NCBI GenBank assembly: GCA_003211535.1
Contig: QCSJ01000004.1
Span: 1-57,783 of the forward strand
Length of the DNA stretch: 57,783 nucleotides
Origin: Synechococcus sp. AG-670-A05
GTDB taxonomy: Bacteria > Cyanobacteriota > Cyanobacteriia > PCC-6307 > Cyanobiaceae
Direction: 5' to 3'
Position 1 is the first letter of the stretch, and every line of letters starts with the position of its first letter. Both the position numbers and the translations under genes were made by a program. Below, in pieces: positions 1 through 57,783 of the stretch. The notes under the pieces are model-generated. The model was not told the DNA's origin, ran no database searches, and saw nothing but the letters and a program-made list of their open reading frames with translations.

Positions 1-89
1 GGCGCCTGGTAGTAGTGCGCCAGGATCACGGCATTGCGCTCCTGCCGGAGTCGGTAGATCGCCGCAACTAGGGCGGTGTCAGCGCTCAT
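1..89 (-). CDS. nadA: Quinolinate synthase NadA, N-terminal fragment cut by the window edge
   Basis: The minus strand opens with ATG at 89 and reads without a stop to the window edge, giving about 29 residues that include ERNAVILAHYYQ. This matches the start of the first NadA domain, where family members carry a conserved ILAHYYQ segment. NadA condenses iminoaspartate with dihydroxyacetone phosphate to make quinolinate for NAD synthesis, using a 4Fe-4S cluster. The cluster cysteines lie outside the window, so integrity cannot be judged. The gene is divergent from the metallophosphatase. The call rests on a short but distinctive motif. Confidence 0.75.
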   Translation of the reverse strand, partial: MSADTALVAAIYRLRQERNAVILAHYYQA

Positions 90-131
90 CGGAGATGGAC
101 GGGCAGGATAGGTCCAGCCTAGGCATCTGCT

Positions 132-989
132 CTGACGCATCTCCGTCTTGCGATCGCAGGAGATCTGCACGGCGCCTGGGGGGCGGAAGATGAGCTTCTC
201 TTGCAACAGCTTCACCCCGACGCCGTTCTGTTCGTTGGTGATCTCAGTGATGGGGATCTGCGGTTGACCCGCCGCATCCGTTCACTGCCTTACCCCATGG
301 CCGTGATCCTTGGGAACCACGATCGGGGACTGGACCACAGCGGGGGTGTTCTGCGCCAGCAACTTGCCCTTCTTGATGGTGTTCATTGCGCTTGGCAACG
401 GCTCCGACTCGACCCTGTGCCGCTGTCGATCGTGGGGGGACGTCCCTGCAGTTCCGGCGGGGGCTTTCAGTTGTCCAAAGCCGTTCAGGCCGTTTACGGA
501 CCTGTGTCTCTGGAGGAATCCGTTCAGCGGATCACATCAGCGGCTGCCGAGGTTCCTGTTGAACAGCCTTTGGTGGTGATGGCCCACTGCGGCCCCACCG
601 GTCTCGGTTCGGATCCCGCCAGCCCCTGCGGTCGCGATTGGAAAACCCCAGCCCTGGACTGGGGCGATCAGGACCTGGCTCTGGCCCTCGATCGCATCGC
701 CCGCCAGCGCGTTCCCGATCTGGTGGTTTTCGGCCATATGCATCACCAGCTCAAACGAGGCTCTGGACTGCGTCAGAGCCTTTTGCGTGACCGACGTGGC
801 ACTTCATACCTCAATGCCGCCTGTGTCCCTCGCAGCGGTCGCGATGCCGCAAACAATCAGTTGCTGCATCTGTCCTGGGTTGAGTTCGAAGGGCCTGTTC
901 TTACGCACCTCAGCCACCGCTGGTATCGACCAGACGGCCAACTGATGTATCAGGAGATGCTGCCTCGCCAGGAGCCTAAGGCGTGCTGA
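132..989 (+). CDS. Calcineurin-like metallophosphatase (TIGR04168-type), probable non-ATG start
   Basis: The protein has the metallophosphatase signature in order: GDLHG, VGDLSDGD, GNHDR, MAHCGPTG and GHMHH, which bind two metal ions in this superfamily. The first standard start (TTG 201) lies downstream of GDLHG and would delete a metal-binding Asp and His. The same frame stays open upstream to a TAG at 120-122 but contains no ATG, GTG or TTG there. I therefore place the start at CTG 132, which has AGG eight bases before it. The substrate is unknown; cyanobacterial relatives form a conserved uncharacterised family. The end overlaps the next gene by 7 bases, suggesting coupling. Confidence 0.8.
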   Translation: MTHLRLAIAGDLHGAWGAEDELLLQQLHPDAVLFVGDLSDGDLRLTRRIRSLPYPMAVILGNHDRGLDHSGGVLRQQLALLDGVHCAWQRLRLDPVPLSIVGGRPCSSGGGFQLSKAVQAVYGPVSLEESVQRITSAAAEVPVEQPLVVMAHCGPTGLGSDPASPCGRDWKTPALDWGDQDLALALDRIARQRVPDLVVFGHMHHQLKRGSGLRQSLLRDRRGTSYLNAACVPRSGRDAANNQLLHLSWVEFEGPVLTHLSHRWYRPDGQLMYQEMLPRQEPKAC

Positions 990-2071
990 TCTACGTCTGC
1001 AGCAGCAGCCATGGCTTCGGCCATGCCGCCAGGGATGCGGCTGTGCTTAAGCAGCTGCGCCGGCTTCGCCCCGACTGGCGTCTGGTGATGAGTTCGCAAG
1101 TCAGACCTGGCTTTCTGTCGCTGCTGCTGGGGGATGGGGAGATCGAACAACGACCCTGCCGCTGGGACGTGGGGATGGTGCAGGCGGATGCCCTCGGGTC
1201 CGACCCATCCGCCACGCTGACCTCCCTGGCCGAATTGGATGCCCGATTGGCGTGGGAGATTCAATTAGAAGCGCGCTGGATCCGCGAGCAGGGGCTGCCG
1301 GTTTTGATCCTGGGAGATATCCCCCCCGCTGCGGCGCAGCTGGCTGCAGCCGTCGATGCTCCCCTGGTCTGGATGAGCAATTTCGGCTGGGATGCGATCT
1401 ACCGGCCCTTTGGCGGTGCGTTTGAGCTGTTTGCGGAGCGGGCTCTGGAGTCCTACCGATGCGGGCAGTTTTTGTTGCGCTGCCCCTTTGACCTGGCCAT
1501 GGACTGGGGGCTGCCGGAACAACGGCTGGACCTGGTCTGCAGCAGCCCGAGGCCATTGCCGATCGCGCTCCGAGGAGCACTGGCGGCCCTGGATCAACCC
1601 ATCATCCAGGTGGGTTTCGGCGGCATGGGCCTGGATCTGGATCCGCAATTGTTCGCCCAATGGCCGGATCATCACTTCCTGATGGCCTGTCCGCCTGATC
1701 CAGGATCGTCGGCACGCCTGGTCGGAATCCCCAACCTGACACTCCTGCCTGAGGGGGTGCGTCCCCTGGATGCATTTCCCTTCTGCGAACGACACCTTGG
1801 CAAACCGGGCTTTAGCACCTTCTGTGAGGCCTTGTCGCTGGACCTCGGCCTGCATGTGGTGGAGCGTCGAGATTTCGCTGAGGTCAGTGCCTTGATGCAT
1901 GGGTTGGCTCGGCATGGACGTCACCGACAGCTGAGTCGCGCGCAGCTCATGGGTGGTGACTGGCAACTGGACCAACCGCTGTTGCCGGCCGAAGCGGAAC
2001 CACTGGCGGCTGATGGCGCGCTGCAGGCCGCCGAACAGCTGATCCGGATTGGCGACCCATTGCGTAATTAA
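983..2071 (+). CDS. MurG-like (GT28-type) glycosyltransferase, unknown acceptor
   Basis: The 362-residue protein starts at GTG 983, inside the tail of the metallophosphatase gene. Its N-terminus has a glycine/histidine segment (SSSHGFGHAARDA) like the acceptor-side loop of GT28/MurG-type enzymes. The second half has IIQVGFGGMG and the donor-site-like HLGKPGFSTFCEAL. No signal peptide or membrane segment is evident, so it is probably cytoplasmic or peripheral. It lacks the clear features of MurG itself, so the sugar and acceptor are unknown. Coupling to a phosphatase could mean a shared pathway, but that is inference. Confidence 0.65.
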   Translation: MLIYVCSSSHGFGHAARDAAVLKQLRRLRPDWRLVMSSQVRPGFLSLLLGDGEIEQRPCRWDVGMVQADALGSDPSATLTSLAELDARLAWEIQLEARWIREQGLPVLILGDIPPAAAQLAAAVDAPLVWMSNFGWDAIYRPFGGAFELFAERALESYRCGQFLLRCPFDLAMDWGLPEQRLDLVCSSPRPLPIALRGALAALDQPIIQVGFGGMGLDLDPQLFAQWPDHHFLMACPPDPGSSARLVGIPNLTLLPEGVRPLDAFPFCERHLGKPGFSTFCEALSLDLGLHVVERRDFAEVSALMHGLARHGRHRQLSRAQLMGGDWQLDQPLLPAEAEPLAADGALQAAEQLIRIGDPLRN

Positions 2072-2278
2072 TTGAGAAAAATAAAAAAATGACTCAAGGG
2101 CGACATTTTGCCGCTGCTGATGCGATGGGCAATATGTTGACAGGCATACATGCCTATTGCTCTTGCATTCGTCTTCGACAAAATTAAAAAGAAAAATATA
2201 TTCTTTTTCCTCTACCGAAAATAATTATCCGCTTCTAATTGCTTCGGCTTCAGTGTATCTATTTCCTGAATACTTTTG
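2072..2278. other. AT-rich intergenic region upstream of the GH104 gene
   Basis: This stretch of about 200 bases is much richer in A and T than its neighbours, with runs such as AAAAATAAAAAAAT and AAAATTAAAAAG. It probably holds the 3' end of the upstream transcript and the promoter of the lysozyme-like gene. I cannot fix a -10/-35 pair. A 32-codon ORF at 2089-2187 has no recognisable features. Confidence 0.4.
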
Positions 2279-3007
2279 ATGGCTATCCACGCTCTGATCG
2301 TTCGCAAATCGTTCGTAGCGGCCATCATCGCTGGATCCATTCCGCTGTTTGCATCACCCACCCCCTCGTCGGCAACGCTTCTCCCTCCGGATTCCCGAGC
2401 TCAGCTGCTGAGCGAGCACGATGCAGTTCCGTCTCGGGCCATCCCCTACGTGATCACTCCGGAACGTCGTGCCATGCTCAACACTATTCGCTTCGCGGAA
2501 GGCACCTGGAAAGGTGGTCTCGACGTCGGTTATCGAGTGATGTTCGGCGGAGGACTGATGCCTTCCCTCGACCGTCATCCCAACCGCGTGATTTACCGAT
2601 CGCGCTACGCCAGTGCCGCAGCAGGTGCCTACCAGTTCATGCCGTTCACCTGGAACCTGGTGAAGCGCAGCATCGGCGTGCGCGGGTTCGGACCTGAAGC
2701 GCAGGACCAGGGCGCGTTGTTTCTGATTCAGCGGCGCAAGGCTCTCGGCCTTACCGATGCAGGAACCCTCACCCCGGTGCTCACGTCCATGCTGGCGCCG
2801 GAATGGGCATCCTTCCCCACCCTTGCCGGGCGCAGTTTTTATGGGCAGCCCGTCAAGAAGTATTCGAATCTTCGCTCCTTTTACAACGTGAATCTGGTGG
2901 AGCTGCGTCGGATCCGTGATCTCAAGCGCCAACAGCTGGCTCTAAACGTGTCTCCACCGCCTGCCATCTGTACTAGGTCCCGCATCGCCTGCGCGACTCA
3001 GCTCTGA
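2279..3007 (+). CDS. Exported lysozyme-like muramidase/transglycosylase, GH104 type
   Basis: The protein has an N-terminal signal-like segment (basic start, then VAAIIAGSIPLFASPTPSSA). A lambda-lysozyme-like domain follows, with RFAEGTW supplying the probable catalytic Glu, then a YRSRYASAAAGAYQF segment and QFMPFTW. GH104 enzymes cleave the MurNAc-GlcNAc bond of peptidoglycan. About 242 residues fits a single catalytic domain with a leader. I chose ATG 2279 over the adjacent TTG 2276. It stands alone with no phage genes nearby, so it is probably a host wall-remodelling enzyme, though the fold is shared with phage endolysins. Confidence 0.75.
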   Translation: MAIHALIVRKSFVAAIIAGSIPLFASPTPSSATLLPPDSRAQLLSEHDAVPSRAIPYVITPERRAMLNTIRFAEGTWKGGLDVGYRVMFGGGLMPSLDRHPNRVIYRSRYASAAAGAYQFMPFTWNLVKRSIGVRGFGPEAQDQGALFLIQRRKALGLTDAGTLTPVLTSMLAPEWASFPTLAGRSFYGQPVKKYSNLRSFYNVNLVELRRIRDLKRQQLALNVSPPPAICTRSRIACATQL

Positions 3008-3016
3008 GAGGCTCCT

Positions 3017-3823
3017 TCAGCTTTCCGGCTCCTCGTTTAGGCGTCGACCCACCGTTGCCTGGGCAATGAGATAAGCGACAACGGCGCCGGCTAGGAAACC
3101 CACACCGTTTCGCACAATCGGCAGGATGTCGGAGGTGCGTGTGATCACCGGCGCGATGCCGAACACACCGAACAACATCAGCCAGAGCGGGGAGAGCAGT
3201 AGCAACCAGGCCCACGCCACCGCTTCCCCTTCTTTGCGTGGGTAGGCCGCAAATCCAGCGATCAGGCCACCGACGGCGGAGGTGGTGAAGGTCCACAGCC
3301 ATTGCTCCAGAGGAAGCCCTGGCACCACCTGGCATCCTCCCCGTTCCAGACACACCTCAACCGCATTCAGAGCATCGATGATTGCGCCATCCTCGCCGTG
3401 GTCCTTGACGTAGTACTGGTTGCCGAAACGCGTTTGCAGCTCGACCCAGTAGGTGCGAGGCATCAGCGCAAAAAAAGCGTCGCCCACATTGAAGTTGAGC
3501 AGGTTGCCGCCCCGGGGGTCCGCGACCAACAGAAGACTGCTTTCATCAAGCCCCCAGAATTCCTTCACGGCACGTCCAGGCGTGCGTTCGTACTGGGTCA
3601 GAACCCGCACCTTCCATCCCGTGGACTCCTCTACTTGATTAAGCCTCTTCTCCAGATTGATGCGTTGGGGATCCGTGAAGGCCTTGGCGAGATCAATAAC
3701 CGGCGTCGGGTGATCCGGCAGCAGTTCGGGATTGGCGTAGGCGTGAGCTGGGAGGGCTCCCGACAGGGCGATCAGGGTTGTCAGCAGCACGGCCCACAGC
3801 CCTGCGATGCGATGTGTTCCCAT
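3017..3823 (-). CDS. TPM-domain membrane protein, Psb32-like
   Basis: The start at ATG 3823 (MGTHRIAGLW) opens a signal peptide ending near PAHAYA; the longer ORF start would put about 39 polar residues before it. A TPM domain follows (TPVIDLAKAFTDPQRINLEKRL, then GWKVRVLTQYERTPG and LLLVADPRGGNLLNFNVGDAFF). The C-terminal third has two or three hydrophobic helices. The order leader, lumenal TPM domain and membrane helices matches cyanobacterial Psb32, which protects photosystem II from photodamage and aids repair. Location is probably the thylakoid membrane facing the lumen. It is convergent with the GH104 gene and divergent from the methyltransferase. Confidence 0.78.
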   Translation of the reverse strand: MGTHRIAGLWAVLLTTLIALSGALPAHAYANPELLPDHPTPVIDLAKAFTDPQRINLEKRLNQVEESTGWKVRVLTQYERTPGRAVKEFWGLDESSLLLVADPRGGNLLNFNVGDAFFALMPRTYWVELQTRFGNQYYVKDHGEDGAIIDALNAVEVCLERGGCQVVPGLPLEQWLWTFTTSAVGGLIAGFAAYPRKEGEAVAWAWLLLLSPLWLMLFGVFGIAPVITRTSDILPIVRNGVGFLAGAVVAYLIAQATVGRRLNEEPES

Positions 3824-3854
3824 AGAGCTGCTGTAGTGGCGGGCATTCTCTCCA

Positions 3855-5036
3855 ATGGATCCGACAGTTGCGGACTGTCCGTCTTGGTTGGCAACGCTTC
3901 TCCACCAGGCCAGTGGGACGGTTCCCTTCCGGCAATTCATGGACTGGGCTCTGCATCATCCAGAGCACGGTTATTACGGATCCGGCCGGGTTCAGATCGG
4001 CCCTCAGGGTGATTTCGCGACGTCTCCATCGCTGGGCCCAGATTTCGCGACCCTGCTCGGTCGTCAACTCATCGATCTCCTGCGCACCCTGCCGGATCAG
4101 ACAGGGCGATTGTCGTTGGTGGAGGTGGGACCAGGGGAGGGCGATCTCGCGGCTGATCTGCAGGCCGTGCTGGCCCGTCATGCTCCTGATTTAATTGAAC
4201 GCTGTGAGCTAGTCCTGGTCGAACGCAGCGCATGCCTTCGCCAACGCCAGCAGCATCGATTGGAGGGGATTGGCGGCTGTCCGGTGCGCTGGTGCGCGAT
4301 CGAGGAGCTTCAAGCTGCACCCGTTCAAGGCGTCGTGCTTGCCCATGAACTGCTAGATGCCTTTCCCGTGGATCGCCTGGTGCTCCATCAGGGTGAGCTC
4401 CAACTTCAGGGCGTGCGTCTTCAGCAACAAAATCAGCTGGATTGGACAGCACTTGCCATTCCGGCACCACTGCAGAAGGAGCTGGAGAGCAGTGGGATTG
4501 TTCTGCCCCCGCCCGGCAGCGACGACGGTTGGACGACGGAATGGCACAGCACCCTGCGGCCGTGGTTGGAATCGCTTGCTTCATCGGTGACCGACGGCGC
4601 CCTGCTGGTGATCGATTACGCCCTTGAGGCTTCCCGCTACTACACCGCCCGCCGGTCGGAGGGGACCCTCATGGCGTACTGCAAGGGCATAGCGGGGCTG
4701 AATCCTCTGGTCCATGCTGGGGAACAGGACCTCACCGCCCATCTCTGCATCGAGACCCTGACCCAGGCCGCTGCGCACTACGGTTGGCAACTGCAGGATC
4801 AGAGACGTCAGGGGGAGGCGCTGCTTGCCTTGGGTCTGGCGAGCGATCTGCATGCGCTGCAACAGTTGCCCGCCACGGAACTGGCCCAGGCACTGAAACG
4901 GAGAGAGACCTTGTTGCGACTGGTGGACCCAGCCGCCCTCGGTGACTTCCACTGGCTTCTTTACAGCCGCGGTGCTGGTGCGGATCGACTCAGCCTTGCA
5001 ACTGGTCCAGACAACGCAGGATCTCGTCCCGGTTGA
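3855..5036 (+). CDS. SAM-dependent methyltransferase of the MidA/NDUFAF7 (DUF185) family
   Basis: The 393-residue protein has the MidA N-terminal pattern ([19 protein letters not shown], then [14 protein letters not shown]) and a SAM-binding motif, [14 protein letters not shown]. Mitochondrial NDUFAF7 dimethylates an arginine of a complex I subunit; in cyanobacteria an NDH-1 substrate is possible but unproven. The last 47 bases overlap the end of aroB on the opposite strand, so both C-termini share DNA. Family assignment is firm and the substrate is unknown. Confidence 0.85.
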
Positions 5037-6105
5037 TGTTGTCTCTGATCTCCACATGGCCGATTGCTGTGGGCAGGACGAATCGCAAACGACCATCCTT
5101 CACTTTCTTATCTCCCTGAAGCGTGTGCAGCACTGCATACGGATCAAGGTCCGGCCAGGCATTCGGCAGCCCGCAGCGCTGGATCAGTTGTTTCTGGCGC
5201 TTGGCATCTTTCGCGGTCCAGCTGCCGCGGTTCAAGGCCAGCTGACCGACCGCCACCATCCCGATCGCCACCGCCTCGCCGTGCAGCCAGGTGCCATATC
5301 CACAAAGGGTTTCCACCACATGGCCAAAGGTGTGGCCGTAGTTGAGAACGGCCCGCAATCCACCTTCCCGTTCATCCGCTGCAACCACCCGAGCCTTGGC
5401 CGCTGCCGATCGTTCCAGAATGGTTTCGAGCCGATCACTGCCAAGTCCAGCGGCTGAGTCGGGTGCAGGCCCCTCCTCCAGGCTCTGGAACAGTTCGTCA
5501 TCGCCAAGGATTCCGTACTTAATCACTTCCGCCATACCGGCCCTGAACTCGCGTACAGGCAAGGTGCTGAGGGTATCTGGGTCGATCATCACCAGGCTCG
5601 GCTGGTGAAAGGCACCGATCAGGTTCTTACCGCCGGGATGGTTCACCCCCGTTTTGCCGCCAATGGCGGCATCGACCATCGCCAGAAGGGTTGTGGGGAC
5701 CTGAATTACACGGATCCCACGCAGCCAGGTGGCGGCAGCGAAGCCGGTCATGTCTCCGACAACACCACCACCCAAAGCAAGCATCAACGAGCTGCGATCC
5801 AAACGATGTTCAAAGGCGGCGTCGTGGATGGAGGCCACCGTGGCTGGCGTTTTCCGGTCCTCCCCGGCATCAATCACCAGCAGGTCAGCGTTGAAGCCCT
5901 GCTGTTGAAGGCTCTGCAGGCACACCTCGCCGTAAGGGTCCGCCACGTCAGGGTTACTGATCACCAGGATCCGGCGGCCAGGCTGAATTCCCGCTGCCAG
6001 AAGTTCTTCACCGAGGCGGTTCAGGCCACCGGCACCGATCACCACCTCATAGGGGTTGTGTTCCAGCGTGACGGAGATCCGACGCAGGGTTGGTGAGGCG
6101 ACCAT
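4990..6105 (-). CDS. aroB: 3-dehydroquinate synthase
   Basis: AroB converts DAHP to 3-dehydroquinate in the shikimate pathway, using NAD and a divalent metal. Visible signatures are the NAD-site glycine motif [40 protein letters not shown], and the metal-site histidines in [11 protein letters not shown] and [11 protein letters not shown]. About 371 residues is the normal length. I prefer ATG 6105 ([10 protein letters not shown]); GTG 6129 adds eight residues and cannot be excluded, as neither has a clear ribosome binding site. It converges with and overlaps the methyltransferase gene. Confidence 0.95.
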
Positions 6106-6165
6106 GGGGCGTTCAGCCGATGCCACCACTCTGCCGGGCGGAGAAGGTGAACCCGCCGTAACCTC

Positions 6166-7059
6166 ATGCCAGTGACCGCTGAAACGTTGCGCCGCAGTCT
6201 TGTTGCCTGGGCGTTTCTGTCACCGGCCCTGGTCCTGATCAGTCTTTCGGTCCTGGTCCCTGCGCTGATGGCTCTGCTGATGAGCTTCACCTCTTCCGGC
6301 CTGGACGTGAGCGAGCCACTCCGCTTCGTAGGACTGGCCAACCTGCAGCGGCTTCTGTTGGATCCGATGGTGCTGCGGGTGCTGATTAACACGTTTTTGT
6401 ATCTCTTCGGCGTGGTTCCGCCGATTGTTCTCGGCTCACTGGCCTTGGCGGTTCTAGTGAACCGTTGCCTGCCCGGCAGTCATCTAATGCGCGGCGCTTT
6501 CTACACACCGGTGCTGGTGTCGATCGTGGTGGCGGCTATAGCCTTCCGTTGGCTCTATGCCGAAAACGGTCTGATCAACGGTTGGCTCGTCGCGTTGATT
6601 GGCCCGTCGTTCACCCCCATCGGTTTTCTGACGTCACCACAGCTCGCCTTGCCGGCCGTGATGATGGTGACCTTGTGGAAAGGTCTCGGTTATTACATGG
6701 TGATTTTCCTGGCGGGATTGCAGGGCATCCCCAAGGAGCTGTACGAGGCGGCTGAACTTGACGGCAGTGAGGGCTGGCGTCAGCACGTGGACATCACCCT
6801 GCCCATCCTTCGTCCCTACGTCTTATTGGTGGCGGTGGTTTCATCCATTGCTGCCACGAAGGTGTTCGAGGAGGTGTTTCTGATGACCCAGGGAGGACCT
6901 GCTGATTCAACACGGACCATCGTTTACTACGTCTACGACCAGGCCTTCGCCGAACTGGAGATCAGTTATGCCTGCACCCTCGGGCTGGCACTTTTCCTGA
7001 TGGTGATGCTGTTCACCTTGGTGCGACTGGCCTTCAGTGGAGATCGAGCTCTGATTTAG
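6166..7059 (+). CDS. Sugar-type ABC transporter permease (UgpA/MalF-like), without local partners
   Basis: The 297-residue protein has about six hydrophobic segments and an EAA loop ([23 protein letters not shown]) that docks to the ATPase in this permease class. It resembles UgpA/MalF/LacF subunits. No binding protein, second permease or ATPase sits beside it; the neighbours are aroB and purK. It must pair with subunits encoded elsewhere, possibly including the GgtA ATPase 20 kb away (speculative). The start at ATG 6166 is 60 bases from the divergent aroB start. Confidence 0.85.
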
Positions 7060-7113
7060 AGGTCAGCTGCTCCATTGAGTGGCAAGCTGCGAAGGATTTC
7101 GCACCCACGGGGA

Positions 7114-8277
7114 ATGACCACCACGGCCGAGATGATCGGTGTCGTCGGCGGCGGCCAGCTCGCCCGCATGATGGTGGAGGCTGCTGCAGCTCGCCAGGTG
7201 GCCGTAGCGGTTCAAACTGCTGCCGCGGACGATCCCGCCTGTGCCGGTGCATCCCGTCAAGTTGCAGCGGATCCCCGCGATGTGGCTGGAACCCGTCAAT
7301 TGGTGGTGGGCTGCCAAGGGATCACGTTCGAAAACGAGTGGGTCAACATCGATGCCCTTACTCCTCTGGAGCAGCTGGGAGTGCGGTTCCGACCGGCCCT
7401 CGCCGCCCTCACCCCTCTGGTCAACAAGCTGTCGCAGCGGCAGCTGTTGTCTGATCTTTCAATTGTCACGCCACCGTGGTGTCCTTTGAGTCAGATCTCC
7501 CCGGCTCAGCCAGTCTTGCCTCAGGGGTGGTCTTTTCCGGTGATGGCGAAAGTGGCCCACGGCGGATACGACGGCAAGGGGACCGTAGTTGTGGAGTGCG
7601 TTGAAGACCTGGCCCGCCTAATCCGTGCTGTGGAGAGCGATGAGTGGTTGCTGGAGTCCTGGGTGACATACGAGCGGGAGCTGGCGCTGGTGGTGAGTCG
7701 TGATGCGCAAGGAAGGGTGCGCAGCTTCCCCCTTGTGGAAACTCACCAAAGTCAGCAAGTCTGTGACTGGGTTCTGGCTCCGGCCGCAGTGGATCAAGGG
7801 GTCGAAGCGCAGGCCTACAACGTCGCCGCCTCCCTGCTGACCAAACTCAATTACGTAGGGGTTCTGGCCCTGGAGTTTTTCTTCGGTCCCGACGGTCTGC
7901 AGGTGAACGAAGTGGCTCCAAGAACCCACAATTCTGGCCACTATTCGATCGAAGCCTGCAGCAGCAGTCAATTCGACCAGCAGGTGTGCATCGCTGCCGG
8001 TCTGCCGGTTCCTGCTCCTGAATTCACCAGCAATGGCGCCTTGATGGTGAACCTGCTGGGGCTTGAGACCCCCATCACGCCGCTTCAACAAAGATTGGAT
8101 GCCTTGACAGCTCTACCCGATGCGCACCTGCACTGGTATGGCAAGTCACCGGAAACACAGGGTCGCAAGCTCGGTCACGTGACCGTTCTTTTGCCGGGGC
8201 CTGATGCGAAAGATCGTGAGCAGCAAGCCCAGTCCGCACTGGAGCTGATTCGCGAGATCTGGCCATCCCCCGGTTGA
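7114..8277 (+). CDS. purK: 5-(carboxyamino)imidazole ribonucleotide synthase
   Basis: PurK makes N5-CAIR from AIR, ATP and bicarbonate in purine synthesis. The protein shows the N-terminal GVVGGGQLARMM, the ATP-grasp segment VAHGGYDGKGTVVV, and NEVAPRTHNSGHYSIEAC, all diagnostic of PurK. The track starts at TTG 7075, but the conserved N-terminus fits ATG 7114 or ATG 7132 better; I used 7114 (387 aa). It is followed at once by a candidate 6S RNA gene, an arrangement reported in other cyanobacteria. Confidence 0.94.
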   Translation: MTTTAEMIGVVGGGQLARMMVEAAAARQVAVAVQTAAADDPACAGASRQVAADPRDVAGTRQLVVGCQGITFENEWVNIDALTPLEQLGVRFRPALAALTPLVNKLSQRQLLSDLSIVTPPWCPLSQISPAQPVLPQGWSFPVMAKVAHGGYDGKGTVVVECVEDLARLIRAVESDEWLLESWVTYERELALVVSRDAQGRVRSFPLVETHQSQQVCDWVLAPAAVDQGVEAQAYNVAASLLTKLNYVGVLALEFFFGPDGLQVNEVAPRTHNSGHYSIEACSSSQFDQQVCIAAGLPVPAPEFTSNGALMVNLLGLETPITPLQQRLDALTALPDAHLHWYGKSPETQGRKLGHVTVLLPGPDAKDREQQAQSALELIREIWPSPG

Positions 8278-8299
8278 ATTCAGTCCTAAGCTAAAAAAC

Positions 8300-8490
8300 G
8301 AACTGCTGTGTTGGTGACGGCCTTTTTCTAGTGCTCTGATCTGACTCTCTTTCGACTTGGGGAGACTGTCGTGACGGTGCCGTAGACCGGCCATGCAGCC
8401 GGAAACGAAGCCCCACATTGTCTCCCCTTCTGGTTCTTCCAGGTCGACCACTGGGGCTCGCACGGCATGGCGGTTCACCACTATTGATGA
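8300..8490 (+). ncRNA. ssaA: Candidate 6S RNA (6Sa)
   Basis: The region just downstream of purK folds in the 6S pattern. A closing stem TGGTGA/TCACCA (8312-8317 with 8475-8480) is followed by a large open bubble of about 40-47 bases per side, then a perfect inner stem GGGGAGAC/GTCTCCCC (8359-8366 with 8420-8427) and a small hairpin CCGGC/GCCGG near its tip. Length of about 185-190 bases fits. In several cyanobacteria the 6S gene lies beside purK. 6S RNA binds RNA polymerase holoenzyme by mimicking an open promoter. Ends are approximate; a TAAGCT at about 8288 could be the -10 element. Confidence 0.6.
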
Positions 8491-8708
8491 TCCTGACGAT
8501 GCAACCAATGCTGGTCGTGATCGTTCTTGGTATGGCTTTGTCAGCGCTTGACCATTCCCTGCCGGATGATTCACAGGTCGCTTGGCGCCATTCTTCCCCA
8601 ATTCTTTCGACTGGCGGACTGAGTCGAGCTACGAGCCAGCTAACCCGAAATCAGAGCGTCGTTCGAGGGTACATGCCGAAAGGCCCGGGGGCCACAGAAC
8701 CTCATTGA
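8487..8708 (+). CDS. Possible small exported protein, 73 aa, unknown
   Basis: An ORF beginning at ATG 8487 (or ATG 8499) encodes a hydrophobic N-terminal stretch (MLVVIVLGMALSALDHSLPD) followed by a polar, Ser/Arg-rich tail. This looks like a short signal peptide or anchor. It ends immediately before the convergent DUF2103 gene, the tight packing expected of real genes here. It begins at the 3' edge of the 6S RNA candidate. No family is recognised, and a chance ORF remains possible. Confidence 0.38.
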   Translation: MILTMQPMLVVIVLGMALSALDHSLPDDSQVAWRHSSPILSTGGLSRATSQLTRNQSVVRGYMPKGPGATEPH

Positions 8709-9047
8709 TCAAGGGCGATGTTCGTTAACAACCTGTTGGAGCTGACTCTGCTCAAGCTCTGTCACAACAAACACCTCCTGGACACTGCTTCCCTTGCGAG
8801 CCATCAACTTGTATCCCCCGCGTATCGGGGTTGAAACCCGCAGTTGAAGCGTCTGGCTGCGACCTTTTACCCGATTGATCACAGCCGGGGTGACCGTTTG
8901 AATACGCCGGTCCTTCGCAAGGTTTTTCAACCAGGGAATCAACCCATCTACATAGGTGCTGTGGGTGATGACAACCCGGCCCAAACCTTGAGGAAATCCG
9001 CTGAACCCATCGACGCTAGCCAGCCTGGCTATCCCGGAGTGAGCCAC
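8709..9047 (-). CDS. DUF2103 family protein
   Basis: This small basic protein of 112 residues has GLGRVVITHSTYVDGLIPWL followed by INRVKGRSQTLQLRVSTP and GYKLMARKGSSVQEVFVV, which I recognise as the DUF2103 family. The biochemical role is unknown. The start is GTG 9047, two bases from the GTG start of the divergent 78-aa gene at 9050, so promoters must lie inside each other's coding regions unless a start is further in. Confidence 0.7.
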   Translation of the reverse strand: MAHSGIARLASVDGFSGFPQGLGRVVITHSTYVDGLIPWLKNLAKDRRIQTVTPAVINRVKGRSQTLQLRVSTPIRGGYKLMARKGSSVQEVFVVTELEQSQLQQVVNEHRP

Positions 9048-9049
9048 CT

Positions 9050-9286
9050 GTGGCCGTGATGCTCAAATCTGTCGATGCACTGCGACGCACCGTGTCCGGC
9101 CCATTGGCGGCATGTTGTGGTTCTGAGGCGAGGATGTTGACGGCCGAACTGCATGGCCGGGAAGTGCGAGGACTGGCTTTCTGCCCCGGTCGGGTGGTTC
9201 GTTTTGTCCTGGATGCCCAGACGCAAAGGCTGCAGACCGTTGATCTTCTGCGTTTGACCCAAGCCAGCCGAAAACCGGCTGCCTGA
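9050..9286 (+). CDS. Conserved-looking hypothetical protein, 78 aa
   Basis: The ORF has candidate starts at GTG 9050, GTG 9056 and ATG 9059. The product is mixed alpha/beta in character (SEARMLTAELHGREVRGLAF, then GRVVRFVLDAQTQRLQTVDLL) with no leader or membrane helix. It fits neatly between DUF2103 and clpS with two-base gaps, which supports a real gene. I do not recognise the family. Confidence 0.6.
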   Translation: MAVMLKSVDALRRTVSGPLAACCGSEARMLTAELHGREVRGLAFCPGRVVRFVLDAQTQRLQTVDLLRLTQASRKPAA

Positions 9287-9288
9287 GA

Positions 9289-9585
9289 TCAGCATCGTTC
9301 AAGGGGAGCCATCGTCAGCCCTTCTGCGGCAAGTTGCTGGTGGTACAACTCGGCCTGCTCAAGCGGACCACACCACACTTCGGCAGACCCCTGTCCGTCA
9401 ATGCGGTTGGCGAGATCCCAGGCCTTCTTCTCACTCATCCCTGGAATGATCTTCCGCAAGCAGTCCACAACGTGCTGAAAGGTGTTGACGTCGTCATCGA
9501 GAACGATCACACGGGCCTGGGGATAGCGCTGGGTGATGCTCTGGCGCTCAAGCAACGACGCTGAGCCAGGACTGGAGCTGCTCAT
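9289..9585 (-). CDS. clpS: ATP-dependent Clp protease adaptor ClpS
   Basis: ClpS binds substrates with N-degron residues and delivers them to the ClpA/ClpC chaperone. The 98-residue protein has a flexible N-terminus, then RVIVLDDDVNTFQHVVDCL, the conserved D-D-x-N-T segment of the substrate pocket, and KKAWDLANRIDGQGSAEVW. Length and order match ClpS. Cyanobacteria often carry two ClpS paralogues and this could be either. A clpP lies about 1.1 kb away on the other strand. Confidence 0.9.
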   Translation of the reverse strand: MSSSSPGSASLLERQSITQRYPQARVIVLDDDVNTFQHVVDCLRKIIPGMSEKKAWDLANRIDGQGSAEVWCGPLEQAELYHQQLAAEGLTMAPLERC

Positions 9586-9657
9586 GACAGTTGCTTCAAA
9601 AGAAAAATCTTGGTGGTTGACCCTAGGTAGGATCCGTCCATTGAAGAAGTCAAGTCA

Positions 9658-9759
9658 ATGCTGTTTACCCTCGCTTGGGCATCTCTCGCAGCCATATTCA
9701 GCTTCTCCATTGCGATGGTGGTGTGGGGTCGCAACGGCGACGGAACGCTGAACTTCTGA
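9658..9759 (+). CDS. petN: Cytochrome b6f complex subunit VIII, PetN
   Basis: This gene is too short for the ORF track. ATG 9658 opens a 33-residue peptide that is one membrane helix with a short polar tail ([17 protein letters not shown]), essentially the canonical PetN sequence. PetN is a small structural subunit of the cytochrome b6f complex in the thylakoid membrane and is needed for its stability. It is divergent from clpS with a 72-base gap that should hold its promoter. Confidence 0.95.
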
Positions 9760-9763
9760 AGCA

Positions 9764-9898
9764 TTGAACGTTTCTGCAACGTTCACGCTCAACCAGGGTC
9801 TAGAGATCGCTGCCGCAGCCCTCCTTGTCTTTGTGAGTGTTTCAGTGGTTTATCTCTCCATCATCGAGTGGCGAGACAGACGCCGTCGTCAGCCCTGA
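9764..9898 (+). CDS. Putative 44-aa single-span membrane peptide
   Basis: Four bases after petN, TTG 9764 opens a 44-codon frame: a short polar start, a hydrophobic helix (LEIAAAALLVFVSVSVVYLSII), then a strongly basic tail (EWRDRRRRQP). The positive-inside rule puts the tail in the cytoplasm. The frame is closed upstream at 9749-9751, so TTG is the only usual start. The amphipathic layout and tight spacing to petN argue for a real gene, perhaps co-transcribed with petN. No family is recognised. Confidence 0.5.
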   Translation: MNVSATFTLNQGLEIAAAALLVFVSVSVVYLSIIEWRDRRRRQP

Positions 9899-9962
9899 TC
9901 ACGATCTATTCGGATGATCTGCTTGTTTGATCGTGCGGCTCTGTGTTGCAGAAGATTGAGAG

Positions 9963-10634
9963 TCAGCTCGCTGTCCCCTGCGTGGCTTCCGCGACCCGTC
10001 TCTCCTTTTTGCGTCGTTCCGCGGCGAGTGTTTCCTGCATCAATTCCACAGCTTGCTCCATCCGTTCGCAGTTGGAGGAGAAGACGGTCAGATCCTTCTC
10101 AACCCGATCAGCCGGTAAACCGAGCTCTGACGACAGATCGACGGCCCGCTGACGCAAAGCACCTGAATCGGTTTCGCTGGAAGCTGTTTCCAGAACAGCG
10201 AGTAGTCCAACAGCCATCAGCCTTGAGTAGTGAGCTCCGTCGCTCAGGGTCTGGTCGTTCAACCAGCCCTGAATTGAATCGTCTGACTGCCCCTTCGCGT
10301 CCTGCAGGCAATGCTGAGCAACAGACTTCAGCTTTTCAGCATCGAAGCCGTTGCTGCGGCACAGCGCTGAAAGCAATGCTGCAGGGTGCTCCGCAGGGCG
10401 GTAACCCTGAGTGAAGCGCTCGAACACGGTGTTGAGCCCGATGGCGAACAGATTGTTGGCTTCAAAACCGGTCTGGTGACTGAGCAAATGCAGCTCCACA
10501 AGAAGTTCGTCAGCAACGCGGCGGTATAGCGGTGCAATGACGTGAGGAAAGGCCTGATGAAAGGCGCGCTTGCTGTCCGCAATGGTGTGACGCTCAGCCA
10601 ACGTGCGTGCTCTCAATCGAATGGCTGAAACCAT
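9963..10634 (-). CDS. thf1: Photosystem II biogenesis protein Psb29 / Thf1
   Basis: Psb29/Thf1 acts in photosystem II biogenesis and repair and, in other cyanobacteria and plants, stabilises thylakoid FtsH protease complexes. The protein begins RTLAERHTIADSKRAFHQAFP and continues with RRVADELLVELHLLS, typical of the family, and ends in a basic helical tail (AAERRKKERR) likely to form a coiled coil. I chose ATG 10634; the track start at 10691 adds a non-conserved leader. It is divergent from clpP with ftsH nearby, consistent with a shared quality-control role. Confidence 0.92.
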   Translation of the reverse strand: MVSAIRLRARTLAERHTIADSKRAFHQAFPHVIAPLYRRVADELLVELHLLSHQTGFEANNLFAIGLNTVFERFTQGYRPAEHPAALLSALCRSNGFDAEKLKSVAQHCLQDAKGQSDDSIQGWLNDQTLSDGAHYSRLMAVGLLAVLETASSETDSGALRQRAVDLSSELGLPADRVEKDLTVFSSNCERMEQAVELMQETLAAERRKKERRVAEATQGTAS

Positions 10635-10681
10635 AGCGCCGAAGACATCGCCGTTAGGATCGAATGACTTGCAGGGACGCC

Positions 10682-11275
10682 GTGATTCCAATCGTGATCG
10701 AGGAGTCAGGCCGTGGTGAAAGGGCTTTTGACATCTACTCGCGCTTGCTGCGTGAACGCATCATTTTTCTCGGCGAAGCCGTTACCAGTGACTCGGCCAA
10801 TCGCATCGTTGCTCAGATGCTCTTCCTTGAAGCGGAGGATCCTGAAAAGGACATCTACCTCTACATCAATTCACCGGGTGGTTCCGTTTACGACGGCCTG
10901 GGCATCTTCGACACCATGCAGCACATCAAACCTGACGTGCACACCGTTTGTGTTGGCTTGGCCGCCAGCATGGGCGCCTTCCTTCTTTGTGCTGGAACCA
11001 AAGGGAAGCGCAGCAGCCTTCAGCACTCACGGATCATGATCCACCAACCCCTGGGAGGTGCCCGGGGGCAAGCCAGCGATATCAGGATTCAGGCGGACGA
11101 GATCTTATACCTCAAAGATCGTCTGAACCAGGAACTGTCCGATCGCACAGGCCAACCGCTCGATCGAATTCAACTGGACACTGACCGAGACTTTTTCATG
11201 TCTCCCATCGATGCTGTTGAGTATGGTCTAATTGATTCCGTGATTGACAAGCGCCCTGTGCAGGCGGTGGAATGA
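10682..11275 (+). CDS. clpP: ATP-dependent Clp protease proteolytic subunit ClpP
   Basis: ClpP forms the barrel of the Clp protease. All three catalytic residues are visible: Ser in [11 protein letters not shown], His in MIHQPLGG and Asp in TDRDFFMSP. The N-terminus [19 protein letters not shown] is the usual ClpP start, so I place it at GTG 10682 with GGGA just upstream; ATG 10664 would add six atypical residues. Which of the several cyanobacterial ClpP paralogues it is cannot be settled here. Its stop overlaps the DUF2256 start as ATGA. Confidence 0.95.
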
Positions 11276-11424
11276 AGTCCGGATTGCCTAGCAAAATATG
11301 TCCAGTTTGTGAGCGCCCGTTTCAGTGGCGCAAAGCCTGGCGGAACAACTGGAACTCAGTGGTTTATTGTTCAGAACGGTGCCGACGACAAAAAAGCAAG
11401 AAAAGTAAATCTGTAAGTCACTGA
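11272..11424 (+). CDS. DUF2256 zinc-ribbon-like small protein
   Basis: This 50-residue ORF, absent from the track, starts inside the clpP stop (ATGA). It has two cysteine pairs, CPVC near residue 10 and CSERC near residue 33, flanking [12 protein letters not shown], the pattern of DUF2256. The cysteines probably bind zinc. The tail is very basic ([10 protein letters not shown]), suggesting nucleic-acid contact. The overlap implies translational coupling with clpP. Function is unknown. Confidence 0.85.
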
Positions 11425-11720
11425 AGAGTTGTTTTTTAGCTAGTTGTCTGTTTGTTAATATAGTTTTCTTGCTGGAGTCTTTGCGACTAGTTATTAAAGT
11501 TTTCCAAGGATTTCTGATATGTTCCAAATATTTATTCTGGCATATTTTTTTTGTACCTGTCTACAAGTCCACAATCAAATAAATTATATTGCTGAACTGT
11601 TCAAGGTTGTGATGAATAGCACCTCATCAGAAAGATCCAATGTTAGCAATGGAAGCTGTTGTTAAATCTTCATTAGGTTGCAAATACCATCCTGTGCAAC
11701 TATGGAATGGATAATAAAAA
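11425..11720. other. AT-rich non-coding stretch between DUF2256 and ftsH
   Basis: About 300 bases rich in A and T with no convincing ORF on either strand. A loose inverted repeat GTTGCA/TGCAAC flanks a 12-base spacer near 11675-11702. Both flanking genes point into it, so it is a convergent 3' region. Only the ftsH terminator just after it is well defined. Confidence 0.4.
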
Positions 11721-11751
11721 TGGTCTGCTCAACGGTAAGAAAAGCAGACCA
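11716..11751 (-). terminator. Rho-independent terminator of ftsH
   Basis: On the minus strand, 16 bases after the ftsH stop, a perfect 9-bp stem (TGGTCTGCT/AGCAGACCA at 11721-11729 and 11743-11751) is followed directly by TTTTTATTAT. Stem plus T-tract is a textbook intrinsic terminator, oriented for ftsH. Confidence 0.85.
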
Positions 11752-11767
11752 AGTTGAGTAGCGGATG

Positions 11768-13681
11768 TTAGTCAAGCGTTACAACAGTGCGATCCTTGTC
11801 TGGCACCTGGGTGAATTCAGCAACAACCGCCGCGAATTCGCCGCCATCCATTGTTTCCCTTTCAATCAACATTTCCACCAAGCGGTCCATCGCTTCACGA
11901 TTGGCAGCCACCAGAGAAACGGTTTCCTCGTAGCAGCTCTTCACCATCCGGCGAACCTGTTCATCAATCTGCTTGGAGATTGATTCAGAGATATCGCTAC
12001 GCGACATAAGATCCCGACCCAGGAACACTTCTTGACTTCCACCTTCTAGGGCAACCGGACCAAGCTCACTCATCCCAAGCTGCGTGACCATCTGACGAGC
12101 CATGGAGGCCACTTGCTGAATGTCACCACCAGCACCTGTGGTCACCTCCTGATGTCCGAAAACCACGTCTTCCGCTGCACGTCCACCGAGGGCGCCCATG
12201 ATCCTTGCCTTGAGTTGAGCGCGGGTCACAAGGGTCTGCTCCTCATCAGGTGAGAACCAGGTCAGTCCCTGGGCTTGCCCACGGGGGATCAGGGTGACCT
12301 TCTGAACAGGATCGTGATCTTTGACCAGTGTGCCGATCAAGGCGTGGCCCACTTCGTGATACGCGATCAGACGCTTGCTTCGACCGTCAGTCAGGGGACG
12401 TCCTTCCATGCCTGCAATGATGCGATCGACGGCATCGTCAATTTCGCTGAGTCCAATCGACTCCTTGCGGCGGCGGGCTGTGAGAATTGCCGCCTCATTC
12501 ATCAGATTTGCCAGATCAGCACCGGTAAAACCTGGTGTCCGTCGGGCGATGCTTTCAAGGGAGAGGTCTTCTTCGAGCTTCTTATTGCGGCAGTGGACCT
12601 CGAGAATGGAAAGACGACCTTTGATGTCGGGCGCGTCGACAGTGACCTGACGGTCAAAACGGCCAGGACGCATCAGAGCGGAGTCGAGAACATCGGGCCG
12701 GTTGGTCGCGGCGATAATGATGATTCCGCTGTTGCCTTCGAAGCCATCCATCTCGGTAAGCAGCTGGTTCAGCGTCTGCTCACGTTCGTCGTTGCCACCA
12801 CCGATACCTGCGCCACGTTGACGACCGACAGCATCAATCTCGTCAATGAAGATCAGACATGGGCTGTTCTCCTTGGCCTTCTTGAACAGATCGCGGACTC
12901 GGCTGGCGCCGACACCCACGAACATCTCAACGAACTCTGAGCCCGATAGTGAGAAGAAGGGAACGCCGGCTTCACCAGCAATCGCCTTGGCCAATAGCGT
13001 CTTGCCGGTGCCGGGAGGGCCGACCAGCAACAATCCGCGGGGAATTTGAGCACCAACAGAGGTAAAACGTTCCGGCTGCTTCAGGAAGGTAACCACTTCC
13101 TGTAATTCCTGTTTCGCCTCAGCAACACCGGCGACGTCGTCGAACATCACCCCGGTTTCGGCTTCCATCATGAAGCGCGCCTTGCTCTTGCCGAACTGCA
13201 TGGCCTGGCCGGGACCTCCGGGCATGCCACTGTTGCGTCGGGCAAGGAAGATCAACGAACCGATCAACAGCAGTGGGAACAGCAGATTGCCCAGTAGCCC
13301 AATTGCTGGTGGAGCGTTTCGCGGTGGGTGAATGTCGAAGCTGATTCCTTCTTCCTTCAAGGTGTTGACCAACTCGGGGGCAAGGCCGGGAAGGTCCACC
13401 CGCAGACGTTGCACGCGGTTGTCCAGTTCAGGGTCGACAGCTTCGATCACGGCGTTGCGACCACCGTCGTAAATGTCAACCGCGGTGACCCGTCCGGCTT
13501 CTACGTAGTCGAGGAAGCGGCCATAGCTCATGCGTGCCACTGCCGCATTGCGAGGAGCCACAGTCGTTCCTTCGGCGTTCTGACTGTTCAGTCCACTGTT
13601 GCTGATCACCTGCCAACCGATCAGGAGCACGACGCCGATGGGCAGAAGCCAGAGGGCGACGAGGCGCCAACGCTGATTCAT
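11768..13681 (-). CDS. ftsH: ATP-dependent zinc metalloprotease FtsH
   Basis: FtsH is a membrane AAA protease that in cyanobacteria removes damaged D1 and other thylakoid proteins. The 637-residue protein has an N-terminal membrane helix (residues 7-24), a lumenal segment, a second helix near 126-146, Walker A GPPGTGKT at 221-228, Walker B IFIDEID, the second region of homology [20 protein letters not shown], and the zinc-binding HEVGH in the protease domain. Length is typical. Cyanobacteria have four FtsH paralogues; which one this is cannot be assigned here. Thf1, an FtsH stabiliser, is encoded 1.1 kb away. Confidence 0.96.
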
Positions 13682-13738
13682 GATCCTTAGAAATGATGAA
13701 CGATTGTAAAGCAGGAAAAAAGAGGATGTGGGAGTGGA

Positions 13739-14968
13739 TCAGAGGCTTCTGAGCGCCACGATCGGATCAAGTTTCGCAGCCCGACGGGCCGGCACAACGC
13801 CAAAAAACAGGCCAATGGAGCCTGATAAGCCGACAGTCACCAGAACGGTGCTGACCCCGATGCTCGCTGGCAGTGGGCTCACCATTGCCACGAGGGCCAC
13901 CGTTCCCAACCCGGCTGCAGTGCCGATGGCGCCACCGAGGCTTGAAAGCACCAGGGACTCCACCAGGAATTGTTGCAGTACATCACTGCTGCGAGCTCCA
14001 AGAGCCTTGCGCAACCCGATCTCCTCGGTTCGCTCGCTGACGGACACCAACATGATGTTCATGATTCCGATACCACCAACCAACAAGGAGATCCCACCAA
14101 TGGCGGCAAGCATTAAGGTGAGTCCCCCAGTGATCGTGCCAACGATTGTGAGGGCATCTTTCTGCGACCGCACAGCAAAGTCATCGTCCCGAAGAATCCT
14201 GTGCCGTTGCCGCAGCAGATTCGTGATCTGAAACTTGGCGGCGCTGGTGCTGGCTTCGTTCCTCGCCTCCACGCTGATGAAACTCAGGCTCACGCCGTAG
14301 GTAGGGTCACGACCGGTGAGCCGGGTCACCATCGTGCTCAGTGGGATGTAAGCGTTCTCGTCCTGATTACTTCCGAACACCGCACCTTTCGGTGCCATCA
14401 CCCCGATCACTTCGAAGGCCTGTGTTCCGATACGAAGTTGCTGCCCCAGCGGTTCGCCGGTCGGGAAGAGCTTGCTGCGCAGATCAGGACCGATCACCGT
14501 CACGGCTCGTGCGGCCTGGTTGTCCTGTTGTGAGATGAAGCGGCCGCGAGCAATCTCAAAACTGCGGACCGGCAGAAAATCAGCCGTGATTCCTGAGATT
14601 GAACTGGTGGCTGTACGGGCACCAGCCTGGACAACCTGGCTGCTGGTGATCTGCGGTGCAACACGACGCACGCTGGGAACCTGCTCAGCGATCGCCTCAG
14701 CGTCTTCAAGCACCAGAGTCTTCGGGAATGCCACCCCGCGGCGACGGGTGTCGTTGTTGCCAGGAACAACGAACAACACATTGGCGCCGAGGTTGCTGAG
14801 CTGCTCTTCCGCCAGACCCTGAGCACCTCGACCGACACCCACCAGCGTGATCACGGAGGCATTGCCGATCACGATGCCCACCATGGTCAGCAGACTGCGC
14901 AGTCGATTGCTACGCAGCGTCGTGAGGGCCATCCTCACGGTTTCCGTTGGGGGCATCCGCTCTTTCAT
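13739..14968 (-). CDS. MacB/FtsX-type ABC transporter permease
   Basis: The 409-residue protein has a first membrane helix in LRSLLTMVGIVIGNASVITL, a large periplasmic MacB-like domain, and three C-terminal helices after ISLLVGGIGIMNIMLVSVSERTEEIGLRKALGA, a hallmark of the FtsX/MacB family. Such permeases work with an ATPase and a membrane-fusion protein in efflux or lipoprotein-type mechanotransmission. No ATPase is adjacent, which is common for the cyanobacterial version (DevC-like or MacB-like). It lies between ftsH and pyk on the same strand. Substrate unknown. Confidence 0.88.
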   Translation of the reverse strand: MKERMPPTETVRMALTTLRSNRLRSLLTMVGIVIGNASVITLVGVGRGAQGLAEEQLSNLGANVLFVVPGNNDTRRRGVAFPKTLVLEDAEAIAEQVPSVRRVAPQITSSQVVQAGARTATSSISGITADFLPVRSFEIARGRFISQQDNQAARAVTVIGPDLRSKLFPTGEPLGQQLRIGTQAFEVIGVMAPKGAVFGSNQDENAYIPLSTMVTRLTGRDPTYGVSLSFISVEARNEASTSAAKFQITNLLRQRHRILRDDDFAVRSQKDALTIVGTITGGLTLMLAAIGGISLLVGGIGIMNIMLVSVSERTEEIGLRKALGARSSDVLQQFLVESLVLSSLGGAIGTAAGLGTVALVAMVSPLPASIGVSTVLVTVGLSGSIGLFFGVVPARRAAKLDPIVALRSL

Positions 14969-14991
14969 CGCAGCTCAGCGGGGCAACATCA

Positions 14992-16446
14992 TCAGATCAT
15001 GCTGACGGGTGATTCCTCGGAACTGACAATCCCAACTTTCAATAGATCGGTGGAACCGGAGACGCCCGCGTGGGTACCAGCGGTCTGGACCACCAGATCA
15101 CCTTCTTTTAGCAATCCTAGATTCTTGGCCTTGGTCATGGCAGCCAGGAAGGTGTGGGTGGTTCGCTCATGCTGGGGGATCACCAGGGGCTTCACACCCC
15201 ACACCAGTTGCAGGCGACAGGCCACGGTGGAATCCGGCGTGATCGCCAGAATCGGCGCCGAAGGGCGGAATTTGCTCACATTCTTGGCGGTGGCTCCACT
15301 CTCGGTGAGCGGAAGAATCGCAGAGGCATTGAGCTGACTGGCGATCGTGCTCACAGCACCACTGAGGGCATTCGGCACCGTGCTGGCCAGGTGACTGTCA
15401 ACGGAGCGCTGTGGGTAGTCCTTTTCAATCCGGCAGGCGATAGTGGCCATCGTCTGGACGGCTTCCACCGGAAAATCGCCGACGGCCGTCTCGTTGGAGA
15501 GCATCACGGCATCGGTGCCATCGAGGATGGCGTTGGCCACGTCGCTGACCTCGGCTCTCGTGGGCCGTGGGCTGGACGCCATGGAATCCAGCATCTGGGT
15601 CGCGGTGATAATCGGAATGCCCAGGCTGTTGGCCTTGCGGATCAATTCCTTCTGCAATAAGGGAACCTCCTCCGCCGGCATCTCCACACCGAGATCTCCG
15701 CGGGCCACCATCACACCATCGCAAAGAGGAAGGATGGCGTCGATCTGATCAATGGCCTCGAACTTCTCGATTTTCGCGACCACAGGGGTCTCGTGGCCCT
15801 GATCGCGGATCAGGCCGCGGATCTCCTCTATGTCGTAGGGGTTGCGGACGAAACTCAGGGCCACCCAGTCCACGCCCTGGGAAAGCCCGAACGCCAGATC
15901 AACCTTGTCCTTGTCTGTCAGAGCCCGGACCGACAGCTGCACATCCGGGAAATTCACCCCTTTGTTGTTCGACAGCACGCCGCCGACGGTGACACTGCAA
16001 TGCAGGGTCTGCTCCGCCTGATCCACCTGCTCAACCTTCATCTCGACGCGGCCGTCGTCGAGCAGGATCCGGCTGCCGGGGGTCACTTCATCGGCAAGTT
16101 TGTCGTAGGTGACCGTCGCAATGGTCTGGTTGCAACTCACAGGCCTGGAGGTCAGCGAGAAGCAGTCGCCGTTGGCCAGGGTGATCGGACCAGCGGCAAA
16201 GCGACCCAGTCGAATTTTCGGACCCTGAAGGTCTTGCAGGATCCCGATATTGATACCCAGCTCTTCAGACACCTGGCGGATAGTTGCAATCCGCGCCGCA
16301 TGCTCGCTGTGGTCGCCGTGGGAGAAATTCAGTCGAAAGGTGGTGGCACCAGCCTGGACCAGTTCCTTGATTCGCTCGGAACTTTCCGTGGCAGGACCGA
16401 TGGTGGCCACGATCTTGGTTCGACGGTTCTGATCGAACTGGCCCAT
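14992..16446 (-). CDS. pyk: Pyruvate kinase
   Basis: Pyruvate kinase converts phosphoenolpyruvate and ADP to pyruvate and ATP. The protein begins RRTKIVATIGPATESSERI, has the active-site segment VAKIEKFEAIDQIDAIL, MVARGDLGVEMPAEEV and ITATQMLDSMASSPRPTRAEVSDVANAILDGTDAVMLS, all diagnostic. It lacks the extra C-terminal PEP-utiliser-like domain of the longer cyanobacterial form. I chose ATG 16446 (484 aa); the track start 16479 adds 11 residues. It is divergent from the MazG-like gene with about 55 bases between. Confidence 0.96.
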   Translation of the reverse strand: MGQFDQNRRTKIVATIGPATESSERIKELVQAGATTFRLNFSHGDHSEHAARIATIRQVSEELGINIGILQDLQGPKIRLGRFAAGPITLANGDCFSLTSRPVSCNQTIATVTYDKLADEVTPGSRILLDDGRVEMKVEQVDQAEQTLHCSVTVGGVLSNNKGVNFPDVQLSVRALTDKDKVDLAFGLSQGVDWVALSFVRNPYDIEEIRGLIRDQGHETPVVAKIEKFEAIDQIDAILPLCDGVMVARGDLGVEMPAEEVPLLQKELIRKANSLGIPIITATQMLDSMASSPRPTRAEVSDVANAILDGTDAVMLSNETAVGDFPVEAVQTMATIACRIEKDYPQRSVDSHLASTVPNALSGAVSTIASQLNASAILPLTESGATAKNVSKFRPSAPILAITPDSTVACRLQLVWGVKPLVIPQHERTTHTFLAAMTKAKNLGLLKEGDLVVQTAGTHAGVSGSTDLLKVGIVSSEESPVSMI

Positions 16447-16502
16447 ATCGAGGCTCAAAGACCTCGCGGAAACTACCATCCGGGCGTTATTAGGCCGTGC
16501 CC

Positions 16503-16832
16503 ATGGAGCTCAATACCTATCAGGATGCGGCCCGAAGCACAGCCGCTTACCCCCAGGTGGGGCATAACCCCATCTACCCGACGCTGGGTCTGACAGGAGA
16601 AGCCGGCGAGGTGGCAGACAAAGTCAAAAAGGTTTTGCGTGATCGTGAGGGGGTGTTCGATCCTGAGGCCAGGGAAGCGATCAAGCTCGAACTGGGAGAT
16701 GTGCTCTGGTACGTCGCTCAGCTGGCCCGTGAACTGGGTTATGACCTGGAGGAGGTCGCTTCGGCCAATCTCGACAAACTCGCCAGCCGTTCTGCCCGGG
16801 GCCGGATCTCGGGAAGTGGTGATCATCGCTAG
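16503..16832 (+). CDS. MazG-like nucleotide pyrophosphohydrolase
   Basis: The 109-residue protein has the all-alpha NTP-PPase metal motifs: [11 protein letters not shown] and, later, [13 protein letters not shown], giving the E-x-x-E and E-x-x-D pattern that binds magnesium. Members hydrolyse NTPs or dNTPs to monophosphate and pyrophosphate, often for house-cleaning. This is a single-domain protein, not the long two-domain MazG. ATG 16503 is preferred over GTG 16497. Substrate not determined. Confidence 0.85.
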
Positions 16833-16838
16833 TCATTT

Positions 16839-17303
16839 ATGTCCCGATTTTTGCTCCCCCAACTTTTGTTGTTGGTGCTTTTGATCGGCGTGCACCCTGC
16901 AGGTGCAGCCGAGTTGAAGCTCGATCACCTCGCGCTTGAGCCCTGTTCTGTTGAGGATCCCGGCAACCAACCGGACTTCGCAAGGCCCATGGGCGCCACT
17001 TGTTATGTCCTCAGCGGTGAGGTGGAGAACCCCGGTCGCAACGCTGTTGTGGACACCGATGTGTTCGCTCGCATCATGGATTCCAGTGGAGAACCGATCC
17101 TCCCGAATCGAACAAGGGTCGGATCTATTGGAGATATCGGTCCTGGTGTCCAGCCCTTCGCTCTTCGACTGTCAGTACCAGCGGGAACGCCAGGTCCGTT
17201 TGAGATTCGTAATCCGAGAGCTCGGGGATTCAAGACACCCGTCCGCAATCTCGCCAGCGTGGATGACGATGATTTGCTGCCGCTGGAACAGGCGATTGAG
17301 TGA
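16839..17303 (+). CDS. Exported conserved-type hypothetical protein
   Basis: The 154-residue protein has a clear signal peptide (FLLPQLLLLVLLIGVHPAGAA, cleavage near residue 23). The mature part has two cysteines (about residues 36 and 55) that could form a disulphide and a beta-rich pattern (CYVLSGEVENPGRNAVVDTDVFARI) like an Ig-like or FxLYD-type domain. It starts 6 bases after the MazG-like gene, so they may share a transcript. It ends one base before the convergent yggT. Function unknown. Confidence 0.75.
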   Translation: MSRFLLPQLLLLVLLIGVHPAGAAELKLDHLALEPCSVEDPGNQPDFARPMGATCYVLSGEVENPGRNAVVDTDVFARIMDSSGEPILPNRTRVGSIGDIGPGVQPFALRLSVPAGTPGPFEIRNPRARGFKTPVRNLASVDDDDLLPLEQAIE

Positions 17304-17304
17304 T

Positions 17305-17616
17305 TCAAAAGCCCAGGCTCATGGATTGGAACTGGGCGCTGGATGCTTCAAGCAATCCCTGCAGCACCCGCAGAGCGATGAAGGCCAGGATCGCCGAGAG
17401 ATCGATGCCACCGATGGGCGGAATCACCCCGCGAAACATGTTGAGGTACGGATCGGTGATCGATGCGACGCCACCCAGCACCGGGTTGCTGAAGTCGATG
17501 TTGGGAAACCAGGTGAGCAACACCCGCACGAACAGCACGAAGAGATAGATGTTCACAGCAGTGGACAGCACCAGCAGCAGATAGGCGATGCCACCAGTGA
17601 GCATGGTTGTGTCCAC
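17305..17616 (-). CDS. YggT family (YlmG/CCB3-like) membrane protein
   Basis: The 103-residue protein is two hydrophobic hairpins, AYLLLVLSTAVNIYLFVLFVRVLLTWFPN and ILAFIALRVLQGLLEA, separated by PNIDFSNPVLGGVASITDPYLNMFRGVIPPIGGID. The TDPYLNxFRxxIPPxGGID segment is diagnostic of YggT. Relatives in chloroplasts and cyanobacteria affect nucleoid/thylakoid organisation and cytochrome b6 haem attachment. Same strand as scpB with a 26-base gap. Confidence 0.9.
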   Translation of the reverse strand: MDTTMLTGGIAYLLLVLSTAVNIYLFVLFVRVLLTWFPNIDFSNPVLGGVASITDPYLNMFRGVIPPIGGIDLSAILAFIALRVLQGLLEASSAQFQSMSLGF

Positions 17617-17642
17617 GGTTCGTTTCTAAATCTCTCAAAAGT

Positions 17643-18140
17643 CTATGCAGCCTGAGCGGCGTGGTCCTGCGCCAGGTCCGGAAGAACCGAAAAGGTGCGA
17701 TGGAACTTCTCCGAAAGCGTGATCCAGTACGAGCGTCCTTCGCTCTGACGACGCCGCTCGATGAAGTCCTGGGCCAGCAGCTCCTTGATGTGGTCGTAGG
17801 CACCAGAACCACGCAGATCCACAAGATCGGATTGAAGGATTCGCTTCTTCAGGGCGATCGTCGCCAGGGTTCGCAGCGTGGCGGTGGAGAGATTCACCGG
17901 CAGCATGTCTTGAACCAGGTCCGCGAGTGCGGGTCGCAGCTGTAGTCCGAACTGACCGTTCTGTTCGACGATCTCCAGCGCGGTATCCCGCTGGGCATAG
18001 CCGGCTGACAGGGCCAGAAGGGCCTGTTGCACCGCCTGAGGCTCAGTTCGGGCAAGTTCACACAATTCATTCAGACCGATTGGACGTCCCTTCAAATACA
18101 GGATGGCCTCGATCTGAGCGGCAAGAGACGGTATGGACAT
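17643..18140 (-). CDS. scpB: Segregation and condensation protein B
   Basis: ScpB is a winged-helix kleisin partner of the SMC-ScpA complex that compacts and segregates chromosomes. The protein starts LAAQIEAILYLKGRPIGLNEL and has LRTLATIALKKRILQSDLVDLRGSGAYDHIKELLAQDFIERR, typical of the two winged-helix domains. About 165 residues is at the short end but complete. scpA is not adjacent. It lies between yggT and ilvA on the same strand. Confidence 0.9.
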   Translation of the reverse strand: MSIPSLAAQIEAILYLKGRPIGLNELCELARTEPQAVQQALLALSAGYAQRDTALEIVEQNGQFGLQLRPALADLVQDMLPVNLSTATLRTLATIALKKRILQSDLVDLRGSGAYDHIKELLAQDFIERRRQSEGRSYWITLSEKFHRTFSVLPDLAQDHAAQAA

Positions 18141-18179
18141 CGCGAACCGTCACAATGATCCAAGATATCGCCGTCGACG

Positions 18180-19709
18180 TCAGAGGAACAGGGTGTAGGC
18201 CGGATTCTCGGTTTCATTCCAGTAGGGGTAGCCAAGATTCACGAGGAATGCGTTCCACTGGGGCTGTTCTTCAACCGGGATCAGCACGCCCACCACGATC
18301 CGGCCCACGTCTGCCCCATGGTTTCGGTAATGGAAAATGCTGATGCTCCAGCCGGGGTTGAGGGCACTCACGAAACGCATCAGCGCACCCGGCCGTTCTG
18401 GGAACTCAAAGCGGTAGAGCAGTTCCAGGCACTCTCCAGCACTACTTGTTCTGGAGGAGGACGGAAGACGGCCCCCCACCATGTGACGCAGGTGAACCTT
18501 GGAAAGTTCGTTGTCGCTCAGATCGAGACAGCTGAATCCCTGCTTGTCGAGACCATCCACAAGCTGATGGCGATCCCGCTCCCCGTCCACCTGCACGCCG
18601 ATAAATATGTGTGCTGACGGGCCCTCGCTCATCCGATAGCTGAATTCGGTGAGACTTCGATTGCGCAGGTGATCACAGAGCAATCTGAGACTTCCCGGTT
18701 GCTCCGGGATCTCAACCGCCAGCATCGCTTCACGGTCCTCCCCCAGCTCAGAGCGTTCAGCTATGAACCTCAGTCGGTCGAAATTCATGTTGGCGCCACA
18801 GGCCACCGCCACCAGCCGACGGTTGCTTGAAAAGCGATCGGCCACGTCCTGCTTCAACCCAGCGACGGCCAGGGCACCAGCCGGTTCCAGGATCGAACGC
18901 GTGTCTTCAAACACATCTTTGATGGCGGCACAGATCGCATCGGTGTCGACTCGCACCATCCGATCGACGAATTTCCGGGCCAGTTCAAAGGTGTGTTCGC
19001 CTACTTTTCTCACAGCTACACCGTCAGCAAATAAACCCACCTGGGTGAGTTCAACCCGTTCTCCCTTTTCGATGGACTGGGTCATGGCGTCCGCATCCAG
19101 CGGTTCAACGCCGATGATCTCCGTGCTGGGCCACAGCTGTTTGACATAAGCCGAAATCCCGGCGATCAGTCCGCCGCCGCCGACAGCCACGTAGATGGCA
19201 TCCGGTGGTTCAGGGCTCTGGCGCATGATCTCCAGGCCGATGGTCCCCTGGCCGGCGATCACCTCCGGGTCGTCAAAGGGATGGATGTAGGTGAGACCGT
19301 CTTCAGCACAGCGCTTTCGCGCTTCTGCCGAACATTCGTCATAGGTCTCCCCATGGAGAACCACCTCCCCTCCAAGAGCGCGGACCGCCCGCACCTTCAC
19401 CTCGGGTGTGGTGGCCGGCATCACGATTACTGCTCGGCAACCGAGCTTTCCTGCACTGAGGGCCACCCCCTGAGCATGGTTTCCAGCGCTGGAAGTGATC
19501 ACACCACGGCTCAGTTCCTCCCTGGTGAGCTGGGCCATGCGGTTGTATGCACCTCGCAACTTAAACGAGAACACCGGCTGAAGGTCCTCGCGTTTCAGCA
19601 TCACCTCGTTGCAGAGTCTGCGACTGAGGTTGGGGGCTGGCTCGAGGGGGGTTTCACGAGCAACGTCATAGACGCGAGCCCGCAGGATCCGCTGGAGATA
19701 GTCGGTCAT
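18180..19709 (-). CDS. ilvA: Threonine ammonia-lyase (biosynthetic)
   Basis: IlvA deaminates threonine to 2-oxobutyrate, the first step of isoleucine synthesis. The PLP lysine is in FSFKLRGAYNRMA, the phosphate-binding loop is GGGGLIAGI, and the C-terminal third holds two ACT-like regulatory repeats (beginning MLAVEIPEQPGSLRLLCDHL and LYRFEFPERPGALMRFVSAL). At 509 residues it is the long, feedback-controlled form, so isoleucine and valine should bind the tail. It is divergent from dxs with an 80-base gap. Confidence 0.96.
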   Translation of the reverse strand: MTDYLQRILRARVYDVARETPLEPAPNLSRRLCNEVMLKREDLQPVFSFKLRGAYNRMAQLTREELSRGVITSSAGNHAQGVALSAGKLGCRAVIVMPATTPEVKVRAVRALGGEVVLHGETYDECSAEARKRCAEDGLTYIHPFDDPEVIAGQGTIGLEIMRQSPEPPDAIYVAVGGGGLIAGISAYVKQLWPSTEIIGVEPLDADAMTQSIEKGERVELTQVGLFADGVAVRKVGEHTFELARKFVDRMVRVDTDAICAAIKDVFEDTRSILEPAGALAVAGLKQDVADRFSSNRRLVAVACGANMNFDRLRFIAERSELGEDREAMLAVEIPEQPGSLRLLCDHLRNRSLTEFSYRMSEGPSAHIFIGVQVDGERDRHQLVDGLDKQGFSCLDLSDNELSKVHLRHMVGGRLPSSSRTSSAGECLELLYRFEFPERPGALMRFVSALNPGWSISIFHYRNHGADVGRIVVGVLIPVEEQPQWNAFLVNLGYPYWNETENPAYTLFL

Positions 19710-19789
19710 CCCTCCATTCTCCCCATGTTCAGGGCTAACGGACTCAAGGAACGGACGCCGTAGATTGCATTGATTGGAGTTGATGGTGC

Positions 19790-21721
19790 ATGCATCTCGG
19801 AGATCTGACTCATCCGAATGAGCTGCACGGTCTCAGGCTGTCCGAGCTTGAAGATGTCGCCCGCCAGATTCGAGATCGTCACCTCCAGGTGGTGTCGACC
19901 AGCGGTGGCCATCTCGGCCCTGGCCTCGGTGTTGTTGAGCTCACCCTGGCCCTTTACCAGACCCTTGATCTGGATCGGGACAGGGTCATCTGGGACGTCG
20001 GGCATCAGGCTTACCCCCACAAGTTGATCACAGGTCGTTTCAACGACTTCCACTCCCTGCGCCAGCAAAACGGCGTTGCGGGATACCTCAAACGCTCTGA
20101 AAGCCGCTTCGATCATTTCGGTGCTGGCCATGCCAGCACGTCAATTTCAGCAGCACTGGGCATGGCGATGGCCCGGGACAACCGAGGAGAAGACTTCAAG
20201 TGTGTTGCCGTGATCGGTGATGGCGCGCTTACCGGTGGCATGGCCCTGGAGGCGATTAACCACGCAGGACATCTGCCTGAGACCCCCTTGCTGGTAGTTC
20301 TCAACGACAACGACATGTCGATCTCCCCGCCGGTTGGTGCCTTGTCCAACGTTCTGAACCGCGCCAGGCTCAGTCCGCCGATGCAATTCATCTCCGGCAG
20401 TGTCGAGGAAAGCGTTCGACATCTGCCCTTCATGGGCGGTGAGCTTCCTGCCGAGTTGAACCGCCTCAAGGGCAGCATGCGTCGTCTGGCGGTGCCGAAA
20501 GTGGGAGCTGTGTTTGAGGAGCTGGGCTTCACGTACATGGGCCCGATCGATGGCCATGACATCGGCGAAATGATGCGGACCTTCCAGGCCGCTCATCGGG
20601 ACGGCGGTCCAGTGCTGGTGCATCTAGTCACCAAAAAAGGCAAGGGTTACCCCTACGCCGAAGCTGATCAGGTCGGTTACCACGCTCAGTCAGCCTTTGA
20701 TCTGAGCACCGGGAAGGCCATTCCCTCGACAAAGCCGAAACCAGCCAGTTACAGCAAGGTGTTCGGCCAGACCCTTGTCAAGCTCTGCGAACAGAACAGC
20801 CGTGTGGTGGGGATCACCGCGGCCATGGCCACCGGAACAGGCCTGGATCTTCTGCAGAAAGCTGTTCCGAACCAATATGTGGACGTCGGGATCGCCGAGC
20901 AGCACGCGGTCACCCTTGCTGCAGGCATGGCTTGTGAGGGTATGCGCCCCGTGGTGGCGATCTACAGCACCTTCCTGCAGCGGGCCTTCGACCAGCTGAT
21001 CCACGACGTCGGCATTCAGAACCTGCCGGTGACCTTTGTTTTGGACCGGGCCGGCATTGTTGGTGCCGATGGCCCGACGCATCAAGGCCAATACGACATC
21101 AGCTACATGCGAGCAATCCCCAATTTCACGGTGATGGCTCCCAAGGATGAGGCTGAATTACAGCGGATGATGGTGACCTGTTTGAACCACGACGGACCCA
21201 CCGCCCTGCGCATCCCCCGCGGGTCCGGGGTTGGCATGCCGTTGATGGAAGAAGGCTGGGAATCGCTCCCCATCGGACGCGGCGAGCTGCTTCGCGAGGG
21301 AGACGATCTGCTGATCGTGGCCTACGGGTCCATGGTGTATCCCGCTCTGGACACCGCCACACTGCTGGAGGAAGCCGGTCTTTCCTCCACGATCATCAAT
21401 GCGCGCTTCCTTCGCCCTCTGGATCAAGCCCTGATCCACCCGCTGGCGCGACGCATTCAGCGGGTGGTGACCATGGAAGAGGGTGCTCTCGCTGGCGGAC
21501 TCGGCTCCGCTGTTCTCGAGTCACTCTCCGATCAGGACATCAGTGTGCCGCTGCTGCGCATTGGTATCCCGGACAAAATGGTCGACCATGCCACTCCGCA
21601 GCAGAGCAAGGAATCTCTTGGGCTGACCCCAGTTCAGATGGCGGAACGTATTCGTCGACGTTTTGAGCTGGGTGGACGTGACTTTGCCGGTGCATCGTCG
21701 GTACCGATCATCCAGTCCTGA
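19790..21721 (+). CDS. dxs: 1-deoxy-D-xylulose-5-phosphate synthase
   Basis: DXS condenses pyruvate and glyceraldehyde-3-phosphate, the entry step of the MEP pathway for carotenoids, phytol and other isoprenoids. The thiamine-diphosphate motif is [18 protein letters not shown] through [15 protein letters not shown]. The transketolase-like middle has [16 protein letters not shown] with the catalytic Glu, and [15 protein letters not shown]. The 643-residue length is normal. A geranylgeranyl-reductase-like gene follows 18 bases later, consistent with a small isoprenoid unit. Confidence 0.97.
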
Positions 21722-21739
21722 ACGCAGAGCTGTTCAGCG

Positions 21740-22903
21740 GTGCGCGTTCTGATTGCCGGGGCGGGACCGGCAGGCAGCAGCCTGGCTGTCCAACTCGCTG
21801 AGGGAGGCTGGACCGTGGCGTTGGTGGATGCCCTCTCCTCACCCGAGCGGAATGCCTTTTCCAGCGCAGCGCTTCCCCTCGCTGATGCTGACCGTCTGGG
21901 AATTCCAGCTTCGTGTTGTTCCGCCAATTGGTGGGGGTGGCAGCTGTTGGATCCCGACGGTCTCGAACACCAGTGGTGGGCTGTCGAGCAACAGGGGGTG
22001 GTGCTGGATTTCGCGTTGTTCAGAACCCACCTCTGGGATCGTGCCAGGCGGTGCGGGGTGGAGCTGCTGAATGGATGCCGGGTGAATCTTGATCGGCTGA
22101 ACGCACACTCGGCCGATGTGATCTTGTCCTCAGCTGGCAATAAGCAGCATCGAACGGTCGACCTTGTGGTGGATGCCACGGGACCAGGGAGGCATCTGCA
22201 ACGGCAGGCTGGCGTCGCCCTTGAGTCCCAGGACGACCCCTTGCTCAGCGGAGACGGGGTGGAATGGCTGCTCCAGGGAGACCCTCGCAGTACCGCGCGT
22301 TGGCGCGATCGGCTCAGTTTCATGTTGGGGCGTGACTGGATGGCTCACGGTTACGGCTGGGTTTTTCCGATGGCACATGACCAACTGAAGGTTGGGGTTT
22401 GCCGGTTGGCCCCTCCCCATGCTCACAACGCTCCTTTGAGACGTTCACTGCGACGGTTGCTGCAACGATGCGGCCTTGATCAGCTGCCGGTGCTGGATCG
22501 TCATGGTGGCCGTGTTGCAAGCACGATCAAACGGCGTCAACCCCTTGGTAGTGCCTCGCTCTGGGCGGTTGGAGACGCAGCAAGCACGGCCAATCTGCTG
22601 GGCGGTGAAGGCATCCGCCATGCCATGGATAGTGCATCAGTTCTGAGCCAATGCCTGCTTACGGGGGGATCCCACCGGGACTATCAAATTGCTCTTATAC
22701 AACGACTCGGCTGGCGCTGGACCGTATCCAATCGCCTGGCGCGGCGCACCTGGTGGGGCCTTAACACAGCCGATGCGGATCGGAGAATGTCTCTACTAAT
22801 TAATGGACTCTCTGGACAGGCCTCGGCTGAGGACCTGTCCAGTTTGTTGTTTGCGTATCGATTTGAGCGTTACGGCTGGCGTCTTCTGCCTTACTTAGTC
22901 TGA
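21740..22903 (+). CDS. FAD-dependent oxidoreductase, geranylgeranyl-reductase family
   Basis: The 387-residue protein starts at GTG 21740 with a dinucleotide fold (VLIAGAGPAGSSLAVQLAE). It has a WVFPMAHDQLKVGVCR segment and a second FAD motif, WAVGDAASTANLLGGEGIRHAMDSA, which is characteristic of geranylgeranyl reductase and related hydroxylases. It is not canonical ChlP, which is longer and conserved elsewhere. It directly follows dxs, so an isoprenoid substrate is plausible but inferred. A lycopene-cyclase-like role cannot be excluded. Confidence 0.8.
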   Translation: MRVLIAGAGPAGSSLAVQLAEGGWTVALVDALSSPERNAFSSAALPLADADRLGIPASCCSANWWGWQLLDPDGLEHQWWAVEQQGVVLDFALFRTHLWDRARRCGVELLNGCRVNLDRLNAHSADVILSSAGNKQHRTVDLVVDATGPGRHLQRQAGVALESQDDPLLSGDGVEWLLQGDPRSTARWRDRLSFMLGRDWMAHGYGWVFPMAHDQLKVGVCRLAPPHAHNAPLRRSLRRLLQRCGLDQLPVLDRHGGRVASTIKRRQPLGSASLWAVGDAASTANLLGGEGIRHAMDSASVLSQCLLTGGSHRDYQIALIQRLGWRWTVSNRLARRTWWGLNTADADRRMSLLINGLSGQASAEDLSSLLFAYRFERYGWRLLPYLV

Positions 22904-22916
22904 ATGCGGCAGCTAT

Positions 22917-23174
22917 TCAGAGAACACCGCGGGCTGCCAGACCCTGGATGGCACCGATGCCGATAATGTGGCCGAGGCTGGTTGTTCCCAGCAGTGCTGC
23001 ATGACCCATGCCACCGAAGAAGGCTGCGTTCGGCAGCGCGGCACCTTCGTTGGGGTGCTTTATGGTGGCCTTGCCCACGGCAATGGCGATCACATTGCAG
23101 ACAATCATCACCAGGGCAACCTTCGGAGACCAGGTCACGGTTGCAGGGGCGATGGCGAAGAGAGGGGTCAGCAT
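22917..23174 (-). CDS. psaK: Photosystem I subunit PsaK
   Basis: PsaK is a small two-helix subunit at the edge of photosystem I. The 85-residue protein has helix one in WSPKVALVMIVCNVIAIAVG, a basic loop, and helix two in LLGTTSLGHIIGIGAIQGLA, with GMGHAALLGTTSLGHIIG typical of PsaK. It converges with the dxs-linked flavoprotein gene. Cyanobacteria may have two psaK genes; this appears to be the housekeeping type, though that is uncertain. Confidence 0.92.
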   Translation of the reverse strand: MLTPLFAIAPATVTWSPKVALVMIVCNVIAIAVGKATIKHPNEGAALPNAAFFGGMGHAALLGTTSLGHIIGIGAIQGLAARGVL

Positions 23175-23231
23175 TCAAGCCAGTGAGCGACGATCCATCT
23201 TCCGCGCTCAGCAGTCTTCTGTCTGCACCTC

Positions 23232-23528
23232 TTAAGAGTTGTTCATCCTGCTGGTGTCGGAACGAAGCAAGCCGATCACCAGAACGGCATTGGCCAGGGT
23301 GAGAAAGGCTTCCGCTCCGCCATGCAGGACATCCACCGCCACCAGCTCCGCATTACAGCAGCGCAGCGCCAGCACGGCGGCGCCGATAGTCATCAGCACG
23401 AACAACAACGTCAGCCGGAACCCCCAGAGTGCGAGTTCCGGCAGGGCCTCACTTCGTTTGAGCCAACGGAGAAACAGCAGATAGGGCAGCAGAGACAGGG
23501 CGAACAGAGGTGCGGGATCAAAGTCCAT
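23232..23528 (-). CDS. DUF3593 membrane protein
   Basis: A 98-residue protein with three hydrophobic segments, beginning PLFALSLLPYLLFLRWLKRS and continuing LALWGFRLTLLFVLMTIGAA. I recognise the cyanobacteria/plastid family DUF3593. It lies three bases after the DUF2499 gene on the same strand; the two families are usually paired, and plant homologues are plastid-targeted. The role is unknown; a thylakoid or cytoplasmic membrane location is likely. Confidence 0.75.
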   Translation of the reverse strand: MDFDPAPLFALSLLPYLLFLRWLKRSEALPELALWGFRLTLLFVLMTIGAAVLALRCCNAELVAVDVLHGGAEAFLTLANAVLVIGLLRSDTSRMNNS

Positions 23529-23531
23529 GGC

Positions 23532-23810
23532 TCAGCTCGTTGTCCGACGTTGCAGGAGGATCCACGCCGCCCACGCCAACCCAATGTTGCCGATGAGGGT
23601 GAGGGCCGCCTGTAGGGTCACCAGGGGGCGAAGGACTTCGCTGTTATCGAACAGATGCCAGGTGCACGCAGCCATAGCACTGATCAGAGCTGGCACCATG
23701 GCCATGGCTAACCACGGAAGTCCTCGGCGTTGAATAAGGACGATGGCCAGGCTCCACTCGATCACCGAGGTGACATGGATCCACCAGGTGCCGAGAGAGA
23801 GGGAATGCAT
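23532..23810 (-). CDS. DUF2499 membrane protein
   Basis: The 92-residue protein begins MHSLSLGTWWIHVTSVIEW and has AMVPALISAMAACTWHLFDN, both characteristic of DUF2499, with about three membrane helices. It is upstream of and nearly touching the DUF3593 gene, so the pair is probably one transcript and perhaps one complex. Function unknown. It is divergent from csaB with 59 bases between the starts. Confidence 0.8.
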   Translation of the reverse strand: MHSLSLGTWWIHVTSVIEWSLAIVLIQRRGLPWLAMAMVPALISAMAACTWHLFDNSEVLRPLVTLQAALTLIGNIGLAWAAWILLQRRTTS

Positions 23811-23869
23811 ATGATCACCCTAAACAGAGGGTCGGTCGATAATCTGCCCCACTCAGAGAGGTCAGTCCC

Positions 23870-24934
23870 GTGGCTGCCAGATCCATTCCGGCCTACCTCC
23901 TCTGTGGCTACTACGGTGAGAACAACCTCGGGGATGACGCCCTGCTGACGGTTCTGCTCAGGGAGATTCCGCAGCCCTGTCGCCTGCTCGTCACCGCCCA
24001 CGACTCGGATGCACTCGCTGGACTGGCTCCCAATGCCGAAGTGGTAAACCGTCGGTCCCTGCGTTCGGTTCTGCGATCAATTGGACGGGTTGATGCCGTG
24101 GTGTTCGGTGGCGGCAGCCTGCTCCAGGACAGCACCAGTTTTCGCAGCCTGATCTATTACCTGGTGATCATCGCCATGGCCAGTTTGCGGGGCCGCCCTG
24201 TGCTGCTCTGGGGTCAGGGGCTCGGTCCGCTTCAACGTCCCATCAGCCGTGGAATGGTGCGCCTGCTGCTTCCTGCCTGCCGCAGTGCCAGCTGGCGGGA
24301 TCAGACGTCCATGGACCGAGCCAGGCGCTTGGCTCCTCAGTTGCCTGTGCAGCTCGCACCGGATCCGGTCTGGGGACTGCCCAGCCAGTCCTGGACCGGA
24401 GGTCAATCGATCGTGGTGTGCTGGCGTCCATCCCCCTTGCTGTGCCTTCGAAAGTGGACTGTGTTGCTGAATGCTCTGCAGGCGCTGGCGGAGGATCTAG
24501 ATGCACCGGTCCGTTGGTTAGCGTTTCATCGCCATCAGGATGCAGAGCTGCTTGAATGGCTAGCTGATCAAGGGGTCGTTACTTCTGTGCTGCGTTCACG
24601 CATCACAACAGTCCTTCCTTCGTCGCTGGAAACGGTTTTTGCATCGGTTCGTAAGGCCCGCCTGGTTATCCCGATGCGGCTCCATGCCCTGATCCTGGCC
24701 CGACTCGCCCTCTGTCCGATGGCAGCCTTGAGTTACGACCCCAAGGTGGAAGCCGCCGCAGCCATGGCGGGAGTTCCCTGCACCTCTCTCGATGCGCTGC
24801 CAGATGAACAGGCGCTCCTGAGCCAATGGAGAACTGCCTTGGACAACCCAGCCGACCCCGAGCAGGTGGAGCACATCCGATCCCGAGCAGCCCTCCATGG
24901 CCGCCAACTCAGGCGCTTCCTGCCTCAGCGGTGA
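23870..24934 (+). CDS. csaB: Polysaccharide pyruvyl transferase CsaB
   Basis: CsaB-type enzymes add ketal-linked pyruvate to cell-wall polysaccharide, which can anchor SLH-domain proteins. The start is GTG 23870 with AGAGAGG upstream. The N-terminus YLLCGYYGENNLGDDALL is the family signature, and VFGGGSLLQDSTSFRSLIYY and RLVIPMRLHALILARLA follow. The 354-residue length is complete. Its stop lies next to the 3' end of the sphX-like pseudogene on the other strand. Confidence 0.9.
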   Translation: MAARSIPAYLLCGYYGENNLGDDALLTVLLREIPQPCRLLVTAHDSDALAGLAPNAEVVNRRSLRSVLRSIGRVDAVVFGGGSLLQDSTSFRSLIYYLVIIAMASLRGRPVLLWGQGLGPLQRPISRGMVRLLLPACRSASWRDQTSMDRARRLAPQLPVQLAPDPVWGLPSQSWTGGQSIVVCWRPSPLLCLRKWTVLLNALQALAEDLDAPVRWLAFHRHQDAELLEWLADQGVVTSVLRSRITTVLPSSLETVFASVRKARLVIPMRLHALILARLALCPMAALSYDPKVEAAAAMAGVPCTSLDALPDEQALLSQWRTALDNPADPEQVEHIRSRAALHGRQLRRFLPQR

Positions 24935-25959
24935 TATTCGGGTTTGTGTTGATCAAAACTGCGATCGATGCCCTGCCCGTTGGTGAGATCCACCGGCAGA
25001 TTGCTGGCGAAACTGGTGCCATGGATATGGCGGTATTTCTTTGAATTATTAAGCCGGTAGGTGGCATCCGGCAAAGAGATGTAGTTGCTCTTGGTCGCCA
25101 ATATGCTGATGTTGCGCAGGTAATAGCTGATGAATTGCCTGAAGTGCTTGTTGTTTATTAGGATTGATCATTGACATAAAGAATCAATGGGCGTGACAAA
25201 TATCGCTAGTGCTCGTTGTGTCCACTTTTGATGGAGAGTATCACGGAGTTGTCTTTGGGATTGGCAATCTTTAGGGTTTTCGTTTTGATAATATTTTTTT
25301 TGGAATAGGCATAGCCGAAGTACGTCGGAGTCTGTCGATTATCTGCCACATATTTTACAAGGTCATTATCATCCTCGCTGGCGAGTTAATCCGAGCTTGA
25401 ATTGGTTTTGGAATAATTGATGGTGTTATTGAAGATGTCAAAGGTTCTTTACTCCTAGCCCAGTCCATACAGCTTTATGGCCTCATCTGGACAGTCAAGG
25501 TTGACCTGATTCCAGGGTTTGATCCTCCCTTGAGCGGTTTTGTTCCAGAGTCTGGAGAGTTCATTAAGGTCAGTGATCTCGCCCAGTCATTGCCTGGGTT
25601 TATCACCACGGTGATGATATCGAACGCGATGGGGAGTTCAATGAAGTTGATGACCTCATGTGCACAACGTTTCAGTTCCTTGCTGGAGACGGGTCGCGAA
25701 GCGTTCGCCAGGGGATTGTCGCCACTACAGAATTCGCGTAACCCTGCCGTTGAGCCCGTTTCCTTGATGTCAAAGTCAACAGGCTTTCTCTGAACTGTTG
25801 TTCGATATCCCTGAATGGCTGCTTTGGTGATCGGGAAGACGGCGCCGGTGCCACTAATGCGGATGGTGTCAGCTCCATTGGCGAAGGTGCCGGTTAACCC
25901 AATTACAGCGCTAAATCCTGCAAGCAATGTAGCGAACGGAGCGTGAAACGGGACACCAT
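24925..25959 (-). pseudogene. Decayed phosphate-binding protein gene (SphX/PstS family)
   Basis: Minus-strand reading gives a near full-length phosphate-binding protein spread over several frames. Pieces in order are an N-terminal leader from ATG 25959, TIRISGTGAVFPITKAA, REFCSGDNPLANASRPVSSK, HEVINFIELPIAFDIITVV, then after a shift QGRIKPWNQVN and AIKLYGLG followed by stops, then TPTYFGYAYSKKN and finally FISYYLRNISILATKSNYI. These align in order with SphX-like binding proteins of about 340 residues. Frameshifts near 25935 and 25540, internal stops near 25450 and further lesions downstream make it non-functional. It is AT-richer than its neighbours. Confidence 0.85.
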
Positions 25960-26019
25960 CGAATATGAGAAATGTGCCCCAATTTGCGCGGTGTGCTGTG
26001 GAGTGGGCATAAGGTTTCG

Positions 26020-26991
26020 TTACTCTGCCAGCCGGTGTCCACTGCCGGCATCAAAGCGATGCTCCGCACTGGTCAGCCAGCTCACGTGTAACGGCTCGCT
26101 CAGGGAGAGATCACCGGCACAAAGCATCCTCAGAGCACCACGGGGGCTGTCCAGCAATAACAACTGGCTAGCCCCCTGCCATTCACGACTGATCAGGCGG
26201 CAGGGCATGCCTTCTGGATCGAAGCCAACGTCCTCCGGTCGGATGCCAATGGTGAGCTGTTTATCCACGGGAAGCAGATTGATCTGTGGACGGCCGATGA
26301 AGCTGGCGACAAATTGGCTGGCCGGCGTTTTGTAGAGCTCTTCAGGTGTTCCGATCTGTTCGATACGTCCGTCCTTGAGGACGGCAATCCGGTTGGCTAG
26401 AGCCATCGCCTCCTGTTGGTCGTGAGTGACATACAGCACAGGTTGGGTTCCCTGCAGAATCAGCTGGCGCAGTTCCGGACGAAGGTCATCGCGCAACTGT
26501 GCATCCAGGTTGCTCATCGGTTCATCCAACAGGTACACCCTTGGATCGCGGAGCAGAGCTCTGGCCAGGGCAACCCGTTGACGCTGGCCGCCTGAAAGCT
26601 GCTGGGGACGTCGATCGGCCATCTCCCGCAATCTCACCGTGTCCAATACCGTCTCGATCCGTTGTTGCCGTTGAGCGGGGGAAACACCGCGGATCTTCAA
26701 ACCGAGGTTGAGGTTCTCCCGCACGCTCAGGTGAGGAAACAGTGCATAGCTCTGGAACACCATGGCGATGCGACGGCGTTCCGCGGGGATGCTGTCAAGC
26801 GGCTCACCGTCGAGTTCGATGGATCCCTCGTCCTGTCGATCCAATCCGGCGATCAAGCGCAGTGCCGTGCTTTTGCCACAACCGCTGGTACCCAGTAAGG
26901 CGACACATTCGCCCTCATCAACTTGCATATTGAGGTCCCGCAGAATCCACTGCTCCCCGAAGCGTTTTCCCAGCCCGTTCAGATGCAGCAT
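26020..26991 (-). CDS. ggtA: ABC transporter ATP-binding protein, probable GgtA
   Basis: The MalK/UgpC-type ATPase has Walker A GTSGCGKST, the Q-loop in MVFQSYALFPHLSV, signature LSGGQRQRVALARALL, Walker B VYLLDEPMSNLD and a C-terminal TOBE-like regulatory region (TIGIRPEDVGFDPEG). At 323 residues it is slightly shorter than MalK. It is the last gene of the ggpS operon and shares one base with ggtD, so it most likely powers glucosylglycerol uptake. In Synechocystis ggtA lies apart from ggtBCD, so the clustering differs here. Confidence 0.9.
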   Translation of the reverse strand: MLHLNGLGKRFGEQWILRDLNMQVDEGECVALLGTSGCGKSTALRLIAGLDRQDEGSIELDGEPLDSIPAERRRIAMVFQSYALFPHLSVRENLNLGLKIRGVSPAQRQQRIETVLDTVRLREMADRRPQQLSGGQRQRVALARALLRDPRVYLLDEPMSNLDAQLRDDLRPELRQLILQGTQPVLYVTHDQQEAMALANRIAVLKDGRIEQIGTPEELYKTPASQFVASFIGRPQINLLPVDKQLTIGIRPEDVGFDPEGMPCRLISREWQGASQLLLLDSPRGALRMLCAGDLSLSEPLHVSWLTSAEHRFDAGSGHRLAE

Positions 26992-27809
26992 CAGCCTTTG
27001 ATCGCTCCGTTGGTCAGCCCGGACACGATCTGACGCTGACAGATCAGCACCAGCAACAGCAGAGGAATGGATCCCAGAACCGTCGCTGCGGCATAGGCGC
27101 CGTAGGGAATGGAATAGATCGACGATCCGGCAATGCGGGCCATGGCAACTGGAAGGGTCAGCAGTTCGTCCCGGCTGAGCCAGGTCAGTGCGATGGGATA
27201 CTCATTCCAGGCGAACAGAAACACCAGGATCGCCGTGCTTGCGGTGGCTGGAGCCAGCAGGGGTACCAGCACCCACCGGAGGCGTTGCCACAGCCCCAGC
27301 CCCTCCAATCGGGCCGCATCCTCCAATTCCCTGGGGAGTGATTCAAAGACTGAGGTCAGCAGCAGCAGGGCCAAGGGCATTGCGAGTCCTGAATAGGGCA
27401 TGGCCAGGGCGATGAGACTGTTGCCGAGTGAAAAGCGACGAGCAAGTTCCAGCAATGCGAGAAACAGCAAGACGTAGGGAAAAAGTGCAGCTGCAACGGT
27501 GATCCAACGCAGAACGCGCCGCAGCTGCAGGGGAACTCTGGCCAGGCCATAGGCAGCTGGGATGGCAAGAGCAAGTGTGATGACGGTGGTAAGAGCGCTG
27601 ACGATTGCGCTGTTAAGCAGATAGCGCCAGAAGGGTGGGTCGCTTGCCAGCAACTCCTTGTAGTGAACAAGGGTCCACCGCTGCAGGAATGGAATCGATC
27701 CGTTCACCAGTGATTCCGCAGTGGAAAAGGAGCTGATCAGTTGCCAGAGCATTGGGAGCAAAGACCACACCAGCAATAGGCAGATCCAGAGTGCAAGCCG
27801 GCGCTTCAT
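26991..27809 (-). CDS. ggtD: ABC permease, probable GgtD
   Basis: A 272-residue MalG-type permease with about six helices and the EAA loop (LEDAARLEGLGLWQRLRWVLVPLLAPA). A start near LALWICLLLVWSLLPMLW provides the first helix. It overlaps ggtC by 4 bases and ggtA by 1. With GgtC it should form the membrane channel of the compatible-solute importer. The substrate is inferred from ggpS in the same operon. Confidence 0.88.
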   Translation of the reverse strand: MKRRLALWICLLLVWSLLPMLWQLISSFSTAESLVNGSIPFLQRWTLVHYKELLASDPPFWRYLLNSAIVSALTTVITLALAIPAAYGLARVPLQLRRVLRWITVAAALFPYVLLFLALLELARRFSLGNSLIALAMPYSGLAMPLALLLLTSVFESLPRELEDAARLEGLGLWQRLRWVLVPLLAPATASTAILVFLFAWNEYPIALTWLSRDELLTLPVAMARIAGSSIYSIPYGAYAAATVLGSIPLLLLVLICQRQIVSGLTNGAIKG

Positions 27810-28672
27810 GGTTGCACCGGTTTCATCAGACCGCTTAGGCGCAGCAGCATGGCCAGGATCAGCATCGCCGACGTGAGCAGCAGAAAACCTGCCAGCATCG
27901 CCGTGGCGCTGTATCCGAAATCAAGGAATCGCATGGCATTCAGGTAGGCATAGAGCGCCACGCTTTCGGTGCTACCGGCCGGTCCTCCCCCCGTGAGCAC
28001 CTGGATGAGATCAAAAACGCCGAAGGCCTGGGCACCACGGAACAACAGAGCAATCAGGACGTAGGGCATTAACAACGGCAGGGTGATGCACCTCAGGGCC
28101 TGGATCGGCCGTCCACCTTCGAGACGGAAGGCGCTGTAAAGATCCTTCGGGATGGTCTGCAAGCCAGCCAGCAACAGAAGTGCGATGAATGGCGTTGTCT
28201 TCCAGACATCGGCCACAACAGTGACAAGCCATGTCCACATGGGGGTGGACAGGAGATTCAGAGGTCCCAGCCCCACAAATTCATTCAGACGTTCGAGGGG
28301 ACCGTAGGGGGTGTTGAAGATCCATCGCCAGCCGAGTGCCATCATTGTGGTGGGTAATGCCCAGGGCAGTAAGGCCAAGGCCCGCACCACCCCCCGTCCA
28401 CGCCAGCGTTGATCCAGCAAAAGGGCAATCGCAAGAGCTAGCAGCAGTTCAAGGCCAACGGAAACGCCGGCGAACCGGGTGGTCTGGAGCGCGTCCTGCC
28501 AGAAGCGCTGATCATCCAGCAAGCGAATCCAGTTAGCCCCGCCATTGGGCACAGGGTTGAGCCCGGTCAGGACTGAATTGGCGTGAAAACTCAGCCAGCC
28601 ATAGCGGATCATCGGCCAGACAAAGACCAGGCCAATCATCAGCAACGCCGGCAGCAGCAACAGCAGATTCAT
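27806..28672 (-). CDS. ggtC: ABC permease, probable GgtC
   Basis: A 288-residue MalF-type permease. It shows a first helix (LLLLLPALLMIGLVFVWPMI), an EAA-type loop reading YSAFRLEGGRPIQALRCITLPLL, and the conserved VLTGGGPAGSTESVALYAY segment common to sugar permeases. It overlaps both ggtB and ggtD by 4 bases, indicating translational coupling. It is the partner of GgtD. Confidence 0.88.
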   Translation of the reverse strand: MNLLLLLPALLMIGLVFVWPMIRYGWLSFHANSVLTGLNPVPNGGANWIRLLDDQRFWQDALQTTRFAGVSVGLELLLALAIALLLDQRWRGRGVVRALALLPWALPTTMMALGWRWIFNTPYGPLERLNEFVGLGPLNLLSTPMWTWLVTVVADVWKTTPFIALLLLAGLQTIPKDLYSAFRLEGGRPIQALRCITLPLLMPYVLIALLFRGAQAFGVFDLIQVLTGGGPAGSTESVALYAYLNAMRFLDFGYSATAMLAGFLLLTSAMLILAMLLRLSGLMKPVQP

Positions 28673-29931
28673 GCGGTGCCCCCAGCGGAACGGAATAAGG
28701 TGAGGGTCGAGGCCTGGGCCTGAGCCATCCCTTCATCCGGATCAAGATCTTCCGTGAGGATTGCGCTCAGCATGCGCTGCAGCAGATCGCTCATCTGGGC
28801 GTAGAGAGGGGACATAGGTCTTGGAACGGCCTGATCCAGGGCCTGCTCCAGCTGCGGCAAGACCGCGGATCGTTCCACCAGCTCCGGATCCTGGAAGAGA
28901 GCTTTTGCTGTGGGTGTGTAGCCCTGGTTCAGAAAGCGTTCCCGCTGGGCGTCCTGGCTGGTGAGGTAACGGATCGCTTCCGCAGTGGCTGAAGGATGGG
29001 GCGTGTCCCGCAACATGCTCAATCCCCAGCTGCCGAGGGTGGCGGCAGGGGTCTGCCCTGGCAGGGCAACCATGGTAGTGACGCCGATGCGGCCCTTCAC
29101 GGCACTGTCATCTCCCTGCAGTTCCGCCCAGGCGTAGGGCCAGTTGCGCATCAGCGCTGCATCACCTGCCTTGAATGCCTGCAGGGACTCCGACTCGGCG
29201 TAATTGGTGACGGCCCTCGGGCTGATTCCATCGCTGATCAGACCTTTCATCCATGTCGCGGTCTGACGAGCCGCCGGGCTGTCGAGGCTCGGTTCTCCAC
29301 TGACCGGGTTGAGCCAGGACCCACCGAACGCCTGGATCATTTCCACAAAATCGCAGCTGAGGCCTTCGTACTGACGCGCCTGCCAGACAAACCCTTGGGG
29401 TGCTTGACCCTCCTGCTGAAGTTTGCCCACCACAGCGGTGAGTTCATCCGGCGTCCTTGGTGGATCGGCCATCAGGTCCGTGCGCCAGTACAGCAGGCCG
29501 ACATCGGCACCCAGGGGCCAGCGGTACAGGGCGCCGTTCACCCGGTTGCCGAGCCGAGCCCCCTCAACCAGACCCTGCTCATCAGCGGTGTCAAACCACG
29601 GATCCAGAGGTTCCAGCCATCCGGCGGCCACATATTTCGGCAGCCAAGTCACATCCACCAGAAGGGCATCAAACGGCGGAGATCCCAGCAGCAGACTGCT
29701 GATGGCCAGATCGGAAATGGATTCGGTCTCCAAGGGGCCCCGGCTTACGTTGAGATGAATCCGCCCGCGGTTATCAGCGTTGAACCGATTCACCAACGAC
29801 GCCGTGGCATCGGCGTAGGGCGCTGGCATCAGGATCGTGACCGACTGGACCTGCTCTGGACGTCCCCAGACGACACCAACCAGCAGGAGGAATCCGAGAC
29901 CGATGGCGAACAACCCGCGCCGAAACAACAT
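28669..29931 (-). CDS. ggtB: ABC substrate-binding protein, probable GgtB
   Basis: The 420-residue extracellular binding protein (family 1) has an N-terminal signal/anchor (LFAIGLGFLLLVGVVWG) and no obvious lipobox cysteine. Sugar-binding features include FDALLVDVTWLPKYVAAGWLEPL, YRWPLGADVGLLYWRTDLM and ALMRNWPYAWAEL. It should bind glucosylglycerol and perhaps sucrose or trehalose, as known for Synechocystis GgtB. It sits directly after ggpS with a one-base overlap. Confidence 0.88.
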   Translation of the reverse strand: MLFRRGLFAIGLGFLLLVGVVWGRPEQVQSVTILMPAPYADATASLVNRFNADNRGRIHLNVSRGPLETESISDLAISSLLLGSPPFDALLVDVTWLPKYVAAGWLEPLDPWFDTADEQGLVEGARLGNRVNGALYRWPLGADVGLLYWRTDLMADPPRTPDELTAVVGKLQQEGQAPQGFVWQARQYEGLSCDFVEMIQAFGGSWLNPVSGEPSLDSPAARQTATWMKGLISDGISPRAVTNYAESESLQAFKAGDAALMRNWPYAWAELQGDDSAVKGRIGVTTMVALPGQTPAATLGSWGLSMLRDTPHPSATAEAIRYLTSQDAQRERFLNQGYTPTAKALFQDPELVERSAVLPQLEQALDQAVPRPMSPLYAQMSDLLQRMLSAILTEDLDPDEGMAQAQASTLTLFRSAGGTA

Positions 29932-31418
29932 CAGTTGACGATGGAAACCTCAGGGAACCCTGCCAGTTGCTCTTGGGCCCAGTCCCTCACGGTGTAAGCC
30001 TCCACTGCCGCAGACATGGTCTCCATCCGATGCCGTTGCTCATCTTCAGGCATTTCAAGAGCGGCCTCGATGGCCTCATCCATGCGGCGATTGGAATAGG
30101 GATTGGTCAAGACGGCTCCCTCAAGAACGACGGATGCTCCGGTGAATTCCGAAAGCACCAGCACCCCGCCGCGATGACGGCGAGCTGCGGCGTATTCCTT
30201 GGCCACCAGGTTCAATCCATCCCGCAGCGGCGTGATCCAGCAGACGTCCGCATGGCAGAACCAGGCCACCATCTCTTCATAGGGAATGCGCCGGGTGGAG
30301 AAGCGCACAGGAATCCAATCCACCTGACTGAAGCGTCCATTGATGCGACCGGCCATCTCTTCGATGGAACGCTGCGTTTCCTCGTAGATCTTCATGCCAC
30401 TGGCTGCAGCCACGCAGGCCAGCATCAGGACGACTTCGCCATGCAGGTTCTCGCGACGCTCGAGCAGCCTCTCAAAAGCCAGAAGTAACTCTTCGTTGCC
30501 CTTGGTGTAATCAACTCTGCTTGCTGAAAGGATTAATTTACGACCTTTCTTAGTGTCTTGAACAATCATTTCTCCATAACTTTCAACGGAAGCACTCCAC
30601 GACAATTCCTGAATCACATCTGGTGATGTTCCAACCGGAGAGCTCAGCAGTTGAATGCGTCGACCGTTGTGATCGAGATGGCTTGTCACCGTTCCTTCCG
30701 AAAGGGCGGTGCCGACAGTGATGAATTTTTTATCAACAGGGACTTTGGGTCCCCGTTTGGCTCCAACTAGGGTGCTTGCAGCTCGTGCAAAATTCTCGGT
30801 GTAACGGGGGATATGGAAGCCGACAACGTCACAACACAGCAGACTCTTCAGAATCTGTTCTCTCCAGGGAAGGATGGCGAAAACGTCATTTCCTGGAAAA
30901 GGAGTGTGGTGGAAGAAGGCGATTTTCAGATCTGGCCGCTGTTGTCGGATATAGCCAGGAGCAAGCCAGAGGTTGTAATCATGTACCCAAACAGTGGCAC
31001 CCTCACCGGCCTCGGCACAGGCTGCGTCGGCGAATCTTCTATTAACCTCTTCAAAAATGCTCCAGTTAGCGTTATTGACATTGAAGTGAGTTGGGAATGT
31101 ATGGAGAATCGGCCAGAAGCTTTCTTTGGAAGTGATGTGATAAAAACTTGATATCTGTTCATCAGCCAAAGGGATCCTGCACAATGTGAACGGAGAAGGA
31201 TTTTTCATCTCAATCCTTTCAAGATCCATTTCCGCTGGTTCATCGACACGACGCCAGGCTATCCAGGTGCCGTCGTCTCTCGTTCGGAAAAGATTTCTAA
31301 GTGTCGGAATGATTCCATTGGGACTCTTCTGGTCCACCCAGATCTGGTTTCCGGCAGCGTCTTTTCCCTCGTCAAAAGGGGTTCGGTGATAAAGAATGAC
31401 AAACGAACTCTGTCCCAT
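29931..31418 (-). CDS. ggpS: Glucosylglycerol-phosphate synthase
   Basis: GgpS joins ADP-glucose and glycerol-3-phosphate to make glucosylglycerol-phosphate, precursor of the main osmolyte of many marine cyanobacteria. The GT20 fold is clear: ILYHRTPFDEG at the start, VWVHDYNLWLAPGYIRQ, FFHHTPFPGNDVFAILPWRE and the donor-site run ITPLRDGLNLVAKEYAAARR. It is closer to GgpS than to trehalose-phosphate synthase. I chose ATG 31418; ATG 31448 adds ten residues. The phosphatase (GgpP/StpA) is not in the window. It heads the ggt operon. Confidence 0.93.
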   Translation of the reverse strand: MGQSSFVILYHRTPFDEGKDAAGNQIWVDQKSPNGIIPTLRNLFRTRDDGTWIAWRRVDEPAEMDLERIEMKNPSPFTLCRIPLADEQISSFYHITSKESFWPILHTFPTHFNVNNANWSIFEEVNRRFADAACAEAGEGATVWVHDYNLWLAPGYIRQQRPDLKIAFFHHTPFPGNDVFAILPWREQILKSLLCCDVVGFHIPRYTENFARAASTLVGAKRGPKVPVDKKFITVGTALSEGTVTSHLDHNGRRIQLLSSPVGTSPDVIQELSWSASVESYGEMIVQDTKKGRKLILSASRVDYTKGNEELLLAFERLLERRENLHGEVVLMLACVAAASGMKIYEETQRSIEEMAGRINGRFSQVDWIPVRFSTRRIPYEEMVAWFCHADVCWITPLRDGLNLVAKEYAAARRHRGGVLVLSEFTGASVVLEGAVLTNPYSNRRMDEAIEAALEMPEDEQRHRMETMSAAVEAYTVRDWAQEQLAGFPEVSIVN

Positions 31419-31469
31419 ATAACAATCCAAACTATTATTTTTTATCATTTCACAACTGCCCTGTTTCTG

Positions 31470-32030
31470 TCAAACAGAGGTGTTGTTTTGCAGATCCGCG
31501 ATCACGTCCAGCACCTCCTGGGCATGGCCGCTCGGCCTCACCGCAACCCAGCGCTGGCGAAGAATGCCATTCGGGTCAATCAGAAAGGTATGCCGGAGTG
31601 AGTAGGGCGCCATCCAGGACCCATAGGCCTTGCTCACCGTTCCGTCGGGATCAGAGAGCAATGGGAAACTGAGACCTTCGCTCTCACAGAAGGAGGCATG
31701 ATCATCGACGCTGTCGGCGCTGATCCCCACCACTTCTGCACCTGCAGCCAGGAATTCATCGTGCAGGGATTCAAAGCCACGGGCCTCGATTGTGCAACCT
31801 CCAGTGAAATCACGGGGGTAGAAGTACACCGCTAACCAGCTCCCGCGCAGATCGTCGCTGGACCAACGGTTACGATCAGGTTCGAGACGGCTTGAGCCAG
31901 GAAGATCGAAACCTGGCACCTCAGTGCCTGATTGCAAAACAGGTCCACCGAGGGACGATGCCTTCGATGGAGTTATGGAAAGTGCTGTCAACAGCAGGCC
32001 AGATTTAATAATCAGATCACGCCGACGCAC
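31470..32030 (-). CDS. Exported peroxiredoxin, BCP/PrxQ type, Tat-like leader
   Basis: The N-terminus RRRDLIIKSGLLLTALSI resembles a twin-arginine signal. The peroxiredoxin domain follows with YFYPRDFTGGCTIEARGFESL, in which Cys is the peroxidatic residue and the usual C-x4-C resolving partner is replaced by Arg (EARGF). Another Cys is in HASFCESEGLSFPLLSD. It probably reduces peroxides in the periplasm or thylakoid lumen, perhaps as a 1-Cys enzyme or with a distant resolving Cys. It lies upstream of ggpS on the same strand, with 21 bases to the track start of that ORF. Confidence 0.88.
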   Translation of the reverse strand: MRRRDLIIKSGLLLTALSITPSKASSLGGPVLQSGTEVPGFDLPGSSRLEPDRNRWSSDDLRGSWLAVYFYPRDFTGGCTIEARGFESLHDEFLAAGAEVVGISADSVDDHASFCESEGLSFPLLSDPDGTVSKAYGSWMAPYSLRHTFLIDPNGILRQRWVAVRPSGHAQEVLDVIADLQNNTSV

Positions 32031-32040
32031 ACGGTTTAAG

Positions 32041-32277
32041 TCAAAGCTTCGCCAGGTTAATGCCCAGAGACTTGGCGTAGGGGCCCAGACCTTTCTTTTG
32101 GATTGTCTTGAGAGCGCGGGTGGTGATGCGGAGGTTTACCCAACGTTTGCCCTCCGCCCACCAAAGACGACGGTTCTGCAGATTGGCCTGCTGCAGTTTT
32201 TTGGTTCGGATGTGGGAATGGCTCACAGCCATGCCGTTATTGGCGCGAGTACCGGTGAGCTGGCACACCCGAGACAT
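32041..32277 (-). CDS. rpmB: 50S ribosomal protein L28
   Basis: L28 is a small basic protein of the large ribosomal subunit. The 78-residue sequence begins [20 protein letters not shown] and has [21 protein letters not shown], matching bacterial L28. It is one of the shortest core genes here and lies between htpG and the peroxiredoxin on the same strand. Confidence 0.96.
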
Positions 32278-32353
32278 GTCGTCGTCCTTCTGCTTGAGGT
32301 TGGTCAGATCTGAATAATCAGATCCAAGTAACTACTTTATCAAAGGGCGGAGC

Positions 32354-34258
32354 TCACATACCCCTCTGTATCAACGTTCCCATAAGTTCAGCGCTGCGGG
32401 TCTGAAAGCCGCTGAGTTCATTCGGCTCAAGGCCGCCGACGCCGAGTCGAGCCATGTCGTACACGTGGCGGGCAATATCTTGAGTCAAAGCCTCAGTCGG
32501 TGAACTCTGCGCGTCGCCAACGAGCACGCTGCCGGCCTTCAGCTTCAGCATCCCCTCCACAAGGGGATGACGCTTGTTCACTAAGAGAACGTGATAGTCC
32601 GGCAGGCCGGGTAGCCGCTGTTCCATCAGGGCCCCCATGTCATTGAGGCGCCGCATCTGCTCCGGCAGCAGAATCATCGCCGGTGGTGCTCCCTCAGCCT
32701 TCAGAGCCTGCACCTGCACGGTCACCTTGTCGTTGGACAGTGCGCTCTTGATCAGGTCCCGCAGTCGATCCGACTCCGTGGTTCCATCCTGGTCGGTGAT
32801 TTCCGCGTCGTTGTCCTTGAGGCTGTCATCGAGTTCGGCATCGACACGCTGAAAGGTCAGATCCTCATGGCGTTGCTCGAGCCATGGGATGAACTGGGTG
32901 TCGATCACCGTCTCCAGCTTGAGCACTTCCATCCCTTGGGAGGTCCAGAGATTGAGTGCGCCGGCCTGGGCCACGTCGTCGGTGCTGTACAGAATGCGTT
33001 TGCTGTTGTCGCTCGCGAGACGACTCCGATAGCCCTCCAAGGTAGTGAAGGCCCGATCACCAGCGCTGATGGGATCAGGGGTATCGCCATCTGTCGCAGT
33101 GGCGCTGGTTCCGAACAGAATCAGCTCTGCCACCTGGTCGGCGAACTTGTCATCCTCCATGGCGCCGATCTTTACGAAGGGTGCCAGGGACTCCCAGACC
33201 TCCGCATAGGTGGAAGGGTCGTCATTCTTGAGATTCCGCAGGCGGTCTGCCACCTTCTTGGCCACGAAATTGCCGATGGAGCGAACGCGGCGGTCTGTCT
33301 GCAGTGCGCTGCGGCTAACGTTCAGCGGGATATCTGGTGAATCGAGCACGCCACGAAGTGGCAGCAGATAGCGCGGCACCACCTCCTTGATGGAATCACT
33401 GACGAACACCTGATTGCAGTAGAGCTTGATTTCGCCTTTCTCCCAGTCGGCACGACCGGTCTGCTTGGGGAAGAACAGAATTCCCTGCAGGTTGTATGGA
33501 TAGTCGGTGTTCAGGTGTACCCAGAGGAGTGGGTCTCCCTGGAATGGATATAGGTAGTTGTAGAGATCGATGTAGTCCTTGTCGGTGAGCTCCCGGGCGC
33601 TCTTGCGCCATGGGGCATCCATTTTGTTGACGGTTTCGCCCTCCAGTTGCACCGGCACTGCCATGAAATCGCAGTAGGTGTTGATCAGCGTGCGGATCCG
33701 AGCAGGCTCGAGGTATTCCAGTTCCTCCTCCATCAGGTGGAGGATTACATCGGTCCCAGGCTGGTCTCGCTCAACGGAACTTAGGCAGAAGTTGGGGGAT
33801 CCATCGCAGCTCCAGCGCACCGCTTCGCTATCGGGCCGTGCCGATCGCGTCACCAATTCGACCTGCCCGGCCACCATGAAGCTGGAGTAGAAGCCCAGGC
33901 CGAAATGGCCGATGATCGCGTCTCCCTCCTGCTTGTACTTCTCCAGAAAATCCTCGGCGCTGGAGAAAGCAACTTGGTTGATGTAGCGCTTCACCTCATC
34001 GGCGGTCATGCCGATGCCGTTGTCCGCAATGGTAAGTGTCTTGGCTTCCCGGTCCACTGTGATGCGGATGACGCCGTCCTCACCTTCGGTGCAGTCTCCC
34101 GCCATCGCGACCATCCGGCGCTTGCTTATGGCGTCGACACCGTTGCTGACCAATTCGCGGAGAAACACCTCATGGCCGGAGTAAACGGCCTTCTTGATGA
34201 TCGGGAAGATGTTCTCGGTGTGGATCTGAATCTGACCCTGTTCATCCATCACCGGCAT
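32354..34258 (-). CDS. htpG: Chaperone protein HtpG (Hsp90)
   Basis: HtpG is the bacterial Hsp90, an ATP-driven dimeric chaperone; in cyanobacteria it supports heat, cold and oxidative stress tolerance and phycobilisome assembly. The GHKL ATP site is visible as ELVSNGVDAISKRR, ADNGIGMTADEV and GHFGLGFYSSFMVA. The middle domain has NVSRSALQTDRRVRSIG. At 634 residues the N, middle and C-terminal domains are complete. It sits upstream of rpmB. Confidence 0.96.
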   Translation of the reverse strand: MPVMDEQGQIQIHTENIFPIIKKAVYSGHEVFLRELVSNGVDAISKRRMVAMAGDCTEGEDGVIRITVDREAKTLTIADNGIGMTADEVKRYINQVAFSSAEDFLEKYKQEGDAIIGHFGLGFYSSFMVAGQVELVTRSARPDSEAVRWSCDGSPNFCLSSVERDQPGTDVILHLMEEELEYLEPARIRTLINTYCDFMAVPVQLEGETVNKMDAPWRKSARELTDKDYIDLYNYLYPFQGDPLLWVHLNTDYPYNLQGILFFPKQTGRADWEKGEIKLYCNQVFVSDSIKEVVPRYLLPLRGVLDSPDIPLNVSRSALQTDRRVRSIGNFVAKKVADRLRNLKNDDPSTYAEVWESLAPFVKIGAMEDDKFADQVAELILFGTSATATDGDTPDPISAGDRAFTTLEGYRSRLASDNSKRILYSTDDVAQAGALNLWTSQGMEVLKLETVIDTQFIPWLEQRHEDLTFQRVDAELDDSLKDNDAEITDQDGTTESDRLRDLIKSALSNDKVTVQVQALKAEGAPPAMILLPEQMRRLNDMGALMEQRLPGLPDYHVLLVNKRHPLVEGMLKLKAGSVLVGDAQSSPTEALTQDIARHVYDMARLGVGGLEPNELSGFQTRSAELMGTLIQRGM

Positions 34259-34347
34259 TGGGCTGTAGGAAAAAACCGACGATAAAGAGAAGGGGTGTAA
34301 CGACTCAAGAGGGAAGGTGTGGTGGTTCCCCGAACCCCGTGATCTCT

Positions 34348-34572
34348 TCAGCCTGCTTTCTGAAGGTCGGGCCGTTCCTCGGCGAGGATGGCTCCATCAA
34401 CGGGACACACCTGCATGCAGATCCCGCAGTCGATGCAGGTGTCAAAATTAATCCAGTAAAAGTCCGTTCCTTTTTTGTTTTTACCCTTGCCCTGATCGAT
34501 GCAGGCCACTGGGCAGGCATCCACACAGTCGGCAATGCCCTCGCAGACATCGGTGACAATCGTGTGAGCCAT
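34348..34572 (-). CDS. Small 4Fe-4S (two-cluster) ferredoxin
   Basis: The 74-residue protein starts at ATG 34572 (MAHTIVTDVCEGIADC). It has an N-terminal cluster region CEGIADCVDACPVACI and a C-terminal classic C-x2-C-x2-C-x3-C motif (CIDCGICMQVCPVDGAI). The first motif has wider spacing, as in 7Fe or mixed-cluster ferredoxins. It is not PsaC, which starts differently. The role is cytoplasmic electron transfer; the partner is unknown. It follows hisZ by 26 bases on the same strand. Confidence 0.9.
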   Translation of the reverse strand: MAHTIVTDVCEGIADCVDACPVACIDQGKGKNKKGTDFYWINFDTCIDCGICMQVCPVDGAILAEERPDLQKAG

Positions 34573-34598
34573 AGCCAAAGAAAACCTCAACTTCGATC

Positions 34599-35777
34599 CT
34601 AAAGATCGACCCAGTCAAGTAGGAATCCGCCCTGATCGTTTGCTTGCTGTTCAGCCTGGCTGCGGTCGTTGAACGGATGCAGTTCGATCACAGCACTACG
34701 GCCCTGTTGATGCCACCAGCGTTGTCGTTTCAGCGCTGCTTCCAGCGTCGACTGCTGAGAAAACGCCACCATCAACGTTGGCGAGGCCGGTGTTGGTGGA
34801 TCGATTTCATTCAGCAGTTCCCGGATGGGATCGATGGCAAGGCTGAAACCAGCACCAAAGTCTTCACCCGGGCGCGCCCCGCAACGGCGAACCAGTTCGT
34901 CGTAGCGACCCCCACGGGCCACCACCACAGGCGCCGAGTTCGTGTCGCAAACCAGCTGGAAGACCAGCCCGGTGTAGAGCTCAAATCTGGGTTGGAAGGT
35001 GGGATCCAATTGGATCCTCAGCCCCTGGGCTGCCGCAGGGCCATGCAGCTGGCGGCAGAGCCGATGCAGATCGTAAAACAGAGGCTGATCTCCGAAGCAG
35101 GATGTCAAACGATCCAGCACCGCGTTGGGGGTGCCTCGGCAGTCCAGGAGGCTCAATAGGGTGGCCTTAAAGTCGGTAGCGAGCGAAATGGCTTCAAGGC
35201 CAAGTCGGTCAAATCGAATCAGAGACGTACGAACGTCATCACGTTTGCTGTAAGGGACGGGACTGAGCAACAGATCCATCAGACCGGTGTGCCCCATCAA
35301 TAGACGCGGCTGATGTTGCGCCTGTAAGTCAAGACGTTCCACCGCTGCCATCAACAAGCTCAGCAACTCCATCTCGGCTTCAATCGGTGCAACACCGAAC
35401 AGCTCAACGCCGCTCTGGAGATTTTCCTCAATGCACTGCCCACCTTCATCGGCCGCTCGCGACTGGAACACCGTCCCCGATGCCCATAGGCGAAGCGGTC
35501 GGGGCCTGGACGCAAGTCGGGTGCAGGCAGCCCTGGCAATGGAGGCGGTCATCTCCGGGCGCAGGCCCAAGGGCTCATCGGCTACCAGTCGCACCACGTC
35601 CTCGCTGGCGATGGCTCCCCCCGCCATCAAAGTATCGAGGCGTTCGACGCGCGGTGGGGAAACCTCGTCGTAACCCCAGCGTCGGTACACAGAAGCCAAC
35701 TGCTCGCTGAGCTTCCTGTTGGATTCCACCTGACGTGGATTCAGATCCTTCGCGCCAGCTGCAGGTTGCAGCGCCAT
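34599..35777 (-). CDS. hisZ: ATP phosphoribosyltransferase regulatory subunit
   Basis: HisZ is a catalytically inactive HisRS-like protein that activates the short form of HisG in histidine synthesis. HisRS-like motifs are present: [17 protein letters not shown] (motif 2 region), [12 protein letters not shown] and [15 protein letters not shown] (motif 3 region), while the C-terminal anticodon domain is reduced. I set the start at ATG 35777 ([16 protein letters not shown]), giving 392 residues; the track start adds 22 unlikely residues. hisG is not in the window. Confidence 0.92.
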
Positions 35778-35799
35778 CTCCGGAATTCTCGGCGTTTCC

Positions 35800-36693
35800 T
35801 CAGGATCCCATGGCCGTGACCTCAGGTGCACCGAAGGCATCACCGGACAGTGGTTTCACCTGGGCCAGAACGTCAACGATGCTCGGATGCAAAGCATGGC
35901 CAGCAGCCACCACACGACCGCTGCGGAGATCAAACTTTTCCCCTTTGTATCCGCTGATTCGACCTCCTGCCAGTTCCACTAGCGCCACGCCAGCCGCAAG
36001 GTCCCAGGGAGCCAGTCCCCTTTCCCAGTACCCGTCCTGACGACCGGCGGCCACGAAGGCCAGATCCACTGCTGCGGCACCACCTCGTCGGACTCCACGG
36101 GTCCGATGGGTGAACCAACAGAACTGGGCGTAATTGTTATCGAGTCTTGTGTGGCGGTCGTAGGCGAATCCGGTCACCAGCAGTGCGTCCTCCAGCCGGT
36201 CGCAGCTGCTCACCTGGAGGCTGCTGCTGTTGCAATGGGCGCCATGACCTGGAGCACCCCAGTACGTTTCGCCGAGGAACGGGACGGCGATCGCTCCGAG
36301 AATCGGCTGTTGACGAAAGGTCAGTCCGATCGACGTGGCAAAGAATGGGTATCCGTGGGTGAAGTTGGTGGTGCCGTCCAGGGGGTCAACGCACCAACGC
36401 AGCCCGTCCTGCTCGCCGGCGGCACCGCTTTCTTCAGCTAGAACGGCGATGTCCGGTGTCTCACTGTTGAGCACTTCTAGAACAACGCGTTCGGCAGCCA
36501 GATCGGCGTTGGTGACGAGATCACCAACGCGCCCTTTGTTCTCGATGGAGCTCAAGCGGCCGTAGTGGTGCATCAACTCAGTTCCACCAGCGTCTGCGGC
36601 CTGACGCGCCACAGATATCAAGGTGCCCAGCCTGTCGACGCTGAGACCAGCTGCTTGGGCCGCTGCTGCACAGAGGGATGAGGTCATCTTCAT
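35800..36693 (-). CDS. Inositol monophosphatase family protein (SuhB-like)
   Basis: The 297-residue enzyme has the magnesium-binding triad of this family: [27 protein letters not shown] and, near the C-terminus, [15 protein letters not shown]. Substrates in this family include inositol phosphates, histidinol phosphate and fructose-1,6-bisphosphate. Adjacency to hisZ makes histidinol-phosphatase activity worth considering. It overlaps the downstream end of the 2Fe-2S ferredoxin gene by 4 bases on the same strand, suggesting coupling. Confidence 0.88.
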
Positions 36694-37058
36694 TCCTCTT
36701 CGAGGGGGAGACCAGGCTTCACCTTGCCGCGACCGAAATGGCGACCGAACTGGAGGTCGTAGACCTCGTCTTCATCCTGGGTTTCGGCGACGAGGGGGCC
36801 AACTGCACGAGCCACGCACAGCAGGCCATAGCCCTGATCCCTGAGCTCGCGGGAGAGACCCATTGCCTCTCGCTGATCAAGGACGCCACCTTGCACACGT
36901 ACGGCACAGCTGGTGCAGCAGCCATTCCGGCACGAAAATGGCAGGGGATCACCCTGTCGCTCGAAGCTGTGGAGGATGTACTCGCCTTCGGGCACCTCAT
37001 GGGTAATGGTTCGATTCTCCTGCCGCCAGTGAATGCTGATTCGATGGCTGGTGCCCAT
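36690..37058 (-). CDS. Plant-type 2Fe-2S ferredoxin
   Basis: The 122-residue protein has the C-x4-C-x2-C cluster motif in PFSCRNGCCTSCAVRVQGG and the fourth Cys in GYGLLCVARAVGP. Compared with PetF (about 97 residues) it has extra residues at the C-terminus ([19 protein letters not shown]). It is therefore a divergent ferredoxin, perhaps a cyanobacterial Fed paralogue, rather than the main photosynthetic one. It is followed by the inositol-phosphatase gene with overlap. Confidence 0.88.
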   Translation of the reverse strand: MGTSHRISIHWRQENRTITHEVPEGEYILHSFERQGDPLPFSCRNGCCTSCAVRVQGGVLDQREAMGLSRELRDQGYGLLCVARAVGPLVAETQDEDEVYDLQFGRHFGRGKVKPGLPLEEE

Positions 37059-37115
37059 TCCGCCTGAGTGGAAACGCCCCTGCTACATTCGCATCTGGAC
37101 TACGTCAAAGCCGGT

Positions 37116-37202
37116 GGAGAGCTGGCCGAGTGGTCGAAGGCGCAGCACTGGAAATGCTGTATAGGGGCAACTCTATCGAGGGTTCGAATCCCTCGCTCTC
37201 CG
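37116..37202 (+). tRNA. tRNA-Ser (GGA)
   Basis: An 87-base tRNA with acceptor stem GGAGAGC/GCTCTCC, a long type II variable arm (TATAGGGGCAACTCTATC region), the anticodon loop CTGGAAA giving anticodon GGA, and the T arm GAGGGTTCGAATCCCTC. The discriminator is G and CCA is not encoded. It reads UCC and UCU serine codons. A terminator follows after six bases. Confidence 0.97.
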
Positions 37203-37208
37203 CTTCTC

Positions 37209-37233
37209 CGGTCCACAAGGACCGTTTTTTTTT
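37209..37233 (+). terminator. Rho-independent terminator after tRNA-Ser
   Basis: A 6-bp stem CGGTCC/GGACCG with an ACAA loop is followed by nine T residues, immediately downstream of the tRNA. It is a textbook intrinsic terminator in the tRNA direction. Confidence 0.9.
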
Positions 37234-37250
37234 GCCTGTCAATCGAAATC

Positions 37251-37280
37251 AAAAGAACGGGTGAAAACCTTCACCCGTTC
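37251..37280 (-). terminator. Rho-independent terminator of the pst operon
   Basis: A perfect 11-bp inverted repeat (GAACGGGTGAA/TTCACCCGTTC) with a 4-base loop lies 24 bases after the pstB stop. On the minus strand it is followed by TTTTGATTTC. It fits an intrinsic terminator for pstCAB. Confidence 0.82.
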
Positions 37281-37303
37281 GTGAACAGGACTGGACTCAG
37301 CGA

Positions 37304-38125
37304 TCAACCGAAACGTCCTGAGACATAGTCCTGTGTGGCCTGCTGTTGAGGAGAATTGAAGATCTTCTCAGTTTCGTTGAATTCCACCAGGTAGCCCACC
37401 TTTCCGCTTCCGCCTTCAACAGTTTCTGCGTTATAGAATGCAGTCATGTCGCTGACGCGAACCGCCTGCTGCATATTGTGGGTCACGATCAAGATGGTGA
37501 AGCTCTTCTTGAGTTCATGCATCGTTTCCTCGATCTTCAGGGTGGAGATCGGGTCCAGTGAAGAACAAGGCTCATCCATAAGAATCACCTCTGGCTGAAT
37601 CGCAATGGTGCGTGCAATGCACAGGCGCTGCTGCTGACCACCAGAGAGAGAGTATCCACTCTCATTGAGTTTGTCCTTGCATTCATCCCAGACAGCGGCC
37701 TGCCGCAGAGAACGTTCCACCAGTTCATCCATATCGCCGGTGAAACCATTGATTCGCGCACCGAAGGCGATGTTCTCGTAGATGCTCTTGGGGAAGGGGT
37801 TGGGCTGCTGAAAAACCATTCCGATACGGCGACGCACTTCAACGGGATCAACACTGGCACCGTATAAATCCACCCCGTCAAAAAGCACACGTCCCTTGAG
37901 AGAGCATCCCTCGATCAGATCGTTCATGCGGTTGAGGGAACGCAACACCGTCGACTTGCCGCAACCGGAAGGGCCGATGAAGGCGGTGACTTTCCCCCGT
38001 GGTACGTCGCAATAGACGTTTTTGACGGCTGCGCAGCTGCCGTAGCTGATAGTGACGTTCTGAATCGAGATCGCGGTTTCGTCCGAGACCTGATGTTGCT
38101 CAGTATTGTGTTGTGAGGTGTTCAT
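37304..38125 (-). CDS. pstB: Phosphate ABC transporter ATP-binding protein PstB
   Basis: PstB energises high-affinity phosphate import. The 273-residue protein has Walker [21 protein letters not shown], signature [16 protein letters not shown] and Walker [17 protein letters not shown], and the PstB-specific [36 protein letters not shown] region. It is the last gene of pstC-pstA-pstB and is followed by a strong terminator. No phoU is adjacent. Confidence 0.97.
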
Positions 38126-38194
38126 GGCTCGGATGGGATGCAGTGGGTATAAAGAGATCTGTGAGGGTTGATGGATTGAAGGGTCTTCGTCGGA

Positions 38195-39112
38195 TTACTT
38201 GGCAGCAAATCGGGCCAGCCAACGGGATAACAGATTCAAGCCGAGAATCATCACAACGAGGACAAATGAGGCAGACCATGCCAACTCGTTGTGGAACTCA
38301 TAGGGCATGATCGCGAAGTTGTAGATCAGGACCGACAAGGATGCGATTGGTGCCAAGATTCCATCTGTCGACAGCAGATCAGACCAGAAGGGCGAGAACA
38401 AGGCTGTAAAGATCAGTGGAGCTGTTTCACCAGCAGCCCTGGCAATGGCCAGAACCACTCCAGTGGCAATCGGAGTGAAGGCCGTCGGCAGGGTGATGCG
38501 CACAATGGTGACAAATCTGGAAGCACCCACTCCCAGGGCACCCCTTCGCAGATCGTTAGAGACGAGCTTGAGACCTTCATCGGTGGTTTTGATCACAGTG
38601 GGCAGCATCAGGATCGACAGAGCCATGCCACCTGCCAGAGCGCTGTAGGCATTGCCGAACAGCACACGACTGGTGACGATCGTTCCATAAATGAACACGC
38701 CGGCGATGATCGAGGGCACACCAGAAAGCACATTGGTTCCAAAGCGGATGAATTGTGCAAACCAACCGTTCCGCGAATACTCAGCAAGAAAAATTCCTCC
38801 GCCGACTCCTACGGGAATCGCGATCAATGCTGCAACTACTGTGACCACCAGGGTGCCGACGATGGCATTGGCGATTCCGCCTCCATCCAATCCAGGCGGT
38901 GGTGGTAACTCCGTGAAGAGAACAAGACTGATGTTGCTACCACCTCTGACGATGACGTAGCCGAGAACGAGGATCAACGGCAGAACTGCAACAACGGAGA
39001 AGATCCCAGCGATGAAGGTCAGGATTCTGCTACCGACATTTCTGGCCAGACCTGGTTTGTAGGAGAGGTCAGGAATTCCATCGGAAGCACGATTGGAATA
39101 AGGGGAAGCCAT
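38195..39112 (-). CDS. pstA: Phosphate ABC transporter permease PstA
   Basis: PstA is one of two membrane subunits of the phosphate importer. The 305-residue protein has about six helices and PstA features such as GVPSIIAGVFIYGTIV and ALAGGMALSILMLPTVIKTTDEGLKLV. It starts two bases after the pstC stop, consistent with one operon. A 69-base gap separates it from pstB. Confidence 0.95.
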   Translation of the reverse strand: MASPYSNRASDGIPDLSYKPGLARNVGSRILTFIAGIFSVVAVLPLILVLGYVIVRGGSNISLVLFTELPPPPGLDGGGIANAIVGTLVVTVVAALIAIPVGVGGGIFLAEYSRNGWFAQFIRFGTNVLSGVPSIIAGVFIYGTIVTSRVLFGNAYSALAGGMALSILMLPTVIKTTDEGLKLVSNDLRRGALGVGASRFVTIVRITLPTAFTPIATGVVLAIARAAGETAPLIFTALFSPFWSDLLSTDGILAPIASLSVLIYNFAIMPYEFHNELAWSASFVLVVMILGLNLLSRWLARFAAK

Positions 39113-39114
39113 AA

Positions 39115-40065
39115 TTAGTACTTAAGGCTGAGACGCTTCACAAGCCATTGGGCAAGAATGTTCACCGTAAGAGTCATGATTATCAGAATGAACGCCGCAT
39201 ACATCAGTGAAGAGACCTGAGAGCCATCAGCTTCTCCGAATTGATTGGCGAGCATTGCTGCAATCGTGTTGCCGGGTGCCAGCAATGAAATACTGAAATT
39301 ATTGGAATTACCGATGATCATGGTCACCGCCATCGTTTCACCCATGGCTCGGCCGAGAGCCAGCATCACTCCGCCGACAATTCCTGAAACCGCCGCTGGC
39401 AACATCACATTCATAATGGCGCCCCACCGGGTTGTGCCGATGCCGTAGGCCGCTTGACGCAGTTTCTGCGGAACCTGATTCAGGGAGTCACGGGAAATGG
39501 CCGTGATGATCGGCAGAATCATCACCACCAGAATCAGCACGGCGGGAATAGTGCCGGGCCCCATGGGTGGGGTACTGAAAAAGGGGATCCAGTTGAACAG
39601 CTCATACAGCAGCTCAAGTCCTGGACGAATGATCGGCTCCAACACGAAGATGGCCCAGAGGCCGAGCACAACGGAAGGAATCGCGGCAAGCAATTCCACC
39701 ATCACACCAATCAAAACGCGAATTTGTCGCGGAATGATGTTTTCAGTGATGAAGATTGCTGTGCCAACGCCCAGTGGTACGGCGATGAGCAATGACAGCA
39801 TGGAGGTCACCAATGTTCCGTAGATGGCGGCTCCGGCTCCATATTCATCGTCAACCGGATTCCAGTCGGAGGTGATCAGGAATTGCCAGCCGTAGCGCCC
39901 CATCGACTCGAGGCTCCCCCTGAAAACAATAATGAGGATTAGGAACAACACAACTGCGACCATAGAGGCCAGGATCACAGCGAGGTTCTTGAAGCCAACG
40001 TCCACCAGCCTCTCTGATGGCGGGCGATTCCTCAGTAGGTATTGGTTGTCCTTTTCGTTGGACAT
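39115..40065 (-). CDS. pstC: Phosphate ABC transporter permease PstC
   Basis: PstC pairs with PstA. The protein has an N-terminal helix (LAVILASMVAVVLFLILIIVFRG), GTLVTSMLSLLIAVPLGVGTAIF, and the loop LNQVPQKLRQAAYGIGTTRWGAIMNVMLP contacting the ATPase. I chose ATG 40065 (MSNEKDNQ) over GTG 40071. It is the first gene of the operon; no pstS precedes it. It is divergent from dnaK with 144 bases between, containing a possible Pho box. Confidence 0.95.
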   Translation of the reverse strand: MSNEKDNQYLLRNRPPSERLVDVGFKNLAVILASMVAVVLFLILIIVFRGSLESMGRYGWQFLITSDWNPVDDEYGAGAAIYGTLVTSMLSLLIAVPLGVGTAIFITENIIPRQIRVLIGVMVELLAAIPSVVLGLWAIFVLEPIIRPGLELLYELFNWIPFFSTPPMGPGTIPAVLILVVMILPIITAISRDSLNQVPQKLRQAAYGIGTTRWGAIMNVMLPAAVSGIVGGVMLALGRAMGETMAVTMIIGNSNNFSISLLAPGNTIAAMLANQFGEADGSQVSSLMYAAFILIIMTLTVNILAQWLVKRLSLKY

Positions 40066-40104
40066 GCGCACGCATCAACGTCCCGCCAACGTATCGACGT
40101 GATT

Positions 40105-40131
40105 GATTTAAGTCACTAAGAACGGCTTAAC
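40105..40131 (-). promoter_or_regulatory. Possible Pho box upstream of pstC
   Basis: On the minus strand, 40-66 bases before the pstC start, GTTAAGCC and CTTAGTGA sit 11 bases apart, with CTTAAATC directly after. Cyanobacterial Pho boxes are tandem 8-base PyTTAAPyPy(T/A) repeats at 11-base spacing. The fit is partial, as the third repeat is out of phase, so this is only suggestive. Confidence 0.3.
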
Positions 40132-40209
40132 CACATGCCCCTGCTGGACGTGGATCTGGGCAAGTGGGCTGGTCGGGGCCGTTAGCGTGGAAGGACATGT
40201 TTTGTACGC

Positions 40210-42198
40210 ATGGGACGGATCGTCGGGATCGATCTGGGGACAACGAACTCGGTTGTTGCCGTTCTCGAGGCAGGCCGTCCTCACGTGATCGCTAACGCTG
40301 AGGGTGGCAGAACCACCCCCTCTGTCGTCGGATACAGCAAGGACCAGGAACTGCTGGTGGGACAACTGGCCCGTCGACAACTGGTGCTGAGCCCGCGTAA
40401 CACGTTTTCCAACCTTAAGCGCTTTGTCGGACGTGACTGGGAGGAACTGGAGGACAGCAGCCTTGCGGTTCCTTACACCGTTCGTGCCAATGAACGCGGT
40501 CAGGTGCGCGTTCCCTGCCCGGTGACAGAACGGGAATACGCGCCGGAGGAGCTGGTGGCCAGCATCATCCGCAAACTGGTGGACGACGCCAGCACCTATC
40601 TGGGCGAAGCCGTCGAAGCTGCTGTGGTCACGGTTCCGGCCTATTTCAATGACGCTCAGCGTCAAGCCACCCGCGACGCTGGCCGATTGGCGGGCATCTC
40701 CGTGGAGCGGATCCTCAACGAACCCACGGCTGCCGCCCTCGCCTACGGCTTTGATCGCAGCGCCGTTCGTCGTGTGCTTGTTTTTGACCTCGGTGGGGGC
40801 ACATTTGATGTGTCGCTGCTTCGGATTGCAAACGGCGTTTTCGATGTCAAAGCCACAAACGGAGACACGCAACTGGGCGGCAATGATTTCGATCAGCGCA
40901 TCGTGGATTGGATTGCTGATGCTTTCCAGGCTGAGCATGGAATGGATCTACGGCGGGACCGCCAGGCCCTTCAACGCCTGACCGAAGCGGCCGAGAAAGC
41001 AAAGCAGGAACTATCCGGTGTTCTAACGACACCGATCTCGTTGCCGTTCATCTCGACCGGCGAGAACGGGCCATTGCATTTGGAGACCAACCTCGACCGC
41101 AGCATCTTTGAAGGCCTCTGTCCCGACCTGCTCGACCGTTTGTTGTTGCCAGTTCAGTCCGCGTTGCGCGACTCAGGCTGGGCCGCGGATGACATCGATG
41201 ATGTGGTGCTGGTGGGAGGAGCCACCCGCATGCCGATGGTGCAGCAATTGGTGCGCACCCTGGTGCCACTTGACCCATGCCAGTCTGTGAATCCCGATGA
41301 GGTTGTGGCCATCGGTGCCGCCGTCCAGGCAGGAATCCTGACTGGGGAACTCCGGGATCTCCTGCTCAACGACGTCACACCCCTCTCCTTGGGGCTGGAG
41401 ACCGTCGGTGGTCTGATGAAGGTGTTGATCCCGCGCAATACCCCGATTCCGGTCCGTCAGTCCGATGTGTTCAGCACATCCGAGGCCAACCAGTCCTCCG
41501 TTGAAATCCACGTCTGGCAGGGAGAACGGCAGATGGCCTCAGACAATAAATCGTTGGGGCGTTTCCGTCTCTCAGGTATTCCGCCGGCGCCTCGCGGTGT
41601 GCCCCAGGTTCAGGTGGCGTTTGACATCGATGCCAATGGTCTCCTGCAGGTCAGTGCCACGGATCGAACCACCGGTAGGAAGCAGTCCGTTTCCATTCAG
41701 GGAGGCTCCAATCTCAACGAGGAGGAAGTCACCGCTTTGTTGGCCGAGGCGGAGGCCCGGGCGGATGAGGACCGTCGAAAACGCAATCAGATCGAGCGTC
41801 GCAACCGCGCCCAGACGCTGGTAGCCCAGGCGGAACGTCGCCTGCGTGATACTGCGCTGGAACTGGGCCCCTACGGGGCGGAGCGTCAGCAACGCGCTGT
41901 GGAGATGGCGATGCGCGATTTGCAGGATTGTCTGGCCCAGGACGATTTGCAGGAGCTGGATCTGTGCGTCAGTGGCTTGGAGGAGGCCTTGTTCGGCCTG
42001 AACCGGCGCCTGTCCGCGGAGCGCCAGTCCGATGGACGTCCTCTGCAGGGCCTGCGCAACACTCTTGGTTCCCTCAAGGACGAGTTGTTCTCCGATGACT
42101 GGGATGACGATCCCTGGGCTGCCCCAGGCGGTCCCCCCAGGGGACGCAGCATGAACCGCCGGGATGTTGATCCCTGGGATGATGACTACTACCGCTGA
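40210..42198 (+). CDS. dnaK: Molecular chaperone DnaK paralogue
   Basis: An Hsp70 of 662 residues. The nucleotide-binding domain shows GIDLGTTNSVVAVLE, VFDLGGGTFDVSLL and VVLVGGATRMPMVQQLV; the substrate domain has NDVTPLSLGLETVGGLMKVLIPRNT. The C-terminus is not the canonical DnaK2 tail but an acidic, Trp-rich end (DDWDDDPWAAP, DPWDDDYYR), so it is one of the cyanobacterial paralogues (DnaK1- or DnaK3-like). It overlaps the J-protein gene, its likely co-chaperone. Confidence 0.93.
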   Translation: MGRIVGIDLGTTNSVVAVLEAGRPHVIANAEGGRTTPSVVGYSKDQELLVGQLARRQLVLSPRNTFSNLKRFVGRDWEELEDSSLAVPYTVRANERGQVRVPCPVTEREYAPEELVASIIRKLVDDASTYLGEAVEAAVVTVPAYFNDAQRQATRDAGRLAGISVERILNEPTAAALAYGFDRSAVRRVLVFDLGGGTFDVSLLRIANGVFDVKATNGDTQLGGNDFDQRIVDWIADAFQAEHGMDLRRDRQALQRLTEAAEKAKQELSGVLTTPISLPFISTGENGPLHLETNLDRSIFEGLCPDLLDRLLLPVQSALRDSGWAADDIDDVVLVGGATRMPMVQQLVRTLVPLDPCQSVNPDEVVAIGAAVQAGILTGELRDLLLNDVTPLSLGLETVGGLMKVLIPRNTPIPVRQSDVFSTSEANQSSVEIHVWQGERQMASDNKSLGRFRLSGIPPAPRGVPQVQVAFDIDANGLLQVSATDRTTGRKQSVSIQGGSNLNEEEVTALLAEAEARADEDRRKRNQIERRNRAQTLVAQAERRLRDTALELGPYGAERQQRAVEMAMRDLQDCLAQDDLQELDLCVSGLEEALFGLNRRLSAERQSDGRPLQGLRNTLGSLKDELFSDDWDDDPWAAPGGPPRGRSMNRRDVDPWDDDYYR

Positions 42199-43081
42199 AC
42201 CTGATTACTGGTCGCTGCTTGGCTTGGGTCCGGAGGCGGATGCCGATCAGCTGAAACGGGCTTTCAGAAGAGAGGCCCGCCGTTGGCATCCGGACCTGAA
42301 TGGCAACGATCCAGTTGCCGAGGAACGCTTCAAGCTGGTCAATGAGGCCTATGCCGTTCTCAGCGATCCCCGTCGTCGCAGAGCCTGGGAGCAGGGTGAT
42401 CCAGACAGGGGCCGTCAGGACGACCCGTTTGAACACGGGTTCCCCGATTTCGAGAACTTCCTCGAGGTCGTGCTCGGTGAGCCTTCGCGTCGGTCCGAGG
42501 TGAACGCACCCGCCGGCAATGATTCCGGTTCATGGAGAGAATCTCCTGTCGCGGCACCGCCACCGCCGCCTCCCGTTCGGGCGGAGGAGGACCTGGAGTC
42601 GATCGTTGAGTTGACACCGGAACAAGCGCTGCACGGCACCACCGTCGAGTTGAACCTGGAGGATGGAACGGTCGTGGAACTCGACACACCTCCCCAGGCC
42701 GGAGATGGCTGGAGGTTGCGGCTGGAGGGGGTCGCCAGCGGAGGGCGTGACCATTTTCTGCAGCTGCGGGTGCTCACGGACAACGGTCTGCGCATCGATG
42801 GTCTGCGGGTGCATTTCAAGCTTTTGTTGTATCCACCGGATGCAGCTCTGGGCTGTGCTGTCGAGGTCCCGACGCTGGATGGACCGGTCACACTGCAGGT
42901 GCCGCCAGGGTCCTCCAGTGGAAGATTGCTGCGGCTGCGCGGTCGTGGATTGGAACTGGACGATCGCCGCGGCGATCAGCTCGTGGAGATTGTGGTGGTC
43001 TTTCCAGCCGACCTTGGCGATGCAGAGCGGGCTCTGTACCGACGCCTGCAGGAACTCGCCCTGGAGGCAGAAGACGGTTGA
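42182..43081 (+). CDS. J-domain co-chaperone, type II (no zinc finger)
   Basis: The 299-residue protein has an N-terminal J domain (DYWSLLGLGPEADADQLKRAF) with the HPD triad in RRWHPDLNGN, a Pro-rich linker and a C-terminal DnaJ substrate domain (VTLQVPPGSSSGRLLRLRGRGL). The cysteine-rich zinc finger of type I DnaJ is absent, as in CbpA. The ATG lies inside the dnaK end (alternative ATG 42179 one codon earlier), so the two are translationally coupled and form a chaperone pair. Confidence 0.9.
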   Translation: MTTTAEPDYWSLLGLGPEADADQLKRAFRREARRWHPDLNGNDPVAEERFKLVNEAYAVLSDPRRRRAWEQGDPDRGRQDDPFEHGFPDFENFLEVVLGEPSRRSEVNAPAGNDSGSWRESPVAAPPPPPPVRAEEDLESIVELTPEQALHGTTVELNLEDGTVVELDTPPQAGDGWRLRLEGVASGGRDHFLQLRVLTDNGLRIDGLRVHFKLLLYPPDAALGCAVEVPTLDGPVTLQVPPGSSSGRLLRLRGRGLELDDRRGDQLVEIVVVFPADLGDAERALYRRLQELALEAEDG

Positions 43082-43131
43082 AGCGATCGATGAGAGACTC
43101 CGGCTCTGTTGTGGATCGAGTGTTCATCGCG

Positions 43132-43527
43132 ATGCGCGTTCACGTGCTTCTGTTTGATGCCGGCAGTGACAGTGAGGGGATCCACTCTCTTGAGATCGCT
43201 GGTCGGACGGTAGTGCTGCTGTTCGAGAACCCTGATGACGCAGAGCGTTACGCCGGTCTGCTCGAAGCTCAGGATTTTCCGGTCCCCACCGTGGAATCCC
43301 TTGACCGCGAGGACGTGGAGTTGTTCTGTCGGGATGCCGGATATGAAGCTCGCTTCGTGGCATCAGGTTTCGTTCCCGAATCGGACGAAGAGAGGTTGTT
43401 CATGGCTCCTCCGGAAGCCAACCGTGACGTGAGTCATTGGAAGGAGGAGGAGGAGGAGTCGCCGGAGACTGACCAGCTATCAAGCGATCTCGACGCCATG
43501 CGCAAACGTCTCGAAGGCTTGTTGTAG
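43132..43527 (+). CDS. DUF3110 family protein
   Basis: The protein begins MRVHVLLFDAGSDSEGIHSLE, a pattern I recognise from DUF3110, and continues with VVLLFENPDDAERYAGLLEAQDFP. It ends in a Glu-rich tail (HWKEEEEESPETD). I prefer ATG 43132; earlier starts at ATG 43090 or TTG 43078 are possible. It follows the dnaK-dnaJ pair on the same strand and precedes murQ by 3 bases. Function unknown; cyanobacterial and plastid-lineage distribution. Confidence 0.78.
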   Translation: MRVHVLLFDAGSDSEGIHSLEIAGRTVVLLFENPDDAERYAGLLEAQDFPVPTVESLDREDVELFCRDAGYEARFVASGFVPESDEERLFMAPPEANRDVSHWKEEEEESPETDQLSSDLDAMRKRLEGLL

Positions 43528-43530
43528 ACG

Positions 43531-44481
43531 ATGACTCATTTTCAGGACGACAAGGCAGTTTCCGCTGATCGCGGGCATTTGCTGACGGAACAGCCGAATC
43601 CCAAGAGCACCGCCCTGGATCTGCTCGATACAGCTGAGCTTGTGCAGCTGTTTGTTGAAGAGGATCGTCAGCCTCAATACGCTGTAGCTGCCGCTTCAGA
43701 TGCGATCAGTGCCGCCGTTGATGGGATTGCATCCCGACTAAAGGCAGGCGGGAGATTGTTCTACCTGGGGGCTGGCACCTCCGGTCGGCTCGGCGTGTTG
43801 GATGCCGCTGAATGTCCTCCCACCTTCTGCAGTGATCCCGAGATGGTTCAGGGCGTCCTCGCCGGTGGTGCTTCCGCGCTGCTGCGCAGTTCCGAAGGCC
43901 TGGAAGATCTGGAGGCTGCCGGACTTGAGGACCTGGATCAGCGTGGGTTCAACTCAGGCGATTGCCTTGTGGGTATCGCCGCTGGTGGCACCACGCCATA
44001 CGTGCGGGGTGGCCTTCGTCATGCCAGAGACATCGGCGCTCTGGCCATTGCCATGGCCTGCGTGCCGAGTGATCAGGCACCCCTGCCCTGCGACATCGAT
44101 ATCCGTCTCTTGACAGGGCCGGAACTGCTCACCGGCTCCACCCGCCTAAAAGCCGGAACAGCCACCAAAATGGCCTTGAACATCATGTCCACCGCGGTCA
44201 TGGTTCGGCTGGGCAAGGTGTTCGGCAATCGCATGGTGGATGTGTCCGCCAGGAACAGCAAATTAGTGGACCGTTCACTGCGCATCCTGCAGGACCTTGC
44301 CGCTGTTGAGCGCGAGCGTGGCCTTGCCTTACTGGACGAGGCCGATGGATCCGTGAAACTGGCCCTTTTGATCGCCGCTGGTGACCTCCAGCCTGGTGCG
44401 GCCAGGGAGCTTCTGCAGAAGCACAATGGTAAGCTCCGCGAAGTGTTAGACCGTCTGGGTCTCAACCTGGCTCAATCTTGA
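43531..44481 (+). CDS. murQ: N-acetylmuramic acid 6-phosphate etherase
   Basis: MurQ removes lactate from MurNAc-6-phosphate to give GlcNAc-6-phosphate in peptidoglycan recycling. The SIS-type sugar-phosphate site is YLGAGTSGRLGVLDAAECPPTF, followed by LVGIAAGGTTPYVRGGL and the conserved STRLKAGTATKMALNIMSTAVMVRLGKVFGNRMVDV. 316 residues is normal. MurK/AnmK partners are not adjacent. It overlaps the 3' end of mtnP by 10 bases on the opposite strand. Confidence 0.95.
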   Translation: MTHFQDDKAVSADRGHLLTEQPNPKSTALDLLDTAELVQLFVEEDRQPQYAVAAASDAISAAVDGIASRLKAGGRLFYLGAGTSGRLGVLDAAECPPTFCSDPEMVQGVLAGGASALLRSSEGLEDLEAAGLEDLDQRGFNSGDCLVGIAAGGTTPYVRGGLRHARDIGALAIAMACVPSDQAPLPCDIDIRLLTGPELLTGSTRLKAGTATKMALNIMSTAVMVRLGKVFGNRMVDVSARNSKLVDRSLRILQDLAAVERERGLALLDEADGSVKLALLIAAGDLQPGAARELLQKHNGKLREVLDRLGLNLAQS

Positions 44482-45371
44482 AGGAAGGATCCCCAGTAGG
44501 GACGGGTGAACAAATCCAGTCGCTCGCGGGTCTGATCCGGCACATGCTCGGGGGCCGTGATCAGGGCATCAGCCAGAGCTGTGTGGGCGTCTGAGCTGGG
44601 CCGCTGTTCACTGAGGCTCTGCATCAGCCGATTGAGGATCGGTTCGGTGGCCACAGCGTTGGCCCTGAGGTTGCCGACAACCATCTCAACGCTGACGTCG
44701 TCATGGTAGTTGTGCCAGCAATCGAAGTCGGTCACCATCGCCAGTGATGCATATGCAAGCTCGGCCTCCCGGGCCAGTCGCGCTTCGGTGTGGTTGGTCA
44801 TGCCAATGACGGAGCAGTCCCAGCTCCGGTACAGCATGCTTTCGGAACGGGTTGAGAACGCAGGGCCTTCCATGCAGAGGTACGTGCCACCGCGATGTAG
44901 ATGGTGCCCTGCTGGCATCGCAGCCGCTGCCGCTTCCGCCAGAAGCTCGCTCAATCGGGGGCAGAACGGATCCGCCAGACTCACATGGGCCACGCAGCCA
45001 TCACCGAAGAATGATTGCGGACGTTGCTGGGTTCGATCGATGAACTGATCCGGCACCACCATGTCCCGCGGGCGCAGATGCTCCTGCAGCGAACCCACGG
45101 CTGACACTGAGATCAGCCAGCGGACATTGAGCTGACGCATGGCCCAAATGTTCGCTTGGTAAGGAACTTCGCTAGGCAACAACTGGTGATAGTGACCATG
45201 GCGTGCCAGAAACACGGTCTCCATACCCTGAAGGACTCCCAGCCGCAGAACATCAGAGGTCTCTCCGTAGGGGGTGTTGATTGTCAGCTCCTCCACCTGT
45301 TCCAGTCCTGGAATGGTGTACAAACCGCTGCCGCCGATCACACCAACACGAGCGTTGCTGAGGTCGGGCAT
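44472..45371 (-). CDS. mtnP: S-methyl-5'-thioadenosine phosphorylase
   Basis: MTA phosphorylase splits methylthioadenosine to adenine and methylthioribose-1-phosphate for purine and methionine salvage. The protein starts [20 protein letters not shown] (ATG 45371; the track start lies upstream of the conserved N-terminus). It has [42 protein letters not shown] and MVTDFDCW, typical of PNP/MTAP family 2. The TDFDCW active site favours an adenosine-type substrate. It is divergent from the cyclophilin gene with a 40-base gap. Confidence 0.92.
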
Positions 45372-45411
45372 GGGAGGTGTCTCTTTACACTCCAATTTTG
45401 CTCGCGCGACC

Positions 45412-45855
45412 ATGACAAAGGCCTTAATGGACACTGAAGCAGGCCTGATCGAGCTCGAGCTGTTCGAAGCAGATGCCCCGAACACCGTCGCCAACTTCGT
45501 GAAGCTGGCCAAGGATGGCTTCTACGACGGTCTGGCCTTTCACCGCGTGATCCCCGGCTTCATGGCCCAGGGTGGATGTCCTAACAGCCGTGAGGGTGCT
45601 CGCGGCATGGCTGGTACCGGAGGCCCCGGCTACCAGATCGATTGCGAGATCAACCAGCAGAAGCACCAGGCCGGCACCCTGGCCATGGCCCATGCCGGCC
45701 GCAACACCGGTGGCTCGCAGTTCTATATCTGCCATGAGGCACAGCCCCACCTCGATGGAGTGCACACCGTGTTTGGCCACACCGGCAACATGGACGTGAT
45801 GATGAAACTGGTGAACGGATCCAAGATCAACAAGGTGACGATCCAGGAAGGCTGA
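45412..45855 (+). CDS. Peptidyl-prolyl cis-trans isomerase, cyclophilin type
   Basis: The 147-residue cyclophilin starts at ATG 45412 ([20 protein letters not shown]). It has the catalytic Arg in [15 protein letters not shown], then [29 protein letters not shown]. No signal peptide is visible, so it acts in the cytoplasm. The track start at 45274 is inside the mtnP gene and is not supported. Its stop is adjacent to the ribBA stop on the other strand. Confidence 0.95.
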
Positions 45856-47514
45856 TCAGCTCCGGGTCCAGTGCAGCAGTGACGGGCAGTTGTCGAGCAG
45901 TCCGTCACTGCCCAGGTTGATCAATTCGTTGAGTTGATGTTCCACTCGTTCGAGGGTCTGGGGTGGGTGCAGGGCCATCCGCTCGCTGGGGACGCGCATC
46001 AGTCCAACCCGTTCTGTGGCCGCCAGGGCCGCCAGACTCTTGAGCAGGGGGGTCGCATCAGCAACGTCGGGAATCAGTTTCCATACGAATTGCGGTCGAT
46101 CCCACAGCGCTAACAAGCGAGGTTCATGCAGAGCCTCGAGGCTGAAGCCATGGCGCTGGGAGATGCTTTCCACTTCCTGGCGAATGGTGGCCCAGCTTTC
46201 CGGTCCTACGTTCACCGCCAGGGCCAGCACCACACAGGGACTCTCGGTTTCGAACAGGTGCCCGAGCTTCTCCCGCTTGGCCGCCAAATAATTAGCGTTA
46301 TAGGCGCCGGGCTCCATCACCAGCGGCACCCGTTCCTCCACCTGCAGTCCGTAGCCGCCGAGGCCGGCGATCTTGCGGGGGTTGTTGGTGAGCAGCCGCA
46401 GTCGGTGGATGCCGAGGTCGGAAAGGATCTGTGCGCCTACGCCGTAGTTGCGTAGATCCGCCGGGAAGCCAAGCCGTTCATTGGCTTCAACAGTGTCAAG
46501 CCCTGCCTCCTGGAGGCTGTAGGCCTTCAATTTGTTGATCAGGCCAATCCCACGCCCTTCCTGGCGCAGGTAGACGACCACCCCCTCGCTTTCCGCTTCG
46601 ATCTGGCGCATGGCCGCCTCCAGCTGGGGCCGGCAGTCGCAGCGCAGTGAGCCAAAGGCATCCCCGGTAAGACATTCGGAATGCATGCGCACCAGCACGG
46701 GTTCCTGCAGAGCATTGGGTTCACCTTTGATCAGGGCAACGTGTTCGGATCCATCCAGTTCGTTGCGGTAGCCCACCGCCTGAAAGGTGCCGAATCGGCT
46801 GGGCATCCTGGCCTGAGCCATCCGGCGGACGAAGCGCTCGTTCTCCAGCCGGTAACGGATCAGGTCAGCAATGCTGATCAGCTTCAGCCCCCAGCGATCG
46901 GCGTAGCTGCGCAGCTCCGGCAAGCGGGCCATAGAGCCATCGCTGTTCTGGATTTCACAGATCACACCGGAGGGACTGAGGCCCGCCAGCTGGGCAAGAT
47001 CCACGGCCGCCTCGGTGTGACCGGCCCGCTTGAGTACGCCCCCGGAGCGAGCGCGCAGAGGAAAGATGTGACCGGGGCGGCGCAGTTCCGCTGGTCGTGT
47101 GGCTGGATTGAGGGCCACCTGAATCGTGGCGGCGCGGTCTTCGGCGGAGATGCCGGTGGTCACTCCATGCTCGATGCCGGCATCGATGCTCACGGTGAAG
47201 GCCGTTTCGTTGGCATCGGTGTTGCGGTCCACCATCAGCGGCAGATCTAGTTCGTCCAGCCGCTGACCCTCCATGGCGAGACAGATCAAGCCCCGTGCTT
47301 CGGTCGCCATGAAGTTGATTGCTTCCGGGGTGGCGAACTGGGCCGCGCAGATCAGATCACCTTCATTTTCCCGTTGTTCGTCGTCCACCACGACAACGCA
47401 CTCCCCATTGCGGATCGCCACAAGCGCGTTGCTGATGGTATCGAACGCGATGGGTGCTTTCGCGGGGTCAAGGGAACTGGGGTTCAGGAGCCTGGCGTTT
47501 TGCAATCTCTCCAT
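45856..47514 (-). CDS. ribBA: Bifunctional DHBP synthase / GTP cyclohydrolase II with a C-terminal extension
   Basis: RibBA carries out two early steps of riboflavin synthesis. Domain one (about residues 25-225) has [20 protein letters not shown] and the [10 protein letters not shown] site. Domain two has [21 protein letters not shown] with the zinc cysteines and [20 protein letters not shown]. About 130 further residues follow the usual end (after [10 protein letters not shown]), beginning [16 protein letters not shown]; this tail occurs in cyanobacterial RibBA but I do not know its role. I chose ATG 47514; track start 47565 adds 17 residues. Confidence 0.93.
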
Positions 47515-47587
47515 TATCGATCTCTGTACGATCGTTCGTTGGTTGGTTGGTTCAATGGCAGGCAAGTCAATGTCGGCGGTTGAAGCG

Positions 47588-48661
47588 ATGGCAACGGTGA
47601 AGGGCGGACGGGTTGCTGTGATCGGCGCCTCCGGCTACGGCGGACTGCAGACCATCCGACTTCTGCAGGGGCACCCGTCTCTGACGGTCACCTTTCTTGG
47701 TGGAGAACGCAGTGCGGGAAAGCGTTGGAGTTCCATCTGCTCCTTTTTGCATTTGCCGGATGACCCTGTTGTTCAGTCTGCGGATGCGGACCACATCGCC
47801 GAGGCAGCCGATTACGTCGTCCTGAGCCTCCCCAACGGTTTGGCCTGTCAGCTTGCCCCAGAGCTCTTGCAGCGTGGCCTGAGGGTGGTGGATCTCTCAG
47901 CGGACTTTCGCTATCGCTCGCTGGCGCAGTGGAGTCAGGTCTACATCCAGGAGGCCAGTTGTCTCTCCCGGGACGATTCCGAGCTTTGCCGCAGCGCGGT
48001 GTATGGCCTGCCGGAGTGGCATGGGCCTGCTATTTCCGACGCCAGGTTGGTGGCGGCACCCGGTTGCTTTCCCACCGCCAGCTTGATGCCCTTGCTGCCG
48101 TTCCTGAAGCAGGGGCTGATCGAAACCGACGGCATCATTATTGACGCCAAGACCGGCACGTCAGGTGGGGGTCGTGTTCCTAAGGAGGCGATGTTACTGG
48201 CGGAAGCATCCGAATCCATCGCCCCTTACGGAGTGATTGGACATCGCCACACCTCCGAGATCGAACAGATGGCCCAGGAGGTTGCAGGGCAGGATGTTCG
48301 TCTTCAGTTCACTCCGCATCTGGTGCCGATGGTGCGAGGCCTGCTGTCCACGGTGTACGCCCGTCTGCGGGACCCCGGATTGACGGCTGAAGATTGCACT
48401 ACGGTTCTGGATGCGGTGTACCGGCACCACCCCTGCGTGTCGGTTCTGCCGGTGGGAACCTATCCGGCTACCAAATGGACGCGTCATACCAATCGCGCTT
48501 TGGTGTCTGTCCAGGTCGATACGAGGACAGGGCAGATGATCTTGATGAGTGCTATTGACAACCTGATCAAAGGTCAGGCTGGTCAAGGGGTTCAGTGCCT
48601 CAACCTGATGCATGGCCTTCCGCCCGAAACAGGTCTCCCCCTTCATTGTTTCTACCCCTAA
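47588..48661 (+). CDS. argC: N-acetyl-gamma-glutamyl-phosphate reductase
   Basis: ArgC reduces N-acetylglutamyl-phosphate in arginine synthesis. The NADP site is [18 protein letters not shown], the catalytic Cys is in [18 protein letters not shown], and [17 protein letters not shown] and [12 protein letters not shown] follow. I start at ATG 47588 (MATVKGGRV, 357 aa); ATGs 47555 and 47570 are alternatives. The long track ORF runs into ribBA antisense and is not supported. It ends overlapping purN by 4 bases convergently. Confidence 0.94.
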
Positions 48662-49329
48662 CGCCAGCGCTGCGCCGCAAGCATCAGGGCAATTGGCAGA
48701 ATGTGATGTTCCTGCTGATGAATGCGCTGGGACAGGCTGTTGTGATCGTCAGTCTCCAGCACTGGAACAGCTGCCTGAATCAGGATCGGACCGGCGTCCA
48801 GGTCCTCGGTGACCAGGTGAATCGTGCAACCAGCGATGCGAACGCCGGCCCTGAGGGCCTGTCCCACTCCATCAAGCCCCCGGAAGCTGGGCAGCAGCGA
48901 TGGATGGATGTTGATCAGCCGATCCGGAAACGCACGAATCAACTCGCTGGTGACGATGCGCATCCAACCCGCCATCACGATCCCTTCGACATCGGCAGCA
49001 CGGAATCGTTCCACCAGGTCCCGGTCAAGATCTGTGCGGCTGTCGTAGTCGCGATGATTGAGAAGTTGCCATGGAATACCAAGCCGATCAGCCCGTTGCT
49101 GAGCGCCGCAGCCAGGATTGTTCACAACTAGAAGAGCAATTTCGGCATGGATGCGCCGATTCCAGATCGCTGAAACCAGAGCCTCGAAATTGCTTCCGTT
49201 TCCGGATGCCATCACCCCGACTCTGACTGGGGGACCTAGATCGAAGGTTGGTCCTGACGATGGATGAATCAGGGCCTGTTCAGTTGGCATCTGCTGGCTA
49301 GGGTCTGCAAAAGCGGGCATTCCGTTCAT
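48658..49329 (-). CDS. purN: Phosphoribosylglycinamide formyltransferase
   Basis: PurN formylates GAR with 10-formyl-THF in purine synthesis. The core has VRVGVMASGNGSNFEALV, the substrate loop MAGWMRIVTSELI, INIHPSLLPSFRGLDG and the final HLVTEDLDAGPILIQ. The N-terminus is a variable leader of about 34 residues; candidate ATGs are 49329, 49320 and 49290. I used 49329, which places its start in the same CATG as the divergent DUF1257-like gene. Confidence 0.92.
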   Translation of the reverse strand: MNGMPAFADPSQQMPTEQALIHPSSGPTFDLGPPVRVGVMASGNGSNFEALVSAIWNRRIHAEIALLVVNNPGCGAQQRADRLGIPWQLLNHRDYDSRTDLDRDLVERFRAADVEGIVMAGWMRIVTSELIRAFPDRLINIHPSLLPSFRGLDGVGQALRAGVRIAGCTIHLVTEDLDAGPILIQAAVPVLETDDHNSLSQRIHQQEHHILPIALMLAAQRWR

Positions 49330-49678
49330 GTCCCATCTCTCCATCCTGCCCACCGCCTACACACGGCTGGATCTTCTGGAATCCTCTCTGCGACACGAGG
49401 GATTTGATGTTGTTCACAGTGCAGTGATGGCACCGTTCAATGGCAAGGCTCATCCGGTGGATCTCCTGGCCCACCTGGCTGACGACGCACCTTCACTTGG
49501 TTGGACCCAGGGATCCGATGGCGCGATGACCATGGTTGCTGATCTGCAGCGTCTGGGCCGCCATCAGGGTCTCGACGCCAGGCTTCAGCGGGTTGCCCGT
49601 CAGTACGCGCTGCTTTCCGCGCTTGAGTCGATCGATTCCTTCGGCTCTTCCGCCAAGATGACCATCGATTCGGTCTGA
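49328..49678 (+). CDS. DUF1257-like (Ycf35-like) protein
   Basis: The 116-residue protein starts MSHLSILPTAYTRLDLLESSL, resembling the MSH-type N-terminus of DUF1257/Ycf35 proteins, and has QGSDGAMTMVADLQRLGRHQGLDARLQRVARQYAL near the C-terminus, where family members have a QR..YA segment. Function is unknown. It is divergent from purN with overlapping start codons and is followed two bases later by the M61 peptidase. Confidence 0.65.
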   Translation: MSHLSILPTAYTRLDLLESSLRHEGFDVVHSAVMAPFNGKAHPVDLLAHLADDAPSLGWTQGSDGAMTMVADLQRLGRHQGLDARLQRVARQYALLSALESIDSFGSSAKMTIDSV

Positions 49679-49679
49679 C

Positions 49680-51377
49680 GTGAACGGCGACGTTCACGTT
49701 CATCTGGATCTTGTTCGTCCAGAAGAGCAACGCATCCGGGTGACGATGGAGTGGACTGCGGTCACCTCCCGCCAGATCCTGAAATTCCCCCAGTGGACTC
49801 CTGGCTCCTACACCATTCGGGATCCCGTCCAGCATCTTCACAGCCTGCAGCTGTCGGCGGCCTCAGGCTTAGTTCCATTGCGTCGACTGGCCCCCCATCA
49901 TTGGTTGGTGGATCATGTCAATCCAGGCCCGCTCTGCCTCACCTATGTGGTGGAAGCCAGAGACCTGACAGTTCGCACGGCCTTTGTCGACCCTGAATTC
50001 GCATCGTTCAGCCTCGCTGCTGTGGTGATGGAACTGGATGGATGCCGGTGGAGTCCGCATCTACTTGCCGTGAGCTGCTCTGAGAACTGGCAGGTGCATT
50101 GTCCTCTCACCCGTGATGGCGATGAATGGCGCGCCGTAGATTTCGATGAATTGCTGGACAGTCCTGTCCAGGTCGGACCGTTCTGCTGCCAGCCCTTTCA
50201 GGTGCTCGACCATCGGCACAACTTGCTGCTGATGGGAGATCCACCAGGGGGTTGGCCCAGCACGCTGAAAGCCGATGTGGAACGGGTCTGTGAAGCTACC
50301 TCCCGGTTGATGGGCACGCCGCCACCGGCAGGGGATCGCTATCAGCTTGTGATCCAGATGCTCGACAGCGGCTATGGCGGCCTAGAGCATGACCACAGTG
50401 CCGTGTTGCAGTTCAACTGGTCAGCCCTGGCAAAACCTGATGGCTATCGGCAGCTGTTGCAGCTGGTTGGCCATGAATACCTCCACCAGTGGAATGTGCG
50501 CCGGCTACGCCCCCAGGAGTTCCGCCCTTACGACTACGGCCAACCAGTTGTCAGTGAAGGGCTCTGGTTCGCCGAAGGGATCACCAGCTACTTCGATCTT
50601 GTGTTGCCCCTGCTCGCTGGCTGCAGCAATCGCTCCACCCTGTTGCGCGATCTGGGCGATGAAATCTCCAGAGTGCTGATGGCTCCGGGGCGGCGGGTGC
50701 AGTCTCTGGCGGCCAGCGCCGAAGAAGCTTGGGTGAAACTATATAAGTCCACAGCGGTCTCCGTCGATAGCCAAATCAGTTACTACCGCCTCGGAGCAGC
50801 AACCGCTTTCTGTCTTGATGTGCGCCTGCGGCAGCTGGGCAACTCCCTTGCGCATCAGCTTCGCGCTCTGTGGGCGACGCACGGACAGGTGGGTCGGGGC
50901 TTTGGTCGGGCGGATCTGAAGATGCTGCTGAAGGCCATCGACCCTGTTCTCGCTGATGATCTCGATCGCTGGCTGGACATTCCTGACGCGCTGCCGCTTC
51001 AAGAAACAGCAGCCCTGATTGGAGCTAAGGTAGAACCTGTACCCCTCAGTGGACCCGACCACGGACTGACCCTGGCGGAGGTCAACGGTTGTGTTGTTGT
51101 GAAGCGTGTTGCTGTTAACGGTCCCGGCCTCGCTGCAGCTCTGATTCCTGGCGATGAAGTCATAGCTGTCGATGGGAGGCGTGTAAGAGCGTCGGCTGAT
51201 TTTGCCTCGCTCCTGAGAGTGGATGTGCCATCACTGATCACCTACGCACGTCGCAGCTGCCTTGGCACAACGCAGCTCTGTCCTGTTGATGGAGTTGAAC
51301 GCTGGTGTCTCAGTTGGGAACCTGCGGCATCGTCAGAGCAGCTGTTTCTGAGAGATCGGTGGTTCCGGTTTCTCTGA
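49680..51377 (+). CDS. M61 family metallopeptidase with C-terminal PDZ domain
   Basis: The 565-residue protein starts at GTG 49680. It has an N-terminal beta domain (RVTMEWTAVTSRQILKFPQW), the gluzincin zinc motif LVGHEYLHQWNVRRLRP with the downstream Glu in LWFAEGITSYFD, and a PDZ-like end (VNGPGLAAALIPGDEVIAVDGRRV). This is the glycyl-aminopeptidase-type M61 layout. No signal peptide is visible, so it is probably cytoplasmic. Natural substrate unknown. Confidence 0.9.
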   Translation: MNGDVHVHLDLVRPEEQRIRVTMEWTAVTSRQILKFPQWTPGSYTIRDPVQHLHSLQLSAASGLVPLRRLAPHHWLVDHVNPGPLCLTYVVEARDLTVRTAFVDPEFASFSLAAVVMELDGCRWSPHLLAVSCSENWQVHCPLTRDGDEWRAVDFDELLDSPVQVGPFCCQPFQVLDHRHNLLLMGDPPGGWPSTLKADVERVCEATSRLMGTPPPAGDRYQLVIQMLDSGYGGLEHDHSAVLQFNWSALAKPDGYRQLLQLVGHEYLHQWNVRRLRPQEFRPYDYGQPVVSEGLWFAEGITSYFDLVLPLLAGCSNRSTLLRDLGDEISRVLMAPGRRVQSLAASAEEAWVKLYKSTAVSVDSQISYYRLGAATAFCLDVRLRQLGNSLAHQLRALWATHGQVGRGFGRADLKMLLKAIDPVLADDLDRWLDIPDALPLQETAALIGAKVEPVPLSGPDHGLTLAEVNGCVVVKRVAVNGPGLAAALIPGDEVIAVDGRRVRASADFASLLRVDVPSLITYARRSCLGTTQLCPVDGVERWCLSWEPAASSEQLFLRDRWFRFL

Positions 51378-51609
51378 TCCAGAAACTTCAGCGTGCTGCC
51401 AATCTGATCCTTCAGCACCCTTGAGCCGCTGTTGGTGCGCTTACCACAGAGTCCCTTGCTGTCGTGCTGTTGACTAGGGGAGCTATGGACCGGTGCAAGC
51501 AATCTCACTCCGGTGATCGACCCTCGTTGATGTAGCTCCTTAAGTAGTTTGAGTCCGACGAGGATGCCATGCCAACGCCGGTTTTAAATCACAACGGGCA
51601 CCAGGCACA
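51378..51609. other. Intergenic region between the M61 gene and the amidase remnant
   Basis: A 232-base stretch with no supported gene. A minus-strand ORF (51242-51508) overlaps the M61 tail and lacks recognisable features. A GC-rich start grades into CCGGTTTTAAATC near 51585, possibly old 5' sequence of the amidase gene. Confidence 0.3.
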
Positions 51610-52219
51610 TTGTCTTGGACTTCGCCCCTGGCGCGGCAGTGCAATGGGATAAATCAGGATTTGCGCGCACGGCTGGACAACCTGAAGCGCACCAGTGGTT
51701 CCTGGCGAACCACGGTGCCCATTCACCCGACCAATTACGGCGCGCGCATCTCTAAGGATTCAAAAGGTGCTCCCTTGGACCCATCACCGCGGGTGGTGGT
51801 GATGCACGAAACCGTCTATTCATTGACATCAGCGATTAACACGTTCCAGACACCTCATCCGATGGATGAAGACCAAGCGAGTTATCACACTCTGATCGGA
51901 CTGGATGGTCAGTTTGTTGACACCGTTGACCCTTTCAAACGGGCCTTTGCCGCAAGCAATTCTGCGTTGCTTGGGGAATGGGCTGTCTCCAACCCCCGCC
52001 CGTTGGGCTCTTTTAACGATTTTGCTCTGCACGTCAGCCTGGAAACTTCCGAGAGCGGTGCTAGTGATGCGTCCCAGCACACGGGTACACCTCGCGTAAG
52101 TACGACGACCTCCCCATCGTCATATCGATCTCGGCGTTGAACGGTAAGCCCTTCGCAGCTTCAACTGGGCATCGCTGCAGTACCGGTTAACTGCTTTCGT
52201 TGACCTTTGTGCGTACTGA
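51610..52219 (+). pseudogene. Decayed N-acetylmuramoyl-L-alanine amidase gene (amidase_2 type)
   Basis: The first part reads well as an amidase_2 domain: VPIHPTNYGARISKDSKGAP, PRVVVMHETVYSLTSAINTF, QASYHTLIGLDGQFVDTVDP and DFALHVSLE. After about 52060 the family sequence continues in other frames: GYTSRKYDDL (frame of 52083), then HRHIDLGVER, a stop, and RSFNWASLQYRL in the frame of 52115. About 20 residues normally between the Tyr motif and the HRH zinc motif are missing. At least one frameshift, one deletion and one stop are present, so it is a pseudogene. Confidence 0.82.
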
Positions 52220-52321
52220 CGTGCAAGCCAGAGCAATCACATTCACACATCAATCCAATCCGCTCCAGACACGTTATGTGAACGAACTCTCAGTACGGTT
52301 TGGTTAGTTGATTTGACGCCC

Positions 52322-52423
52322 ATGGCATCGAATGCTCTGCTCTCGGCTGGCCTTGCCGCTGTAGCCCTGGCAGTTCTAAGTTCCAATGCTGTTGCTCACG
52401 CCCACAACGTCCACCACCACTGA
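52322..52423 (+). CDS. 33-aa secreted His-rich peptide, probably the front of a broken gene
   Basis: ATG 52322 opens a signal-like sequence (LLSAGLAAVALAVLSSNAVA) followed by a short mature part HAHNVHHH and TGA. Reading through that TGA gives HSHHH and another stop, and a later frame encodes GYRKGYKHIVRFAGTP and VVPPPYRPVISEC. The pieces look like one small exported His-rich, basic protein that has decayed. If the 33-aa form is expressed it would be only a few residues long after cleavage. No family recognised; metal binding is a guess from the histidines. Confidence 0.4.
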   Translation: MASNALLSAGLAAVALAVLSSNAVAHAHNVHHH

Positions 52424-52590
52424 CATAGCCATCATCACTAACATTAATCAGTAAAAAAATAGAGGCCTAGAACAAGGGTTATCGCAAGGGTTACAAACAC
52501 ATCGTACGCTTCGCTGGCACGCCCTTGATTCGAGTAGTTCCACCTCCGTACCGACCTGTCATCTCCGAGTGCACCGCCGAATTGTGGTGA
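52424..52590 (+). pseudogene. Probable 3' remnant of the His-rich secreted protein gene
   Basis: Downstream of the TGA the frame continues HSHHH and stops. From 52471 a different frame reads NKGYRKGYKHIVRFAGTPL and then IRVVPPPYRPVISECTAEL to a stop at 52588-52590, with protein-like composition but no start codon of its own. This suggests a frameshifted or deleted tail of the same gene. It lies beside another pseudogene, in a stretch of relaxed selection. Confidence 0.4.
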
Positions 52591-52640
52591 CGCCCCATCA
52601 CTATTGGTTGAATGTCGAGCTTGGCGTCCACTTCTGAGGC

Positions 52641-53414
52641 TCAGAGTAGAAGAAAGGGCTCGCTGCGATTTGAGCTGTAGATCAGTCCATGGAGCTCAGG
52701 GTCCTGCATGTAGCTCATGATGCGGCTGGGGTAATCCAACTTTCCGTTGTGGAGATAGGCCAAAGTGGCGATTGCTTTGGCATCGCTGTAAGAGCTGCTG
52801 GCATCAAGTCGTCGATCCGTGGAAATTCCCAGCTCCTGCTTCAGACGACTCATCTTTCCCACGAGCAACAGAACACTCACCTGCGGATCCAACAGCTGAT
52901 TCCTGGCCCAGGCGATCTCATTGGCGTTGGGATTAGCCGGCAGAAGCCCCTGGTGAATCAGTTCGGTGATGGCCAGTTGCGCCGGTCCATGGGTCTTTAC
53001 TAGTCCGGAATGAGCGATGAACGGAAGACTTTCCCCTGGCTTGGAGTGTTGAATTTCGTCAAACAGGATGGCTGTCACCAGCATCGGATTGATCCGATGC
53101 TGGTGAGACGCTCTCACGATCACCGGTTTGAGCTGTCTGAGTTGATCTAGGGTCAGGTCGCGAAGGGGCTGGAGCTGGTCAATACCTCGGGTAAACAGTT
53201 GCGCCAGCGTCGTCTGAGGGCCATGGACCCCGAACCGTTGCTGCAGCAGCTGCAGTTCCTTGGGCGAGAAGACTGATGGATCAGACCGTTCATCCATCTC
53301 ACTCAGCTGGTCCATCACCATCCGCTTCTCAATCGGCGGCTTGGATGCCGATGGAGGGAAAACAAGGGCCAGTACCAAGACCAGGACTCCACTGCGCTTC
53401 AGGAGTTCACGCAT
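52641..53414 (-). CDS. Exported protein of unknown function, DUF1402/lytic-transglycosylase-like
   Basis: The 257-residue protein has a signal peptide (GVLVLVLALVFPPSAS). The mature part has ASHQHRINPMLVTAILFDEIQHSKPG, in which the segment ending in Glu is reminiscent of the catalytic region of transglycosylase-like folds, and HGPAQLAITELIHQGLL later. The resemblance is weak and no catalytic call can be made. Location is the periplasm or outer surface. It is divergent from pgi; the track pgi ORF start overlaps it but the true pgi start does not. Confidence 0.6.
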   Translation of the reverse strand: MRELLKRSGVLVLVLALVFPPSASKPPIEKRMVMDQLSEMDERSDPSVFSPKELQLLQQRFGVHGPQTTLAQLFTRGIDQLQPLRDLTLDQLRQLKPVIVRASHQHRINPMLVTAILFDEIQHSKPGESLPFIAHSGLVKTHGPAQLAITELIHQGLLPANPNANEIAWARNQLLDPQVSVLLLVGKMSRLKQELGISTDRRLDASSSYSDAKAIATLAYLHNGKLDYPSRIMSYMQDPELHGLIYSSNRSEPFLLL

Positions 53415-53530
53415 GGATTAGACCCAAGATTCTGTTTAGATCAGCACCGAAACTAACCGGGGTGTCCCAAGAGATGGGCATGCCGAGACGATCCTGGATA
53501 CCTTCGGGCGGTGTGAACCATCAGGGCCCG

Positions 53531-55129
53531 ATGAGCTTCCCGGATTTCAGCGCCAGTGACGCTCAGATTCAATGGCAGCGATTCTGTGACCTCCTCTGGT
53601 ATCACGAGGATCTCGGCATCTGGTTGGACATCAGCCGTATGCATGTCAATCCAGCTCACCTCGAGAAGCTGCAAACGGGATTCGACAAGGCTTTTTCGGC
53701 CATGGCAGAACTCGAAGCCGGTGCGATCGCCAATCCTGATGAGCAGCGCCAGGTGGGGCACTACTGGCTGCGTTCCCCGCAACTTGCACCCAGTGAAACG
53801 GTGCGTGATCACATCGCTGCGGAAATCGATCGGATCGAAAAGTTCGGTCGGGATGTGCTCAGTGGCGTCATCAAGTCGCCCGGTGGGCAACCGTTCTCCG
53901 ACGTTCTCTGGATCGGCATCGGTGGGAGCGGTCTAGGCCCCCTGTTGATGATCAAAGCCCTCCAGAATCATGGCGCTGGGCTGCCGTTTCACTTCTTTGA
54001 CAACGTTGATCCCAACGGCATGAGTGCTGTTTTGGCGGCTCTTGACGATCGCCTGGACACCACTCTGGTCGTCACTGTGAGCAAGTCCGGCGGCACCCCC
54101 GAGCCGCACTTAGGAATGGAGCAGGCGCGTTATCGCCTTGAAGCCCGTGGTGGCCGCTGGGCCGCTCAGGCCGTTGCCATCACCATGCTCGACAGCAAGC
54201 TCGATCGAGAAGCGATACAGGACGGTTGGCTCAAACGCTTCGACATGTTCGATTGGGTAGGAGGCCGAACCAGCATCACTAGCGCTGTGGGCCTGTTGCC
54301 CGGTTCTCTCATCGGTGCTGACATCCGCGATTTCCTGGCCGGGGCTGCACAGATGGACGATGCGACCCGTCTGGCAGATCTGCGACGTAATCCAGCCGCC
54401 CTCATGTCGGCCTCATGGTTTGTCGCTGGAGAAGGTAAGGGTCTCCGAGACATGGTAGTGCTCCCGTACCGCGATCGTCTCGAGGTTTTTAGCCGCTACC
54501 TGCAGCAGTTGGTGATGGAATCCCTCGGAAAGCGTCTTGACCGTGACGGGAACCAGGTGAATCAGGGTATAGCCGTTTACGGCAACAAGGGCTCCACAGA
54601 CCAGCATGCGTATGTGCAGCAACTCCGGGACGGCGTTGACAACTTCTTCGCCACATTCATCGAGGTCCTTGAGGATGTTGCCGATGTCCCGGTGATCAAG
54701 GACGAATGTCCTGGTGATTTTCTCGATGGTTTCCTGCAGGGAACACGGTCAGCCCTTACGGAAGGAGGGCGCCAAAGCTTGAGCATCAGTATGCGTCGCT
54801 TTGATGCCCGTCGTCTTGGTGCCCTGATTGCCCTGTTCGAGCGTGCTGTGAGCTTCTACGGGGATCTGGTAAATATCAACGCTTATCACCAGCCTGGTGT
54901 TGAAGCGGGCAAGAAAGCTGCAGCGGCAATCCTCGATCTCCAAAGCAGGGTCGAGGACGTTCTTCAGGATGGTGCGTCACGCTCGATCAGCGAAATCCGT
55001 CAGGCCGTCGATGATGGAAACGATGAATCCATTTTCTGGATTATGCGTCACCTGACTGGTAACGATCGTGGCTACCGGGCCGAAGGAGACTGGGCTAATC
55101 CGGTCAGCATGCGGTTCAGCCGCAGCTGA
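53531..55129 (+). CDS. pgi: Glucose-6-phosphate isomerase
   Basis: PGI interconverts glucose-6-phosphate and fructose-6-phosphate, linking glycolysis, the oxidative pentose-phosphate path and glycogen. The SIS domains show WIGIGGSGLGPLLMIKAL, VTVSKSGGTPEPHLGMEQ and VYGNKGSTDQHAYVQQLRDG, with the late helix NAYHQPGVEAGKKAA. I start at ATG 53531 (MSFPDFSASDAQIQWQ, 532 aa); the track ORF extends back into the divergent neighbour. Its end touches the leuS end. Confidence 0.96.
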   Translation: MSFPDFSASDAQIQWQRFCDLLWYHEDLGIWLDISRMHVNPAHLEKLQTGFDKAFSAMAELEAGAIANPDEQRQVGHYWLRSPQLAPSETVRDHIAAEIDRIEKFGRDVLSGVIKSPGGQPFSDVLWIGIGGSGLGPLLMIKALQNHGAGLPFHFFDNVDPNGMSAVLAALDDRLDTTLVVTVSKSGGTPEPHLGMEQARYRLEARGGRWAAQAVAITMLDSKLDREAIQDGWLKRFDMFDWVGGRTSITSAVGLLPGSLIGADIRDFLAGAAQMDDATRLADLRRNPAALMSASWFVAGEGKGLRDMVVLPYRDRLEVFSRYLQQLVMESLGKRLDRDGNQVNQGIAVYGNKGSTDQHAYVQQLRDGVDNFFATFIEVLEDVADVPVIKDECPGDFLDGFLQGTRSALTEGGRQSLSISMRRFDARRLGALIALFERAVSFYGDLVNINAYHQPGVEAGKKAAAAILDLQSRVEDVLQDGASRSISEIRQAVDDGNDESIFWIMRHLTGNDRGYRAEGDWANPVSMRFSRS

Positions 55130-57703
55130 TCAAGGCACAAAATTAACCAACTTCCCCGGCACAACGATCACGCGTCGGGGTGTTTGTCCCTCCAGCCATT
55201 TCGCTGCAACATCACTGGCCAATGCCAAGGCCTCCAGCTGTGCTTTGTCAGCGTCAGCGGGAACCTGAATCGTTCCCCTGACCTTGCCTTTGATCTGAAT
55301 CACAAGGTCTACCGAGTCCTGAATCAGCGCGCTGGGATCCAGCTCTGGCCAACCGACGCGGTGCACGCTGGTCGTGCCACCGAGCTGATGCCAAAGCTCT
55401 TCGGCAAGATGAGGCGCGAAGGGAGCCAGAAGTCTCAGCAGTGTTGAAAGGGCTTCCTTCAGCACCGAGGTGCTTAGTTCAGCAACACCTACGGACGTGA
55501 TCGCATTGGTGAGCTTCATTAGCTCCGCGATAGCCGTGTTCAACTGAATCTCGTCTTCAAGGTCCTCACTCACCGCTTCGATGGCCAGGTGGGTAGCCCG
55601 TCGGACCGTGGTGTCGCTCTCGGGCAGTGGCTCAGGGCGCTCCTCCGGTTTAAGGCTTTCGATACGCGTGCTGGCTGATTCCACCAGTCGCCAGATCCGC
55701 TGAAGGAAACGGAACTGACCCTCCACATCAGCGTCATCCCACTCGAGATCCTTCTCGGGCGGCGCTTTGAACAAAATAAACATGCGAGCGGTGTCGGCGC
55801 CGTAGCGATCGATTACAGCCGAGGGATCAACGCCGTTGTACTTCGACTTCGACATCTTTTCGAAGAGCACCTCTAGTGGTTCTCCACTGGTGGGATCTGC
55901 CGGAGACTCAGGATCGCCAACATCTGCCGGAGCAACGTATTTTCCGGTGCTTGGATTGCGGTAGGTGGTGCCCTGAACCATCCCCTGGGTTAGGAGACGG
56001 TCAAAGGGTTCAGCCACATCAATCAAGCCCCGATCCCTTAATGCCTTGGTAAAAAAGCGGGCATAAAGGAGATGTAGGATGGCGTGTTCAATCCCACCGA
56101 CATACTGCTGGACGGGCAACCAGCGGTTGACGGCCTCACGGCTGAAGGGCAATTCCGTGTTGTGGGGATCGGCGAAACGGAGGAAATACCAGGACGAGCA
56201 CATGAAGGTGTCCATCGTGTCGGTTTCGCGCTTAGCCGGTTCGCCACAAGTGGGACAGGGGACGTTGACCCAATCCTCTTGTTGATCAAGGGGCGATCCG
56301 CCCTTGCCGGAGAGGTCAATTCCGCGGGGAAGTTCCACCGGTAGTTCATCGCGCGGGACTGGCACGGAACCGCAGCTGGGGCAGTGAATGATCGGAATCG
56401 GACAGCCCCAGTAGCGCTGTCGTGAGATCAACCAGTCGCGGAGCCGATAGGTGACCTTCGCCTCTGCCCATCCCTGTTGCTCTCCACGGCGCGTGATTCG
56501 CTCCTTGGCTTCGATGGAATTCAAACCATCAAACTCACCGGAATGGATCAGCACACCGCTTTCCGTCCATGCCTCTCCCTCCGCGATCGAAGCGGCAGCC
56601 CCTTCTGCATCAATCACCTGTTGGACGGGTAACCCGTAGCTCTGTGCAAAGCGACGATCTCGCTGGTCATGGGCAGGGACACCCATCACGGCTCCAGTGC
56701 CGTAATCAGCCAACACGTAGTCAGCGATCCAAATCGGCAAAAGCTTGCCGTTGATAGGGTTGAGAGCGGTGGCGCCGGTGAAGACCCCGCGCTTTGGGCC
56801 ATCGTCGCTGGTGCGCTCTTGAGCACTGAGCCGAGCCACCTCTGCCTGAAAGGCCTGGATCGATTCTTGTCGATCCTCTGTCGTCAGGTTCTCCACCATC
56901 GGATGGTCCGGAGCGAGAACCACGTAACTGGCGCCGGCCAGGGTGTCCGGCCTTGTGGTGAACGCAGTGATTATTGTGCCGGACCCGGAGGAAAGCTGAA
57001 ACCGGATCAGGGCACCCTCTGAGCGACCGATCCAGTTGGCCTGCATGGTGCGAACGCGTTCCGGCCAGCCACTGAGTTGATCTAGGTCTCCTAGCAGGGC
57101 CTCGGCGTACTGCGTGATCCGCAGAAACCATTGATTCAGCTGTCTTTGCTCCACCAACGCACCGGATCGCCATGAACGTCCGTCGGCATCTACCTGCTCA
57201 TTGGCCAGAACGGTCTGATCCACTGGATCCCAGTTGACCGTTGCGTTCTTCCTGTAAGCCAGACCGCCATCGAACAGTTCCAGAAACAACCACTGGGTCC
57301 AGCGGTAGTAATCGCCGTGGCAGGTGGCCTGTTCGCGGTCCCAGTCGATCGACAACCCGAGACGATCCAACTGGGAACGCATCTGATCAATGTTGCGATC
57401 GGTCCAATCACCTGGATCAACATTGCGTTCAATCGCGGCATTTTCGGCGGGCAAACCAAAGGCGTCCCATCCCATCGGATGCAGCACAGCGCGGCCGCGC
57501 ATGCGTTGCATCCGGGCGATCACATCGGTGATGACGTAATTACGCACATGACCCATATGCAGCGTTCCCGAGGGGTAAGGAAACATCGAAAGGGCATAGA
57601 ACCCCTTTCCTTCCCTCGGCTCCGGGGTGATATCAAACCCCTCTGATCGCCAGGTCGTTTGCCAGCGCTGTTCAAGATCCGCAGGCGAGTAACGGCTGTT
57701 CAC
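55130..57703 (-). CDS. leuS: Leucyl-tRNA synthetase
   Basis: LeuRS charges tRNA-Leu. The 857-residue class I enzyme has the HIGH-type motif in [20 protein letters not shown], the editing (CP1) domain with [20 protein letters not shown], zinc-type cysteine pairs (CPSCGS and CPTCGEP) and the KMSKS loop in [15 protein letters not shown]. The C-terminal half has the anticodon-binding helices. Length is normal for bacteria. It is transcribed toward pgi with no gap. Confidence 0.97.
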
Positions 57704-57783
57704 GGTCGACGGGATGTCGGCAAGGCTGCGATCGTGTCACATCCGGTGGTTTCAACCGGGGTGACATCTAACCCCTCTGATTG
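57704..57783. other. Upstream region of leuS, window edge
   Basis: Eighty bases before leuS with no gene seen. A partial repeat of GGTGACATCTAACCCCTCTGA and GGGGTGATATCAAACCCCTCTGA (57640s) is visible but falls partly in the leuS coding region. The leuS promoter should lie here. Confidence 0.3.

Follow-up and report, generated by a model that had tools for sequence, protein, structure and literature searches.

The window, a stretch of 57,783 nucleotides, corresponds to contig C4 in the draft genome (G000; 2.0 Mb in 142 contigs, 83% complete) of a marine Synechococcus-type cyanobacterium. Among public sequences, its csaB gene is most closely matched on contigs from marine Synechococcus or in marine bins filed under other labels. 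The nearest complete genome compared is G020 (protein identity 88% for csaB and 92% for ggtA), with G024 next. Approximately 17 kb surrounding the sphX site are collinear with G020 at 85% DNA identity. A sphX 99.4% identical to that of G020 is also found on the public contig PAAY01000100.1, labelled Saprospirales, which is a mislabelled Synechococcus contig. The features of the window considered here are as follows.

23870..24934, plus strand: csaB-like polysaccharide pyruvyl transferase, intact (TIGR03609, 352 bits)
24925..25959, minus strand: sphX pseudogene, near full length, in three frames (alignment with intact sphX; Pfam PBP_like_2)
25926..25927, minus strand: frameshift 1, one-base deletion between these bases (alignment)
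25567..25568, minus strand: frameshift 2, one-base deletion between these bases (alignment)
25455..25457, minus strand: premature stop TAG (Gln codon 169 in G020; alignment)
25449..25451, minus strand: premature stop TAA (Ser codon 171 in G020; alignment)
25386..25388, minus strand: premature stop TAA (Tyr codon 192 in G020; alignment)
25206..25208, minus strand: premature stop TAG (Tyr codon 252 in G020; alignment)
25162..25163, minus strand: frameshift 3, one-base deletion between these bases (alignment)
26020..26991, minus strand: ABC transporter ATPase of the sugar/glucosylglycerol type in the ggtA position, intact, upstream of sphX (profile matches)
29931..31448, minus strand: glucosylglycerol-phosphate synthase (ggpS), intact (TIGR02398, 883 bits)
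38210..39993, minus strand: phosphate permease genes, intact (TIGR02138 matches without stops)
38210-39025, minus strand: pstA-like gene (TIGR02138)
39133-39993, minus strand: pstC (TIGR02138)

The csaB gene is convergent with the sphX pseudogene, and its 3′ end overlaps the sphX stop codon by 10 bases. On the other side, the ABC transporter of the osmolyte operon spans 26020-29931 and is followed by ggpS, which bears out the initial annotation in placing the remnant next to an osmolyte operon. That annotation had also described a near full-length SphX/PstS gene whose segments lie in order but in several frames with internal stops, and this description holds, with coordinates exact to the base. 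A tblastn search of the window with the intact G020 SphX (345 amino acids) returns three collinear minus-strand segments in three frames, corresponding to residues 12-132 (76% identity), 132-266 (65%) and 212-345 (52%), and the best E-value of ~1e-94 rules out a chance match. DNA alignment with five intact sphX genes (G020, G024, G009, G005 and G007) spans the whole gene without a large gap, starting at the ATG (25957-25959) and ending at the TGA (24925-24927). Relative to the intact G020 orthologue, the gene has lost one base at each of three places and gained four in-frame stops but has undergone no large loss, and the locus is without a single open frame running from signal peptide to stop.

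The assignment to SphX is based on subfamily profiles. The G020 orthologue scores 237 bits against TIGR02136 (cut-off 206.6) and 55.7 against TIGR00975, whereas the single intact PstS of the draft genome, on contig C53, shows the reverse. The name itself rests on the TIGR02136 subfamily, on gene counts matching published ones and on the lead of the initial annotation. By profile (TIGR02136, PF12849) the window copy belongs to the same family as sphX of marine clade III Synechococcus such as WH8102 and of the freshwater Synechococcus PCC 7942, but here the gene is inactivated by its frameshifts and stops. No other SphX copy was found in the 83% complete draft, and no earlier report of a sphX pseudogene in Synechococcus was found in the literature searched.

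Position supports orthology. Intact sphX occupies the same csaB/ggtA junction in G020, G024, G009 (on two contigs), G005, G007 and G012. A csaB relative is found in all 34 genomes of the genus, and in 25 of the 34 csaB and ggtA are separated by just 1-33 bases, the spacing seen in the many Synechococcus genomes without sphX. The distribution agrees with published counts, in which sphX is kept by all clade III strains and missing from nearly all of clades I, II and IV (PMC7522525). Two genomes have long csaB/ggtA gaps filled with other sequence, G019 (C1:119933-121303; 1371 bases) and G010 (C82:8458-8874; 417 bases), and no recognisable sphX remnant was found in either gap.

Loss of constraint was assessed from lineage-specific changes polarised with G024 as outgroup. 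At codon positions 1, 2 and 3 of sphX, the window lineage has 39, 35 and 56 changes vs 12, 7 and 50 in G020, giving a (1+2)/3 ratio of 1.33 (bootstrap 0.94-1.87) in the window and 0.38 (0.23-0.61) in G020. Third-position changes are similar in both lineages, and the excess at positions 1 and 2 therefore reflects lost protein constraint. The flanking genes evolve normally in the window lineage (csaB 17/7/45; ggtA 17/8/33). Changes toward AT outnumber those toward GC in the window sphX (70 vs 36), compared with 29 vs 31 in G020. The gene has thus far escaped any large deletion, yet purifying selection on its protein is gone and its decay is not fresh: sphX has been free of constraint for approximately 0.58 of the time that has passed since the lineage parted from G020 (bootstrap 0.33-0.90), a rough figure that assumes neutral positions 1 and 2 to change as fast as third positions and that would be lowered by the partial constraint on third positions themselves. 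The initial annotation judged the decay recent enough to read; it is readable, but recent only in part, as it extends over about half of the window branch, counted from the split with the nearest sequenced relative.

These figures also bear on two readings in which sphX would be less damaged than it appears. A draft in 142 contigs could carry sequencing or assembly errors in an otherwise intact gene, but seven disabling changes fall within 1 kb while both neighbours are open, position 1 and 2 changes are about fourfold those of G020 with third-position changes equal, and random errors would not be expected to be confined to sphX; the substitution pattern and the intact flanks speak against assembly error, and we reject this reading as extremely improbable. 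The second concerns the longest open segment (25475-25927, 150 amino acids), which might encode a functional truncated protein. Alone it passes the curated cut-off of PBP_like_2 (PF12849; 50.4 bits against a cut-off of 27, with 128.6 for the intact G020 orthologue), and it has a possible TTG start. However, frameshift 1 cuts it off from the normal start and signal peptide, and it lacks most of the remaining protein. The excess of position 1 and 2 changes is moreover seen in each third of the gene, including the first (13/8/16 vs 5/1/17 in G020), and hence the open N-terminal segment is not preserved by selection; a functional N-terminal fragment is rejected on this ground and has next to no probability left.

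What, then, has become of the other phosphate-binding proteins? G020 has sphX and three PstS, and in the nearest relatives generally sphX is one of about four such proteins, whereas the draft genome holds one intact PstS. The G020 copies were named after those of WH8102 by their context as pstS1a (adjoining ptrA), pstS1b and pstS2 (PMC10846223), and comparison with G020 located the corresponding sites on other contigs of the draft genome.

C1, 5191-5249 of the piece 58000-69000: pstS2 absent between its usual neighbours
C95, about 3710-4090: pstS1b remnant
C17, about 5900-6335 and 6435-7154 of the piece 18000-30000: pstS1a remnant and adjoining ptrA

The pstS2 site lies inside an unbroken contig, with both neighbours present (86-88% identity) and the gene cleanly gone. 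At the pstS1b site the start and last third of the gene are joined in frame over a deletion of ~0.6 kb, and one base is missing near the end. The pstS1a site likewise retains the start and last third around a ~0.6 kb internal deletion, together with a TAA and a one-base insertion, and the adjoining ptrA is 86% identical to its G020 counterpart with one in-frame stop (TAG). At both internal deletions the joined ends are short similar stretches (GGTGC-type), a hint that the deletions may have arisen between short repeats.

As a control, 61 open frames of G020 were compared with the draft contigs in the same regions. Of the 18 that were flagged, nearly all proved on inspection to be contig ends, antisense shadow frames or longer starts; those that look truly broken were sphX, ptrA (via a shadow frame) and, on C61, a gene for an iron-type binding protein. 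On the strength of these frames, general genome decay or poor assembly is rejected. The iron-type ABC substrate-binding gene (C61, 8855-9867; near phoX in G020) carries a single in-frame stop and a single frameshift and has lost 21 bases, so that decay extends to a second class of nutrient-binding gene.

With a probability of roughly 0.85, the window carries a unitary pseudogene of sphX, which codes for a periplasmic phosphate-binding protein, and the gene decayed under relaxed selection as phosphate delivery came to depend on a single remaining PstS. An intact sphX stood at the csaB/ggtA site in the ancestor shared with G020 and G024. Selection on the protein stopped roughly halfway along the branch of the window lineage, after which point mutations and one-base deletions built up without a large deletion. 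The likely cause of the relaxation is that the single Pst permease, whose genes are intact in the window, came to be supplied by one PstS encoded on another contig; besides sphX, this lineage has lost or broken pstS1a, pstS1b, pstS2 and the regulator ptrA. Homology, positional orthology, the defects, the loss of constraint and the state of the other sites are established by the comparisons themselves. From the co-occurrence of the losses in one genome we infer that they share one cause, and the PstS on C53 presumably serves the Pst permease, although with the draft at 83% in 142 contigs a further phosphate-binding protein may lie in the missing part. The initial annotation had offered two explanations, loss of a redundant SphX paralogue or a change in phosphate acquisition strategy. 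Redundancy is supported by the count of about four binders in relatives against one intact PstS and intact pst permease genes here, but "paralogue" fits only if the wider PstS/SphX family is meant. A changed strategy gains support from the further losses at the three pstS sites and ptrA, and may have gone in either of two directions.

The remaining PstS has unusual company. Side by side on C53 (2384-8351) are a porin (OprB-type), a PtrA-like CRP-family regulator (59% identical to PtrA), an MFS transporter, GAPDH and PstS, the counterparts of which are scattered in separate places in G020. In the GAPDH/MFS pair, which we take to be the ArsJ arsenate pathway, Pfam finds no more than the MFS_1 and GAPDH domains. 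The PstS is closest to pstS1a (85% DNA identity), and it reads GAGATFPA where the pstS1a of G020, G024, G005, G007, G009 and G012 reads GAGASFPA. Threonine at this motif has been proposed to explain the ~tenfold higher affinity of WH8102 PstS1b (PMC10846223).

Two histories could have relaxed selection on sphX. The phosphate-binding genes may have decayed after a move to phosphate-richer water, a tentative reading that we place short of even odds. Virtually all strains of clades I, II and IV are without sphX, and clades I and IV are also without phoBR, while all clade III strains keep sphX and have at least three pstS copies (PMC7522525). The loss or breakage of sphX, all three pstS genes and ptrA fits this pattern. 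PhoX was not found in the draft, but the place of phoX lies past the end of contig C61, and genes surrounding the phoBR region are missing from the draft too, so that the absence of phoX and phoBR is not usable. On contig C30, around position 6603, collinearity with G020 ends right next to the phoBR region. Also against richer water are the threonine of the C53 PstS, typical of the high-affinity PstS1b, and the neighbourhood of this gene with the GAPDH/MFS pair and the PtrA-like regulator.

Alternatively, one high-affinity PstS in a phosphate/arsenate gene group may have made the scattered binders redundant, which is possible but somewhat doubtful. The grouping on C53 of a pstS1a-type PstS bearing GAGATFPA with a PtrA paralogue, GAPDH, an MFS transporter and a porin, all apart in G020, argues for consolidation of this kind, as does the proposed basis of the higher affinity of WH8102 PstS1b (PMC10846223). 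However, the high affinity of the C53 PstS is a prediction from sequence, and the contig is assigned to this genome by binning and by its 85-88% DNA identity to G020, a level that is typical of the genome and is no proof of membership. Taken to its full extent, consolidation could mean that the entire ancestral set (sphX, pstS1a, pstS1b and pstS2) and ptrA were dismantled by different mutational routes, and that the single Pst permease is now run by a PstS that has relocated to a phosphate/arsenate gene group and has there acquired the high-affinity threonine. Such a repertoire replacement, caught midway, may be ventured only with reserve.

Clade-dependent presence of sphX and pstS is established in Synechococcus (PMC7522525; PMC10846223), and the genome described here likewise shows a variable phosphate-binding repertoire. 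Since clade-dependent loss of such genes is already known, the interest lies in the set of losses and not in sphX alone. In contrast to those clade losses, the loss here is caught half way, with sphX still full length and pstS1a and pstS1b surviving as deletion remnants. The presence or absence of sphX and extra pstS genes is used as a marker of phosphate niche in marine Synechococcus. In this one genome the loss is seen in progress at several loci and through different mutational routes, which makes it possible to estimate its order and timing. The one PstS that was retained offers a direct test between phosphate plenty and consolidation on one high-affinity binder.
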